Shown here piece by piece: positions 1-64,000 of a stretch of 64,000 nt of DNA. This DNA is from Myxococcota bacterium. Its GTDB lineage: Bacteria; Myxococcota_A; Polyangia; JAAYKL01. A program made the position numbers and the translations under genes. Below the pieces are notes generated by a model. It saw only the letters and a program-made list of their open reading frames with translations. It was not told where the DNA came from and ran no database searches. Positions within the stretch are counted from its first letter, which is position 1, and every line of letters begins with the position of its first letter. Where the stretch lies: NCBI GenBank assembly GCA_030065855.1, contig JASJCT010000022.1, positions 161,743 through 225,742 of the forward strand, read 5' to 3'.

Positions 1-1
1 G

Positions 2-907
2 GTACCGCTCCAGACCCTGAACCCAGCCATTCTCGCGGAATGGGGCCGACGAGGAAGTACAGCAACCTACAGAGATGCGGTGGCAATGTTCAAGGATGCT
101 GGATTTGATAACGAGCAGATTGGCACTGACGTGCTCATCGGTCATCCAGATCAGTCCCTTGAGGAGGTCATCCGATCTCTCTGTTTTGTCTGGTCCCAAG
201 GTGTTTCTCCGTTGCTGCTGACTTACACATCTGTCCCGGGAAGCAAAGATGAAAAGAAGTGGACCCACCGGATCGCAGGGATTCCCATTGAATCGCGCCA
301 TCCGTTTTTGTTTCCCTTGGCAGATCCTACCTACCCGGCAAGTGATTTTCGGCAGCTATTTGTACTCAGCCGGGTGCTTCCTGAGCATATCGAGACCGCC
401 CTTGGTTACTTGGATCCAGACAGTCCGGTGCCAGGCATGATCGAGCGGGGTCTTAATGAATTTGGGTTTGACATTCCCCAGCGAAGCATAGGGGCTGATC
501 TACCATCAAAATTAGTCGATCGGACTACAGCGTTTCTTTCGTTTTCGTGGGAGCTCGTTCTCACTCTCCTCGAGCTCGGTTCGACTGCCGCTGCTCTGCC
601 ATTAGTGGATCGGTGTGAGCGTGTACCAGTGTGCGAGTCTAGGTATTTGGAAGTGCCCAGGCTGTTTTTTGAGGCCAACGAGGTAGATGCTGCGGTTCGT
701 ACTCTGCAGTTCACTGCTAAATGGCTGCCTCCATCCAAACGGACCCAAGTGCTCGAGATACTAGGCAATTCTGACGAAACTGTTGCGAGTCGCTTTCTCG
801 CAGCAGTGCCGATTGTGACCAGGGCCCTCGACGCCTGGGGCCACAGTCGAGAAGCAAGCGCCTGGCAGCAGTTACTGCCGGGCTATGACAAGGCCGTGTC
901 GTCGTAG
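2..907 (+). CDS. C-terminal part of a B12-binding-type radical SAM protein (5' end outside window)
   Basis: Frame is open to the window start (VPLQTLNPAILAEWGRRGS... before the first ATG at 80); GTDVLIGHPDQSLEEVIRSL...SVPGS resembles the post-barrel region of B12-binding radical SAM proteins. Confidence 0.6.
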   Translation, partial: VPLQTLNPAILAEWGRRGSTATYRDAVAMFKDAGFDNEQIGTDVLIGHPDQSLEEVIRSLCFVWSQGVSPLLLTYTSVPGSKDEKKWTHRIAGIPIESRHPFLFPLADPTYPASDFRQLFVLSRVLPEHIETALGYLDPDSPVPGMIERGLNEFGFDIPQRSIGADLPSKLVDRTTAFLSFSWELVLTLLELGSTAAALPLVDRCERVPVCESRYLEVPRLFFEANEVDAAVRTLQFTAKWLPPSKRTQVLEILGNSDETVASRFLAAVPIVTRALDAWGHSREASAWQQLLPGYDKAVSS

Positions 908-961
908 GGACGCGGTCGCCTATTTGGCCGCTCCAAAAAGGAGCGGAAAAAGGAGAACCCC

Positions 962-1258
962 ATGGGAGAGAACAATGAAATGTTAGCTGCAGTCCAACCC
1001 TGGTTGGCTGCCCTTTACGAATCTGGCGCCGCAACCCTTAGTCCGACAGGTGCGGTGAACATGAACCCCGAAGTGCGGAACCTCTTCAGCGCCATTCACG
1101 CTGTGCTGGCTGGCGGTGAGGTAAAGCTCGAAGTAGTGGATACCGGCGGTGCCGCATATGCCACCCTGGAATCCCACATGGACCGGGCCATCGGACAAGT
1201 AGGCAAGCTCGCTGCCGAGCTCGGCGGCGCCGATGGAATTGCCCCGATGGGCGCCTAG
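962..1258 (+). CDS. Small hypothetical protein (98 aa)
   Basis: ORF preceded by aaaaaggagaacccc (Shine-Dalgarno-like), same direction as the upstream gene. Confidence 0.6.
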   Translation: MGENNEMLAAVQPWLAALYESGAATLSPTGAVNMNPEVRNLFSAIHAVLAGGEVKLEVVDTGGAAYATLESHMDRAIGQVGKLAAELGGADGIAPMGA

Positions 1259-1377
1259 TGAGTAAAAACCCATTCCTGGCCCCTTTTTCGGAAAGGTCGA
1301 GGAGACCCATCCCCCTGGTCCCCTTCCCTGCGAGGGAAGGGGGAGGGAGTGTGCCGCGAAGCGGCTGCTGTTCTGGA

Positions 1378-1473
1378 TTCCCCCTTTGAAAAAGGGGGGA
1401 AGGGGGATTTTGTCACCTCACAACGCACGAGGGAGAGACGAAATCCCCCCAGCCCCCTTTTTCAAAGGGGGAG
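1378..1473. repeat. Inverted pair of interspersed intergenic repeat (CCCCCTTTGAAAAAGGGGG...AAGGGGGATTT type)
   Basis: ccccctttgaaaaaggggggaagggggattttgtc and, inverted, gacgaaatccccccagccccctttttcaaaggggga; related copies at 5576-5670 and ~13238-13275. Confidence 0.8.
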
Positions 1474-1507
1474 AATGCGAAAACCGCTGATCAGCCGTGC
1501 ATCCGGC

Positions 1508-1589
1508 GTGTAGGGCCGGGGTTTATCCCCGGCCGTGTATTGGGTGCAATGAATAGGAGGCGGCGTGGGATAAACCCACGCCCTACAAC
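1508..1589. repeat. Inverted intergenic repeat (gtagggccggggtttatcccc...gggataaacccacgccctac)
   Basis: Two arms readable as imperfect inverted copies. Confidence 0.7.
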
Positions 1590-1590
1590 C

Positions 1591-2379
1591 ATGTTTTCTA
1601 TTTCTAGCAATCCGGTCATTAACCTAGCCACCCGCAAGTGGCTAGGCCGCCTGGCCAGGCAGGGAGAGATCCTGGACCCACCATCGTGGGACATTATCCA
1701 GCGCATGATAGACAGATGCCACCAGGTCCACCCGGGCGGGGTAATCCACGACCTGGCCCTGGAATTGGGCGCAGCCCAGGAACCCGCGACCATTGCAGGG
1801 TCTTCAGCCCACGTGTTCTACGCAGTCTGCTCGGTTACGGACGACCTGCAAGACGGGGATACAGATGACTATCTGGCAGATGTACCCATGTCCCTCAGGA
1901 TCAATGCCCAGTCCCATCTACTCTGCCTTATGGCAGATCGCCTGGCCGAGCTGACAGAAAGTTTGGGTACTGCGGATTCTTCCGTACTCATAGCTGCGGT
2001 GTATCGCACTGGAGCGACCATGCTCACAGGCCAGCGCCTGGAGATCGTGCGGGATCCCTGGACCATGGAAGCGTACGAGCAGGTGGCCCGGCAAAGCGCA
2101 GGCGCCCAATTTAGAGCGTACTTTTGCCTGGCCGCGATGGCTGCACAAGTGCCCCAAAACCCATGGGACTTATTTGGTCAGGCGTTTGGAGCTCTTCTTC
2201 AAGTTGTGGTTGACATTGAGTCCAAAGACGAGCGATTATTGGCCCTATCGAAAAACGCCAGGGCAGCACTGCACAAGAAGTTCGCCCTTGAGCTGACTGA
2301 AGTCGCTCAAGAAGTAGGTGCTGCCGGAGCGGCCATTGCTGCCGCGTTGTTGAGGCGGGGGAGCCAATGTCGTGGTTGA
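1591..2379 (+). CDS. Polyprenyl synthetase-like protein (ORF opens at 1540; 1591 preferred start)
   Basis: VTDDLQDGDTDD contains the first Asp-rich motif DDxxD in the expected helical context; the second motif is degenerate (QVVVDIESKDE). Residues 1-17 of the 1540 ORF translate the intergenic repeat. Confidence 0.65.
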   Translation: MFSISSNPVINLATRKWLGRLARQGEILDPPSWDIIQRMIDRCHQVHPGGVIHDLALELGAAQEPATIAGSSAHVFYAVCSVTDDLQDGDTDDYLADVPMSLRINAQSHLLCLMADRLAELTESLGTADSSVLIAAVYRTGATMLTGQRLEIVRDPWTMEAYEQVARQSAGAQFRAYFCLAAMAAQVPQNPWDLFGQAFGALLQVVVDIESKDERLLALSKNARAALHKKFALELTEVAQEVGAAGAAIAAALLRRGSQCRG

Positions 2380-4337
2380 CATCTACTTTTCGGGCATATG
2401 TAAATTCTTTTAAGACGCAAGAAGCGATAGATGCGTGCAGTCCGAGTAGCGTGGCCATCGCAGTGGGAATTATTTCCGGATTTTCGCTCGTGGCTCGCTA
2501 CGTGCCCAGCATCCACGAAACGATTCAACTCACGAGCGCGTTTTGGCCCATCCTGCTCGTGTCTATGGCTGGCACCAGCTCGCTTATCTGTTGGCTACTT
2601 TTGCCTGAGCGCAAGTCAGTGGCTGCCCTTTTTCAACCATTTGAAAATTCCCTATATTGCTCATCTGTAATCGCGATTGGGGTACAGTCGAACGAGCCCA
2701 CCGAGTACGTCTGCTCATTGTTTTGCATGGTGGCCTGCTGGTACTATGGGCATTGGTATGCCCTTACCCTGCTTGGCACCCTTTCTGTATCTGCCGGACC
2801 GATCATAGTGGGTCTGGTATTTGGTGCGCGTCCTATTAACTGGTGCATTATTGGGGTGTGTATTGGGATGTACATCTATTTTGCAGACAGAACCCGAAAG
2901 AAACGCATCCAAGAAATAGTACAGACTAATTCACCCAAAGAGGTCATGAGTAAGGCAGAGACAATTATCTCGGCAGTCCCTGCAGTCCCTTCTGAGAGTC
3001 GTGATCGAGTACGCAAATGGTTAAATGATCAAGTAGATATGCTTTTTGGTTCATTGCGAGCTGCTCCCCTGCTACCCAAGGCTTTTTTGATCCCACTTTT
3101 TGTGTTCTTGATCGGGGCGAGTATTCTCTTTTTACCCTTGCCTGGTTTGGGCCATGTCCAGGAACCGCTCAGGTTGCGTCCCTCCCTTGTCCCAGTAAGT
3201 GCCGCCCTTGTTTGCTGGCTTTGTTTTCAGGGTTTCTTGCTTAGAAAGGCCCGATTCGCGGCGCTAGCCCGAGTATCCAGGTTTGCGGGCTGGGTGCTTT
3301 TTAGCACATTCATCGTGATTCTGGCAGTGCTTTCAAATCCCTCGGCCCAGTACATATTTGCCGGAATCTACGCAGCGTTTGCCTGGTGGTGGGGTCGGTT
3401 TTATGCCTTTTCTTATATCGGAGCTGCAATCGCCATGGGCGGACCTATAGCGATTGCAGTTCTGGGCGGCGTGGAGCCCGTTACCCTTATCATAATAGGC
3501 CTTGGTGTGATGGCGTTCACTATTTCATCGAGACACACTTCCAGCACCTTTGCCGTAAACGACCGAAAAGCCAGGACTGACACGACGCTTGAGCAATTGG
3601 ATCAGTTGTTTATTGTACAGCAAAAGGCAGCCATGCGAACGGTGAACTCGGAGTACTTGGCTGCTTGTCATGACATGAAGAACGCTTTGGGACCGATTCA
3701 TTGGAACCTGGACTATTTCCTCGGCCAGCTCGGGGTCTACACAGAGGACTCGATGAAAGCGGTTGCAGAGGCGAACCAATGCGCGGTAAGGGCCTTGGAC
3801 ACCCTTGAGAATCTGCACAACACCTTGCGTGCGCGCACCAAGGAGATAGCTGCGATTGAGAATTTCGACCTTCCCTCGGTCGTGCCTGGACCCCACCGGT
3901 TGGGCAAGGAAGCCCAGCCCGTTCCGGGTATCGAGATCATCACCACGATTCCCCCTCCTGCTGTGCAACTGAGCGGCAGTGCTGAAAATTTCCAGATGGT
4001 GGTGCGCAATTTGATCGGCAATGCAAAAGACGCGGGCGCAAAGACCGTAAAGATCGGAACCGTGCTCGTGGATGGGGGGGCTCGTGTGGTGCTCAGCCTA
4101 TCTGACGACGGGCCTGGCCTTCCAGAAGAAGTGCGGGAGAAGCTATTTCGTCCGTTTGTCACGTCGGGCAAGCCCAACGGCACGGGCCTTGGCCTGTACC
4201 TGTCGCACAAGCTAATCGAAACCATGGGCGGGGACTTAAAACTCGTCAGCACTGGCGAAGACGGCACCTCGTTCGACCTGGTTCTACCCGTGGCCCAGGT
4301 AGAGTCCATACCCAGGGGATCGGGTCCCCCGAGTTAG
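2367..4337 (+). CDS. Polytopic membrane sensor histidine kinase
   Basis: Many hydrophobic segments; H-box ACHDMKNALGPIHWNLDYF; N box NLIGNAKDAGA; DDGPGLPEEVREKLFRPF; GTGLGLYLSHKL. Confidence 0.9.
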   Translation: MSWLTSTFRAYVNSFKTQEAIDACSPSSVAIAVGIISGFSLVARYVPSIHETIQLTSAFWPILLVSMAGTSSLICWLLLPERKSVAALFQPFENSLYCSSVIAIGVQSNEPTEYVCSLFCMVACWYYGHWYALTLLGTLSVSAGPIIVGLVFGARPINWCIIGVCIGMYIYFADRTRKKRIQEIVQTNSPKEVMSKAETIISAVPAVPSESRDRVRKWLNDQVDMLFGSLRAAPLLPKAFLIPLFVFLIGASILFLPLPGLGHVQEPLRLRPSLVPVSAALVCWLCFQGFLLRKARFAALARVSRFAGWVLFSTFIVILAVLSNPSAQYIFAGIYAAFAWWWGRFYAFSYIGAAIAMGGPIAIAVLGGVEPVTLIIIGLGVMAFTISSRHTSSTFAVNDRKARTDTTLEQLDQLFIVQQKAAMRTVNSEYLAACHDMKNALGPIHWNLDYFLGQLGVYTEDSMKAVAEANQCAVRALDTLENLHNTLRARTKEIAAIENFDLPSVVPGPHRLGKEAQPVPGIEIITTIPPPAVQLSGSAENFQMVVRNLIGNAKDAGAKTVKIGTVLVDGGARVVLSLSDDGPGLPEEVREKLFRPFVTSGKPNGTGLGLYLSHKLIETMGGDLKLVSTGEDGTSFDLVLPVAQVESIPRGSGPPS

Positions 4338-4362
4338 GGGGTGTCCCGTAATTCATCCAAGA

Positions 4363-4444
4363 TCGTCATTCCCGCACAGGCGGGAATCTAGAATACGATA
4401 TAAATACAATAGGTTACATGGGTCCCCGCCTGCGCGGGGACGAC
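4363..4444. repeat. REP-like paired palindromes
   Basis: gtcattcccgcacaggcgggaatctag and gggtccccgcctgcgcggggacgac. Confidence 0.7.
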
Positions 4445-4470
4445 GAAAGTGTTGCAACTACTACTTCCAA

Positions 4471-4721
4471 CCCCCACCCCGGCCCTCCCCCGGTGGACGC
4501 TTGGACGTTGGGGGAGGGTGAGGGACAATTTTTTCTTGGCATTCCTAGGTTTCTTTTGGATTCGGACTCTTTCGATCGTTTCTCTTTTTTGCTAGAAAGT
4601 TGTAAATTAACCGGCCTGTAATGGTCCCTAGTTCACCCGCCCCCGATGTCCTTTAAAGCGCTATTCTGCTTCCCCCTCCCCCAACGTCCAAGCGTCCACC
4701 GGGGGAGGGCCGGGGTGGGGG
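4471..4721. repeat. 48-nt perfect inverted repeat, arms 4471-4518 and 4674-4721, 155-nt spacer
   Basis: cccccaccccggccctcccccggtggacgcttggacgttgggggaggg and its exact reverse complement. Confidence 0.92.
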
Positions 4722-4890
4722 CTGGAAGTACGGTGGGCTCACATGCCGGGGTGGGGGCTGGAAGTACGGTGGGCTCACATGCCGGGGTGGGGGCTGGAAG
4801 TACGGTGGGCTCACATGCCCGGGACGAGGGCTGGAAGTACGGTGGTTCAGGAGGGCCGGGGTGGGGGCTGGAAGTAAGGTGGGGGCCAAT
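4709..4890. repeat. 36-bp tandem repeat, about 3 exact and 2 degenerate units
   Basis: gccggggtgggggctggaagtacggtgggctcacat at 4709, 4745, 4781, then diverged units. Confidence 0.92.
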
Positions 4891-4963
4891 AGCCGTTGCG
4901 GGATACCTAAAAAAGCCGCACGGTATCGCTTGAAGGGACCGGCGATGCGTGTAAGTTTCTACT

Positions 4964-5515
4964 ATGGTCGAGGAAAAGCGAATAAAGCACCGGCGGTATG
5001 AAGATAGACGCGTGGCGCTGATGCTGGCGATCCACGAGGTGTTGTTCGATACCCCCCACGGTGACAACCGAGATGAACAGATACTCAACGCCATTTGCCA
5101 GGACTTTGGTGCGGATCGCGCTGCGTTTTTGCACCCACTTACCAATGGCAACGGGGTTCAGCTCGCTGTGACCGCTGGTGGTTGGGAGGCAGTCGATGCG
5201 GGCGGTCGGCAGCTCGTGGGATCTGGCATCAACACCCTGTGGCAGTTGCAACAAGACGCCCCTGGCGCGCTCACGTTGACCCGGGTCAAGCGGCCGACCG
5301 TGTTTCCCGCTGAGGATTGGGACGATCTGTGGCGTGGTTCCCTGGCCGATTCAACAATGGCCCTGCTCAGCGTTCACCTGACGCCTAAAACGGCGCCGGT
5401 CGAGATTCTTTGGTTGTTGCAATCCAGCTGCTCGCGCGAGTGGAGCAGCCAGGATCGGGACCTGGCAGAGGAAGTCGCAGCCCTTATTTCTCGGGTGCGG
5501 GACAAGGCTTCTTAA
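4964..5515 (+). CDS. Hypothetical protein, possibly GAF-like
   Basis: 183-aa ORF; ALMLAIHEVLF...ILNAICQDFGADRAAF... compatible with a GAF fold; no certain motif. Confidence 0.55.
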   Translation: MVEEKRIKHRRYEDRRVALMLAIHEVLFDTPHGDNRDEQILNAICQDFGADRAAFLHPLTNGNGVQLAVTAGGWEAVDAGGRQLVGSGINTLWQLQQDAPGALTLTRVKRPTVFPAEDWDDLWRGSLADSTMALLSVHLTPKTAPVEILWLLQSSCSREWSSQDRDLAEEVAALISRVRDKAS

Positions 5516-5560
5516 AAAGGTGATGATTGAAACTCGCTCTAGAGCTCTACCAAGTCTACA

Positions 5561-6820
5561 ATGTCGAGGAAGAACTCTCCCCCTTTCACAAAGGGGGCCG
5601 GGGGGATTTCGTCAGTTCTTTTGATGTTGCGAAGTGACAAAATCCCCCTCCCCCCCTTTTTCAAGGGGGAATTTGCAAAATTAAATCGACAAAACTCGTA
5701 TGGCGTAGCACTAGCCGTTCTCCTGATTTTCTCTTGCGGCGTCCTTGCATGTCACCGCCGGCCTCCACTCGAAGTTCCAGAGCCCCAGCAAGACGATCAA
5801 TCCACCCCACCGGACATGGTGTTGACCCCCCTTCACTTTCGAGCAGTGCCAGCTGAGGATCATTTTGACATAGAAGCGTACGACGCTGCAGGATTGTTCG
5901 ACCGCGCGCGCAAGTACCAACGCAGCAACGACTGCCAGCGGGCAACCTCGATATACCATCGGCTCGTGGCTGAGTTTCCAACTTCGACCCTTGCCGCGCC
6001 GTCCCTTTACAATAGCGGGCTATGCAACACGGCGATGAAAGCATACCGCCTCGCAGCCGAGGATTACACCCGGATCGCCACTGCATATCCCGAGTCCGAG
6101 GATGCCACAGCTGCCCTGTTTCAAGCAGCTGAAGCGTATGAAAAACTAGAGGACTGGGACGCGGCCTTGGCTGCGTTCGATCTCATCCTGACCGAACGCG
6201 CCGATGTATCGGACATTGAGCGGGTAGAGGCCCTGGCTCGAAAGGGATCTGCCCTGATGGCGCTCGACAAGCAACGCCAGGCCAACACCACACTCAATAC
6301 CGCGGTGCTGGTCTTTCGAACGGGCAAGGGGATCCCAGCAACCGCGTCCACCTATTACTACGCCATGGCCAGCTTTAAGCTGGCTGAGATCATCCACGGG
6401 GAAATGCAGGCCGTGACCTTGCCCGGGGAGGAGGCCCTGATCAAGCCAGCCCTGGAGCAAAAGTGCCAGCTGCTGATCGACGCGCAAGCAGCGTATACAA
6501 AGACCATTCGCGTGGCCCACCCCCACTGGGCCGCAGCTGCGGCGTTTCGCATTGGAGATCTCTACCTGAACCTGTGGGAGGATATGGTGGCCGCGCCCCC
6601 GCCGGCAGATCTGGAGCGAGAAGCGCGGGAGGTGTATGCCGAAGTGCTAAAAGACCGCATCCGCGTTCTGCTGAAGAAGGCTATTTTTCAGTGGGAGCGC
6701 ACCTTAAAAATGGCCAGACGGCTCAACCTGAGCAACCAGTGGGTCGAGCAGACCACCCAGTCGTTAAAAGAAATCCGCGAGCGGCTCGCTATTGATGTGA
6801 CCAATACTGCCACCGAATGA
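5561..6820 (+). CDS. TPR-type lipoprotein (start uncertain; N-terminus overlaps a repeat)
   Basis: VALAVLLIFSCGVLAC lipobox-like signal; tandem helical repeats (LYNSGLCNTAMKAYRLAAEDYTRIATAYPESEDA...). Confidence 0.7.
   Translation: MSRKNSPPFTKGAGGISSVLLMLRSDKIPLPPFFKGEFAKLNRQNSYGVALAVLLIFSCGVLACHRRPPLEVPEPQQDDQSTPPDMVLTPLHFRAVPAEDHFDIEAYDAAGLFDRARKYQRSNDCQRATSIYHRLVAEFPTSTLAAPSLYNSGLCNTAMKAYRLAAEDYTRIATAYPESEDATAALFQAAEAYEKLEDWDAALAAFDLILTERADVSDIERVEALARKGSALMALDKQRQANTTLNTAVLVFRTGKGIPATASTYYYAMASFKLAEIIHGEMQAVTLPGEEALIKPALEQKCQLLIDAQAAYTKTIRVAHPHWAAAAAFRIGDLYLNLWEDMVAAPPPADLEREAREVYAEVLKDRIRVLLKKAIFQWERTLKMARRLNLSNQWVEQTTQSLKEIRERLAIDVTNTATE
5576..5670. repeat. Second inverted pair of the CCCCCTTT-AAAGGGGG interspersed repeat
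   Basis: ctccccctttcacaaagggggccggggggatttcgtc ... gacaaaatccccctccccccctttttcaaggggga. Confidence 0.8.
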
Positions 6821-6845
6821 TATAACGCAGGCAACGGAGGTTACC

Positions 6846-8012
6846 ATGTCTGTACTTTGCCGAGCGTGCTGTTATGTCCTGTTTTCACTTTTTTTAGCCA
6901 GCGGATGCACCCCATCGGCCACCCTGCCGCCTGTGCACGAGCCAATCGACAGCCCGGCCTGGCAGCAGTGCGCTGGAGAGCTCGCAAAACGGGAGTCGAT
7001 CGGCATGATCGACGACCTCACCCTCGATGCCAAGACCCTCCTTTGCCAAGGTGTGACCCTGGCCGCTTCGGGCAAGGTAGACGAGGGGCTAGAAATGCTC
7101 ACGGAATCGGGCGTGCGGGACAAGGAAGACCACCGACCCCACTATATGGCCGGCCGAATTCTGGTCAGGGAAGGTCGCTACGAGGAGGCCATTTCGGCGT
7201 TCAAGCGCTCGGCCACCCGCTTTCCCTCGATCGAAGTGCCTGCAGAGCGCATGGGACGACGGCTAATGGAGGAAAAAGGCACAGACGCTGCCATGCGCTT
7301 TCTGTCCATTGCCATGGAGCGGGGCCTGTGCCGCTACGGGTGCCAGGGGTTGATCGCCAAAATCCACCAAAAAACAGGTGATACTGCAGCGGCCGAAGCC
7401 ATGTACCGCAAGATGATCGCAGCCGATCCAGGAGAGCCGTCCGGCTATGTGGGTCTGGCAGGGATAAAAAACGCCGGTGCTAAGTACAGGGAGGAAGCGA
7501 CACTGCTGAGGCAGGCAAAGCGGGCCAAACACTTTGGGTCACTAAACCCGAACCAGCAGGCGGGCATCCTCTACAGCCTGGCGTTTGCCGAGTACAACGT
7601 CAACGAACACACGCACGCGGCCGGCAACATTGCCCAGGCAATTGCGCTCCAGGACGACCGCGCGGACTGGTACGTGCTCGCAGGGTGGATCGACCTAAAG
7701 CGCACCCGCTACGAGACTGCCCTGGCGTGGTTTGAAAAAGCCCAGGCACGCAATGCGGGGTTGAGCGCCGCATACCAAGGGGCAGGGGATGCGCGGATAG
7801 CCCTAAACCAGCTCGGCCAGGCAGAGAGCGCATACCAAATGGCGCGGGATAGGGATCCCACGAGCGGGGTCATCGCACTAAAGCTCGCCCACGTGGCCGC
7901 ACTTCAAGGCGACAAGGAAAAAGCAAAAAATTTCATCACCGATGCAACCCGCCTCGATGCAGCCGGCCTACCAGCCGATCTCATGGACAAAGTAACCAGC
8001 CTCCTCGAGTAA
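6846..8012 (+). CDS. TPR-repeat lipoprotein
   Basis: Signal/lipobox FSLFLASGC; TPR motifs (GRILVREGRYEEAISAFKRSATRFP; ADWYVLAGWIDLKRTRYETALAWFEKAQARN). Confidence 0.85.
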   Translation: MSVLCRACCYVLFSLFLASGCTPSATLPPVHEPIDSPAWQQCAGELAKRESIGMIDDLTLDAKTLLCQGVTLAASGKVDEGLEMLTESGVRDKEDHRPHYMAGRILVREGRYEEAISAFKRSATRFPSIEVPAERMGRRLMEEKGTDAAMRFLSIAMERGLCRYGCQGLIAKIHQKTGDTAAAEAMYRKMIAADPGEPSGYVGLAGIKNAGAKYREEATLLRQAKRAKHFGSLNPNQQAGILYSLAFAEYNVNEHTHAAGNIAQAIALQDDRADWYVLAGWIDLKRTRYETALAWFEKAQARNAGLSAAYQGAGDARIALNQLGQAESAYQMARDRDPTSGVIALKLAHVAALQGDKEKAKNFITDATRLDAAGLPADLMDKVTSLLE

Positions 8013-8041
8013 GCCGGGGCATGCGAACTACCCCGGCTTTG
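8012..8041 (+). terminator. Candidate hairpin terminator
   Basis: agccggggcatgcgaactaccccggcttt: 8-bp GC-rich stem followed by a short T run, just after a stop codon. Confidence 0.5.
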
Positions 8042-8109
8042 GCCCCGACCCCGGCCAATACATTCATCTAATTATTGCTGAGTCGTATAAATCCCATACA
8101 ATTTTATTT

Positions 8110-8745
8110 ATGGCGGATCGAACTGATGCGGGATTCATCTGTGGCTGTTGTGGTCGGGATCGGCCGCTATCGCTGCTCTCGAACGCAGGCCTTCGCCACA
8201 CCAGCGGCCAGATAGACCCGGTTTGTGCCCAATGTGAGAATTTTCTCACAACCGGGTTGCCGTGCCTGGTGGAAAAAATCGCGGCCCAGAAAAAAGAATT
8301 TTTAAAAAAAAATCCATCCCCAGGGGTCCAGCGCCCTGCTGCCAAACCAGCAACCCGCAGGGGTATTACATCGATCCCTTCCCCCATCGCAACGCAGAGA
8401 CCGGGCAAGGCCAAAGCCAAAAAGAAACAGCGGCTCGCTTCGGCCACCGAGTGCGAGGTGTTTTTTAATCGCTCCCTGGTTTTGACGCGCTACGTCGAGG
8501 GGTTCATTAAGGGGCTGGAGGCAGCTGGCCTCGAGCGTTCAGCCCTGTCTCAAGAGGCTCTGGCAGCGGTCAATTTCCTACTCCGCATCTGCCAAGAGCT
8601 CGCTACCGAGCGGCTGCGGGTAAATTCAGGTACCCTGGCTCGAAGCGAGGTGCGGCGATTGTCCCGCCACATCGGAGAGACAACCCTCATGGTGGACGAA
8701 TACATCGCCGCCATTACCGAGTCTTGTGCTAAAACTGGGACTTGA
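8110..8745 (+). CDS. Hypothetical protein with N-terminal CxxC...CxxC putative zinc site
   Basis: FICGCCGRDRPLSLLSNAGLRHTSGQIDPVCAQC. Confidence 0.6.
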   Translation: MADRTDAGFICGCCGRDRPLSLLSNAGLRHTSGQIDPVCAQCENFLTTGLPCLVEKIAAQKKEFLKKNPSPGVQRPAAKPATRRGITSIPSPIATQRPGKAKAKKKQRLASATECEVFFNRSLVLTRYVEGFIKGLEAAGLERSALSQEALAAVNFLLRICQELATERLRVNSGTLARSEVRRLSRHIGETTLMVDEYIAAITESCAKTGT

Positions 8746-8776
8746 GCAGGTGGGTTTGTCCTAGTAGACCCTACAT

Positions 8777-10234
8777 ATGCACGAAACAGTGCGGACATCC
8801 AATGGGGGTAATGCAGCGGGTAGCGCCAAACAACGCATCGAGCGCCCGTGGCGGCGCATGGCAGTTGCCGTTCCAATTTCCGTGATCTTGCACCTTGTGG
8901 TGGCTATGCTCCTTAGGCCTAGGTACCGAGACGTTGCGGATTATGCCGTTGACTTCAATGTGGCAGAAATTGCACCGGGCACCCCCAAGCAGCCGCCCAA
9001 ATCCGAGTCCAAAAAAGCCCGACAGGAGGAAATCCCATCGCCGCCACCTGAGAACGAGCCTCCAGAGGAGCGGGTTCGAGATATTGGATCATCCCCATCA
9101 AAAAAAAACACGCTGACTGAACGCACGCCTCAACAAGGCGCTGGGGGGCCGATGGGGGATGGCGGTCCGTCTGATGGGGGCACTGCGATTGGGATGGACG
9201 AGGGCGCGTCACGGGACGGGGGCGCTGGCGGTATCTGCATGCCCGACCTGTTTCCGTTTTTAGCGCCAGATCCGTCGTGGCTGCTATGGGTATCGGTAGG
9301 GTCATTTCGAGAGACGTCGCTACAGCGATCCATTGCAGCAACCCTCTCCCACTACACCCAGGGACAGATCCTTCGCACTGCCACTGGTTTTGATCCCGAA
9401 CAGGACATCATGGGGCTCCTCGTTGCGGCAAAAAGTGTTTTTAATGAGGCCTCTTACAGAATCGTCATGGGGTATGATGCTGGGCAAGCAGCCCTTCGCG
9501 AGCACCTGACCAGGGCGCTCGCACCCAATCCGGCATTCCAATGGACGCGGACAAAACAGGGGTGGGAAGGGGGCACTCAGGCTGGGCCAATCGTTCACCT
9601 GGTGGGTGCTGGGGAAGTTCTCGTGGTCGATGGCCCAATGGGCATGGTATCTCCTGGCACAGGGACTGCTGCGACGGTTGAAGGTGGTGGGGGAGCCCCC
9701 GTCGCGCCCGAAACCGCCGTGCCACCAGGTGCGTTTCCACTCTGGCCCCTGCAGCCGACCTGTCTCTCCCGTTTGAAAAAGCCGGTGCCAGGGTCGTCCC
9801 AGCTCGTTCGCGCGGCCAGGTCTTTTTTGGCCCCAGATGCAAAAGGTCATTGGCCGGTTGCCCTTCTCGCCACGAGTGATCCGCGGGCCATCGGCCTTCG
9901 CAAGGGCTCAAAAAGCGCTCCTGGGTTTGAGATCGCGTTCATCCGCGCGTATTTTAGCGACCCGATCCGCCTGGAAGGGGACGTGCGGTTCTCAGGTGAC
10001 CCCGCAACGGTTGCTGCCCTTGCCAGCACATGGCAGCGCATTGCGGCGCGCACGGCAAAAGACCCGCTATTTGCCCTGGCCGGGTTGCATCGCTTGTTCG
10101 ACGCCTTGCACATTGTGCCCCAGGGGACGACGATTCGGTTTACATTGACCCTTACAGAGGGACAAGTCCGAGCAGGGCTTCTGTTTTTGCAACTGCAGGG
10201 GGAGATATTGGAACGCCATCTAAAGCATCAATAG
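8777..10234 (+). CDS. Single-pass membrane protein with Pro/Lys/Glu-rich linker (TonB-like architecture)
   Basis: MAVAVPISVILHLVVAMLLRP followed by PKQPPKSESKKARQEEIPSPPPENEPPEE and a globular C-terminus. Confidence 0.6.
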   Translation: MHETVRTSNGGNAAGSAKQRIERPWRRMAVAVPISVILHLVVAMLLRPRYRDVADYAVDFNVAEIAPGTPKQPPKSESKKARQEEIPSPPPENEPPEERVRDIGSSPSKKNTLTERTPQQGAGGPMGDGGPSDGGTAIGMDEGASRDGGAGGICMPDLFPFLAPDPSWLLWVSVGSFRETSLQRSIAATLSHYTQGQILRTATGFDPEQDIMGLLVAAKSVFNEASYRIVMGYDAGQAALREHLTRALAPNPAFQWTRTKQGWEGGTQAGPIVHLVGAGEVLVVDGPMGMVSPGTGTAATVEGGGGAPVAPETAVPPGAFPLWPLQPTCLSRLKKPVPGSSQLVRAARSFLAPDAKGHWPVALLATSDPRAIGLRKGSKSAPGFEIAFIRAYFSDPIRLEGDVRFSGDPATVAALASTWQRIAARTAKDPLFALAGLHRLFDALHIVPQGTTIRFTLTLTEGQVRAGLLFLQLQGEILERHLKHQ

Positions 10235-10388
10235 GATCAAAGTTTTACACAAAAATAATTTTTTTTAAGATGGGCCGCTGCCAAAAAAAACCTCGCCAAC
10301 ATCTGGACACGAGGACAAAAGACAGGCTATCAATCATCGATTCCTGCTGTAGCGGCAAAGCCGTCGGCACCTGTCGACCTGCTGCCAT

Positions 10389-10472
10389 GCCGGGGTGGCG
10401 GAATAGGCAGACGCAAGGGACTTAAAATCCCTCGGGCGAAAGCCCGTACGGGTTCGATTCCCGTCCCCGGCA
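10389..10472 (+). tRNA. tRNA-Leu, anticodon UAA
   Basis: Acceptor GCCGGGG/CCCCGGC; anticodon arm AGGGA-CTTAAAA-TCCCT; T arm cgggTTCGATTcccg; variable arm CGGGCGAAAGCCCG. Confidence 0.95.
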
Positions 10473-10655
10473 CAACATGCAATGTGGGGCTCATGGGGCT
10501 GTTTCCCCTCTTTACGGGATAGCTTGACGCAGCGTTTTTTCCAATTTATTAAGAGGGCGAAACTGCTGTGACGCGTGCTATCTGATGGCGAAGATCGAGG
10601 GCGCACATGTGGAGGAATTGGCCTCTGAATGAGTATTTGAGTGGAGAGTACAACG

Positions 10656-11204
10656 ATGAATGCTGATGACCTGTTTACGGCCCCCCAGGTGGCTAAGATC
10701 TGTTCCACAGATCTTAAGACCATCCACAATTGGGTGAACCGAGGCGAAATCAAGTCCTTTAGGACACCCGGCCGCCATCTCCGTTTTCGGCGGCAGGATA
10801 TTCTCGAATTCCTGAATAAATTTGGATATCCTGTACCTGACGGGTTTTCCCCAGCGAGACAGCGGGTGGTGATGCTCGACAAGGACGAAGCGAGCATGAA
10901 GCCCATCAAGCGCGTATTATCACGCGACTTTGATGTAGACGCCTACACGGACCAGGTGGACGCGCTGCTCGCCATCGGCAAAGACCGTCCCCATTTGGTA
11001 TTGGTTAGTGCTGCGGCCGGCGATGAAGACGAGCTAACCCACTTGGTGGCCCGCCTGGCGACCAAAAAGGAGACCTGTCCGGTGGCAGTGTACACCGAAG
11101 ACAGTTCGGGCAGAGACATGGCCGTCAAAGCAGGTGCCAGCGACATCATTCCCACCTTGGACGGAAAGGAAATCCGCAAGCGGATATTTTCCCTTCTTAA
11201 ATAA
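10656..11204 (+). CDS. Excisionase/MerR-type HTH fused to receiver-like domain
   Basis: LFTAPQVAKICSTDLKTIHNWVNRGEIKSFRTPGRHLRFRRQDILEFL plus VVMLDKDEASMKPIKRVLSRDF...HLVLVSAAAG...AVKAGASDII. Confidence 0.8.
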   Translation: MNADDLFTAPQVAKICSTDLKTIHNWVNRGEIKSFRTPGRHLRFRRQDILEFLNKFGYPVPDGFSPARQRVVMLDKDEASMKPIKRVLSRDFDVDAYTDQVDALLAIGKDRPHLVLVSAAAGDEDELTHLVARLATKKETCPVAVYTEDSSGRDMAVKAGASDIIPTLDGKEIRKRIFSLLK

Positions 11205-11217
11205 TGAGCAATCCCAG

Positions 11218-12768
11218 CTATTGGGGGGTCGATCGCAGGGCCAGCCCATGGCGCTCGAAATCCGCTGCCAACCAGGCGTAATCCCTTTGAATGCGGTCAC
11301 TGGCGGATTCAAACGCCATCTCCTCAACACGGGTGCGGTCGCCAAACCGCATCATCGTTACCGACATTTCCTCCAGATCCTGTCGTGTGGGTGAAAACAC
11401 ACACACAGCCACATGGGGATAGGTCTCCTGAGCCCGGCCGATGACCTCAGATAATCGGGTGCGTATGAGCGCCTTGACGGATTGAACCGAATTGAAAAAA
11501 CCACCGCGCTGGCTGACGTATCCGGGTGTTTCAACCCGCATGGGGGTCAAGGGGTCGATGCAAATAATGAGGCTCGCTCCCCGTGCAATGGCAATATCTA
11601 AATTTACAGTCCGGGTAAAAATGCCGTCGATGTAATATCGGTCCTTGATCTTTTCCGGCGGATAATAGGGCGTCATTGCAGCAGAAGCCCGGAGTGCGTG
11701 GGAGATTGGGATATCCCGAAAGCCCTCGTCGCCAAACGTTACATGGGCGCCGGAATCCTGGTCTGTGGTGCCGATGAAGAGTTCTTTGCTCAGTTGACCA
11801 AAGTCGTTTGTCATGCCCGGCTTGCTGAGCTCTTTTTCGAGATGCCACTTCATGCGATCGCCTGAAAACAGGGCACTAGGGGTGATCTTCATGGCCGTGT
11901 CGACCGGATTTTTGAGCCAATTTCCGCGTAATAGGTCCCCGGTAGATTTGATGATTCTCGAGGCAATCTCCCCCACATTCGGGTCGAACAGCATACTCCT
12001 CGTAAAAGGGGCGACGCGGCTCGGTTTGCCGTTCATCGCGTCAGTGAGCTCATCAGGCCGAACCCCGTTGGCGAGAAATGCGCCGATGATCCCGCCGGCA
12101 GAAATCCCGGAAAAAATATCGAAATCCACAACCGACCCCCCCATCAGATGGGCATCGATGGCCCGCAGGGCTCCCATTTCGTAGATCATGCCTTCGATAC
12201 CCCCGCCAGCCAGGCACAGGGCTACTTTGCCTGGTTTGGGGGGTTGAACGATTTTGGCCACGGCAGTTAGGGCTGTTTCGAGGGACGGGGGATCGACAAT
12301 CACACCGCCGAGCTGAAAGGCGCCAACGGCAAATGCATGATGTGCTGTCGTGTCTGCGTCCGGCAATATCACCAGTATGGCGCCCCGATTCAGGGCGCGG
12401 TTAGGATCCGTGTAGGCCAGAAGCTTCGGAATTGTCTGTCCGGCCATGGTTTCGGCAAATGCGCTGGATTGCGGGGATGATGCCCTGTTATCGATAAGCA
12501 GGGCATGTACCGGTGACTGGCTGACCGCCCGGACGGCTGCGCTCGGTTCGTCATAGACATCGATTGCCAGGCGCGGCAACAAGGAGGCCAACGGCCCGCT
12601 GGTATCGGGGGATGTTTGTCCCTGGTTTATTTTGGCGGTCAGGGCTGCTACTTCCTGACGACGCGCTGCCACAACCGAGGGCGAAACAACGACGATGACC
12701 CGCATCTCAGCGATGGGTTCTATTCTCTCTGCTCTTTCTTGCCGAGGGTCGATTTTTGGTGTGCGCAT
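11218..12768 (-). CDS. Patatin-like phospholipase with N-terminal receiver-like extension
   Basis: LCLAGGGIEGMIYEMGAL oxyanion loop, GISAG nucleophile elbow, later DGIFTRTVNLD. Confidence 0.85.
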   Translation of the reverse strand: MRTPKIDPRQERAERIEPIAEMRVIVVVSPSVVAARRQEVAALTAKINQGQTSPDTSGPLASLLPRLAIDVYDEPSAAVRAVSQSPVHALLIDNRASSPQSSAFAETMAGQTIPKLLAYTDPNRALNRGAILVILPDADTTAHHAFAVGAFQLGGVIVDPPSLETALTAVAKIVQPPKPGKVALCLAGGGIEGMIYEMGALRAIDAHLMGGSVVDFDIFSGISAGGIIGAFLANGVRPDELTDAMNGKPSRVAPFTRSMLFDPNVGEIASRIIKSTGDLLRGNWLKNPVDTAMKITPSALFSGDRMKWHLEKELSKPGMTNDFGQLSKELFIGTTDQDSGAHVTFGDEGFRDIPISHALRASAAMTPYYPPEKIKDRYYIDGIFTRTVNLDIAIARGASLIICIDPLTPMRVETPGYVSQRGGFFNSVQSVKALIRTRLSEVIGRAQETYPHVAVCVFSPTRQDLEEMSVTMMRFGDRTRVEEMAFESASDRIQRDYAWLAADFERHGLALRSTPQ

Positions 12769-12906
12769 CGGACCTGACTTTGTTTTATGTTTTTGTTTTA
12801 CAAAATTGTATTTTCGTTTTTATTTTTGTATACGTATTTTTTATAAGTATAAAGTTACACTTAACGAACTTCATAAAAGTTTGTAGCGAATGTTGTGGAG
12901 GAAATC

Positions 12907-13146
12907 ATGGCCGAAGACAAAGTTGTTGCCACTTTCAAGCGAAATCCCACGGAAGAAGTCAGAGCGGGCATCAAGGAATTCAAGGGCCGACGGTACATCG
13001 ATCTGCGAATTTACTATATGGATGATAAGGGAGAGTGGAAGCCCACCCGCAAGGGCATTTCACTTGCTACAGATTTCATGCCCGAGTTGAGACAGGCGGT
13101 CGATGCCATCGAACAAGAGCTGCAGGCGAGCGAACAAGAGGCGTAA
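12907..13146 (+). CDS. PC4/p15 (transcriptional coactivator)-like small protein
   Basis: IKEFKGRRYIDLRIYYMDDKGEWKPTRKGISL matches the PC4 family pattern. Confidence 0.8.
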   Translation: MAEDKVVATFKRNPTEEVRAGIKEFKGRRYIDLRIYYMDDKGEWKPTRKGISLATDFMPELRQAVDAIEQELQASEQEA

Positions 13147-13451
13147 TCGTCACCGCGCCCCTTCGCCTTATTGCTGCTGCTGACTGTCAATCGATAGCAA
13201 GGCCAGTGCCATGTCCTATGTATGTTGTCGGGTGAAGGCAGCTCCTCCCTCTTTGAAGAATGGGGATAGGGGGATTTTCAAACCGATGAAGCGTGCACTA
13301 TTACAGTGACATAGAACTCAACTCACCTGTCGAAGCCGCGCTCACTCAAGGGATCTGGTGTGGTGTCCGAATAGCGGGTTTCCCGACCGGCATCCCTGTG
13401 GTATTTCCACTCTCGAAATAAGGCGATTTCTCAATATCGAGGAGGTAATAA

Positions 13452-16439
13452 ATGGCGCATCGTATCGAGATATCCCTCAAGCGGGGACATCGCGACGCCT
13501 TGGGTGCCCGGGTTGCGGCGCGCATTAGAGATGACCTCGAACTGGACGTCAAAAAAGTGCGCACCGTCGATGTCTACACCATCGACGGGGACCTCGATCC
13601 CAGCAGCCTTAACGAGCTGGCGACCGCGATTTCAGACCCTATTATTCAGGAGTGGCACGTCGACGCCCCTCTCAAGCGAAGCTATGACTGGCTGATAGAG
13701 ATCGCCCTGCGTCCCGGGGTCACCGACAATGTGGGGCGGACAGCCACCGAAGCGGCGCAGCTGGTACTCAAGGACAACTGGCCGTCGCACGGGGTGATGT
13801 ATGCATCCAGACAATACCTCGTCACTGGAGAACTGGTCCGCTCCGAAGTCGACCGTATTGCCACGGGACTCCTGGGAAACCCACTGATCCATCGGCACCG
13901 GGTCCTGGATCGCCACTCGGCTGAAGCTGGGCAGTGCCTCGCTCCGGAAGTACCGCGCGTGGGCGTGGCAGCGGATCCAAAAGTCGACACCATCAGTTTG
14001 GAAATCCCCGACGATGCCCTCGTCCGTCTCAGCCGGGAGCGAACCCTGGCCCTTACCCTCGAGGAAATGCAGGCCATTCGGGATCATTACCGGGACGAAA
14101 CAGTGCGGCAAAGGCGCGCTGAAATGGGATTGTCCACAGATCCAACAGATGTGGAGCTCGAGGTATTGGCGCAAACCTGGTCCGAACACTGCAAGCACAA
14201 AATTTTCAACGCGCGCATCACTTACAAAGAAACGCCCGGCCATACCGAGGAGATCAACTCCCTCTTTAAAACCTACATCGAAGGCGCGACCCGCACGGTT
14301 CGGGCCAATTTGGGATTAGAGGATTTTTGCCGCTCCGTGTTCGTCGATAACGCGGGTGTCTGGAAGTTCGATGGGGAAAACAACCTCGTATTCAAAGTCG
14401 AGACCCACAATTCCCCGTCTGCCCTCGACCCCTATGGCGGCGCGCTCACGGGCATTGTCGGCGTTAACCGGGATCCTCACGGCACGGGCCAAGGTGCGCG
14501 CCTGTTTTGCAATACCAATGTCTTTTGCCTGGCCTCACCGTTTTTTAAAGGTGCCATACCCGAGCGGCTGCTTCACCCCCGACGGGTTCTCGAGGGCGTG
14601 CGCGAGGGGGTGGAGCACGGGGGCAACAAGAGCGGCATTCCCACGGTGAACGGCTCCCTGGTCTTCGACGATCGGTACTTGGGAAAACCCCTGGTATTTT
14701 GCGGCACTGGCGGCATCATGCCGACCGAGATCAACGGCCAGCCATCCCATTTAAAAGCAGCACGGCCCGGAGATCGGGTGATGATGGTGGGAGGGCGCAT
14801 CGGAAAGGACGGCATCCACGGCGCCACCTTTTCGTCTGAAGAGCTCCACGAAGGATCTCCAGCCACAGCTGTTCAAATTGGAGATCCCATCACCCAAAAG
14901 AGAATGACGGATTTCCTGCTGCGCGCGAGAGACGAGGGGCTGATGACCTGCCTCACGGACAACGGCGCTGGCGGCCTGGCATCTTCAGTGGGGGAAACCG
15001 CTCAAACCCCTGGCGGTGCCCGCATTGATTTGGCCCTGGCACCCCTCAAGTACCCAGGACTTCAGCCGTGGGAAATATTTTTGTCCGAGGCCCAGGAGAG
15101 AATGACCGCGGCAGTGCCTCCTGAAAAGGCGGAGCGATTTGTGTCCCTGGCCGCGGAAATGGGGGTGCTGGCCACGGATCTGGGTGCATATACCGACAGC
15201 GAGGCCTTAGAGGTTTGGCACGGCAGCGCCCTGGTCGGCCTCTTTGACATGGGGTTCTTACATGATGGCGTACCCCAATTGGACCTTAATGCGGTCTGGC
15301 CGCCTTTGTCCGAGACTCCGGCCGATCTACCGACGTCGGTAGATGTGGGAGAAATCCTAAACACCCTGCTCAGCAGCCTGAATATCTGTTCCAAGGAGTA
15401 CTGGGTTCGCCAATACGACCACGAAGTCCAGGGCGGTGCCGTCGTAAAACCCCTTACAGGCGCCGATGATGACGGACCCTCTGATGCAGCGGTGATCCGG
15501 CCGGTCCTTACGTCCATGCAAGGGGTTGCCGTGGGACACGGCATTTGCCCTCAGTATTCGGAAATCGATACCTTCCACATGGCCACTTGTGCCGCAGACG
15601 AAGCAATGCGCAATGTGGTCGCAGTGGGGGCGAATCCCGACCGGGTGGTTGCGCTGGACAATTTCTGCTGGTGCGATCCCGTAAAATCCAACGCCAACCC
15701 GGATGGCGAGTACAAACTGGCCCAGTTGGTGCGGGCAAACAAGGCCTTAAAGGAAATCTGCGTGGCCTATGGCATGCCCCTCGTGTCTGGCAAAGACAGC
15801 ATGAAAAACGACTACGCCATCGGCGATACCCGCATTTCCATACCGCCGACCCTGCTCGTGTCCGCAATTGGCCAGGTCGAAGACGTGAACAACGCTGTGA
15901 CCATGGACGCCAAAAAGCCAGAGGATCTGGTCTATGTCGTGGGCATGACCCATGGGGATCTGGGCAGCTCAGCGTACCTCAAGGCCGGGTCTATCAACGG
16001 CGGCACTGTTCCAAAACTCAGGGATCCGTTAGCGACGATCGAGAGCTACAGATGGCTGCATCGAGCCATGGAGAGCCGGCTCGTCGCATCGTGTCACGAC
16101 ATTTCCGAGGGCGGCCTGGGGATCTCACTGGCAGAAACGGCCTTTGCCGGTGGTTTGGGAATGGTCGTAGACCTGGGCCAAGTCCCGGCAGCAGGCGTGG
16201 ACCGGGACGACGTTTTGCTCTTTTCAGAATCCCCGGGACGCTTTGTGGTCACGGTATCGCCCGGGGCAGCACAGGCCTTTGAGATACTGATGGCAGATGC
16301 GGCAAAAAAAATCGGATTTGTGACAGCGGATAAACGACTGGTCATCACTGGCAGTTCAGGCAAGGTGGTCGCGGACATGGATATCTTCGCGCTCAAGCAG
16401 TGCTGGCAACAGCCGCTTCTGTTCGAGGAGGTGTTGTAA
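13452..16439 (+). CDS. purL: Phosphoribosylformylglycinamidine synthase, PurS-like N-terminus fused to PurL
   Basis: SEHCKHKIFNARI, KVETHNSPSALDPYGGALTGIVGVNRDPHGTG, TDNGAGGLASSVGE, SGKDSMKNDY, ASCHDISEGGLGISLAE. Confidence 0.96.
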   Translation: MAHRIEISLKRGHRDALGARVAARIRDDLELDVKKVRTVDVYTIDGDLDPSSLNELATAISDPIIQEWHVDAPLKRSYDWLIEIALRPGVTDNVGRTATEAAQLVLKDNWPSHGVMYASRQYLVTGELVRSEVDRIATGLLGNPLIHRHRVLDRHSAEAGQCLAPEVPRVGVAADPKVDTISLEIPDDALVRLSRERTLALTLEEMQAIRDHYRDETVRQRRAEMGLSTDPTDVELEVLAQTWSEHCKHKIFNARITYKETPGHTEEINSLFKTYIEGATRTVRANLGLEDFCRSVFVDNAGVWKFDGENNLVFKVETHNSPSALDPYGGALTGIVGVNRDPHGTGQGARLFCNTNVFCLASPFFKGAIPERLLHPRRVLEGVREGVEHGGNKSGIPTVNGSLVFDDRYLGKPLVFCGTGGIMPTEINGQPSHLKAARPGDRVMMVGGRIGKDGIHGATFSSEELHEGSPATAVQIGDPITQKRMTDFLLRARDEGLMTCLTDNGAGGLASSVGETAQTPGGARIDLALAPLKYPGLQPWEIFLSEAQERMTAAVPPEKAERFVSLAAEMGVLATDLGAYTDSEALEVWHGSALVGLFDMGFLHDGVPQLDLNAVWPPLSETPADLPTSVDVGEILNTLLSSLNICSKEYWVRQYDHEVQGGAVVKPLTGADDDGPSDAAVIRPVLTSMQGVAVGHGICPQYSEIDTFHMATCAADEAMRNVVAVGANPDRVVALDNFCWCDPVKSNANPDGEYKLAQLVRANKALKEICVAYGMPLVSGKDSMKNDYAIGDTRISIPPTLLVSAIGQVEDVNNAVTMDAKKPEDLVYVVGMTHGDLGSSAYLKAGSINGGTVPKLRDPLATIESYRWLHRAMESRLVASCHDISEGGLGISLAETAFAGGLGMVVDLGQVPAAGVDRDDVLLFSESPGRFVVTVSPGAAQAFEILMADAAKKIGFVTADKRLVITGSSGKVVADMDIFALKQCWQQPLLFEEVL

Positions 16440-17257
16440 TGGCAACGTACGTGCGGGCCATCGTGCTGGCGGGCAACGGAATTAACTGTGAGATGGAGAC
16501 GGCACACGCGTGCCGCTTGGCCGGAGCAGACCAGGTGGACATTGTCTACCTGTGGGACCTGGCGTCTGGCAAAGCCAACCTGGACCAGTGCGATTTACTC
16601 TGCATGCCAGGAGGATTCCTCGACGGGGACGATTTGGGATCTGCGCTGGCATCTGCCATTCGCATCCGGCATACCGAGGTCGGCGGGGAGCGCCTGTTCG
16701 ATAAGTTGGTTGGGTTTGTGAATCGGGGCGGCCTCGTCTTGGGCATGTGCAATGGGTTTCAACTCCTCGTAAAGCTCGGCCTTCTCCCGGGTGTGGACAG
16801 CCAGATGGGCAAGCAGCAGGCCACCCTGGCGTGGAACGATTCTGGTAGATTCGAAGATCGGTGGGTTTCGCTTGCCGCAGATCCGGAATCACCGTGCGTG
16901 TTTACCAAGGATATCGAGCACATGTCACTACCGGTCCGCCACGGTGAAGGCAAGCTGGTACCCAGGGACGATGCAGTGCGCGAGGCCCTGCTCGCCAACC
17001 GGCAGGTGCCCTTGTTTTACATCGATCCCGAATCCGGCCGGGCCACGACCCGCTACCCCCTCAATCCAAACGGATCTGCAGACGGCATTGCCTCCCTGAC
17101 CGATCCCACTGGGCGCGTCTTTGGCCTAATGCCCCACCCAGAAGCATTCCTCCACCGCACCAACCATCCAAAATGGACCCGCCAGCGGCTAAGCGAAGCA
17201 GGCGACGGCCTGGCCATCTTTGTAAACGCCGTCGATGGGGTTCGAAAAGGGGTATAA
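16439..17257 (+). CDS. purQ: Phosphoribosylformylglycinamidine synthase glutaminase subunit
   Basis: LAGNGINCEMETAHACRLAGA, GLVLGMCNGFQLLVKLGLLPG, FGLMPHPEAF; start overlaps the purL stop (TAATG). Confidence 0.95.
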   Translation: MATYVRAIVLAGNGINCEMETAHACRLAGADQVDIVYLWDLASGKANLDQCDLLCMPGGFLDGDDLGSALASAIRIRHTEVGGERLFDKLVGFVNRGGLVLGMCNGFQLLVKLGLLPGVDSQMGKQQATLAWNDSGRFEDRWVSLAADPESPCVFTKDIEHMSLPVRHGEGKLVPRDDAVREALLANRQVPLFYIDPESGRATTRYPLNPNGSADGIASLTDPTGRVFGLMPHPEAFLHRTNHPKWTRQRLSEAGDGLAIFVNAVDGVRKGV

Positions 17258-17375
17258 GGATCTCTTTTTAGGGATGCACGCCTGCACGGTGACTGGCTCT
17301 CAGGACAACAACCGAACGCCTCGCTGCTAATAAAGAATCATTTTCAAGTTGAGATGGGAGCGCATTTCTGGTTTG

Positions 17376-17403
17376 TTGACACTGGACCATTTTACCCTAT
17401 AAT
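17376..17403 (+). promoter_or_regulatory. Consensus sigma70-type promoter upstream of HTH/TrlF operon
   Basis: TTGACA (17376-17381), 16-nt spacer, TATAAT (17398-17403), 40 nt before the ATG at 17444. Confidence 0.8.
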
Positions 17404-17443
17404 ACCCTTAGTTACACCGAATTTCCAAGAATGAGGAACGATA

Positions 17444-17665
17444 ATGGGTGAAACCGCAATGACCGTGCGAGAGGTCGCCTCTTATCTCAGTGTCACCGAG
17501 AAAACGGTCTATCGTCTAGCGCAAAAGGGCAAGCTGCCCGGTTTTAAAGTAGCAGGTGCCTGGCGATTCCGGAAAAGAGATATCGAGGGTTGGATTGAAG
17601 AGCAAAAACAAGTCGTCACGCAGCAAGATACAGACATCTATCAGAGCCCAGGGGGTAGCGAATGA
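17444..17665 (+). CDS. Excisionase-family HTH DNA-binding protein
   Basis: MTVREVASYLSVTEKTVYRLAQKGKLPGFKVAGAWRFRKRDIEGWI. Confidence 0.9.
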   Translation: MGETAMTVREVASYLSVTEKTVYRLAQKGKLPGFKVAGAWRFRKRDIEGWIEEQKQVVTQQDTDIYQSPGGSE

Positions 17666-20430
17666 GCGATTGGACATGGAATGGTGCGCGCTGGTGGAAG
17701 TTTGACTTCCATGCGCACACACCGAGCTCAAACGACTACGGCAATGGGCCGAATCAAGAAGCTCTCAAACAAAGATCTCCGAGAGAGTGGCTTCTGGATT
17801 ACATGAAAGCCGGTATCGATTGCGTTGCTGTTACGGATCACAATTCAGGTGCCCAAATCGATGCGCTCAAGACTGAGTTGCAGAACCTGAGGCATGACAA
17901 TGGTAATGATTTCCGAGAGCTCGTCATCTTTCCGGGAGTTGAAATTTCGGTCAACAGCAATGTTCATGTACTTGCTATTCTTGACAGGGATAAATCAGGC
18001 TCGGATATCGATTCACTGCTTGGAGCCGTTGGTTTCCGAGGAGAAAAAGGGGCGTGTGATACTTGCACCGACAAGTCTTTGAGCGATGTTGTTTCTGAAA
18101 TAATCAAGTCAGGTGGCATTGCGATTCCCGCACACGTCGATGAAGCTAGGGGGCTTTTTACAGAACTGACCGGAAATACGCTCGGTCAGGCGTTGGATAT
18201 CGAAAATATTCTTGCCGTGGAGATCCGCGAACCGGGATATGCAAAACCCCAATTATACATAGATCACAAGCTACAATGGACCGAGGTACTCGGATCGGAT
18301 TCGCACCATCCAGCTGGGGAACGTTGTCCCGGCAGCCATTATACATGGGTTAAGATGAGAGAGCCGACACTGGATGGGTTGCGGCTTGCCTTGTCAGATG
18401 GTTCCCTATCGACCAAGCGGTCTGATGCGTATGACAACGATCCCAATGATCATCCACCTCTGGCGATCGAATCAATCGAGGTTCAGAGTGCTCGCTACAT
18501 GGGTCGATCCGAAAAATTCAACGTGTGTCTCAACCCATGGCTCAACGCGATCATAGGCGGCCGCGGAACAGGCAAGTCGACCATCATAGAGTTTCTCAGA
18601 CTCGCATTGAGGCGAAAGGAAGAGATTCCAGAATCTCTCGCAAACGACTTCGCGAAGTATTGGGAGGTCTATCTCGACAGAGATAATGGCGGGTTGTTAA
18701 CAGAAAACTCTTCAATTAAGGTCACGTATCGAAAGGATGAAAATCTGTTCCGCGTTCAATGGAGCCAGAGTGGCGATCTGGAGCCTATCGAAGTTCAGAC
18801 TCGTAGCGGTAAGTGGACACGCGAAGAAGGAGATATTCTCAGGCGTTTTCCTGTACGTATCTATAGTCAAAAACAGATTTTTGAATTGGCAAAAACGCCG
18901 CTTGCTCTCCTTCGAATTATCGATGAGGCTTCGGACCTGGATCGTCGCTCATTTGAGGAAGCCTGGAAGGATGAGGAGGCGCGCTTCCTCTCTTTGCGGG
19001 CCAAAGCGAGGGAGGTCGAATCCGGCCTTGCTGATGCGCCTCGGTTACGCGGCGAATTGGACGACGTGAAACGCAAACTGGCTGTCTTCGAGGCATCCGG
19101 TCACGCCGAGATATTGAAAACTTACCAAAGATGTCGGCGTCAACTGCGAGCAGTCGAAACCTGGGAGCGAGAATGGTCGGACGCTAGCGAGCGGCTGGAA
19201 CAATTTGCTCGGGAAATCGTGCCAGATCCCATCGACAGCAACCTCTTCGATGAAAAAGAAGCTGCCGAAGCAGCGCTCTTAGAAAAAGCCGCGACCGTTC
19301 GGCGACAACTAGTCGAAATTAGTGCAAGCATCGAAGAACAAGCGACACAAACGGATCGCGCGATACAACAATGGCAAGCTAACCGCGACAGCTCGGCATG
19401 GAAAAAAGCTCACAATTCTGCGGTGCTCGCATACGAAGAATTACAAATAAAGTTAGATGCCGAAGGCGCTGGTGATCCGGCGGCATATGGAGAACTCGTT
19501 CAGAGACGACAGAATATCGAGGGCCGGTTAAAAGCGATTGAAGAACGGCGCAAGCATCTGGTTCAAGTTCGAAAGGACACGGGTGAGAGTCTGCAGCGTC
19601 TTCAACACATACGACAGAAGCTAACTGAGCGACGATCTCGATTTTTAGAAACTGTATTGGCGAGGAATCCGTTTGTGAAAATAGAAGTTGTTCCGTACGG
19701 AAATCAGGAGGCGGTTGAAACAGAATATCGCCGACTCATTCAACGCGAAGATCGTAGATTCGACAAAGCTATTGGCCGAACCGGCAGCGGGGAAGGCCTT
19801 CTCGGCCAGCTCTATTGCGACAGTAGCGATGGCCCTTCGGTCGAGCAACAGCTCAGCGAACTAAAAGATAAAACAAGAAAAATCGCTTTTGCTTCGCAAG
19901 ATGCGCCTCAAGTGCAAGACATTAAACGATTCGCGGCACATCTGAACAGCCTCCAGCCTGAGACTTACGATAGAATTGATCTGTGGTTCCCGGAGGATTC
20001 CCTTAATGTACAATACAGCCCGACAGGAGATGGGAGGAATTTTCGATCGATTCAAGAAGGCTCACCCGGGCAGCGTACCGCTGCCCTACTCGCGTTCCTA
20101 CTTTCCTATGGGAGCGAGCCGATCGTGCTCGACCAGCCCGAAGACGACCTCGATAATCACCTCATCTATGATCTAATAGTAACTCAGCTGCGAGCCATCA
20201 AACAGAAGCGGCAGGTCATCGTAGTAACCCACAACGCTAATATCGTGGTCAATGGCGATGCCGAACTGGTGATTGCGCTCGACGCGCGTGGAGGTGAGAC
20301 GCACACCGAATGCGCGGGAAGTATGCAGGATAAGGATGTGCGCAATAAAATCTGCGAGATCATGGAGGGGGGACGTGAGGCATTTGAGCAGCGTTACCGT
20401 CGTATCGCCATGGAGGGCCGCTATGTATGA
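17662..20430 (+). CDS. TrlF-like PHP-domain/ABC-SMC ATPase
   Basis: PHP motifs DFHAHTPSSNDYG, VTDHNSG, GVEIS, IPAHVDE, GSDSHHP; Walker A IIGGRGTGKSTIIEFLRLAL; signature-like EGSPGQRTAALLAF; Walker B PIVLDQPEDDLDN; VVTHNANI. Confidence 0.9.
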   Translation: MSDWTWNGARWWKFDFHAHTPSSNDYGNGPNQEALKQRSPREWLLDYMKAGIDCVAVTDHNSGAQIDALKTELQNLRHDNGNDFRELVIFPGVEISVNSNVHVLAILDRDKSGSDIDSLLGAVGFRGEKGACDTCTDKSLSDVVSEIIKSGGIAIPAHVDEARGLFTELTGNTLGQALDIENILAVEIREPGYAKPQLYIDHKLQWTEVLGSDSHHPAGERCPGSHYTWVKMREPTLDGLRLALSDGSLSTKRSDAYDNDPNDHPPLAIESIEVQSARYMGRSEKFNVCLNPWLNAIIGGRGTGKSTIIEFLRLALRRKEEIPESLANDFAKYWEVYLDRDNGGLLTENSSIKVTYRKDENLFRVQWSQSGDLEPIEVQTRSGKWTREEGDILRRFPVRIYSQKQIFELAKTPLALLRIIDEASDLDRRSFEEAWKDEEARFLSLRAKAREVESGLADAPRLRGELDDVKRKLAVFEASGHAEILKTYQRCRRQLRAVETWEREWSDASERLEQFAREIVPDPIDSNLFDEKEAAEAALLEKAATVRRQLVEISASIEEQATQTDRAIQQWQANRDSSAWKKAHNSAVLAYEELQIKLDAEGAGDPAAYGELVQRRQNIEGRLKAIEERRKHLVQVRKDTGESLQRLQHIRQKLTERRSRFLETVLARNPFVKIEVVPYGNQEAVETEYRRLIQREDRRFDKAIGRTGSGEGLLGQLYCDSSDGPSVEQQLSELKDKTRKIAFASQDAPQVQDIKRFAAHLNSLQPETYDRIDLWFPEDSLNVQYSPTGDGRNFRSIQEGSPGQRTAALLAFLLSYGSEPIVLDQPEDDLDNHLIYDLIVTQLRAIKQKRQVIVVTHNANIVVNGDAELVIALDARGGETHTECAGSMQDKDVRNKICEIMEGGREAFEQRYRRIAMEGRYV

Positions 20431-21664
20431 CACTCCCGAGGATTTGCTGAAAAGAATCCGCCTTGGTGAAGACACGGCATTGGAGCTCAAGGCAATCCGC
20501 CTGAAAGGAAAGCGCGTTGTTGAGCCGAAACGAGAGGACCTCGCCGATGAAATCGCAGCCATGGCCAACACCGCTGATGGCGTGCTCGTCCTGGGTGTTG
20601 ATGATAAAACGAAAGACATCTTGGGCATTCCCCGCGAAGGATTGGAGGATGCCGAGCGTTTCGTATTTGAGATCTGCAATGACAGTATAAGGCCACCTGT
20701 CAATTTTCGAACTTATCGCATAGAGATTCCTGATGACACAGGTTTGCTTCAATCAGTGCTGAGGGTTGAAATTCCCCGCAGCCTCTTTGTACATGAAAGC
20801 CCAAATGGATACTTCCACAGACAAGGCAGCTCCAAACGAAAGATGCAACCGGAAGTGCTTGCGCGTTTGTTTCAACAACGAAGCCAAGCGCGCCTGATAC
20901 GTTTTGACGAACAAGCTGTTCCTCAGGCGACATTTGCGGATTTGGACGAGGGACTTTGGAAGCGTTTTCTAGGACCACGAACAGAAGATGCAAAGATAAC
21001 TCTCAAGAAGCTGAGCATTCTAGCAGAAAATGAAGCAGGAGGAGAATACGCGACCGTGACTGGGGTTTTAATGTGCTCCAATAAACCGCATCAATGGCTG
21101 CCAGGTGCGTTCATACAGGCGGTTCGCTATCGCGGGATTAAGCAGGACTCGAACTACCAGATCGATGCACAGGAGATAACCGGACATTTGGATAAACAGG
21201 TTAGTGATGCGATGGTATTTGTCAGGAGAAATATGAGTGTGTTTGCCAGCAAAGATCCCGGGCGAACAGAAATGCCACAGTACAGCGACCGGGCTGTCTT
21301 TGAAGCTGTGGTGAACGCTGTTGCCCATCGCGATTACTCTATTCACGGTTCAAAAATACGACTATTTCTCTTCGATAATCGTCTTGAGCTCTATTCACCG
21401 GGATCCTTACCGAACACCTTGACAGTCGAGAGCATTGCGCTGCGCCAATCAACTCGAAACGAGCTCATCACGTCCTTGCTCTCGAAATGTCCAGTCGACG
21501 ATCCTACGAGCCAGCTGGAACGACAGTTTCTCATGGAAAAGCGTGGTGACGGTGTTCCGATTATCATGGAAGAGAGCCGAAAGAGAAGTGGGCGTGATCC
21601 GGTTTATCGCTTAATCGATGATGCTGAGCTATGTCTCACGATTTGGGCCGCAATGCCGGAATGA
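20423..21664 (+). CDS. AlbA_2/Schlafen-type ATP-binding putative regulator
   Basis: EDTALELKAIRL...DLADEIAAMANTADGVLVLGVDDKTKDILGIP; HATPase-4-like AVFEAVVNAVAHRDYSIHGSKIRLFLFDNRLELYSPGSLP; start overlaps previous stop (ATGTATGA). Confidence 0.88.
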   Translation: MYDTPEDLLKRIRLGEDTALELKAIRLKGKRVVEPKREDLADEIAAMANTADGVLVLGVDDKTKDILGIPREGLEDAERFVFEICNDSIRPPVNFRTYRIEIPDDTGLLQSVLRVEIPRSLFVHESPNGYFHRQGSSKRKMQPEVLARLFQQRSQARLIRFDEQAVPQATFADLDEGLWKRFLGPRTEDAKITLKKLSILAENEAGGEYATVTGVLMCSNKPHQWLPGAFIQAVRYRGIKQDSNYQIDAQEITGHLDKQVSDAMVFVRRNMSVFASKDPGRTEMPQYSDRAVFEAVVNAVAHRDYSIHGSKIRLFLFDNRLELYSPGSLPNTLTVESIALRQSTRNELITSLLSKCPVDDPTSQLERQFLMEKRGDGVPIIMEESRKRSGRDPVYRLIDDAELCLTIWAAMPE

Positions 21665-21685
21665 CTGTTCTGTTTAGTGACTTGT

Positions 21686-21940
21686 TCAGCGATACACGTC
21701 TCTCCGATGTCCGACTCTGACGACCACTATCACCAGCACGTCGTCCCGAATCTGGTAAATGACCCGGTAGTCCCTCACTCGGATTCTATAAATATCATCT
21801 TCTCCGCTGAGCTTCTTAACGCCAGCGGGGCGAGGTTGCTTTTCCAGTTTTAAAATGGCCTTGATGATTCGCTTCTGGATATCAGCCGATAGCTTTTTTA
21901 GGCTCCGCTCTGCGGCCGGGCCGATTTCTATCGCGTACAT
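21686..21940 (-). CDS. RelE/ParE-family toxin
   Basis: MYAIEIGPAAERSLKKLSADIQKRIIKAILKLEKQPRPAGVKKLSGEDDIYRIRVRDYRVIYQIRDDVLVIVVVRVGHRRDVY. Confidence 0.92.
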   Translation of the reverse strand: MYAIEIGPAAERSLKKLSADIQKRIIKAILKLEKQPRPAGVKKLSGEDDIYRIRVRDYRVIYQIRDDVLVIVVVRVGHRRDVYR

Positions 21941-21948
21941 TTTGCGAT

Positions 21949-22209
21949 TTATCTCTCGATGCCTAGCTCATCTATGAGTACGGACAACGGCTTGGTCCCC
22001 TTCTTTTCGGCTTCCTTGAGCGCTGCTTTGGCCGCTTTCAAGTCCTCCTCATCCTCCAGTCGCTCCAAAAGCACCAGGTCTTCAATCGATATTATCGCTG
22101 CCACATCCCTGCCCCTTCGATGAAGAACGATTCTCTCTCCTCGGTACGCAGCGCGGTTGATGACATCTGCAAACTCCTGTCGCACTTCGCTGGCATTCAA
22201 ACGGACCAT
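21949..22209 (-). CDS. Phd/YefM-family antitoxin
   Basis: MVRLNASEVRQEFADVINRAAYRGERIVLHRRGRDVAAIISIEDLVLLERL; directly upstream of the toxin. Confidence 0.9.
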   Translation of the reverse strand: MVRLNASEVRQEFADVINRAAYRGERIVLHRRGRDVAAIISIEDLVLLERLEDEEDLKAAKAALKEAEKKGTKPLSVLIDELGIER

Positions 22210-22224
22210 GATCCCTCCCTTTGA

Positions 22225-22255
22225 GTACATCACGTATCTAAAGTACATGATGTAC
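22225..22255. promoter_or_regulatory. Candidate TA operator: two copies, 18-bp spacing
   Basis: GTACATGATGTAC perfect palindrome (22243-22255) and GTACATCACGTAT (22225-22237) just upstream of the antitoxin ATG. Confidence 0.65.
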
Positions 22256-22405
22256 ATTTCTAGCTCACCTGTCAAGAATGCCGATTAATGCTCATATGCT
22301 GTTTTATCTTCCGCCATCCGCACGCCACTTCAGCTGGGCCGGATGTGGGGCTTGGTAGATCTTAGTCGATGGGATTGGAAAGGGGGAGTATAAACGGCCC
22401 TTTGG

Positions 22406-22831
22406 TCACCGCCACCGGTCCCACATGTAGAGCTCCAGGTGTTCCCGTTCGGCAAGTACTTCTAGGATTTGCAGCTCTTTGCGCACGGTTCTTTGATAGT
22501 GTCGATACTTGCCGAGCTCTCCTTTTGCCGCAAAGAACAGGGATCGCTCGATATTTTCAAGCACCAGTAAGAAGTGGGGATGAAGCCCTGCGTACTGGCT
22601 CGGCGGGGTCATTTGCTCAGCTGCTGATGTGTTTTTTTCCGCCATGGCATGGGCATATGCTGCCAAGCCCTTGTCCAGCAGGCGTTGACGGATATATTCG
22701 TTGGTCCGCACGGCATAGTCGAGCATAAGCTTAAAGCGGTGCTGGTATTCCTGTTTTGTCTCAGCGCCGGCCGCACTTGCGAACGAGATGACCAGCGCCA
22801 TCGCAACTGCAGTGGATAGAATTCGTTTCAT
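22406..22831 (-). CDS. Secreted hypothetical protein
   Basis: Signal peptide MKRILSTAVAMALVISFASAAGAE; stop-proximal to rnc on the same strand. Confidence 0.65.
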   Translation of the reverse strand: MKRILSTAVAMALVISFASAAGAETKQEYQHRFKLMLDYAVRTNEYIRQRLLDKGLAAYAHAMAEKNTSAAEQMTPPSQYAGLHPHFLLVLENIERSLFFAAKGELGKYRHYQRTVRKELQILEVLAEREHLELYMWDRWR

Positions 22832-23619
22832 TCTGCCTCCAGTGCAGCCAATGCCTGTTTGGCCGCGTCTTTTTCCGCGTCCTTTTTGCTCCGTCCCCGG
22901 CCGCGTGCCAGGCACTGGCCAGCGACTGAAATCTCAACCTCGAAAACCTTTGAATGACCCGGTCCTTCTTCGCCCACGACACAATAGCTCGGCATCTCCC
23001 GATTCTCAGCCTGCAGGGCTTCTTGCAACGCGGTCTTGACATCGTCTGGACGTTCGCTGGCTGCAGCCACCTCATCCAGGGTGCTCCCGAGCCATTGCAG
23101 CACCACATCCCTGGCAGCTTCGTACCCGCCATCCAATTGGACAGCGCCGATAAGGGCCTCTACTGCGTCGGCCAAGATGGACGGCCGATCGCGGCCGTTG
23201 TTCATCTCTTCCCCGCGGCCGAGCAACACCATCTCTCCCAACCCCACGCGCCTGGCCAAGTCAGCCAAGGACGCCTCGCACACCAATGCGGCCCGCCTTG
23301 GGGTGAGCTGCCCTTCTGCGGCAGTGGGTATGGCGGTCATCAATGCCTCGGCCACTGCCAATCCAAGGACCGCGTCACCCAGGAATTCCAACCGTTGGTT
23401 ATCCGCGTGAACAGCGTGATGTTCATTGGAAAACGACTTGTGCGTCAGCGCCTGCATGAGCAGGCTCTCATCTGAAAACACATACCCCAAGTGCTTTTCG
23501 ACCATCTGCAAAGCTTCTACGTTTGGGCCGGACATCAAAGATGGCGCTCCTCTTAAGCTCGTCAGGGCCACCGGAACCCGGGACCCCATATTTAATGTCT
23601 GTCGATTAACATATATCAA
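22828..23619 (-). CDS. rnc: Ribonuclease III (start may be internal)
   Basis: NQRLEFLGDAVLGLAVAEALM signature, LADAVEALIGAVQLDGG, C-terminal dsRBD (KTALQEALQAENREMPSYCVVGEEGPGHSKVFEVEI). Confidence 0.95.
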   Translation of the reverse strand: MIYVNRQTLNMGSRVPVALTSLRGAPSLMSGPNVEALQMVEKHLGYVFSDESLLMQALTHKSFSNEHHAVHADNQRLEFLGDAVLGLAVAEALMTAIPTAAEGQLTPRRAALVCEASLADLARRVGLGEMVLLGRGEEMNNGRDRPSILADAVEALIGAVQLDGGYEAARDVVLQWLGSTLDEVAAASERPDDVKTALQEALQAENREMPSYCVVGEEGPGHSKVFEVEISVAGQCLARGRGRSKKDAEKDAAKQALAALEAE

Positions 23620-23654
23620 ATCTGATGTGGTATTTACAGAATCTCTGGTTTCAA

Positions 23655-24932
23655 ATAGTTAGTAAATCAATGGCCACGCCCAAGCTGGCAGAAAGTACGA
23701 TGAGAACAGGTACGAAAGATAACGCGCACCCCGCTCCTCCCAAATCGAGCAAATGGTATTCCGTGGTTTTCATTTGTCTCTGCCTGCTGGGGGTGGGCGC
23801 GTCCATCGAGTTGACCCGAATCCACTATCTGACCCACACCGATTCCAACTATCAATCGATCTGCGCTGTTAATGAGCAGGTGAATTGCAAAACCGTTGCC
23901 CAATCCCCCTTTTCCGTGTTCCTCGGGGTACCGGTATCTGTTTGGGGAATTGTGGGCCATGTGTTCATGGCTGTGCTGGCAGCCTGGGGACGCTGGGGCA
24001 AACGCGTCCATCCCACATGGCCGCGGGGTTTGCTGTTGGCGTTGACCACTGCCTCACTCGCAGCGTCGGGTGTTCTCGCAGGCATTTCTTTTACCCGTAT
24101 CGAAGTCCTATGCCCCTACTGCTTGGCCTTGTACGCCATTAGCGGACTGCTCTTTGCCACCAGCCTGACCGAGGCAATCCAACAGCGCGCCAATCCTTTT
24201 TCCAGTTTATTCACCGATCTGCGCGCCGCGTTTGCCCGACCGGCATTGCTCGTGGTCTTCCTGGGGGTCGGTGGCGGAACAATCGCGACGCTGATGGTGA
24301 GTATCGAACCGTATTGGCAACACCCGGGGTGGGCAGACCTGCCAAAACTCCCCCACGGCAATGACGAAGATGGGTGCCACTGGATAGGCGCCGAGGATCC
24401 GCTCGTTACCGTCATCGAGTTCTCTGACTACCAGTGTCCATACTGCCGGCGCGCCCACAAGTACATGCGGCTCCTCGCAGCCGAACACCCCAAAACAGTG
24501 CGTTTGATCCACAGCCACCTGCCCTTGGATAACGCGTGCAACACAGCGATCAAAAAACCCTATCACAGCCGTGCCTGTGAGTTTTCAAAGGCAGCCGAGT
24601 GTGCAGCTGAGCAGGATATGTTTTGGCCTATGAACGACGCGCTCTTCTCGGTTCAAGAAACCATCCCAGCCGATGACGTGGATATCGGAAACCTAGCGGT
24701 CCAAATAGGCCTGGATCGGTCTGACTTTGAAGCGTGTATGGCGAGTGCTGGCATGCCAGACTGCATACGAGAAGACATGAGGGATGCGAGAAAGCTGCGA
24801 GTATCTGGAACACCCACGTTCTTTATCAAATCAACCGCTCATCCAAAGCTCAAGGCACTTCCCAGATCTCTCCCCCCGAAGGTCTTGGAAAACGCCATCG
24901 CCCAAGCTAAAAAGAACCAGAAAAAAGACTAA
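23655..24932 (+). CDS. Vitamin K epoxide reductase-DsbA-like fusion
   Basis: VKOR region (CAVNEQVNCKTVAQSPFSVFLGVPVSVWG; CPYCLALY) followed by a thioredoxin-fold domain with FSDYQCPYCRRAHKY. Confidence 0.9.
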   Translation: MVSKSMATPKLAESTMRTGTKDNAHPAPPKSSKWYSVVFICLCLLGVGASIELTRIHYLTHTDSNYQSICAVNEQVNCKTVAQSPFSVFLGVPVSVWGIVGHVFMAVLAAWGRWGKRVHPTWPRGLLLALTTASLAASGVLAGISFTRIEVLCPYCLALYAISGLLFATSLTEAIQQRANPFSSLFTDLRAAFARPALLVVFLGVGGGTIATLMVSIEPYWQHPGWADLPKLPHGNDEDGCHWIGAEDPLVTVIEFSDYQCPYCRRAHKYMRLLAAEHPKTVRLIHSHLPLDNACNTAIKKPYHSRACEFSKAAECAAEQDMFWPMNDALFSVQETIPADDVDIGNLAVQIGLDRSDFEACMASAGMPDCIREDMRDARKLRVSGTPTFFIKSTAHPKLKALPRSLPPKVLENAIAQAKKNQKKD

Positions 24933-24984
24933 CAAAAAGGGATTCCAATGGTAACGTACAGGGCAACGTTGCGAGGTAAGTAAT

Positions 24985-25455
24985 ATGGACCAATACCCAA
25001 TGACACCCCAAGGTCTCAAGAAACTCGAAGCAGAGCTCAAGAAGCTCATAGAAGTAGATCGACCTGCCAATGTAAAGGCCATCGAAGAGGCCAGGGAGCA
25101 CGGCGATCTATCGGAGAATGCAGAGTACAAAGCTGCCAAGGAAGAGCAGAGCCTCATCGCGAGCCGAATGGAATATTTAGAGGACCGCATTGCCCGGGCA
25201 AATGTCATCGATCCGACGAAGCTGTCAGGAGACCGGGTGGTGTTCGGTGCCCGGGTATCTCTAGAGGATTTGAATACAACAGAGGAAAAAACCTACCGAA
25301 TTGTGGGCGAGGACGAAGCTGACATCGACGTTGGGACCATATCGATTTCCTCGCCCATAGCCCGCGGATTGATAGGAAAAGAGGTGGGCGACCAGGTAAC
25401 CATCGGCACCCCAGCAGGCCCGCGAAAATTCGAGATCGTAGACGTGGAATTCTAA
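24985..25455 (+). CDS. greA: Transcription elongation factor GreA
   Basis: MTPQGLKKLEAELKKL, EAREHGDLSENAEYKAAKEEQ, C-terminal SPIARGLIGKEVGDQVTI. Confidence 0.97.
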   Translation: MDQYPMTPQGLKKLEAELKKLIEVDRPANVKAIEEAREHGDLSENAEYKAAKEEQSLIASRMEYLEDRIARANVIDPTKLSGDRVVFGARVSLEDLNTTEEKTYRIVGEDEADIDVGTISISSPIARGLIGKEVGDQVTIGTPAGPRKFEIVDVEF

Positions 25456-25468
25456 CCTATCCCCTACC

Positions 25469-27901
25469 GTGGCATATACCCAGGAGCAGCGCATGACCGC
25501 AGCGGAAACCGTCGCCCGGCTGCGATCCGCTTTGGCTCGTGGGATCATTGGAGAATGCAATCCAAGTGAAGACGCGGCCGTGCTCACTGACCTCGCGTCT
25601 TTGGCAGCAACATACACTGGGGAACAAGAACCGCGGGTCCTCGCCTTTGTAGCTGCGATACGCGACCCTGAGTCGATCCCCGGGGTCAGTCGAGCTGTCT
25701 TGTACGCCCGGGGACAGCGGTTTCTGATGTCCCTGGCCATGGAAATCGAAGATGTCGTCAGAGAGAAGACAAGGAAAGACAGGACTGAAGATAACGCGGC
25801 AACGCCGTACGACAAGGCCCTGCTCGCCCTCGATGGCATTGGTCAAAAAACAGCATCCCGACTGGCGAGCCGGGGCATTGGCAGCCCGCGAGATCTGCTG
25901 TTCGTGCTGCCCAGCCGATACGAGGACCGGCGGTCTGTAACGCCCATTTCAGCCCTGGTCCCGGGTGACCGGGTTGTCACAGCGGGCGAGGTCTCGACAG
26001 TGCGGCTTTTTGGACACCCCAAAAGGCGCATCATGGAAGTGACATTGATCGACGGGGATGCCGCGGTTTCAGGCATTTGGTTCTCCAATCGCCGCCCTCG
26101 GGCCGATGCGTTCGCAAAGGGCCAGCGCATCTACTTGGCCGGCTTGGTAGGCGCCTACAAAGGCCGATGCCAACTGGCCCATCCGATTGTTTTCGAATCC
26201 TTTGAGGAGACAGATCGGGCCGGTCGGATTGTGCCGGTCTACCCCGTTGTGCCAGGTGTTGCCCCTCGAACTGTGGAAAAGGCGATTCGCGCGGCAGCCC
26301 TCAAGAGCGAGACATTGTTATCCGACCCACTGGGTCCTGAGATTCGAAAACGTCGGGGTCTCATGGCCCTACCCACAGCGATCCAGATGGTGCACGTGCC
26401 GCCAGATGACATCCCTATGACAGCGTTGGATGCTTGGGTGGCTGGGCGATCTCCTGCTCACCTCAGGTTGGCATACGACGAATTCTTCTTCTTGCAGCTG
26501 GCCCTTGCACTTCGGCGCGAGCAGTACCAGCAGCATGCAGCGCCTGCTGCGCAGAGCGAAACCGATCTCGCCGGGGATATGGGCGATCACCTTCAGATCA
26601 CACCGACGCATGCCCAAACCCGCGTGCTCGGTGAAATTTCAGGGGACATGGCCCATGGACGGCCCATGCAGCGACTGTTGCAAGGGGATGTGGGCTCGGG
26701 AAAGACCTTTGTCGCCCTTGGGGCAATCGCAATGGCGGCGCGGGCTGGATTGCAGTCAGCCCTCATGGTGCCCACGGAAATTCTGGCCGAGCAGCACATG
26801 GAAACGCTCTATCCAGTACTGCACCGGTTGGGCATTCGCGCTGTGCTGCACATCGGCCAGGCCAGGTCTTCAACCCGCAAAAAAAACCTGGCTGCCATTG
26901 AAAGTGGCTTGGCCGGGGTCGCCATCGGCACCCACGCATTGATCCAGGAATCCGTACAGTTTAGAAGGCTCGGCCTGGCCATCATCGATGAGCAGCATCG
27001 GTTTGGCGTTTCTCAGCGGCTTAGCCTGGTGGGCAAGGGCCCAAACGGAACCTCGCCCCACCTGCTCGTGATGACTGCCACACCCATTCCCCGCACCCTG
27101 GCCCACACCCTCCACGGCGATCTGGACGTATCGATCATCGACGAACTGCCCCCTGGCAGGGCTCCTATTACGACCCACATCTGGTCCCGTAACGACCGCC
27201 ACTTCGCCTTAGAATCTGCCGCTGATGCCATGGCAAAAGGCGAGCAGGTATACGTGGTCTGCCCGATCATCGAGGCATCGGAAAAGCTCGACGTAAGCGC
27301 TGCCGAAGACATTTACCCGGAGTTGTGCGATCGCTTTGGCGCGGATCAGGTGAGATTGGTCCACGGCCGGCTTGCCCCAGAGGAAAAGGACGTGGCCATG
27401 GCGGATTTTGCGACCGGCCGGGCACAGCTGCTGGTCGCCACAACGGTGATAGAAGTAGGCGTAGATGTTCCCAATGCCACGGTGATGATTGTCGAAAATG
27501 CGGATCGGTTTGGACTGGCCCAGCTTCACCAACTTCGGGGCCGGGTAGGCCGGTCGACCCGGCCGTCCTCATGCCACTTGATAGCCGATACCCAAAACGA
27601 AGACGCGCTAAAGCGATTGCAAGTGCTCGCCCAGACCACTGATGGATTTGAGATCGCAGCAGCAGATCTCCAGATACGCGGCCCAGGCGAGCTGTACGGC
27701 CGCCGTCAGGCCGGGCTACCCGGGTTTCGCTACGGCGACCTGGTGCGGGACGCGGACCTGCTCGCAGCTGCGCGAGAGGATGTCCAGGGGATAATGGCAG
27801 CAGATCCCCGGTTGGGCGCACCGGAAAACCAGGACTTAAAACAAGAGCTCGCCCGTCGGATCATGGCCGAAGAAGCCCCTGTTGGGGAAGAGGCCGGCTG
27901 A
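25469..27901 (+). CDS. recG: ATP-dependent DNA helicase RecG
   Basis: LLQGDVGSGKTFVALGAIAMA, IIDEQHRFGVSQR, MTATPIPRTLAHTLHGDLDVSIIDELPPGR, QLHQLRGRVGRS. Confidence 0.97.
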   Translation: MAYTQEQRMTAAETVARLRSALARGIIGECNPSEDAAVLTDLASLAATYTGEQEPRVLAFVAAIRDPESIPGVSRAVLYARGQRFLMSLAMEIEDVVREKTRKDRTEDNAATPYDKALLALDGIGQKTASRLASRGIGSPRDLLFVLPSRYEDRRSVTPISALVPGDRVVTAGEVSTVRLFGHPKRRIMEVTLIDGDAAVSGIWFSNRRPRADAFAKGQRIYLAGLVGAYKGRCQLAHPIVFESFEETDRAGRIVPVYPVVPGVAPRTVEKAIRAAALKSETLLSDPLGPEIRKRRGLMALPTAIQMVHVPPDDIPMTALDAWVAGRSPAHLRLAYDEFFFLQLALALRREQYQQHAAPAAQSETDLAGDMGDHLQITPTHAQTRVLGEISGDMAHGRPMQRLLQGDVGSGKTFVALGAIAMAARAGLQSALMVPTEILAEQHMETLYPVLHRLGIRAVLHIGQARSSTRKKNLAAIESGLAGVAIGTHALIQESVQFRRLGLAIIDEQHRFGVSQRLSLVGKGPNGTSPHLLVMTATPIPRTLAHTLHGDLDVSIIDELPPGRAPITTHIWSRNDRHFALESAADAMAKGEQVYVVCPIIEASEKLDVSAAEDIYPELCDRFGADQVRLVHGRLAPEEKDVAMADFATGRAQLLVATTVIEVGVDVPNATVMIVENADRFGLAQLHQLRGRVGRSTRPSSCHLIADTQNEDALKRLQVLAQTTDGFEIAAADLQIRGPGELYGRRQAGLPGFRYGDLVRDADLLAAAREDVQGIMAADPRLGAPENQDLKQELARRIMAEEAPVGEEAG

Positions 27902-30900
27902 TGCGACGCACGTTAGCTTGGGGCATTGCCGGTGGAATCGGGGGCTTGGTCGTCGGCCTGGTCGAGGTACTGGTGCTCGTCCTGTTTGCCTCAGGGATGT
28001 TTTTCGATGCACAGGAGCTCGCGGTGACCGCCCTGTTCACCGTGGGCATCTCTATTGGCGCCGGCTGCTGCTGCTTCCTACTGCTCGCCTCGGCCAGGGC
28101 TGGTTTTAACTGGGTCCGCAGGCGATGCGCATTAGCTTCCTGGCAGCGGATCAGTTTATGTGCTGCCCAGTTTTTCCCATTGGTCTGCTACGTGCTCTGG
28201 CAGCTCACCAAAGGTCCCCAGGCCAGTCAGGTGCCGGGAAGAACCGGGTGGGTCATCGGCCTATCCCTGGTCAGTGCAATCGTAGGTGCCTGGACCGCTG
28301 ATCGGTTACCCCAATGGCTTGCCGACCATCCGGGCCAGCAGCGCTGGGTCGCCCTCACCAGTGGCCTGCTGGCAGCTGCTTGCTACTATGTCGATTTGGT
28401 CGTCCTCGTACGGCTCTACCCCATTTTTCACGCGTCCCTTACCATCTTTACTTATCTCTTTAGCGGGTTGGGCGTGGCCATGGCGTGGCGTATCGATCGG
28501 GAGCGGATTCCCTTTAGCTGGCTCATCAGTCCAGTCGTGATAGGAGTGATGCTTGCGTGCTTTTGTATATTCTCGGTTATGGGCACCCAGAATCCAAGAT
28601 TTGTCATGGGTGAGCGCACTGCTGCAGTGGCCGACATCCTGGCGCTCGCACAGCGTATTGCACCGTCCGAGTCTAACATCCCCCTTGAAGCCACACCTAT
28701 CAGTCCCACGGCGGTATTAACCGAGGAAGTCCACGGACCGCGTATTACGCGCCCAGCATCAAATATCATTTTGCTCTCGGTCGATGCCATGCGCTGGGAT
28801 CGGCTGGCCCTTTTTGGGGCAAATCCTCAGATTGCACCGACCCTCAACCGCCTGGCCACCCAATCGGTGGTGTTCTCTCGGGCTTACACGCCCATTCCCC
28901 ACACCTCCTATGCGATAAGCTCCCTACTCACTGGAAAGTTCACCCACGCCCTTGCTCAGCTGCCCGGCGCCACAGAGATCCACGAGACATGGCCTCAAGT
29001 GCTGCACCGGTTTCGATACGAGACCGCGGGTTTTTTTACGCGCGCGATTTTCTTTATCGACAGGCATCGCTTCGCGCCTTACGAACGCTCTGGGTTTGGA
29101 TTCAAACACCACAAAGTCGACTACCGGGTCCCTGCTGATGCGCGCGCGGATCAGCTTATCGCCTACCTAGAAACGGCCAGGACCGGGAAATCGCCGATCT
29201 TTGCCTGGGCACACTTTTTCGACCCCCACGAACCCTATGATGAAACGTGTACCCGCTTTGGCCCCACGGATGAGGATCGCTACAACTGCGAAATCTGGCG
29301 TGTGGATCAGGCGATCGGTCGAGTACTCGCCTATCTCGACGATGCCTTTCCCAATGCGCTACTGACCGTGTTTGCAGATCACGGCGAAGAATTTGAAGAT
29401 CACGGCGGACAGTTTCACGGTACCTCACTTTACGACGAGCAAGTCCGGGTACCGCTGTTGATGCGCATTCCAGGCGTCTCGCACCGCATTATCGAAACGC
29501 CCGTAAGCCTCGTGGACCTGATGGGCACCCACCTAGCGATCCTCGACATTCCCATTCCTGCCAGGTGTCGCTCCAAGGATCTGACCGGGCTCATTGCCGG
29601 CACGACAAAAGACGGAGAAGCGTTTGCACAGGCACACGGCGCAAACATGATCGCCACAAGGGCGTTTAAGCTCATCTGCCAACACGGGCTCGACCTGTGT
29701 CAGCTGTACGACCTCGAAAAGGACCCCAAGGAGCAGCGGTCAGTGGCGGTCGCACATCCGGACTTGACCCAGGCATTAAAGCAGCGCTTGCGAAACTGGC
29801 GTCACAGCCACGCCAAATTTGAGCTTCGTCCGGTGACAGGCACATCTGAGGCAGACCAGCGGTGGCCCAAAGCGGTGCGCGACGCCATAGCAGGAGAACC
29901 AGCTGCGATACCCAGTCTTATCGCGTTGATTCAACAGGACGAACGAAGTACTGTGCGCCGAAAAGCAGCCCAGCTCCTCGCCCGGTTGTGGGAGAGCGTG
30001 GATACAGGATCCATCCCGCGGATTGAAGCAGATGAAGATCCCGAGGTGGCCGCGTGGATCGCAGTGCTTCGAGTCCGCTTGGGAGACCATGCTGCCACAA
30101 AGGATCTCAAAGCGCTCATGGAACAGCTGAATTCGGGATCAGACGCGTGGCAGGCTGCAGCCCTGGCTAGGTTCGAAGCAGGAGACAGAAAAGCGCTCAA
30201 ACAAGTACTTGCGGTCAGTACCCAAGCGGACGCGCCGATTGAGGAGCGGCGGCGTGCAATTCGCCTTCTAGGTCAAAGCGCTCGCACTAGGATTGTTCCT
30301 CGATTGATAGACCTCATCGATAATTACCAGCTCACCCTGGATATAGCTGAAGCCCTGGCCCACCTCGGGGATCGCAGGGCGACCCAACCCCTCATTGCAC
30401 GACTCAAGAGAGAGCGGTTCAAGGAGCGAAAGGCAGCCATCATCCAGGCCTTGGCAGAGATCGGCGACAGGCAAGCAGCCCCCCATATTGCCGCGGTCCT
30501 CGGCCTCGACGACCCACCAGAAGGAGCCCTCGAGGCACTTGCCCGAGTCACCTGGTCGCGCGAGAACCGCTTTGACATAGGTGCGACCCACTCAGGGCGA
30601 CAGGCTGTGGTCTGGACTCGACCCCTGCCTCCGCTCCTGACGCCCGGTTTGGCCACAATTGATCGCATCGTCATATCTGTCTCAGACCCAAAAGCCAGGG
30701 GACGCGTGCACATCGCATGCAATGGGGAAGAAATAGCCACCGCGTCATTGACACCTGGCAAACGAGAGGTCCGGGCGGAGATCGTCGCATCACCCTGGTA
30801 TCCCAAACACGCCAAAACCCGGTGTCGCATTGCTATCGAATCTGAGACCTCAGATGCCCAGTTAGCAGCCATCGCAATGGTTGGAAGTGTCCAAATCAAA

Positions 30901-30948
30901 AGGCGTTTGGAACGTCAAACGCCTACCAATACTCATGTTGAAGACTGA
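27901..30948 (+). CDS. Membrane sulfatase-family protein with C-terminal HEAT-like repeats
   Basis: N-terminal TM segments; NIILLSVDAMRWDRLALFG...PHTSYAISSLLTGKF; FADHGEEFEDHGGQFHG; C-terminal HEAT-like repeats. Confidence 0.88.
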   Translation: MRRTLAWGIAGGIGGLVVGLVEVLVLVLFASGMFFDAQELAVTALFTVGISIGAGCCCFLLLASARAGFNWVRRRCALASWQRISLCAAQFFPLVCYVLWQLTKGPQASQVPGRTGWVIGLSLVSAIVGAWTADRLPQWLADHPGQQRWVALTSGLLAAACYYVDLVVLVRLYPIFHASLTIFTYLFSGLGVAMAWRIDRERIPFSWLISPVVIGVMLACFCIFSVMGTQNPRFVMGERTAAVADILALAQRIAPSESNIPLEATPISPTAVLTEEVHGPRITRPASNIILLSVDAMRWDRLALFGANPQIAPTLNRLATQSVVFSRAYTPIPHTSYAISSLLTGKFTHALAQLPGATEIHETWPQVLHRFRYETAGFFTRAIFFIDRHRFAPYERSGFGFKHHKVDYRVPADARADQLIAYLETARTGKSPIFAWAHFFDPHEPYDETCTRFGPTDEDRYNCEIWRVDQAIGRVLAYLDDAFPNALLTVFADHGEEFEDHGGQFHGTSLYDEQVRVPLLMRIPGVSHRIIETPVSLVDLMGTHLAILDIPIPARCRSKDLTGLIAGTTKDGEAFAQAHGANMIATRAFKLICQHGLDLCQLYDLEKDPKEQRSVAVAHPDLTQALKQRLRNWRHSHAKFELRPVTGTSEADQRWPKAVRDAIAGEPAAIPSLIALIQQDERSTVRRKAAQLLARLWESVDTGSIPRIEADEDPEVAAWIAVLRVRLGDHAATKDLKALMEQLNSGSDAWQAAALARFEAGDRKALKQVLAVSTQADAPIEERRRAIRLLGQSARTRIVPRLIDLIDNYQLTLDIAEALAHLGDRRATQPLIARLKRERFKERKAAIIQALAEIGDRQAAPHIAAVLGLDDPPEGALEALARVTWSRENRFDIGATHSGRQAVVWTRPLPPLLTPGLATIDRIVISVSDPKARGRVHIACNGEEIATASLTPGKREVRAEIVASPWYPKHAKTRCRIAIESETSDAQLAAIAMVGSVQIKRRLERQTPTNTHVED
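27917..27992 (+). repeat. Direct repeat copy 1 (exact 76-nt match to 63925-64000)
   Basis: cttggggcattgccggtggaatcggggg...cctgtttgcctc identical in both places, offset 36,008. Confidence 0.97.
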
Positions 30949-31128
30949 CGCCCCGTGCAACTAAAGTCTATAACAGAACATCAATGCAGAGATATGTGAT
31001 ATTTGTGCATTGTGGTAGCGAGGTACATCAACAAAGTTGGATGTCGGCCGTCGCGTAACCATCGCAGAAATTCAAACCTTGGTGGCAGCCCAGAGAAAAG
31101 CCGTGTGACCATTGCGTTTTCAAATTGA

Positions 31129-31329
31129 TCAGCGGTTTAGAGGTTCATTAACAAAAAGACAGTCACCATCTACTATGGTGCAGGAGTCGGCATCTTGACA
31201 CCAATCTGGATAGTGGTTGCCTTCAATATCAACCCTAAGCAAGACCTCATGGCGCCAATCTCTGATGCGCTCGAACATATCCAGGCCGTGGCCAGATTCC
31301 ATCAGATGTTCAACTCCCAGGAGCCGCAT
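31129..31329 (-). CDS. Small ORF of uncertain reality at the cluster edge
   Basis: 66-aa ORF, no recognised family. Confidence 0.2.
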   Translation of the reverse strand: MRLLGVEHLMESGHGLDMFERIRDWRHEVLLRVDIEGNHYPDWCQDADSCTIVDGDCLFVNEPLNR

Positions 31330-31619
31330 GATTTACGAATTTGCCAAGGACAACCCCTTTGAGTCCAAAAACGTAGACAAATAAACAGAGAAAACCCTCA
31401 AAAGTGCTTTTATTCCAACTATGTTTTTCCTATGGATTCAGCCATTGAAAGCTGGCCGTTTTTTCACCCACAGTTTCTTTTGGAGAACCTTTAATTTTTG
31501 TTTGTATCTTCATTTTTATTAGAATATATAGGCTAAAGTGTACCAAATAATTGAAGGCGTTGGCAGTTCGACAAGACCAGAATAAAAGTGTCTTACCGGC
31601 AGAAAGTTAACGGCTGATT

Positions 31620-32348
31620 ATGGAAACATGTAAAAATTTACCCTCCATGAAAAAGAAACCTGTTCTCTTCTTGATCCACTTTGCAGGAGGCAATCGATAT
31701 TCATTCAATTTTCTAACTGATTATCTGCATACTTTCGACTTTGTTCCGCTTGAATTGCCAGGACGAGGTAAGCGGTTTTCAGAACAGTTGTTATTTGATT
31801 TTGAGGACGCAACAGAAGATATAGCCCAGCAGATTCTTTACCTACATGAAGGAAGGGAGTTTGTCGTCTATGGACATAGTCTGGGTTCACTGCTGGGATT
31901 GGCCGCATGTAGTCGATTGAACCATGAGAATATAAATCATAGAGCGTTGATTGTGTCTGGAAACCCTGGACCGGGAGCTTACATCCCCAAAAAAAGACAC
32001 GATCTGCCCAAAGATGAATTTGTTCAAGAGTTAAAAGTACTTGGCGGATTACCGGAAGCAGTCGTTAAAAATGCCGAGTTATTCGATTACTTTGAACCGG
32101 TGCTAAGGGCCGATTTTAAACTAGCAGAATCCAACATTGAAAAGCGGGGGATGATCATTTCAGCTCCTATTTATGCATTGATGGGGAGGAGCGAAGAGAA
32201 CGCAGATAAAATTGAAAACTGGCGCAACTTTACTAAAACAAAATTCAGTTACGAGGTATTGAATGGTGATCACTTTTTTATTCACGATCATCCAGCTACC
32301 ATAGCTTATAAAATTACCGAAAGTTATGAAGAAAGCACAGGAATATAA
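31620..32348 (+). CDS. Type II thioesterase (SrfAD-like)
   Basis: LFLIHFAGGNRYSFNFL, LELPGRGKRFSE, VVYGHSLGSLLGL, NGDHFFIHDH. Confidence 0.93.
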   Translation: METCKNLPSMKKKPVLFLIHFAGGNRYSFNFLTDYLHTFDFVPLELPGRGKRFSEQLLFDFEDATEDIAQQILYLHEGREFVVYGHSLGSLLGLAACSRLNHENINHRALIVSGNPGPGAYIPKKRHDLPKDEFVQELKVLGGLPEAVVKNAELFDYFEPVLRADFKLAESNIEKRGMIISAPIYALMGRSEENADKIENWRNFTKTKFSYEVLNGDHFFIHDHPATIAYKITESYEESTGI

Positions 32349-32470
32349 TCTACAAATTATGTAAAAAAGCAAGAGAATACAACAAATACCATAAAAACAA
32401 GTATGAAACAATTTTCGCACTATATTCAATGATGTAGCAAAGAATAATCAAAAAAGCAGAGAGGGGAAGC

Positions 32471-33091
32471 ATGAATAAGGCATCGCTTGTATCAGCTATG
32501 ATCGTGGGACTTCTGGTGTGCATTGACTGCGGGCATATTAAAGGATTCATGTATTCCGGTATCAATCGCGATAGATGGCAGGAGACAGAAAAGGTTATGT
32601 CTGTTTTGGGAATAAAAAAGGGGCAGCACGTAGCCGATATTGGAGCTGGAGCTGGATACTTTACCTATCATTTCTCAGAGGCTGTGGGACCGGAAGGACA
32701 GGTTTATGCCGTTGATGTCGATTCGGTCATGGTCGATCTGCTGCGGAAGAAAACAGAAGACAAAGGAGTTAACAACGTTACTGTTATCCAGGGAAAGTAC
32801 GAGGAATCAAATCTACCCAGGAGTTCTATAGACCTAGTTTTTTTGTGTAACGTGTATCATGAAATGTCAAATCATGTTAGCTACTTCAAGAACCTTAAGC
32901 CCGCGTTTAGAGAAAAAGGTAGGCTGGCCATAATCGATCTTAAGCCCCAGGGTAAATTTGGTTGTTCAGGCGCGCACGGAACTGAGAAGGGAAAAATTGT
33001 GTCAGAAATATCAAGGGCAGGATACACACTGGACAAGGAATATAATTTTCTGGAGGAACAGAATTTTCAAGTGTTTGCTGTCGATAAGTGA
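32471..33091 (+). CDS. Class I SAM methyltransferase with N-terminal signal-like segment
   Basis: [33 protein letters not shown]-terminus [21 protein letters not shown]. Confidence 0.85.
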
Positions 33092-33723
33092 AACATGTAG
33101 CCGTGAAAACTACGCAGTCCCCAGTCAATGGCTCCTACCCAATAAACTCTGTCAGTGACCTTTATTGCTTACATTGGACTTCACAGGCCGGGGACATTGT
33201 TGGCAACGACGGAGGGATTATTTATTTGAACTACAAGAGCCTCTTGTACGATCCGGATAATTCGGCTGAAACCGGATGCTACGGAAACCTGGAGGACTTT
33301 GCCGGGGACCTCGGGCTGACCATCGGTTTGCCGCTGGTTGCCAAAGTCACGGGACGGTTTTGCATCCGCACTTTGTATCGGGGCTTTGGCGTGGAAATCT
33401 TGGCCCAAGGCAATGGCGAGCATCTGGAATGGCCCCTGCACACGGGCAGTTTCGACGTTCACGTAGAGGAACACACCATCCGCTTTGCCGACGAATCAAG
33501 ATCCAGCATCATTCCATACTTTGAACTGTGGGGATTTAGAATAACAGAAGCCGTAAAAGAAATGGAGGTGTTTGAAGGCACGTCCGAGTGGCTACCGATG
33601 AGTTCTTATACTTCAATCGAACTGAAACAATCCGAACCAACCAAAAAGTCTCGTTTCATTTCAACAAGAGTGCTGCCATTCCAATTACAACCTCCCTCGG
33701 AATGGACAGTGCCGTGCCACTGA
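33088..33723 (+). CDS. Hypothetical protein (211 aa)
   Basis: ORF overlaps the upstream stop by 4 nt; no recognised family; GC-rich inside an AT-rich cluster. Confidence 0.5.
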
Positions 33724-34478
33724 GGTCGATGCCAAACGCAAATCACATCCATCCGCAGTTTTCAATAATAGAACTCAAAAATAATTGGGAGGGCGTCGAC
33801 AAAAGAAAGCTTTTGGAGTCTGGCTGCGCGGTCGTTTGGTATTCTTTGTCTGATGCGTGGGAGACAGAGCAACAAAAGAGGTTTTGGAGAATGGTTACTA
33901 GCAATGAGGAACACGACCGTGCGAGCCGCTTTTTTTGGGAGGAGGATCGAGATGTGTTCTTAGCAGCCCATGGACTTCTTAGGATAACGCTTTCGCGCTA
34001 TACAGATAGAGAACCATTGTTTTGGCGGTTTAAGAAAGATCCGCTGGGAAAGCCAAGGATTGTAAACGCTTCCGACAGGTTATCGTTTAGCTTAACTCAC
34101 ACTCGTGGATTTGTGGCATGTGTAGTTACAAAGAATAGCAGCGCAGGAGTTGACGCGGAGTGTTGTGCTCGGGCAGCACCACTTGATGTCGCCGAGAGTT
34201 TTTTTTCTAATTTTGAAATTATGTCACTTAAAAAATTGTTCAAACAGGATAGAAATAGACGTTTTTTTGAATATTGGACTCTCAAAGAATCGTATCTAAA
34301 GGCTATAGGCACGGGACTCAACTTACCGCTTAACAGGTTCTATTTCGTACCAACAACCGATGGAGATTGGAAAATTCATTTTGTTGATACTTCTTTTTCG
34401 AGCGGCAGCAAGAAGTACAGGTTTCATTCACGAACTATTGATAGTCGTTTTCAGCTTTCAGTGGCAATAATTAGTTAG
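33702..34478 (+). CDS. 4'-phosphopantetheinyl transferase (Sfp-like; start uncertain)
   Basis: GKPRIVNASDRLSFSLTHTRGFVACVV, AGVDAE, FFEYWTLKESYLKAIGTGL. Confidence 0.93.
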   Translation: MDSAVPLRSMPNANHIHPQFSIIELKNNWEGVDKRKLLESGCAVVWYSLSDAWETEQQKRFWRMVTSNEEHDRASRFFWEEDRDVFLAAHGLLRITLSRYTDREPLFWRFKKDPLGKPRIVNASDRLSFSLTHTRGFVACVVTKNSSAGVDAECCARAAPLDVAESFFSNFEIMSLKKLFKQDRNRRFFEYWTLKESYLKAIGTGLNLPLNRFYFVPTTDGDWKIHFVDTSFSSGSKKYRFHSRTIDSRFQLSVAIIS

Positions 34479-34568
34479 CCCAAAAATAAATAGTAACCGT
34501 GCAGAGATCACACCCTTACGCCGGGAATCGGATGAGCTATTCGACCTCCACTCTAGGAAATTCAACAT

Positions 34569-35477
34569 CTAGGGTCTCTCTAGAAAGCCGGTTCTAAAGT
34601 AAGTGTCTTTAACGTCTGGATTGAACTCAATTTTCAGTGTCTTGAGTATTGAACTACGACCATTTTTAAGATTTTTCATCTTCATGTACATTGGACGATA
34701 TCGGTTCTTTTGGGGATCGAGGAGTTTGATTTCCTTGATATTCATTTGTTTTAATTCATCTCCCTTAAGATCGAAATAGACCACTTTTCTTACAGTGAAA
34801 TCGGACTTGGCCACCCAGACGATCTTTTTCGCATACCCTTCATCCCGTGCTATTTTCTCGTCCTTTGGTTTATTTTCTACGGCGTAACATAGTTCTCCGT
34901 CCACAACTTCTTCTTTGAGTATCTTGTATGCATAGTTTTCAAGCTTGGGAATATTCAAATCAACGTAGGTGAATTCACTACCCATGAAACTTTTAGATTG
35001 TTGCGCTCCAAGAATACGGCGTGTTTTCCTGAGGGCGGGAAAATATATCCAAACATCATCCGATTTATCTTCATAGTCAAAGGTTAGTATTCCGGTCCCT
35101 TTCACGTCTTCTGGAGAAATGAACTTATAGACTAGTTTTTCGGTCTTGCCTCCATCATAAAGTTTGGAGGCAAGCGCCATTTTCCGCACCCTTTTTTTCC
35201 CGTTCTCGGAGATATTTGTCAGTGTAATCAGTGATTCTGATCCATCGAGCTTTCGAGTTAGAGCGACTCGATCCATTATCTCCGATCCGGAGAGTTTATC
35301 ACCTGCCTCTGCGTTTTTACACATAACGAAAACACATATCAGAAGGCCTAACAAAACTGGCAGCCTACTAGCGGACACATTATAAATTCGTTCAATATTT
35401 ACAGTATGTTGACCCACTTCCATCTCCTTTGTTGTTGATTGTTTTCTCATGTTTTGACGATTTGTCCTTAGTTCCAT
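34569..35477 (-). CDS. Outer-membrane lipoprotein-sorting protein (LolA-like)
   Basis: KLYDGGKTEKLVYKFISPEDVKGTGILTFDYEDKSDDVWIYFPALRKTRRI...KSFMGSEFTYVDL. Confidence 0.88.
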   Translation of the reverse strand: MELRTNRQNMRKQSTTKEMEVGQHTVNIERIYNVSASRLPVLLGLLICVFVMCKNAEAGDKLSGSEIMDRVALTRKLDGSESLITLTNISENGKKRVRKMALASKLYDGGKTEKLVYKFISPEDVKGTGILTFDYEDKSDDVWIYFPALRKTRRILGAQQSKSFMGSEFTYVDLNIPKLENYAYKILKEEVVDGELCYAVENKPKDEKIARDEGYAKKIVWVAKSDFTVRKVVYFDLKGDELKQMNIKEIKLLDPQKNRYRPMYMKMKNLKNGRSSILKTLKIEFNPDVKDTYFRTGFLERP

Positions 35478-35536
35478 TCAATCTAAGAAAATAAAGTACG
35501 TCGCCTTTTTTCATAAGGTTGTTACATAGAAATGCT

Positions 35537-37012
35537 TTAGAATCCAACCCTCAACTCGGCGTACCCCGCACTATATTCTGTCTCTAGAAGATCAAAAAGT
35601 GTATCTTTGGGTCCTCTGTAGATTTCACCGCCTACTGAAAAAGCTACGCCGTCGGCAATTTTATACACAACCTCAGGATTGAGCAACCATTCGCGTGTCG
35701 TAAAATAAGTTAAGCCAAAGACCGCCAAGGACAAAGTGTCGTGCAATGTATTCCACTCGATTCGCAAGGAAGCACCGTGCTGAACTTGCTCGGTCTGACT
35801 GTGTAGAAGTCTATTGGTTGATATAAGTTTTGTTGTAACCATCGCCTCAACCTTTTCCGGCGGTAAGTTTCCGAGGTCAACCAACATGGAATCTAGTTCA
35901 TTCAGATCAATATCAAATACCGGATCCAATGCTTTCCAGTCCAAGACGTAGCGTCCAACATATTGTGCGATAACGTTAACCTCGCCGAATGCGCGGTCCA
36001 CACCGACCACATAGTACAAATCCGGATTGGGGGCAGAAAGCTCTTCTTCATAGTTTGCCGGATATCGATAGGCGACCTCCCCCCGAAATCCCAGCAAATC
36101 TCCTAATGCTGTGGAAAAGTCAAAGCCGACCACATGGTGATCATAGGCCGCCAGCTGTACAGTTATATTTGGCGGGCGTCCTAGCAGGTCAAAGCTTCTA
36201 AGCGCTATACCGGTTTGTGGAGCATGACCCTTGAGGTAAGAAATCGAGGCTTCAAAACTCGGTAGTAGCAAGTGAAATCGACCGGCAAATAAACCATTCT
36301 CTAGATTCAGAGCTGGAAAACGAGGATTGGTGATCACAATTATTTTCGGAAGTGTAACCGGTGGTAGATATGAAGGAAGAAATATGGGCAACCAAATTCC
36401 CTCGACACGCACTAGCTCCTGTTCGAAAGTGAGTTTGATAGCAGCATTTCCCAGGCGTTGATCGTCTCGTTCTGATGAGCGAATGCGCATGTCGATGGGT
36501 GTTAGATTGTCAGTGGGGTTCAAACCATCTGCTCTTCCCCATACGAGAATCTGCTTCCCAGCTCGGATCTCAAGTGTTGACAGATACACACTGACATATG
36601 CCTCAGTTAGCTTTGTTTCTGCTGACAATCCCTTTTTGTATTGCTCAGTAGCTGCTTCTGTTGGCTGACCCAAGAAGCTGGGATCTCCGAGCAGTCTAGT
36701 CTTTAATCTGATATCAGCAAATCCACTTACGCATTCTATGGAGGTTCTTAATTTCAGTCCCAATTCAGCATAGGCACTTTTCAGCTCAGCCCGATTCTCA
36801 CCATCTTTTTTGCCGACAAATAGACTTGGTTTAACGAAACCGTTTGAGTCAATATTCCATTTATTGGATAATTTCTCACTTTCACTAGAGGAATCTCCTT
36901 CTAAACTTTCTTCGAACAAATCTGCTTTGGAAGGCGTTGCGGTCAAAAGCAGAATCGAGCTTGTAAGTATCGATAGTTTATGTAATATTTCGGTCATTGT
37001 TGATACCGTCAA
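35537..37012 (-). CDS. DUF1302-like outer-membrane protein
   Basis: Signal peptide; KLTEAYVSVYLSTLEIRAGKQILVWGRADGLNPTDNLTPIDM; beta-rich C-terminus ending in Phe. Confidence 0.8.
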   Translation of the reverse strand: MTVSTMTEILHKLSILTSSILLLTATPSKADLFEESLEGDSSSESEKLSNKWNIDSNGFVKPSLFVGKKDGENRAELKSAYAELGLKLRTSIECVSGFADIRLKTRLLGDPSFLGQPTEAATEQYKKGLSAETKLTEAYVSVYLSTLEIRAGKQILVWGRADGLNPTDNLTPIDMRIRSSERDDQRLGNAAIKLTFEQELVRVEGIWLPIFLPSYLPPVTLPKIIVITNPRFPALNLENGLFAGRFHLLLPSFEASISYLKGHAPQTGIALRSFDLLGRPPNITVQLAAYDHHVVGFDFSTALGDLLGFRGEVAYRYPANYEEELSAPNPDLYYVVGVDRAFGEVNVIAQYVGRYVLDWKALDPVFDIDLNELDSMLVDLGNLPPEKVEAMVTTKLISTNRLLHSQTEQVQHGASLRIEWNTLHDTLSLAVFGLTYFTTREWLLNPEVVYKIADGVAFSVGGEIYRGPKDTLFDLLETEYSAGYAELRVGF

Positions 37013-37038
37013 TTATTTCTGATTGTAACTTTGTCTTT

Positions 37039-39312
37039 CTACCTAATTCTCTGAGATACAATAAATTTTGGTTTAAATGCGGAGATAACCATTGGCAAAA
37101 GAACAAGGGTACCGATCCCCACTGTGAGCATTGTAAAAGAAATCAACCATCCGAAGGTTCGGATTGGCAAGAAGCTTGAACCCATGAAAACTGCGAAACC
37201 CAGGACATTGGAGAACATGTCGAAAATGATGGCTTTGCCAGCAGTCTGTCCTGTGTTGCACAGCGCTTGTTCTAAGTTTGCACCGCTTCTGATTTCCTCT
37301 TTCAACCGCAGAATGTAATGTATGGCGAAATCGACTCCTATACCAACAGCTACGCCTGTGATAATGGCTGTTGCCATATCGAGGCGTAGGCCCAGCGCTC
37401 CCATGAGGCCAAATGTAGTCAAGGTTGCAAACGACAATGGGATGACGCTGCACACGCCGGCTACCCAAGATCGATATATTAATGCGCAAAAAAGGAAAAT
37501 TAAAGCAAATGCTATAGCTATATTCTCCATCTTACCGGTTACTATATATTTTATCTGAGCAATCCAGACCATTAACATGCCGCCGACTTTGATTTTGTAT
37601 TCGGATGGTAAATTCTCGGCATACTGTGCAATATTGTTGTATAGTCGTTTGTGTATTTCTTGATCGGCGTTGTTGATCATGACAACCATTCTGGCAAAAC
37701 GTCGATTAGTGTCTACAAAGTCCTTTGGCGGATCATATAACAAAAAGTACTGTGAAATTAATTGTTTGGTTTCCGGCAGACCGTCGTAACTCTTATCTCG
37801 TGAATTTATCTCAAAATTCATGTGCTTCAGAATATTCGCGTATGAAAGTGTATAACCGACTTCATCAAATTGCTCGATATATTGCTGCAATTCAAAAACA
37901 CTTTGCAGAAACTTCGGTTCAGTAACACCATCGTCTTTGCCACTATCCAGCACGACATCGAAAGTTCTGGAGCCTCCTAGTTTTTCATTGAATAAGGAAA
38001 AAGATTCTCGAAGGTGGTGGTCCTCGGGAAAGTATTCGATAAAATCATTGCCCACGCGAATGAGACTCATTTCGTAGACACTGCATGCAGCTACGGCGAG
38101 AAAAACCATACTAGCTGCACGTTTTCTTTTTATTGAAAATTGAGTGACCTTCCCCAATAGTTGTTTAACATTTCCAGACGATTTCTTGCTTTTCGAGGGC
38201 TTGCTCCCACTGCCAAATGACAAAATCGCAGGTACAACTGTCAATGAGATAACAACTGCGGTCAATATGGCAATCGCTGCAATTATACCGAACTCCTTAA
38301 TAGAATTGATACGGAAAATAATTAGAGAAGCAGCTCCGATGGCCGAGGTTTTTCCGGTTAGCATCACCGGCCAGGCGATGTTTTTAAGCGCTATCCTAGT
38401 TCCTTCTCTTCGACTTTTTGTGCCCACTTCTTCGTAATAACGATGTACCACATGGATGCCATAAGAACTAGCTATTGCAACGGTCATCATCGGCAACGCC
38501 GATGTTACCACCGTGATTGGAAAGCCGATGAATCCCATTATACCCATTGACCAGATTATACTGAGAACAACTACTGAGAACGGCAAGAGGACTCCCCTCA
38601 GGGTAAAAAAACAGAGAAAAAAACCTACCAAGATCAAACCTATGGCCAGTGGTAGAAGGACCTGCATATCACTTTGTATACCAACATCGATTTCTTGCTC
38701 CATAATAGGGTCGCCTTCGGTATAGATCTTCTCTGGACCTACGTATTTTTTTATTGTTTTCTGTATGCGGTCGTAAAATTCTTTCTGGTTGTAACCCTTT
38801 TTTAATCGAGCGAGAATGATGGATGTTGTTCCGTCATCGGAGACGATTTTTGATCTGGCAATACTGTTGTTTTCAACGGTTTTTTTGAGTTTACGTGTTT
38901 CAGCGTCAGTTTTTGGTTCCGTCTTCATAAATGGGCTAAAATCTACACCAAAATCTGAACCAACAATATTGTCCGATGTGGCAAGTGAGAAAATTTCGTC
39001 ATCCACGACTTCGTCAAAATCTTTTATTTCGTTCGTCAGTCGGTAAATCTTACTTAACGTATTGACACTGTATATACTGTCGCTTTCGATTGCTATAAGA
39101 AGAGACTTGCGGGGGCCAAAAATATCTTCAATAGAATTATTGGTCGAAACGATGGGGTCGTCAGGAGGAAGGTCATAATCATAACTGTTCTCAAGACGTA
39201 GTAAAGTCAATCCATAAGCAAGGGCAATTGTAAGTATAGAAACAAAAAACAATATCGTTCGCGGTCGTTTTACTACAAACTCTGAATAAGCTGATAGCGC
39301 CTTATCTGACAT
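37039..39312 (-). CDS. RND/MMPL-family transporter
   Basis: Two repeats of a large periplasmic loop plus TM bundle; GVAVGIGVDFAIHYILRLKEE; MTVAIASSYGIHVVHRYYEE. Confidence 0.92.
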   Translation of the reverse strand: MSDKALSAYSEFVVKRPRTILFFVSILTIALAYGLTLLRLENSYDYDLPPDDPIVSTNNSIEDIFGPRKSLLIAIESDSIYSVNTLSKIYRLTNEIKDFDEVVDDEIFSLATSDNIVGSDFGVDFSPFMKTEPKTDAETRKLKKTVENNSIARSKIVSDDGTTSIILARLKKGYNQKEFYDRIQKTIKKYVGPEKIYTEGDPIMEQEIDVGIQSDMQVLLPLAIGLILVGFFLCFFTLRGVLLPFSVVVLSIIWSMGIMGFIGFPITVVTSALPMMTVAIASSYGIHVVHRYYEEVGTKSRREGTRIALKNIAWPVMLTGKTSAIGAASLIIFRINSIKEFGIIAAIAILTAVVISLTVVPAILSFGSGSKPSKSKKSSGNVKQLLGKVTQFSIKRKRAASMVFLAVAACSVYEMSLIRVGNDFIEYFPEDHHLRESFSLFNEKLGGSRTFDVVLDSGKDDGVTEPKFLQSVFELQQYIEQFDEVGYTLSYANILKHMNFEINSRDKSYDGLPETKQLISQYFLLYDPPKDFVDTNRRFARMVVMINNADQEIHKRLYNNIAQYAENLPSEYKIKVGGMLMVWIAQIKYIVTGKMENIAIAFALIFLFCALIYRSWVAGVCSVIPLSFATLTTFGLMGALGLRLDMATAIITGVAVGIGVDFAIHYILRLKEEIRSGANLEQALCNTGQTAGKAIIFDMFSNVLGFAVFMGSSFLPIRTFGWLISFTMLTVGIGTLVLLPMVISAFKPKFIVSQRIR

Positions 39313-39445
39313 GACCTTCCTTTCGAATAATCTGCTGATTTATACTCCTTGCTCAATTTTGCATTCTCGGACGCATAAACTTCCAGCCTGGTTTAAATTT
39401 ACAGAGCAAGTATAACTGTAATCCTTTTTAGCTATATTAGCACGC

Positions 39446-39834
39446 TGTATACCATGCTATTAACCTTTATCATTTTAAAGGGAAACTGTCTTTCAATTGG
39501 AAAAGGAAAACATAGTTCGTCTTCTGAAATCAAGAAAAAATAGCGGTTTTGTAAACACAGGCCTGCTCACCAGAATCTGTGTATGAACTCCGACCAGGGT
39601 ATCTCTGAAGTCTTTCGCTGGCAAATCCAATCACCTGGGCGCAACAGAACAGCGGGAATCGTCCCTGCATTACACTCTCGCAAGTTAGCAGAGTCGGAAT
39701 TCACTCACAATTTCTGGTGAGTAGCTAAAAAAAGGCAATTTTCTTTTCATGATGCATGGTATACTTTACCAAATACAGTTCATTGATATTGAGGGACGCA
39801 GAACATGGTATAATATTCGTTATTACCATGCTAT
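39446..39834. promoter_or_regulatory. Four copies of a CATGGTATA motif in the divergent intergenic region
   Basis: tgtataccatgct 39446-39458, gcatggtatac 39754-39764, acatggtata 39803-39812, taccatgctat 39824-39834. Confidence 0.4.
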
Positions 39835-39872
39835 AAACTAACAGAAATTAGCTATAATGAGGTGACTACAAT

Positions 39873-40235
39873 ATGAAGATAGTAAGATCACTGACGAAGT
39901 CTATAGCAAAACTAGGATTTGTAAAAAAAGCAATTGAAGACCGAGCAGATCTAAGTGAAATTAAAGGAAAGCCAACTGCTAAATTCTACATAGGTATATT
40001 TCTTATGGCTTTCAGTTACCTTCTCGGACTCCCCGCCATTGGTGTATTGAGTGCTTTGTCCATCTACTGGAAAATACCGAAACTAGCGATCATTGGAGGT
40101 CCCTCTCTTTTTATAATAGCTCACGCCGTATTCTTTGCGGGTGTATATTTATCAGGTGGCAAGTACCTTCTTGTATTTTTTAGATGGGCCACTAGAAAGA
40201 CCCTTGAAAAATTGATTAAGGACAAGGTTACCTAA
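39873..40235 (+). CDS. Small membrane protein, hypothetical
   Basis: Hydrophobic segments GIFLMAFSYLLGLPAIGVLSALSIYW and IIGGPSLFIIAHAVFFAGVYL; RBS-like region upstream. Confidence 0.6.
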   Translation: MKIVRSLTKSIAKLGFVKKAIEDRADLSEIKGKPTAKFYIGIFLMAFSYLLGLPAIGVLSALSIYWKIPKLAIIGGPSLFIIAHAVFFAGVYLSGGKYLLVFFRWATRKTLEKLIKDKVT

Positions 40236-40341
40236 TTTTTAATATATATTATAATACATGTATTATATACAACTTAGAATATTTTCCTATTCTAAGCAGC
40301 CTGCGGGGTAAATAGGAAATACAGCCGGAGGAGCAATTGAA

Positions 40342-40911
40342 ATGAAAAAAAAACATTCTGATATTTTTTTTGGAAAAAACAATGAAATAATACCAAACAT
40401 AGCTTTCCAGGCAATGTCGGGGGTTATGAAATTAATGGATCTCTTTGGAAAACATTCTAGCAAAAACTTTCAAACACTAGGTTTGAAACCGGGACAGGTT
40501 GTAATCGATTACGGATGCGGCCCAGGTCGGTACATTAAAGATGCTTCACACGTTGTTGGAGAATCAGGTAAAGTGATAGCGGTTGATATTCACCCTCTTG
40601 CTATTAAAAAAGTCCAATCAATCATCGATAAATACAAATTGTCAAATGTTGAAGTATCCCTTGCTAAAGGATACGCCTCCGAGTTGCCAAGTGAGACAGC
40701 GGATGTAGTCTATGCTTTAGATATGTTTCATATGGTTGAACGTCCAGTGGAGTTCTTGTTAGAATTATGCAGGCTAATAAAAAAAGACGGAATACTTATT
40801 ATCGAAGATGGGCATCAGTCGCGTAGCGAGACAATTCAGAAAATCAATAAACCTGGCTTGCTTGTGGTCAGTCAAGAAAAAAAATCCCATGTAGTATGTC
40901 GAAAGCTCTGA
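40342..40911 (+). CDS. Class I SAM-dependent methyltransferase
   Basis: VVIDYGCGPGRYIKDASHVVGESGKVIAVDIHPLAI; DVVYALDMFHMVERP. Confidence 0.9.
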   Translation: MKKKHSDIFFGKNNEIIPNIAFQAMSGVMKLMDLFGKHSSKNFQTLGLKPGQVVIDYGCGPGRYIKDASHVVGESGKVIAVDIHPLAIKKVQSIIDKYKLSNVEVSLAKGYASELPSETADVVYALDMFHMVERPVEFLLELCRLIKKDGILIIEDGHQSRSETIQKINKPGLLVVSQEKKSHVVCRKL

Positions 40912-41042
40912 ACTCTATATTTTTCATCGAATAGCTAGTATATATTTTTGACAATTAAGCTGACAGTTTCCGCCTACAATAAAAACAATACATTACATAA
41001 CTTGAAAAGATACAGTAGGCTCAATTAGAGAGCCCTCCTACT

Positions 41043-44000
41043 CTAGAGAGATGCCAGTTTTCTGCCCAAGAAATTGTGTTGATTTTTTTGTAGATATTCA
41101 AACTGCTTTTCACAATATTTTTCATCTAAAATAGGAAATGAATCATTTAGTTCGGCTAGAAGTCTTTGAGTGCTTCCAAGCTCAAATTGATGTTCCAAGA
41201 AATAGTGATCGATCAATCGTCCATATTCAGTTCTTATAAAAAAAGGTTCTATCAGAGAGCGTTGTACTTCAGGGGCCTTTTCCTCCAGGTATTTTCTGCT
41301 CAACTCAATCCATTCTTCGAATTCTATGGTTTGGAGGCCATCCGGTTTGTCAAAATATGTTATAAGAGCATTGAGAAATTTAGTCATTGGCAGGGGTTCT
41401 GGATGGATCATATTAAACACCTTACCATCTAGTGGCACTGTGAGAGATGATTTCACTACGAAATTGCTTGCAAAATCTACCGGCAGTGCATCTACTACTG
41501 CGCCAGGCCAATTTGGCGATTGTCCAACATTCAGTACTAATTCAATTAGATTGTAAATCATGTCAGAAATATTGGTTGCACCATCTTTTGAGGAGCCAAT
41601 GAGAGTAGTTGGACGATACACTGTGGCCGGTATTCCCATTTTAGCCGCATTGAGAACTAATTTTTCAGCAACCCACTTACACTGCGCGTATCCATTGAGC
41701 ATTCCTGTTGGATCATCTGAAGGAGTTTCATCGCCCATAATCTGAAAGCGTCCATCAAAGTATCTCATATTGGGAGCTACGGAAGATACAAAAAATAGGG
41801 CCTTAGTTTTGTTGCTACCAGCCATTTCAACAAGCGTGTATATGGAATTGATATGTGCATCACGTAAGTATTCATAATTTCTGTTCAGCACTGGTGTAAA
41901 AGCCACATGGTAAATCGAGTCAAGAGACCTGCATAATTCATCGTATTGTTTTTCTTTAAGCCCTAACCGTTGATATCCAAAATCCCCTGCAAGTGGTTGA
42001 ATTCTACTACTATATGAGTTTTCCCATAAACTATACTTTTCTAGATTATCAATAATACGCTGTCTTGCATGTTCTTCGCTTCTAGCTCGAACCAGGCAAA
42101 AAACATCTGAATGTGTCTGATCCATCAGCTCTCTAAGAATATATGCACCGAAAAACCCACTAGCGCCTGTAAGTAATATTTTTGATGGTTGTTCGCAAAA
42201 AGCATACTGGCCTGTATCCAGATTTCTTACAGACTCAATATTCCACTTTGTATCGTTTACTAGCTGTTGAGAATCTTTATTTAAAGCGGTAAATATTGCT
42301 GCTGCCGGTATTATACTTCCATCGATATTTTCCTCCTGCTCATCATCAATTTTTTGGATTCTCTCAACAAGTTCTGCTACTGTTGGTGATTCAAATATGT
42401 AACGCAAAGGAAGCGTAACCCCAAATACCTCCAATACCTTTTTACTAACTTGTGTGGCGTTAACAGAGTCTCCGCCTATCTCGAAGAAATTGTCATCAAT
42501 CCCGATATTTTCAAAACCAACTACGGACTGCCATATCTCGATCATCTTCGCCTCTTGTTCGTTTCGAGGTTCCACGACATAGCTTTCCTCTTGCGAATCT
42601 TCTTCTAATATTTTCTCAAGCTCTCTGTAGTCGATTTTGCCGTTGTTTGTAACAGGCATCTTTTCAAGAAAGACGAAGTTTGTAGGAATCATGTATTTTG
42701 GTAGTCTATCTTCAACAAAGATCTTGATAGAATCCACATCTATTTTTTCTAGGTCGACCGAATTCGGAACGATAAAAGCTGAAAGCCTTAGTGGTTTACC
42801 GCTTGCAATAGCAACAATCTCTACGACATCTTGGTGCTGCTGTAAGCAATTCATTATCTCACCAAGTTCTATTCGATGGCCATTGATTTTTACTTGCTTA
42901 TCTCTTCGTCCCAAAAACTCAATGTTTCCGTCATCAAATAGTCTCCCCATATCACCGGTTGCGTATAATCTTTCTTTTGTCAACGGGTGCTCAAAGAAGT
43001 GTTTTTGTGTCTCCTCCTCATTATTCAAATACCCTTGTGCTACACCGTTTCCTCCAATATGTATCTGCCCTGTGACGCCGATAGGGCAGTGATTTTTGTT
43101 TTCATTCAAAACATACATTTTCTGATTTGTCAGGGCCTTTCCATAAGGAATGCTCTTCCATTCGCTTTCTACTGATTCTATTGGATAAATGACAGACCAA
43201 ATGGATCCTTCTGTTGCGCCACCCAGGCTAATCACTTTATTATTTGGCCAAATTTTCCTGACTTGGTCTGGCAACTCCAAGGGAATCCAATCCCCGCTCA
43301 ACAATGAAAGGCGAAGATCTGACGAAACCGACTTCTTGCTTCCTTCTAGATAATTTACAAGCATCTGCATTAAGGGTGGAGCGGAATTCCAAATTGTTAC
43401 CTTGTATTCAGACAAATACTTGTACCAAAACTCAGGATTTGGTAGATCTGCAGGATCAGGTACTACAACACTCCCACCTACAGCAAGTAGTCCAAAAATA
43501 TCATATATGGACAAATCAAAAGACAAAGAAGAGATTGCAAAAACTCGGTCCGCGGAATTTACATCAAAGCGTAAATTCATGTCAACGATAGTATTGACAG
43601 CATTTTCGTGGTTGATCATCACTCCTTTTGGAACACCAGTGGATCCAGAGGTAAAGATAACATATGCCAAGTCAAGAGGATTTAGATTTTCTTTGAAGGA
43701 ATCCAGCAAAACAGAAGGCTCTTGGTAACTAACTTCAATACAATCAACGTGATCCGGCCACCTGTACATATCTTTCTCTTTTTGTGTTATCACCAACCTG
43801 ACATTGCCTTCATTCAACAGCTGCCACCGCCTAGCTTCTGGATTACTCATTTCCAAAGGAAGAAACGCTGCACCGGCCATCATTATGCCATATGCCGCTA
43901 CAATCTGCTCCCAACCCTTTTCCATTCCGATCCCAACAAGGCTATTTTTTTCCACATTCCACTTTTTTATTTCGAGCGCAACTTTCTTACTGAGATACAA

Positions 44001-45692
44001 TACTTCTCTATAACTCAGTTTCCTTTGCTTTGTATAAACGGCGATTGAGTCAGGAGTCCTCTCAGCTTGTTTGGTGAAAAGTGAGTAGAGGCACTCTCTA
44101 TCTATTTTTTGTGTTTGACTATTTGATTCTCTAATCAGGTTCATCTGGTACTCTGGTAGAGTAGCTAGCGTGACTGTAGTCCAATCGTAGTCAGCGCCGG
44201 CAAGATCCGATAGGCACTTCCAGTAACAATCGAACATGTCATCCAGCATTCCCACTGGGAATATTTCTTCAACTGCATCCCAATTAAATACCAGTTCTCC
44301 GTCAATTTCCATGACCTGGTGATCGAGCCAAACTTGCGGTGTCTGACTCACACCGTATACCATTTCTCCAAACCCCTCAACGACACCGGCATCTCTTTTA
44401 TCATCAGCGCCAAATACGAGAGCACTTGTAAAAACGACTGGCATATTCGCTTTTGTGGAACTCCCTCGATGCTTGCTCCATTCGCGTAATACCTTAACGC
44501 CGCTCATTGAACGGTGGTCCAGATCTTGCCAAAGTTGTGCTTGGACGCGAGTTGCTCGATCAAGAAATCCGCCAGATGTAGGTTCGCCAATTTCAAGTAG
44601 TGTAAGAGATGTAAAATCACCAACTACTGAGTCGATCCCTTCGTGTAATGGAAGTCGATTAAAAAGTGTAACATTGAGTGTAAAATTAGCATTTGTGCTC
44701 CATTGAGTAAGAACTTCTGAGAAGACTGTTAGAAGAAAAACCGAAGGTGTAATACCCGCTGCTTTCGATTTTTGCTTGAGGATTTGCCAACTATCTCTGT
44801 CCAGTCTTCGTCGCCTTCTTATAAAATAGTACTTTTTATTTTTTGTTACTCTTTTGACTGGCAAGTCAGGTGGAGGAGGCAACGTTTCAATCCTATTCAT
44901 CCAATAATGAAAGGCTTTCTGATACATTTCGCTCTTTACTAGTTTCTGCTCTGTCAGTACATAATCCCGGTATGAAATATTAATCGGTGGAAGCTGCCGA
45001 TCAGGCTCGTTATACAAAGCCACCCACTCTCCAAAAAATATGAACATACTCCAAGCATCCATAATCAATAAATCAAGGCTAACATGAAGCCAGATTGATT
45101 CCTCTGGCCCAAGTGTGGCGCGAATCTCAAACAAAGGCCACTTGCTATCGGACAATACTTGATGCGACATTTCTGAGCGAGTTTTTAAAATAGCCAAATT
45201 TATTATGTTTTCGTTTTCCTTTCTTAAGTCCGAAATCGCTATTTCATAGTTTGGTACACTGGATAGTATTATTTGCTGTCCATTGGCATCGATTATAGCC
45301 CGCAACATCTCGTGACGCTGTATTACAGATTGTAAGCTTTTGTTTAGTCTATCTATATTGAGTCCCTTTGTATCCAGCTCAAAATAGAAATGGGTTGATA
45401 TGTTGCCCAGTTCATAACTACTTCCTCTCCCTGTCCAATAAGCGTGTTGAACATCTGTCAAGGGAAACGGTTCAAAGCGCCTATCATCATCGATTTCAAT
45501 TAGCGGTAGAGATCTTATTTCCTGCTCGTTCTTGCGGTTGTGTAGCAACTCAATCAGCTCGCCTTTGTGGTCTTTTAAAGATTTTTTTAGCTCTTCAGTC
45601 AAAGCGTTTGGAGGAGCCTTGATAACCAGCTTATCTCCATTTAGTCCAAGTACAACTTTACGCTCTGCTAACTTATTCAACAGGTGTTCCAT
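41043..45692 (-). CDS. NRPS: TubC-like docking, Cy, A (Cys-type code), PCP, thioester reductase
   Basis: FPLTDVQHAYWTGRG and DLLIMDAWS (Cy DxxxxDxxS); A core YVIFTSGSTGVPKGVMINH; pocket residues read by eye as D-L-Y-N-L-S-L-I-W; PCP GGDSV; C-terminal KILLTGASGFFGAYILRELM reductase. Confidence 0.93.
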   Translation of the reverse strand: MEHLLNKLAERKVVLGLNGDKLVIKAPPNALTEELKKSLKDHKGELIELLHNRKNEQEIRSLPLIEIDDDRRFEPFPLTDVQHAYWTGRGSSYELGNISTHFYFELDTKGLNIDRLNKSLQSVIQRHEMLRAIIDANGQQIILSSVPNYEIAISDLRKENENIINLAILKTRSEMSHQVLSDSKWPLFEIRATLGPEESIWLHVSLDLLIMDAWSMFIFFGEWVALYNEPDRQLPPINISYRDYVLTEQKLVKSEMYQKAFHYWMNRIETLPPPPDLPVKRVTKNKKYYFIRRRRRLDRDSWQILKQKSKAAGITPSVFLLTVFSEVLTQWSTNANFTLNVTLFNRLPLHEGIDSVVGDFTSLTLLEIGEPTSGGFLDRATRVQAQLWQDLDHRSMSGVKVLREWSKHRGSSTKANMPVVFTSALVFGADDKRDAGVVEGFGEMVYGVSQTPQVWLDHQVMEIDGELVFNWDAVEEIFPVGMLDDMFDCYWKCLSDLAGADYDWTTVTLATLPEYQMNLIRESNSQTQKIDRECLYSLFTKQAERTPDSIAVYTKQRKLSYREVLYLSKKVALEIKKWNVEKNSLVGIGMEKGWEQIVAAYGIMMAGAAFLPLEMSNPEARRWQLLNEGNVRLVITQKEKDMYRWPDHVDCIEVSYQEPSVLLDSFKENLNPLDLAYVIFTSGSTGVPKGVMINHENAVNTIVDMNLRFDVNSADRVFAISSLSFDLSIYDIFGLLAVGGSVVVPDPADLPNPEFWYKYLSEYKVTIWNSAPPLMQMLVNYLEGSKKSVSSDLRLSLLSGDWIPLELPDQVRKIWPNNKVISLGGATEGSIWSVIYPIESVESEWKSIPYGKALTNQKMYVLNENKNHCPIGVTGQIHIGGNGVAQGYLNNEEETQKHFFEHPLTKERLYATGDMGRLFDDGNIEFLGRRDKQVKINGHRIELGEIMNCLQQHQDVVEIVAIASGKPLRLSAFIVPNSVDLEKIDVDSIKIFVEDRLPKYMIPTNFVFLEKMPVTNNGKIDYRELEKILEEDSQEESYVVEPRNEQEAKMIEIWQSVVGFENIGIDDNFFEIGGDSVNATQVSKKVLEVFGVTLPLRYIFESPTVAELVERIQKIDDEQEENIDGSIIPAAAIFTALNKDSQQLVNDTKWNIESVRNLDTGQYAFCEQPSKILLTGASGFFGAYILRELMDQTHSDVFCLVRARSEEHARQRIIDNLEKYSLWENSYSSRIQPLAGDFGYQRLGLKEKQYDELCRSLDSIYHVAFTPVLNRNYEYLRDAHINSIYTLVEMAGSNKTKALFFVSSVAPNMRYFDGRFQIMGDETPSDDPTGMLNGYAQCKWVAEKLVLNAAKMGIPATVYRPTTLIGSSKDGATNISDMIYNLIELVLNVGQSPNWPGAVVDALPVDFASNFVVKSSLTVPLDGKVFNMIHPEPLPMTKFLNALITYFDKPDGLQTIEFEEWIELSRKYLEEKAPEVQRSLIEPFFIRTEYGRLIDHYFLEHQFELGSTQRLLAELNDSFPILDEKYCEKQFEYLQKNQHNFLGRKLASL

Positions 45693-45794
45693 AATAACTA
45701 TTCCTTTTCTAGATATCTTCGAATATTCGAATTGATGATTTTCTTTTTACAGAGTTCAGACTGGTACTACCCAGCTACTTTTCATAATGTAATC

Positions 45795-46935
45795 TCACCA
45801 TGAATACTCGCTCCTCAATGGGGGCATAGGGTTGCTGAAAAGGTCTCGATTATTCAGCATCGCACTGTAGTAAGAGAAGGCGTTGGAGGTTGCCTCGTTA
45901 GCTTTTCTGGAAGGCGATTTTTTTGCTCCCAACGCAGTGTATGAGTGTTTACGAATGCCATCGTCTTTAAGAGTGCATAGTGTCGCAATCCATTCCATGA
46001 GCGATCTTCGAAATGATCTAATTCGATTTCTTTTTTGTTGTTTGTGCGCTTACTCATTGCTCCAGCGCGCTATAAAGGCCTAAGCAGACGCCTTTCTTGG
46101 CTTGGGATATTTGCGTGGTCTTCCTTTGTCTTTGCGCATATCTAATCGAACATCGGCTGGATATAGGCCCTGCTTGGGCATGATGCCGATAGTCCGTCCA
46201 AGCTTGCGTTTTTTAAGCTATGGACGGAAATCAGAGCTTTTTCCATATTCACAATCGGCCAGAACATCACCGAACTTGGTACCAAATGCAATAACTGGAT
46301 CAATCTCCTCAAGGACAATACGCCACATCGGTCGATGCCGGATTTCTTGGGGAACACTAGCATTTTTCCAGCATTCACCATCTTCAATACACAACTTTGG
46401 CATATACAACTGTATACTGATAGTAATGTATACTGATAGTAACCGGAACTTTTTCGTGTGCCAATGTCAACGATACCAAGCTTAGGCAATTGCTCTTATT
46501 CCTAACTCACCACATTACTGATGAGAAACGCCGATTGAACACTTGCCTTTCTTAACTATTGCCATGTCATGGATAATGAGATTAGCATCCGGAATGCCTA
46601 CCAACTCATTCACTGCTCGTACCAACTTTTCTTTTAAGTGGACCTGGAATCCAACTCGTTGTCGATTCGAATTGATGTATCTATTGCAACTTTTGCGGCG
46701 TAATGATAGTAACAACACTCTCTATTTTTTTCGCCGACTAAGACCGAATAGTCCCCGAAAGTAAATCGGGGCCATTCATTACCTCTACTTTTGCCCGTAA
46801 CCTCTTTAAAAAAGGCTTCAGCAACTCATAAAAACGTTCCTCCCAGTCCTCAATATTTATAATCTTTGTGTTTGTCAAAACATCAGACTTGCACACTTGA
46901 TTCAATGGCGTCCAAAAAAGTGGTAGAGCAGTACT
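45795..46935 (-). pseudogene. Decayed IS701-like transposase
   Basis: Fragments in several frames on minus strand: EDWEERFYELLKPFLKRLRAKVE; HLKEKLVRAVNELVGIPDANLIIHDMAIVKKGKCSIGVSHQ; VLADCEYGKSSDFRP; DHFEDRSWNGLRHYALL. Confidence 0.8.
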
Positions 46936-48586
46936 AGTCAAAGTTTCTCATGTAATCAGCCATTTTTTCCCCCAACATCATACAAGTTAAGTTTATTGGT
47001 GCGCGAGGAAGTTTTGGAATAACTGAAGCATCCACAACAGATAAATTCCTCACTTCTCGAACGGTGCAATGCTGATCCACCACGGCTTTTTTATCACTAT
47101 CTTTTCCAATGCGAGCAGTTCCCGCTGGATGAAAAGATGTTGTTACAAATGTTTTTATAACACTGCTAATCAATGCATCAGAATTAATTATCTTTTCATT
47201 CCATATAAAAAGTCTATCGACAAATTTTTTGAAATGCTCTGAATGTAGTACGCTCCAAGCGACCCGTGCGCCTTGTACTAATCGTCTCGTGTCCTCTTGT
47301 TCGCTAAGGCAGTTTAAGTTTATTAAAGGTTGATTATGTGGATCGACGCTGCTAAAAGTAAGGCTACCGCTAGAACGCGGGCAACTCAAAATTGCCGATA
47401 TTGCAAACGCACGTTTCACACCCATCATACTGCTTAGAGGAAGCAAAGTTACATCCACATCGCTTAGCATGAACAATTGCATATCGTTTTCTATTTTTGA
47501 GCCATCTGATGTAAACCGAGCAAACATCTGATGATACGGTTGATTTCCTATACAGACACGAGGCCTTGGAATAGCCCATAGTACTATTGCTGGATGGTCC
47601 AATAGATTTTGCCCTACGCCGGGAACATCAGCCACTATCTCTATTCCCATCTTGTTGAGATCAACCGGATTTCCGATTCCCGAACGAAATAGAATCGATG
47701 GAGAGTGAACAGCTCCGCCACACAACGTGATCCGATTCGCAAACAAGCATTCAATTCTGCCGTTTCGAATGAATTCTACTCCAATTGCGCGTTTTCCCTG
47801 AAATAGAACACGGTTTACCAAACATCCGCCTCTAACAGTTAGATTCTTTCTATCTCGAAGCGGCAATAGATAACCAAGCGCTGACGAAACGCGGACGCCA
47901 TCTTTAGCGTTTAGCGGCACTGGACCTACACCAGTGGATACTGGGTCATTGTGATCGTTTGTAACTGGCCAGCAAAGTTCTTTACACGAATCAAAGAAAG
48001 CTTTTTGTAGCGGAATCAGTTCTTCGTTCTTTGGACGAGTTATCGTTATTGGTCCTTTACTTCCATGAAATTCGTTGTGGACATCTGTATCAGTTTCCAA
48101 CTTTTTAAAGTAAGGCAAAACATCAGACCATCCCCACCTTGTATGTCCACCATCACGCCATTCATCATAGTCTGCTGAAAGTCCCCTTATAGCTACAGCT
48201 CCGTTGATTGCTGACGAACCACCAATTACCTTACCCATAAAATATGGCATTTTTGCAAGTTCCGGACGGGTCTTCCCGGAACCAAGCATTTTGCTTTTTA
48301 CCATGCCGACACCATCTCTTATCGAGACGGATTTAATAGCTCGTGTGGCAGTCATTATTTTTTTTCCACCTGAGCTTTTTCCACTCGTAGAGGCAGTGTA
48401 CCCCCAATCAAAATTACTTAATGCAGGAGCTTTAGCATCAAGTAAATCATTGGGCATCTCTTGCATAGAATTATAGGCTGGTCCTGCTTCGAGTAGTATT
48501 ACATTTCTATTGCTATCCTCTGATAACCTTGCAGCAAGAACACTACCTGAAGATCCTCCGCCTACAATTAGTTCATCATATAACAT
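46934..48586 (-). CDS. GMC-family FAD oxidoreductase
   Basis: YDELIVGGGSSGSVLAARLSEDSNRNVILLEAGP; GGSSAINGAVAIRG; C-terminal TSFHPAGTARIGKDSDKKAVVDQHCTVREVRNLSVVDASVIPKLP. Confidence 0.93.
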   Translation of the reverse strand: MLYDELIVGGGSSGSVLAARLSEDSNRNVILLEAGPAYNSMQEMPNDLLDAKAPALSNFDWGYTASTSGKSSGGKKIMTATRAIKSVSIRDGVGMVKSKMLGSGKTRPELAKMPYFMGKVIGGSSAINGAVAIRGLSADYDEWRDGGHTRWGWSDVLPYFKKLETDTDVHNEFHGSKGPITITRPKNEELIPLQKAFFDSCKELCWPVTNDHNDPVSTGVGPVPLNAKDGVRVSSALGYLLPLRDRKNLTVRGGCLVNRVLFQGKRAIGVEFIRNGRIECLFANRITLCGGAVHSPSILFRSGIGNPVDLNKMGIEIVADVPGVGQNLLDHPAIVLWAIPRPRVCIGNQPYHQMFARFTSDGSKIENDMQLFMLSDVDVTLLPLSSMMGVKRAFAISAILSCPRSSGSLTFSSVDPHNQPLINLNCLSEQEDTRRLVQGARVAWSVLHSEHFKKFVDRLFIWNEKIINSDALISSVIKTFVTTSFHPAGTARIGKDSDKKAVVDQHCTVREVRNLSVVDASVIPKLPRAPINLTCMMLGEKMADYMRNFD

Positions 48587-48587
48587 T

Positions 48588-51500
48588 CTATTCCCCAGTG
48601 CTTCGCCCCTCATCTTTTTCGCCTATTCGTTCCATTATTTTATCAGCGATGAATCGCATATTTTTCTGACTAAGAACTGTGTAATGTGAACCTTGAACAC
48701 TATAATTTATGACCTTCCCTCTAGTGAATGAACTCCAGCCCCAATCAGGGTCTTCTAGAGCCGGATGCTGCATAAACTCGCTCACACGTCCATCCAACGC
48801 CTTTATAACAAGTATATCAGAATCTATTTGCCCAGCCATGTACTTCCGAGTCGCCAGAACTACAGCCTTAAACACCTCAAACACAGGGCTGAGCGCAGTG
48901 CTGGTTAAACCTGATTTTAAACCACCTATCTCGTCAATTAAGTAAGATAACTGTTTGGCGGGACCTACGCGCTCAAGTTCTTCAATAGTAAATCTATCTA
49001 TAGGGATTTCTTCATTCAGATCTTCTAAGAACCAAAGAGCCAAGCGTCCATTGGATACTTCACCGTGAAGTAGTGGGGCTGGGCTATCCAATTGGATAAC
49101 ACATTTTACATTTCTTCCTATGTCTTCCATTCTCCTAGCGATCTCAAAAGCAATTATGCCTCCCGAAGACCAACCCCCAAGTATGCATGGCTCAACTTGA
49201 TGCTTTTCCATGATTGCCTTTAGATAGATATCTGCCATACGTTCGATACTAGTGATTGGCTTCTGTTTCCCATCTAGGCCTATAGCCTGCAGGCCATAGA
49301 ATGGATGCCTCAGATATCCAGCCAGTTCCCGGTAACACAACACATTGCCGCCCGCGGGATGAACAAAAAAGATCGGTGTTCCCCTTACATTCGTTCTTAT
49401 TTTAACTAATGGAGATATTTTCTTAGGGTTCTCTTCACAATCATTTTTTAATTTATCAGCTAAACTTTCGATAGTTCGCCCTTCGAGGATAGTAGCGAGA
49501 TTCAACATCTTTCCAAACTCTTGATCTATCTTTGCCAACATTCTCACAGCAGTAAAAGATTGTCCACCGAGCCCAAAGAAATCATCTCTGACACCAATTG
49601 GATGAATGTCTAATAAATCCTCCCAGATTTTTACCAAGCTTTCTTCTGTAGAGTTTCTAGGTGCAATCTGCATTTTTGCTTCGACATGGATGTGATTTTT
49701 GGCTACAGAATAGCTTAGCAATGATTTGCGATCAATTTTCCCGTTCGCTGTTATCGGAAGTTCTTTCAGAGAGATGATAACCGGCGGCACCATGTAAGGC
49801 GGTAATTTCTTCTTAAGGAAAGTGCGGTAAATTTCTTCATTATTAATATCTTCAACATAGTTTTGAGGGACAACATATGCTACCAACCTTTTTCCGGGGC
49901 CATTTTCGCCCTCTGCCAATACTACGACTTCCTTCACATTTTCATGAAGTAATAAATTGGCTTCTATTTCTCCCAGTTCTACACGAAACCCTTGAATCTT
50001 AACCTGAAAATCCTTGCGCCCAAGAAACTCAATATTCCCATCCGGCAAGTATCGTCCCATATCACCAGTTTTGTACAAGCGAATATTTGTTTTGGGATCG
50101 ATAATAAAAGATTCTTCTGTTTTTCTGGGGTTATCCCAATAACCTCGCGCTAGGCCAACTCCCGAAATATAAAGTGAACCAGGCACCCAGTCCGGGCATT
50201 CCGAGTGGTTATCGGACAGCACTTTCCATCCCTGATTGCTCAGAGGCTTTCCGTAGGGAATACTCTGCCATTCCGCTTGAATCGCATTTATTTTATAAAA
50301 AATCGACCAGATAGATGCTTCTGTGGCTCCACCCAAACTAATAACCTCTGCGTTTGGTGAAACTTTCTTTATTCTCTCCGGTAGATTTAACGGTATCCAA
50401 TCGCCACTCAACAACACAAGTCTCAGATCTGGAAGAATTGTTGAGGTCGCTTCCTGTTCATCAACCATAAGCTGCATCAAAGCCGGTACAGAATTCCAAA
50501 TAGTGACTCGGTTTTCTTTCATTATGCTCAACCAGCGCCCCGGAGCATGCGACTCTGTCTCATCCGGAAGAACCAGCGTGGCACCCGCGGCTAAGGCACC
50601 AAAAACGTCGTAAACAGATAAGTCAAAGCTGTAAGAGCTTATCCCAAAAACTTTGTCATCTGACCCAACGTTAAATCGTTGATTAATATCTAGAATAGTA
50701 TTCAGAGCACTTTTGTGTTCTATCATTACTCCTTTTGGTTTACCCGTAGAACCTGATGTATAGATAACATAAGCAAGTGCTCTCTCAAAGGATCTCGAAG
50801 TTGTTTCACTTCGTGAGAACTTCTTTGTATCGAAATTTTCTTGGCATAGGATTTTGATATCTTTAGGCCAGAGCTTTGAGCGAAGGAACTCTTTTTCAGT
50901 AATAGCAATTTTCGCCTGCGTATTATAGAGAAGATAAGAAAGCCGTTCATCCGGTAAGTCCGTATCGATCGGCACATATGCGGCTCCCGATTCAAGGATA
51001 GCTACCATAGCAACAATCTGATTCACTCCCTTTTTATAAATCACTGGTATGAGTTGATCTTGCTGTGTGCATATTTTACTCAGAGCGTAGCCGATCGCAT
51101 TAGCTTTTTGATATAGTTCTGCGAATGATATTTTTTCTTTCGGTGTGCTTACAGCAATTCTCTCACCATATTCGAAAGCTGATTGTCTAATCGGTTCGTG
51201 AAGACCCATATTGCTTGCTGGCTTGGTTGTTTCGTTTACCTCTATCCTTTTTATTTCCTGCTGTACCGGCAAAGATATCAGTTGCGATTCATACCAATAT
51301 TCATCATCATCCGCAAGGTTTCGAAGGAGGCCATTGTACTTCTCCAACATATGGTCGATTAAATTTTCCGGATAATACTCTTCAAGAACGTCCCAAACAA
51401 TGTACAAACCACCGTCTTCGAGCTCCCAATATTGGTGGTCTAACAAAGTTTGGGGAGTCTCGAGCCAACGATACCCTTCCTTAGTCACTGGGGCCATAAA

Positions 51501-52784
51501 CAATCCACTACCATTTACGTAAGGACATGGTGCCTTACCAGGGTAACCGTGAAGTCGGTTATATTCTTGCATCACTTTCATTCCAGGCCAATATAAATGT
51601 TTCATATCTGCAACTAATTGGTCTTTTAGTCTTTGAGCTCTTTCGATAAAGCTTCTGCTATCTCTATGGTCTATTTCAAGCGGGTACAGAGATGCGAAGT
51701 TTCCAATTACTTGTTTGATATGTGGATGCAATGGAAACCTGTGAGTCACCATGTTATTGATTATAAAATGAACACTATTGCTCCAGTAAGCCAGGATCTC
51801 TACATACACTGCTGTTATAGCTGCAGTGGGAGTTAACCCGAGTTTCACTGCGTTGGCCTTGAAGGATTTCCAAATATCCGCGTTGTGCACCGAAACTCTT
51901 CTATTCATTTTTGATCTTTTACAACGCTCATCGTTTTTTATATTTGGTACAGCAGGTGGCGAAGGCAATTTTGGAATCCGATCCATCCAATATTTTTTTG
52001 AGCGTTCGCCTAATTCACCTCTTTCAAGGTATTCCAAGGCTAGAACACAGTCTCTGAAAGTAATTTCTATTTTTGGCAATTGCCTATTTGGATCTTGATA
52101 TAGCAGATCAACAGTCGCGAGTAATTTCTGGGTTCCGGGACCGTCGCTAAAAAAATTGTTATTATTGAAGTGAACTCTAGCTATATCCTGATTTATCATG
52201 GAAATTTCTAATCCAAACCACGGCCACTTGTCTAACGGAAGCTCCTCTCGTTTTATTCTCTCTCTAATCTCCAATAATCGTTCCTCTACAACCTTCCTAG
52301 GCAATTCTCTCAAGTCGTGTACAGTAAAATTCATCGGAGGAATATTATCTAGCGGCTTCAAATTAGCTTCTTTAGTAACTACTGAAATGCTTCCAAGATG
52401 CCTTAATAAAGCTTTATGCCAAGCTACTTCGTATCTCTCTACATCCAGACGTTTATATGTAAGTTCCATATAGTAATGGGGCCTAACGTGGTATTCCATA
52501 AAACTGCTATCTCCAACTAGGAAACCAGTTTGCAAATCAGAAAGTGGATAAGTAGAATACATTTCCTCTCTATTGGCCTCTATTTGATGTAACAGCGCTA
52601 GAGTATCCGATTCATTGTCGTGTATCGAAAGCCGGTCTAACAATTCCCGTTTGTGCTCTTTCAGGGCCCTGTGCAATTCCTTGGTCAATACGCCCTTAGG
52701 AGCAGCCACAGATAAACGACCATTGTCCATCTTCAGCTTGGCACCTACATTCTTTAGTTGTGTCAACAAATTTTGGATGTTCAT
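48588..52784 (-). CDS. NRPS: TubC-like docking, atypical C/Cy, A (Cys-type code), PCP, thioesterase
   Basis: N-terminus NLLTQLKNVGAKLKMDNGRLSVAAPKGVLTKELHRALKEHKRELL; A core YVIYTSGSTGKPKGVMIEH with pocket D-L-Y-N-L-S-L-I-W; PCP LGGQSF; TE FVHPAGGNVLCYREL and GGWSSGG. Confidence 0.93.
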   Translation of the reverse strand: MNIQNLLTQLKNVGAKLKMDNGRLSVAAPKGVLTKELHRALKEHKRELLDRLSIHDNESDTLALLHQIEANREEMYSTYPLSDLQTGFLVGDSSFMEYHVRPHYYMELTYKRLDVERYEVAWHKALLRHLGSISVVTKEANLKPLDNIPPMNFTVHDLRELPRKVVEERLLEIRERIKREELPLDKWPWFGLEISMINQDIARVHFNNNNFFSDGPGTQKLLATVDLLYQDPNRQLPKIEITFRDCVLALEYLERGELGERSKKYWMDRIPKLPSPPAVPNIKNDERCKRSKMNRRVSVHNADIWKSFKANAVKLGLTPTAAITAVYVEILAYWSNSVHFIINNMVTHRFPLHPHIKQVIGNFASLYPLEIDHRDSRSFIERAQRLKDQLVADMKHLYWPGMKVMQEYNRLHGYPGKAPCPYVNGSGLFMAPVTKEGYRWLETPQTLLDHQYWELEDGGLYIVWDVLEEYYPENLIDHMLEKYNGLLRNLADDDEYWYESQLISLPVQQEIKRIEVNETTKPASNMGLHEPIRQSAFEYGERIAVSTPKEKISFAELYQKANAIGYALSKICTQQDQLIPVIYKKGVNQIVAMVAILESGAAYVPIDTDLPDERLSYLLYNTQAKIAITEKEFLRSKLWPKDIKILCQENFDTKKFSRSETTSRSFERALAYVIYTSGSTGKPKGVMIEHKSALNTILDINQRFNVGSDDKVFGISSYSFDLSVYDVFGALAAGATLVLPDETESHAPGRWLSIMKENRVTIWNSVPALMQLMVDEQEATSTILPDLRLVLLSGDWIPLNLPERIKKVSPNAEVISLGGATEASIWSIFYKINAIQAEWQSIPYGKPLSNQGWKVLSDNHSECPDWVPGSLYISGVGLARGYWDNPRKTEESFIIDPKTNIRLYKTGDMGRYLPDGNIEFLGRKDFQVKIQGFRVELGEIEANLLLHENVKEVVVLAEGENGPGKRLVAYVVPQNYVEDINNEEIYRTFLKKKLPPYMVPPVIISLKELPITANGKIDRKSLLSYSVAKNHIHVEAKMQIAPRNSTEESLVKIWEDLLDIHPIGVRDDFFGLGGQSFTAVRMLAKIDQEFGKMLNLATILEGRTIESLADKLKNDCEENPKKISPLVKIRTNVRGTPIFFVHPAGGNVLCYRELAGYLRHPFYGLQAIGLDGKQKPITSIERMADIYLKAIMEKHQVEPCILGGWSSGGIIAFEIARRMEDIGRNVKCVIQLDSPAPLLHGEVSNGRLALWFLEDLNEEIPIDRFTIEELERVGPAKQLSYLIDEIGGLKSGLTSTALSPVFEVFKAVVLATRKYMAGQIDSDILVIKALDGRVSEFMQHPALEDPDWGWSSFTRGKVINYSVQGSHYTVLSQKNMRFIADKIMERIGEKDEGRSTGE

Positions 52785-55700
52785 AGCGTTATAACTTCCA
52801 GTTCTTCTTCATTTGGATTATTGGATTCTGAATCGTCCATGATAGCGGCAATTCTAATTTTATCGAGAAAATGACTCGCAATCTCTTCAATTGATAAACC
52901 TTTGACAAAATAATCAAGGGGCAAATCTATGCCCAATTCTTTTAATATTTGTCTTTTCAATTCCATCGCCATTAGTGAGTCAAAGCCATACTCATTTATC
53001 GATTTGCTCGAATTAACAAATGTTAGCTTTTCATATCCGAGAATTCTACCTGCCTTTTCAATTAAGTACTCTTTCAGAACGTTTTTCGCTTCGTCATTTG
53101 TAATATTATCTATTTTATCAAGTATGTTATTTACAATCGAAAAATCCTCAGTTCCGCCTTTTTCTTCTGAATGCTTAGAAGCAAGTTCAGAAAATACACT
53201 TGGAGAATTCAGTATCCATAGGGAATCTGAGAACATACTCCAATCAAAAGTAAATACTCCAACCTGAGTCGGAGAGTTCAGAATTATTCGATCGAGCGCT
53301 TCTGAACCAAGTTCAACTGAAATATCTCGCAAACCGCTTTCTTTTCTCATCTTGAAACTTTGTCTGTTGGCAGCCATGCCAACACCTAACCAAGCTCCCC
53401 AGTTCACACTTGTTGCAGTTAGTCCTAGGGCTTTTCTAAAATGGGCGAACCCATCCAGCCAAGCGTTCGCTGCGGCGTAGTTTCCCTGTCCTGGTGAACC
53501 TATTAAAGAAGCCAAAGAAGAAAACATTACAAAGAAATCTAACGATAGGTTCTTGGTTGCTTCATGTAAGCAATAGGCACCCAACAGTTTTGGAGCTAAA
53601 ACTGTTTTCATTTGGTCAGTCGAAAGTCTTGTCAAAACGCCATCATCGAGAACACCAGCTGCGTGAATTACTCCTTTAATTGGCGGCATAGAACATCTTG
53701 CTTCACTAATAATGCTGTTAACCTCTCGTTGCGAAGTAATGTCTCCTTTTCTAACAGCTAGCTGTATACCTTTTTCTCTTAGTATTTTTACCCGTTCCTG
53801 AACTTTCTCATTTGGATTGGATCTTCCTATTAGTATGAGGTTGCGAGCTCCATTCGCTGCAAGTCTTTCAGCAACCAGAGCTCCCAAGCCACCTACTCCA
53901 CCACTTATCAGATAAGACGCATCTTTAATTACACCCGTATCATTTTTATCGATTAAATCTAGCTCTACACTGTTAGTCAATCGACCAACATAACGGCCTC
54001 GACCTTTTTCTCTTAGAAGTACTTGGCCTTCATTCGAATCATGGTCAAGCTCTTCATAAAGCATAATTGCATCTGTCTGTTTGAGGATATCAATCATTCT
54101 CACATTTAATTCTGGATGTTCGACTGAAATAGTTCGCCCTAGACCCCAAAGACTTGCATGTACGGGCAAAGGAAAACTTTTCTCAAGCTGAAAGGCAACC
54201 GCCGAGTTCGTGACTATTGACAATTGAATCTTGCTTTCGATGGATCTTGCAGTCAATTCCTTGACTAAAAACAGCACATCACTGCAAATGCTCAAAGTCG
54301 CAGCGAATGCACTTTCTCCATTTTCCACCTCAGAATGTTCAATATCCAGACCCCAAAGATAGACTATTTTTCTAATTGCTGCAGTCGAGTCGAGTTCTGT
54401 ATCAATAGTAGACTTTATAGTACCGGACCAGAAGCTTCTATTTTTAGATTTTCTAGAAACACTGTTTATTTCTTCTTTATCTTTGTAAAATAGATGGACC
54501 TTTTCATCTTTGTCCTTAATTATTTTTGACAGATCACTTCCTACACCTTTTTTGTCAGCGAAAATCAACCAGGAGGTAGCCTTTCTATCCCTTTTTTCTT
54601 TTTGTTTCTTTCTATTGTTACCCCCTGAAACTATTTTAGATTCAATCCATTTTAATAAATGGAAAGCATCGTTATTAGTAACTGTTCGTTTTTTAGCAAG
54701 AAAATCCTTTGATAATTTCCGAAGTTTTAGATCATCTATGCTGGCAAATATCTCTCCGAATTCATCGTATATTGCTATATTAGCAACAATAACAGCAGGG
54801 TCGTAGTCACCATCTTCTAAGGCTTTATCATTGGGAGCGATCCGGCAATGTGCCCAGAAATTGGTTTCTTCAAATCGACGATACTGTTGATATCGGCCCA
54901 TAGACATGGGTACATAGAGGCCGATGTTTTTTTGCCTCTGAATGGACGCCGCTAACGTCTGAAAGCAACTGTCCACTATTGTTGTGTAACTTTCAAAATT
55001 ACTCGGGTTTTCAATCTTCTTAAGAGAAATGCAACTTACCGACTCATCGTGCCCACTCCATATTCGTTTAATCATTCGAAAATTTGGTCCATAATTAAAA
55101 CCGATTTTATGTAGTTCTGCATAGAATTTCTTTACTGACATCTCCTGCGACATATTTTCAATTATTTGCTCGATACTCACTCTGTCAGAGTTCCCCGCTT
55201 CTTCATAAGGTATCGCAAAAGCAGACACGTGCAATTGCCAGGAGCTCTTATTCTCAATGTTGTTCGTGTTGTTACTGTAAAGGGAAACGACACGTTTTTT
55301 ATTTCCCTCATTCGAATATACGATCTGTAATCTATAATTCGAGTTATCGTTAAAAAGCAAAGGTTGTTCAATCGCAATATTATCGAAACACAACTTACTT
55401 GAATCGAACACTGAGATTGAAGATTCGCTCAATAGATACAAAAATCCCGCGGCCGGCATCAAAACATTGCCTGATATTGCATGATTTTTTAAAAAATTCA
55501 GGTCGTTCTGATCTGGTTGTAGTTCGTATCTTTCCTTTTCAGATTCAGCCATTAGGGACAGACAGTTCTTCATATGGCAAGTCAGGCCTCTAAAATCTGT
55601 TGTTCTTACGGGCTGAGAAGTTGTAGCGGCCTGATCAAACCAGTACTTAAGTCTCTGGAACCTATATCTTGGCAAGCAGACTTCAGGTTGCTTAAGTTGC

Positions 55701-58700
55701 GTAAAAATCTTTCTCAAGTCAACTGAGACCCCACGAACATAGAGTTTGCCAAGGCCTTCGTACATCTGTAATACAGCTGATGTGGCTTTTCTCATACTTG
55801 GGATGCTTTCAAAAGTACCCAGTATCGGCCGTGCCATCTCTAGGAGAATCGGTTGAGGACCAACTTCAACATAGATCTCACACCCACTTTTTTTGAGCGT
55901 TTTGATGCCGCGGTAATACATTACAGGCTTCCTCACGTGATCCACCCAATAGTCGACAGTGGCAATTTCATCTCCGGCTATCTGTCCGTGCACATTAGAT
56001 ATTAGTTTGACCTTTGGAGCTCTAAGTTTATATTTTTGAATGAAATCGCCAAATTCATTCATTATTGGTTCCATCAAATGCGAATGAAACGCGTGAGATA
56101 CGGTCAGCTTTTTGGTATTGTAACCGCTTGATTCTAATTCCCACGCCAAATCCTTAACCCCCAACTCTTCTCCCGATAATACAAGACTCGATTCCCCATT
56201 AATGGCTGCAATATCAACAGTTTTCGACCGCCTGCCAATAGTTTTTTCTACGACTTCCAATGGCGCTGTGACCGCGTACATCACTCCCCTGGAAGGAAGA
56301 TCGCTCATTAATTCGGCTCGTTTGGCAATAATCTTTATACCGGTTTCAACATCAAAAACTCCTGCTATGCATGCTGCTGAATACTCCCCCACACTATGTC
56401 CTAGCAAAATATCGGGTTCTACCCCCCAGCTTTTCCAGAGGGTTGATAGCGCAACTTCCAATGCGAACAACGCAGGTTGCGTATATAATGTGTTATCAAG
56501 GTCAGAATCTCCTTTACTCCTTTGCTTCAATACAGTCAGTATGCTCTTGGGAAGCTCATTGGCCAAGGTATTATCACAAATGTCTATGATATCTCTAAAA
56601 ATCGGCTGAGTTTTATATAGCTCCATTCCCATTTCTGCATATTGAGAACCCTGCCCGGTAAATATAAAAGCGATCTGTGGGTTATCATTTTCTGTGACAC
56701 TTCCCCAAACAGCTCTTCTTGACTCACCACCTCTCCCGAATCTGCTTAGTTCATCGATTAGCTGAAGTTTACTTTTCACAGGGACAGCCAAGCGTTCCTG
56801 TAAATGATTTTTGCCTAACACGGCGGAATGACAAATCTCTTGTGTGGATATTTTTTCGTCAGTACTCTGAATAAACGACGCGCAGACATCAGCGTTCTGT
56901 CTCAGTGCTTCTTGACTATGGGCGGAAAGAACAAAAAGAGCACCTTCCCCTCTATCCCTATTACTGATGCCGTCACTCTCGACTGACGAATCTTTTGAGT
57001 AATCCTGCAAAACGATATGAGCATTGGTTCCGCCGAAACCAAAAGAACTAATCCCGGCCGATAGCGGTTCCCCGTTCCCATTCCATTCTTTTAAATCAGT
57101 CGGTATTTCCATAGTTGAATGATCCAGATTTATAAATGGATTCAATTTTGTAAGATGTAGACTTGGGACAAGCTTTTTGTTTTGCATACATAGAACAACC
57201 TTGATTAGAGCAGCTATACCGGCTGCAGCCTCTAAGTGACCAAGATTTGTTTTTACTGATCCCAGGTAACAGGGGGAATGGCGATCATTGTTTTCGTCAA
57301 CAATATCTTTTAACGCATTAACTTCAATTGGATCACCTAACTTTGTACCTGTGCCGTGTGTCTCAAAATAACTAATTTGATCCGAAGTTACTCCGGCGTT
57401 GCTCAAAGCTCTGCGTATAACTGCCTTTTGAGATTCGCCATTTGGTGCAGTCAAACCATTGCTGTGACCATCCTGGTTGACGGCCGAGCCTCTAATGATG
57501 GCCAGAATTTTGCTCTTACGTTTCAATGCATCACTGACACGTTGAAGAACAATCATGCCGCAGCCTTCACTGCGCACATAGCCGTCAGCCCTTTCATCAA
57601 ATGTTTTGCAACGTCCATCCGGTGCCATCATTTTGGCTTGAGACAAAGCTATCGTTATGTCAGGTGATAGTATTAGATTCACTCCGCCCGCCAAGGCGAT
57701 GTCACTTTCACCTGACTCCAGGCTTCTGCAAGCGTTGTGAACTGCAACGAGGGATGATGAGCACGCAGAGTCCACGGCCCAACTTGGGCCGCAAAAATCG
57801 AACACATACGAAAGTCTATTTGCAGCAATGCTCAGAGCATTGCCTGTGCCAAAGTATTCATTTAGCGCGCTGTCTTGTCTAGACTGCACTCTATCGTAGT
57901 CACTTGTGCAAATCCCAACAAAAACACCGGTTTGAGTTCCTCGTAATGTCGAGTGCGGGATATGTGCGTGCTCCAAAGCCTCCCATGTGACTTCCAACAA
58001 TAGACGTTGTTGAGGATCCATGTTTGACGCTTCCTTGGGAGAAATACCGAATACCTCTGCATCAAAAAGATCGACTTCTTTCAAAAATCCACCGAAACGT
58101 GTGTTCATTTTCCCAGGCGTACCGGCCTGTTTGTTATAATATTTTTCTATTTTCCAACGTTCCGGAGGTACCTCTGTAATCGCATCTTTTCCATTGCTTA
58201 AAAAATTCCAGTATTCATCTGGATTACTAACGTTTCCAGGAAAACGACACCCAATTCCAACTACGGCTATTCCTTCTTCAGCCAAGGTCATTTCACTCTT
58301 TTGGCTTCGGATTATCGAGCTACTACTTGCGAGATACGATGAAAGCGCAGCAATATTTGGGTAATCATATACTATTGTCGGATCCAACGAGCGATTCAGC
58401 CACTTTTCCAGCTCGCTTGATAGCTCAGCTGCAGCGACTGAATCAATACCGTAGTGAGCAAAAGAATCCTTGACATCAATTCTATTAAGCTTCAATTTTG
58501 ATTTTTTTGAAATCTGTTTCAGTAAGAATTTTTCTATTTCATTCCTTGTATAATTAAGCGTTGTATTTAAGACTGTAACTTTTTCTCTTTCCTGGGTTAT
58601 GTCAGGATTTCGGTATTCTTTTTTGTTTTCGAGATATCTCGCTATCTCCCGAAGCTCCATTTTCAAATAACGATTTTTACACTCCCTGCGTCGCACCTTC

Positions 58701-60403
58701 CCGCTTGTAGTTTTGGGAAGTGCTGCTGTCTTTAATAGAACGATATCGAAAACCTTGAAGCCGTGTGCGGATGCAACCGCGTTGCTTATGTCACGGAATA
58801 CTTCGCTCGTATTTATTTTTCGTATCTGACTGCGTTTGACCTCCTGGACAACTACTGGCTTTTCTACGCCGTCGCGTTCGATGCTAAATGCAGCACTTCC
58901 GCCACGCTGAAGCGCATGATGTGCTTTTTCTACTGTGGCCTCAATATCCTGTGGATAAAAATTTACACCATGGATAATTATCATATCTTTTAGACGGCCT
59001 GTAACAAAGAGCTGGTCCGAATAAACAAACCCCATGTCTCCGGTACGTAAAAATGATTTGTCTTTTCCATTTAGAATGGATGCTTGGAACGTCTCCTTGG
59101 TCTCCTTTTTCTTGTTCCAGTAGCCGTGCGCGATATGTTTGCCCGCTACCCATATTTCCCCTATTTCGCTCTCTGCGCATAGCTCAAACGATACGGGATC
59201 GACAATCGCGACATTCTCTTCGATTAACATCGGACCGCAGCCTACTAAGGGTTGACCCAATTCTTTATTTTCTTCTGGAATTGCTTCTCCCAGCTTAAGA
59301 GCCTCTGTGTTGAAATATCGTATTAGGGGCTCATCCGGCATTCGACAAATAGAAATCCCCAAAGTCGCTTCGGCCATACCGTAACTCGGCGCGAATGCAG
59401 TTCTTTTGAAACCACACGTTTTGAATTCTTCAGAAAAGCGATCTATAGTGTCTGCTCGAACCGGCTCTGCGCCATTGTAAGCAAATATCCAACTACTTAA
59501 ATCTATTGTTGTTTTTTGTTGTTCATCAATTTTTTCTAGACATAACTCGTATCCAAAATTGGGGCCACCGCATGCGACTGCTCTATATTTTGAGATTGCC
59601 CACAATAGACAAAATGGCTTTTGAAGAAATACTACTGGTGGAATCATGACTGTCGTTGAACCGTTGTAGATAGAATGAGTAATCCCAAATACCAACCCCA
59701 TGTCATGATAGAGCGGCATCCACAATATCTGGGTTGAGCCTTCAGGGAGTTTAATACGGTTTCCTATCATTTCGTTGTTCATCATCAAGTTACGATGAGT
59801 AATTACAGCTCCTTTGGGAAGACCGGTTGAGCCAGATGTGTACTGAAGATACGCCGCATCGTTATCATTAAAAGCCGGCTTCAAAAAACTAAATGGAACC
59901 GACTCGAGAGAATCTATATCAGGTACAACAAAAATTTCCGGGCGTGAGCTTTCTTCGAATTCACGCTCTATCCACGCACTTACTTTTTTCAAATATGCCT
60001 GGGTTGTAAGGATTACCCTTGGCTGAGCATCGATTATTATATTCTTCAATCGACTTGTGTGTTGATTCTGTTTGTTGAGCTGCGGAGGATAAGCCGGTAT
60101 TGCGACGGTTCCTGCGTACAAGCACCCAAAAAAGGAGATTACATATTCAATCCCGCTAGGACACGCAATGAGCACTCTGTCTCGTTCTTCAACACGCGTT
60201 CGAATTTGAGCCGCGAGAATACGCGATTTCAAATCCAGTTGACCGTAATTAAGTTTACCTGCTTCAATCTCACCGTCTTGCAAAAACACAACCGCTGTCC
60301 TATCTGGATGTATTTCCGCTCTCTGACTCATTAAATCGATAATGTTCGAAAAACTAGTACGAAATTTGACATTTGTATCCATATTCATTTTGCTTAATCT
60401 CAC
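52781..60403 (-). CDS. FAAL-ACP-KS-AT-DH-KR-ACP polyketide synthase
   Basis: FAAL (GTVAIPAYPP, LQYTSGSTGLPKGAVITHRN); ACP GIDS; KS VDSACSSSLVAVHNAC; AT GHSVGEY and HAFHS; DH NHAISGNVLMP and DSCFQ; KR GGVGGLG, HAAGVLDDG, GNYAAANAWLDG; ACP GFDS. Confidence 0.95.
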   Translation of the reverse strand: MRLSKMNMDTNVKFRTSFSNIIDLMSQRAEIHPDRTAVVFLQDGEIEAGKLNYGQLDLKSRILAAQIRTRVEERDRVLIACPSGIEYVISFFGCLYAGTVAIPAYPPQLNKQNQHTSRLKNIIIDAQPRVILTTQAYLKKVSAWIEREFEESSRPEIFVVPDIDSLESVPFSFLKPAFNDNDAAYLQYTSGSTGLPKGAVITHRNLMMNNEMIGNRIKLPEGSTQILWMPLYHDMGLVFGITHSIYNGSTTVMIPPVVFLQKPFCLLWAISKYRAVACGGPNFGYELCLEKIDEQQKTTIDLSSWIFAYNGAEPVRADTIDRFSEEFKTCGFKRTAFAPSYGMAEATLGISICRMPDEPLIRYFNTEALKLGEAIPEENKELGQPLVGCGPMLIEENVAIVDPVSFELCAESEIGEIWVAGKHIAHGYWNKKKETKETFQASILNGKDKSFLRTGDMGFVYSDQLFVTGRLKDMIIIHGVNFYPQDIEATVEKAHHALQRGGSAAFSIERDGVEKPVVVQEVKRSQIRKINTSEVFRDISNAVASAHGFKVFDIVLLKTAALPKTTSGKVRRRECKNRYLKMELREIARYLENKKEYRNPDITQEREKVTVLNTTLNYTRNEIEKFLLKQISKKSKLKLNRIDVKDSFAHYGIDSVAAAELSSELEKWLNRSLDPTIVYDYPNIAALSSYLASSSSIIRSQKSEMTLAEEGIAVVGIGCRFPGNVSNPDEYWNFLSNGKDAITEVPPERWKIEKYYNKQAGTPGKMNTRFGGFLKEVDLFDAEVFGISPKEASNMDPQQRLLLEVTWEALEHAHIPHSTLRGTQTGVFVGICTSDYDRVQSRQDSALNEYFGTGNALSIAANRLSYVFDFCGPSWAVDSACSSSLVAVHNACRSLESGESDIALAGGVNLILSPDITIALSQAKMMAPDGRCKTFDERADGYVRSEGCGMIVLQRVSDALKRKSKILAIIRGSAVNQDGHSNGLTAPNGESQKAVIRRALSNAGVTSDQISYFETHGTGTKLGDPIEVNALKDIVDENNDRHSPCYLGSVKTNLGHLEAAAGIAALIKVVLCMQNKKLVPSLHLTKLNPFINLDHSTMEIPTDLKEWNGNGEPLSAGISSFGFGGTNAHIVLQDYSKDSSVESDGISNRDRGEGALFVLSAHSQEALRQNADVCASFIQSTDEKISTQEICHSAVLGKNHLQERLAVPVKSKLQLIDELSRFGRGGESRRAVWGSVTENDNPQIAFIFTGQGSQYAEMGMELYKTQPIFRDIIDICDNTLANELPKSILTVLKQRSKGDSDLDNTLYTQPALFALEVALSTLWKSWGVEPDILLGHSVGEYSAACIAGVFDVETGIKIIAKRAELMSDLPSRGVMYAVTAPLEVVEKTIGRRSKTVDIAAINGESSLVLSGEELGVKDLAWELESSGYNTKKLTVSHAFHSHLMEPIMNEFGDFIQKYKLRAPKVKLISNVHGQIAGDEIATVDYWVDHVRKPVMYYRGIKTLKKSGCEIYVEVGPQPILLEMARPILGTFESIPSMRKATSAVLQMYEGLGKLYVRGVSVDLRKIFTQLKQPEVCLPRYRFQRLKYWFDQAATTSQPVRTTDFRGLTCHMKNCLSLMAESEKERYELQPDQNDLNFLKNHAISGNVLMPAAGFLYLLSESSISVFDSSKLCFDNIAIEQPLLFNDNSNYRLQIVYSNEGNKKRVVSLYSNNTNNIENKSSWQLHVSAFAIPYEEAGNSDRVSIEQIIENMSQEMSVKKFYAELHKIGFNYGPNFRMIKRIWSGHDESVSCISLKKIENPSNFESYTTIVDSCFQTLAASIQRQKNIGLYVPMSMGRYQQYRRFEETNFWAHCRIAPNDKALEDGDYDPAVIVANIAIYDEFGEIFASIDDLKLRKLSKDFLAKKRTVTNNDAFHLLKWIESKIVSGGNNRKKQKEKRDRKATSWLIFADKKGVGSDLSKIIKDKDEKVHLFYKDKEEINSVSRKSKNRSFWSGTIKSTIDTELDSTAAIRKIVYLWGLDIEHSEVENGESAFAATLSICSDVLFLVKELTARSIESKIQLSIVTNSAVAFQLEKSFPLPVHASLWGLGRTISVEHPELNVRMIDILKQTDAIMLYEELDHDSNEGQVLLREKGRGRYVGRLTNSVELDLIDKNDTGVIKDASYLISGGVGGLGALVAERLAANGARNLILIGRSNPNEKVQERVKILREKGIQLAVRKGDITSQREVNSIISEARCSMPPIKGVIHAAGVLDDGVLTRLSTDQMKTVLAPKLLGAYCLHEATKNLSLDFFVMFSSLASLIGSPGQGNYAAANAWLDGFAHFRKALGLTATSVNWGAWLGVGMAANRQSFKMRKESGLRDISVELGSEALDRIILNSPTQVGVFTFDWSMFSDSLWILNSPSVFSELASKHSEEKGGTEDFSIVNNILDKIDNITNDEAKNVLKEYLIEKAGRILGYEKLTFVNSSKSINEYGFDSLMAMELKRQILKELGIDLPLDYFVKGLSIEEIASHFLDKIRIAAIMDDSESNNPNEEELEVITL

Positions 60404-60584
60404 TGGGCTGGATGTTTGTTACCCTATTTCTTCTTCCACAATCGTATTAACGACAGAAAGATACTGCCATTTATGCTTTTCTAGTATTTTGAAATTATTA
60501 TACTAATTTATTATGTTATCTACCTCTAAAACCCCAAAGATCCTTGCTAGCTTATAGCTCTACTGGCTATCAATGCTTATCAAG

Positions 60585-60720
60585 TGCGTAATCCGGTGAA
60601 GCCGATTGCTGAATCCGGACGATGCCGATCGCTTGTTCCGGAATTCGTGATCGTTTTCACCGGATTCGGTGATCGACTTCATTCGGAATCGTTGATCGAT
60701 TTTGACCGGAATACGCATCA
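60585..60720. repeat. Degenerate TCCGGA/GATCG repeat cluster, probable IS21-type terminal remnant
   Basis: atccggtgaagccgattgctga/atccggacgatgccgatcgcttg/ttccggaattcgtgatcgttttcacc/ggattcggtgatcgacttca/ttcggaatcgttgatcgattttgacc/ggaatacgc. Confidence 0.55.
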
Positions 60721-61111
60721 AGCCAAATCGCTTCTCTGTTATTTTTGCTACTTTTCAGTCAAGATAGAACAGTTCCACCTAGGTTATCAACAGAAAAATC
60801 GAAGTCCTATCGGCACTCGCTTATCGTGCATCTCTATAAGGGGGGCTTATAGCCGCTAGACAGCCAAACTCCCACTGTTACTAGCTCAGCTCCCCTCTGT
60901 GTAGCGTTGTCTCTTAAACTCCTGTTTAAGGAACATACAATTCAAGATCTGTACGATAATCTCGCGAAATGAACTAAAGAGCTGGCCACCAATGGGAGAG
61001 CAATCTTGCCTGCTCTTTTGTCTTTTGTTTAAGTCCTAAGTAAAGGTGATCGTTCTACGTTCTAATTTGTAAATATTATAAACAGACAAGTCTCGTTGGA
61101 TGCACAGTTCT

Positions 61112-62020
61112 CTACATTAGCGATGTTGAAAAATAGCGTTCAGCACGATCCGGCAGAATCGTCACGACTTTTGATTTGGGGCCTAAAAAAGCGGCCTCCT
61201 TCATTGCAGCGTAGACATTCGCCCCGGATGAAGTGCCGACTAAAAGGCCCTCTTGACGCATGAGCCTACGTGTGACTTCAAGCGCTTCTTCGTCTGTAAC
61301 TTCCACAACATGGTTGAGAATTGTCGTATCCAAAACTGTGGGCACAAAACCATCACCGATACCTTGTATCTGATGAAGACCTGGTTCATGCCCCAACAGC
61401 GCTGAAACGTTTTTCGGCTCTACCGCAACAATGCGGATATTCGGGCGCTTTTCTTTTAGATAGCGACCCACACCTGCAAGGGTTCCCCCAGATCCGACTC
61501 CCATAACAAAAGAATCTAGCTCTCCATTCACTTGTTCCAGTATTTCTGGGCCAGTGAAAAGATAATGCGTTTCTGGGTTATGTGGGTTTTCGAACTGTTG
61601 CGGGATCCACGCGTCTTGAATTTCTTCTTTCAACGACCATAGTTTTTTAAGGGCACCTTCCAAAGAATCTTCCGCAGGAGTGAGGATACACTCACCACCA
61701 AACGCAGAAATGATTTTTTTACGCTCAGTGCTCATATTTTCTGGCATGACCAGCTTGACCTGGTAGCCTTTTTGACAACCAACAAAGGATAGACCTATTC
61801 CGGTATTGCCAGAAGTCGCCTCGATAATGGTTCCACTTGGTTTAAGAAGACCACTAGCTTCAGCTTTTTCAATCATATACTTGGCTATCCGATCTTTAAT
61901 GGAGCCACCGGGATTCAGCATTTCAGCCTTCGCAAAAATATTCCCATTACCTAGCGTTCGAATATTAATCAGAGGAGTTCTGCCAATGTTTTCAAGTATA
62001 AAGCTTCTATCTGTCGACAT
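61112..62020 (-). CDS. cysK: Cysteine synthase (O-acetylserine sulfhydrylase)
   Basis: NIGRTPLINI, KAEMLNPGGSIKDRIAKYMIEKAE, EATSGNTGIGLSFVG, GVGSGGTLAGVGRYLKE, LHQIQGIGDGFVP, GTSSGANVYAA. Confidence 0.93.
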   Translation of the reverse strand: MSTDRSFILENIGRTPLINIRTLGNGNIFAKAEMLNPGGSIKDRIAKYMIEKAEASGLLKPSGTIIEATSGNTGIGLSFVGCQKGYQVKLVMPENMSTERKKIISAFGGECILTPAEDSLEGALKKLWSLKEEIQDAWIPQQFENPHNPETHYLFTGPEILEQVNGELDSFVMGVGSGGTLAGVGRYLKEKRPNIRIVAVEPKNVSALLGHEPGLHQIQGIGDGFVPTVLDTTILNHVVEVTDEEALEVTRRLMRQEGLLVGTSSGANVYAAMKEAAFLGPKSKVVTILPDRAERYFSTSLM

Positions 62021-62169
62021 TTTTTTCCTCACTGCCGAGTTTGGTAGTCTTTTCCTGTATTTCAAAAAGAGAACATTTCGTACTTTAAGTTTATTTTAAA
62101 CACGCCGCAGGCTGCTGATGCCGCACTACTGCGCACCAGAGAGGTCATGTTTTAGAAAAATGTTAAACG

Positions 62170-62742
62170 TTACCTGCTAGCTACGGATGAATCAAGCCTT
62201 TGTAGATCCGTTTCGGCGCTTAGAACTACGGAAACGCCTACTCCAAGCATATCTACCCACACCGTTAGCTTCCTAGCTTTTCCTATGTGTATTATTGTCC
62301 CGGATACACCTGTCAGTGATCCGGATAAAATCTTAACTGTTTCACCAAGCTTAAAATCTGTCTCAATTGTCAGTGCAGTACCGTTATTTGTAAGACTCCA
62401 TACGTCTCTTATCTGATGATCTAATAATTCCTCCTCCAACTTCGTCGTTGCTCTTATAACCTGCAATACGCATCCCGACTCTTTGAGCGACTGTTTACTA
62501 CAGATCCCTTTAACAAAAATATATCCCGGGAAAAGAGGATTCGAGGTGGTACGGGATTTTCTTCCGCTACACGTGGTTCTATATATAGTTGGCATGTAAT
62601 ATTTTATCCGCTGGGCATGCATGATTCGAGCCGCCTTCTTCTCCCATCTGGGACGTACTCGAACGCAGCTCCATGAAGAGACAAGTGATTCTCCTTCGCT
62701 ACAAAACAGATCCGGAGGGTATATGTACTGTTCTTGAACCAT
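62170..62742 (-). CDS. NusG-family transcription antiterminator paralog
   Basis: SWSCVRVRPRWEKKAARIMHAQRIKYYMPTI...NPLFPGYIFVKG; KOW-like FKLGETVKILSGSLTGVSGTIIHIGK. Confidence 0.88.
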   Translation of the reverse strand: MVQEQYIYPPDLFCSEGESLVSSWSCVRVRPRWEKKAARIMHAQRIKYYMPTIYRTTCSGRKSRTTSNPLFPGYIFVKGICSKQSLKESGCVLQVIRATTKLEEELLDHQIRDVWSLTNNGTALTIETDFKLGETVKILSGSLTGVSGTIIHIGKARKLTVWVDMLGVGVSVVLSAETDLQRLDSSVASR

Positions 62743-63012
62743 TAATTACACTACTGCAAAGCTAAACAGAATCTGTCTACTTTGCGACTCCTTAAAAAAA
62801 TGCATCTGTGAAGACGAGCATGTACGTTCTACCGTCATCACACTGAACCTGAATGCCAACACTACTTGAGTGCTATCAATCTTTTTTCGAGCTTCTCTTC
62901 AAATTCTAACCCCTTACAAAAGATATAATTTTCACAGTAAATATCTCATAGGCTACTTACGTATTGAGAGTCAACCCTTTTTTTATTTTTTTTGATAGAA
63001 AAGCTACTTGTA

Positions 63013-63895
63013 CCTAAAAGTTTCGAAAACTACGCCCTAAGACTGCGTTTTTCCCGTTCCCGCAGCGTCCTGATCTTCTGAATTCTCGATTTGAATTGAT
63101 CCCAGTCTTAGATGCGAGCGCATGATTCCGGAAGTCGCAGGCCAGATTCGTTGACCGTATGCCCGGGTACGTAGATGTACGGGAACCGCAAACTCTGCGA
63201 GGTTCTCGTCGCGAAGAGTCGTGTGACTTTTTTCGTGGCATCGCGACGCCTTGTACCGCATATCACCTCGGTCGCAAATCCGACCATAGGGCGTGGGCAA
63301 GAAGGGAAAGCTGCTGCCATACACCGTTGGCACTGTACTTCCGAGACAGCAATACGTCGAATAAGAAACCACTCTTCAATTCGCCGATGTCTTTCTCTTG
63401 ACCGCCCCGCCCGGCATAGAAAGTATGCATTTCTTCCATCGGCATTTCTCCGTGCTCGAAGTTGAGGCAAAACAGCATGTACCGATATTCCTGGTCGTTC
63501 GGCTGGAACAGTTCGAGCTGCTATCCTTTGTGCTTGGCTATCTCCTTGTTGCTTAGGCGAAAACGATAGGCCACAAAATCCCTAGCCTCTGACCAGCTCT
63601 TCATCTCCCAACTTAACTCGAAGGCGTCTACTCCATCTAGAATCTCGATCCAGCCCTTGCGATTCTTCACGTTGAGAGCAAGGTCTTCGTATATTTTCGC
63701 AACCATCACATACTTGAAACTCTCTGACTCGTACATTCTTAGCAACTTGTCGTCGAAAAATGCAGAGTCTTGGCGCACACGGATCCGAACTCCAGGAATC
63801 TCTGACTTCAATCGGCGGATGACTTTATGCATAAAATTGACCACTGCATCGATGTCCGAAACGTTTTCGGGCCTGTTTAGTACTGCTAGGAATTA
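63013..63895 (-). pseudogene. Truncated, frameshifted IS1380-like transposase
   Basis: Minus-strand AVLNRPENVSDIDAVVNFMHKVI...VRIRVRQDSAFFDDKLLRMYE, then FYAGRGGQEKDIGELKSGFLFDVLLSRKYSANGVWQQLSLLAHAL; N-terminal half absent. Confidence 0.75.
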
Positions 63896-63924
63896 CCCCG
63901 AAAAAAATGTCTCAGAGGACAGGT

Positions 63925-64000
63925 CTTGGGGCATTGCCGGTGGAATCGGGGGCTTGGTCGTCGGCCTGGTCGAGGTACTGGTGCTCGTCCTGTTTGCCTC
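63925..64000 (+). repeat. Direct repeat copy 2: 5'-truncated copy of the sulfatase gene start, runs off window
   Basis: Exact match to 27917-27992; the first 16 nt of the gene including ATG are absent. Confidence 0.97.

Follow-up and report, generated by a model that had tools for sequence, protein, structure and literature searches.

A cluster-linked NusG paralog at the head of a probably cysteine-using PKS/NRPS gene run in an uncultured Polyangia-related bacterium

Specialised paralogs of NusG that are tied to long operons form an established class (PMC7819879, PMC7593976). The best studied of those serving antibiotic clusters is LoaP, which is stated to occur in Bacillota, Actinomycetota and Spirochaetota (PMC12691694). 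The mechanism of TaA, from the antibiotic TA cluster of Myxococcus xanthus, is unknown (PMC7819879). The gene described here, from an uncultured bacterium related to Polyangia, encodes a cluster-linked specialised NusG that lies outside the curated limits of LoaP, RfaH and UpxY, the kind itself being already known.

The gene lies at 62170-62742 on the minus strand of the window, the whole stretch of 64,000 nucleotides that was analysed. The source genome comprises 7.08 Mb in 228 contigs and is 96% complete and 5.4% contaminated by its own record. The original prediction of a NusG-family open reading frame at this position was exact: the ORF begins with ATG, has an in-frame TAA directly upstream, and encodes a protein of 190 amino acids that matches PF02357 (Pfam NusG) at 34.5 bits against a cut-off of 22.2. 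This protein consists of an N-terminal extension (P-x-D-L-F), an NGN domain and a KOW domain signature (VWVDMLGVG), and the core residues of NGN and KOW are kept in the alignment. The AlphaFold model (pLDDT 79.5) contains the NGN domain and a KOW domain of beta strands, the C-terminal domain being of low to moderate confidence. The top solved structures retrieved with this model by Foldseek were NusG and RfaH. The NGN domain, which clears the Pfam cut-off, and a KOW-like C-terminal barrel in the predicted structure together place the protein in the NusG superfamily.

Three NusG-family genes are present in the genome. The housekeeping copy (C129) has secE upstream and rplK and rplA downstream, and scores 209.6 bits to the NusG equivalog. 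A second copy (C80) adjoins a fused sugar-nucleotide/KdsC-type gene in an envelope-sugar locus, passes the UpxY cut-off (110.3 against 100) and belongs to a clade common to the bacterium's own family. The third is the cluster paralog, for which assignment to housekeeping NusG (TIGR00922) was rejected at 41.9 against 135.7 bits, the secE-nusG-rplK context belonging to C129. The paralog is not the sole housekeeping nusG of the genome, and the claim that it is specialised stood; as an extra copy adjoining a long candidate target operon, it qualifies as a specialised NusG (NusG-SP). Among 280 genomes sampled from the phylum that have a PF02357 match, the other counts listed were one or two, none being three.

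The paralog resembles LoaP, known from the dfn and mln operons of Bacillus velezensis (NF033641), in being a specialised NusG with NGN and KOW domains linked to a long PKS operon. It differs in its phylum, in the lack of a UNCG hairpin or leader terminator, and in its score to the LoaP model, which at 47.1 bits is far below the cut-off of 125, so that LoaP membership was rejected. The resemblance to TaA is one of setting, both being NusG-like genes tied to a PKS/NRPS cluster, in hosts probably of the same broad bacterial group; a search of related classes for Myxococcus TaA returned no such sequence. UpxY, which serves capsule operons in Bacteroides (NF033644), is the best-scoring curated family and likewise adjoins its probable target operon; the window paralog also has relatives at envelope-sugar loci. 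Membership was nonetheless rejected, as the score of 74.6 bits is below the cut-off of 100, and the paralog is tied to NRPS/PKS rather than polysaccharide genes. RfaH of E. coli is similarly a paralog for long acquired operons, and the leader of the window gene contains an ops-like octamer, GACGGTAG. Against this, RfaH membership (TIGR01955) was rejected at 41.4 against 144.5 bits, the two fall in separate clades, and the window paralog has a KOW domain predicted as beta strands and is encoded beside its probable target. In RfaH, the residues H65-T66-T67 read ops. These residues are not conserved in the alignment with the paralog.

Downstream of nusG, the order originally described (cysK, the 7.6-kb PKS and the NRPS genes, all on the same strand) was recovered. 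The proposed operon of about 22 kb held in part: there is a 21.7-kb co-directional run on the minus strand, headed by nusG and continuing with cysK, the PKS, two NRPS genes and a GMC oxidoreductase, but as an operon this run is only a candidate, overlaps being limited to PKS-NRPS1-GMC (4 and 26 bp). The non-coding gaps measure 149 bp between nusG and cysK (assuming the ATG of cysK), 708 bp between cysK and the PKS (60404-61111) and 1241 bp between the GMC and NRPS2 genes (45693-46933). The cysK gene (61112-62020; ATG start, with TTG at 62065 as an alternative) encodes a cysteine synthase A that scores 375.7 against an equivalog cut-off of 350.95. It is an accessory copy, one of three matches in the genome; the housekeeping match, which is stronger, and one further copy lie elsewhere. 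The PKS (52781-60403) has the domain order FAAL-ACP-KS-AT-DH-KR-ACP. NRPS1 (48588-52784) comprises a TubC_N docking domain, a C/Cy domain with a degenerate motif, an A domain with a cysteine-like code, PCP and TE, and is followed by the GMC oxidoreductase (46934-48613). NRPS2 (41043-45692) comprises TubC_N docking, a Cy domain with the heterocyclisation motif DLLIMDAWS, an A domain with a cysteine-like code, PCP and a terminal reductase.

Aligned with a GrsA reference fragment, the adenylation core of NRPS1 gives D-L-Y-S/N-L-S-L-I-W (S with a gapped alignment, N with an ungapped one), and NRPS2 is almost the same at the code positions. This we take to be a cysteine code. Judged from sequence, both adenylation domains look cysteine-specific, and the cysteine synthase of the cluster may supply the two cysteine-activating modules, giving a self-supplying, cysteine-using cluster. 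The product would probably carry thiazoline-type rings on an acyl-polyketide chain. Further on, two methyltransferases, a thioesterase and a PPTase are encoded on the plus strand (31620-34478 and 40342-40911) and an MMPL/DUF1302/LolA-like export set on the minus strand (34569-39312). The exporter genes are split from NRPS2 by two plus-strand ORFs (39873-40911). One of these two ORFs is a methyltransferase, and a similar methyltransferase lies at 32471-33091. A scan against Rfam returned a tRNA at 10389-10472 as its sole match.

The composition of the region is that of an island. GC content is 0.50-0.61 over the first 30 kb and drops to mostly 0.38-0.46 at about 31-63 kb. The GC3 of the paralog (0.40) is close to that of the cluster genes (0.33-0.42), whereas GC3 is 0.61 and 0.59 in the two other nusG genes and 0.62-0.66 in the flanking genes. 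It is probable that the paralog entered the genome along with the cysteine-using PKS/NRPS island. At the upstream island edge, directly upstream of nusG, lies a decayed DDE transposase of IS1380 type (PF13701) in pieces (63260-63844, minus strand). Window position 64000 (contig position 225742) is the end of the contig, whose final 76 bases (63925-64000) are identical to 27917-27992, inside the start of a sulfatase-like gene (27901-30948). This identity suggests an assembly-graph overlap, so the join at the contig end may be artificial, and no sequence is known upstream of 64000.

All large non-coding gaps contain IS or MITE debris. The cysK-PKS gap holds a 133-bp MITE-like element (60585-60717) with inverted ends TGCGTA(T/A)TCCGG and internal repeats that are presumably of IS21 type. 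Pieces of one end of this element occur at four other sites in the genome, and the DNA seen there shows no obvious adjoining transposase gene. A decayed DDE_5/IS701-like transposase (45950-46700, minus strand) takes up much of the GMC-NRPS2 gap, an untranslated 1.24 kb before the last NRPS gene. Because the run is interrupted by such debris, a single transcript is not to be assumed; the gaps could hold separate promoters, or the IS debris may have broken up what was once a single operon. For the same reason, readthrough would be useful here.

The leader of nusG (62743-63010, minus strand) has a possible promoter, TTGACT-18-TATGAG, at 62945-62974, which is a consensus match by eye only. A weak hairpin (62807-62842; z -0.9) contains the ops-like octamer at 62829-62836. 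This octamer has one mismatch to the ops core, and no other GRCGGTAG occurs in the window, the pattern having been chosen after it was seen. A Shine-Dalgarno-like AAGGAG (62788-62793) is separated from the start codon by a stable hairpin at 62756-62785 (-13.5 kcal/mol; z -3.5 against its own shuffles). This hairpin was rejected as a recruiter, since 46 sites of similar stability occur in the cluster, and 1.9% of 43-nt windows fold equally well. As a whole, the leader folds no better than its shuffles (z 0.07) and contains no Rfam element; its sole UNCG, located in the spacer of the possible promoter, has a 1-bp stem and forms no LoaP-type hairpin. Repeats common to the leader and the other gaps were short, chance-like pairs only. 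The search that had been proposed for recruiting hairpins and terminators in the leader gave no recruiting element above background.

Sense-strand terminator hairpins were likewise absent from the leader, the 708-bp gap and the 1241-bp gap. Intrinsic terminators were rejected as the obstacle to elongation, as they show no sense-strand excess (8 sense against 11 antisense). Promoter-like sites, scored by an automatic scan, were not in excess either (31 against 37.4 in shuffles). The genome encodes Rho. Sense RNA is richer in G than in C (C/G 0.74-0.81 in genes), making it a poor Rho substrate, so general loading of Rho is unlikely. One of the few sense stretches with C over G lies within the 1241-bp untranslated IS remnant between biosynthetic genes, and it is here that polarity would be expected and that a NusG-SP would help.

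The best match to the paralog among 144 relatives is G076, from another family of the same class with a GC content of 69%. With the N-terminal extension included, about 178 residues align at 40% identity (E 6e-42); the next match has 33% (E 7e-15). The G076 locus is matched by a lake MAG record (JAIOQA010000197.1). Its nusG also stands first. Next come a type II thioesterase-like ORF, whose ATG and the nusG stop share 4 bases (ATGA), and then NRPS genes up to the contig end. The predicted link to biosynthetic clusters accordingly holds in a second genome. No PKS or cysK was present within the stretch seen, and its adenylation domains share only about 30% identity with their counterparts in the window cluster; the shared NusG is therefore not explained by one inherited cluster, and the gene is first in two unrelated NRPS-type clusters.

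The window paralog and G076 form a clade with support of 100/99, apart from housekeeping NusG, from RfaH and from the UpxY-like paralogs of the bacterium's family, in a tree that took in no TaA and no known LoaP sequences. The distant neighbours of the pair are L133, from a planctomycete plasmid, and L042, and relatives outside the pair include the envelope-sugar loci L133 and L134. A single change on the tree is enough for the label of NRPS/PKS neighbour. The clade signature is [VL]W[VI]DMLGVG plus the P-x-D-L-F extension. Two distant relatives (L133:15983-16582 and L171:1991-2581) have an N-terminal extension of D-L-F/W type, so the extension is probably older than the NRPS link. A third clade member was not found in the class (318 genomes), the phylum sample (379), the order of G076 or a genome contig collection, the last giving no match in a single-protein scan. 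Viral contigs gave no match to the two-protein alignment, and plasmids yielded distant relatives only. NRPS/PKS homologs were absent from the flanks of the other NusG-like loci examined, an absence that is weak as some contigs are short; the flank of L125 had a single weak match, to an AMP-ligase only.

A spare NusG copy that stands first before a cluster, and whose closest relative stands first before a different cluster, is probably a dedicated long-operon factor. The explanation we favour, and consider reasonably probable, is that the paralog was acquired with the cysteine-using PKS/NRPS island and is dedicated to this cluster as a positive elongation factor of the antitermination type for the operon it heads. 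The paralog would be the first protein to be made from the transcript. Its NGN domain would then replace housekeeping NusG on RNA polymerase as the polymerase passes the leader, the protein in effect loading itself there. It would remain bound over some 20 kb of AT-rich sequence and, at the non-coding gaps littered with IS debris, could reduce both pausing and Rho-dependent polarity, with a positive effect on the cluster. Counting against readthrough is that the NRPS link rests on two members only. More tentatively, and with the odds somewhat against it, the pair may represent a lineage of its own within the NusG paralogs, distinct from LoaP, RfaH and UpxY. Such a lineage would have been captured from loci for envelope sugars, would now be dedicated to the NRPS/PKS operons of Polyangia-type bacteria, and would have a recruiting signal of its own and be portable between unrelated clusters.

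It is also conceivable, if rather unlikely, that the paralog controls only its own leader and cysK through attenuation or translation, in the manner of UpxY, with separate promoters, in the 708-bp and 1241-bp gaps, driving the PKS and NRPS genes. Those gaps are large and hold mobile debris and promoter-like consensus matches, AAGGAG is cut off from the ATG by the stable hairpin, and UpxY, the nearest curated model despite a score below its cut-off, acts in leaders upstream of upxY (PMC7819879). The promoter-like sites are, however, no more frequent than in shuffles, neither gap has a sense terminator hairpin, and the nusG of G076 is coupled in translation to its NRPS operon, no gap lying between them. 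That the gene is a passenger, an envelope-type (UpxY-like) paralog brought by the horizontally acquired island and either doing nothing specific for the cluster or acting elsewhere, seems improbable. The envelope-sugar relatives, the island composition and the IS remnants at the island edges would fit such an origin, yet the nusG ORF is intact whereas the adjoining mobile genes have decayed, the NGN/KOW core residues are conserved, and a gene of the same clade stands first in another, different NRPS operon. A true LoaP, which would bind a leader RNA hairpin and bypass intrinsic terminators by antagonising NusA, is very improbable given the low model score, the 1-bp stem of the only leader UNCG and the lack of a sense-strand leader terminator, even though the setting of a NusG paralog adjoining a PKS/NRPS operon is the same (PMC12691694).

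If the preferred reading of a cluster-dedicated elongation factor is true, one more lineage has evolved antiterminators dedicated to natural-product operons. Heterologous expression of silent clusters from uncultured relatives would then require that the nusG paralog be supplied as well. The clade signature, together with the N-terminal extension, provides a handle for finding more such clusters.
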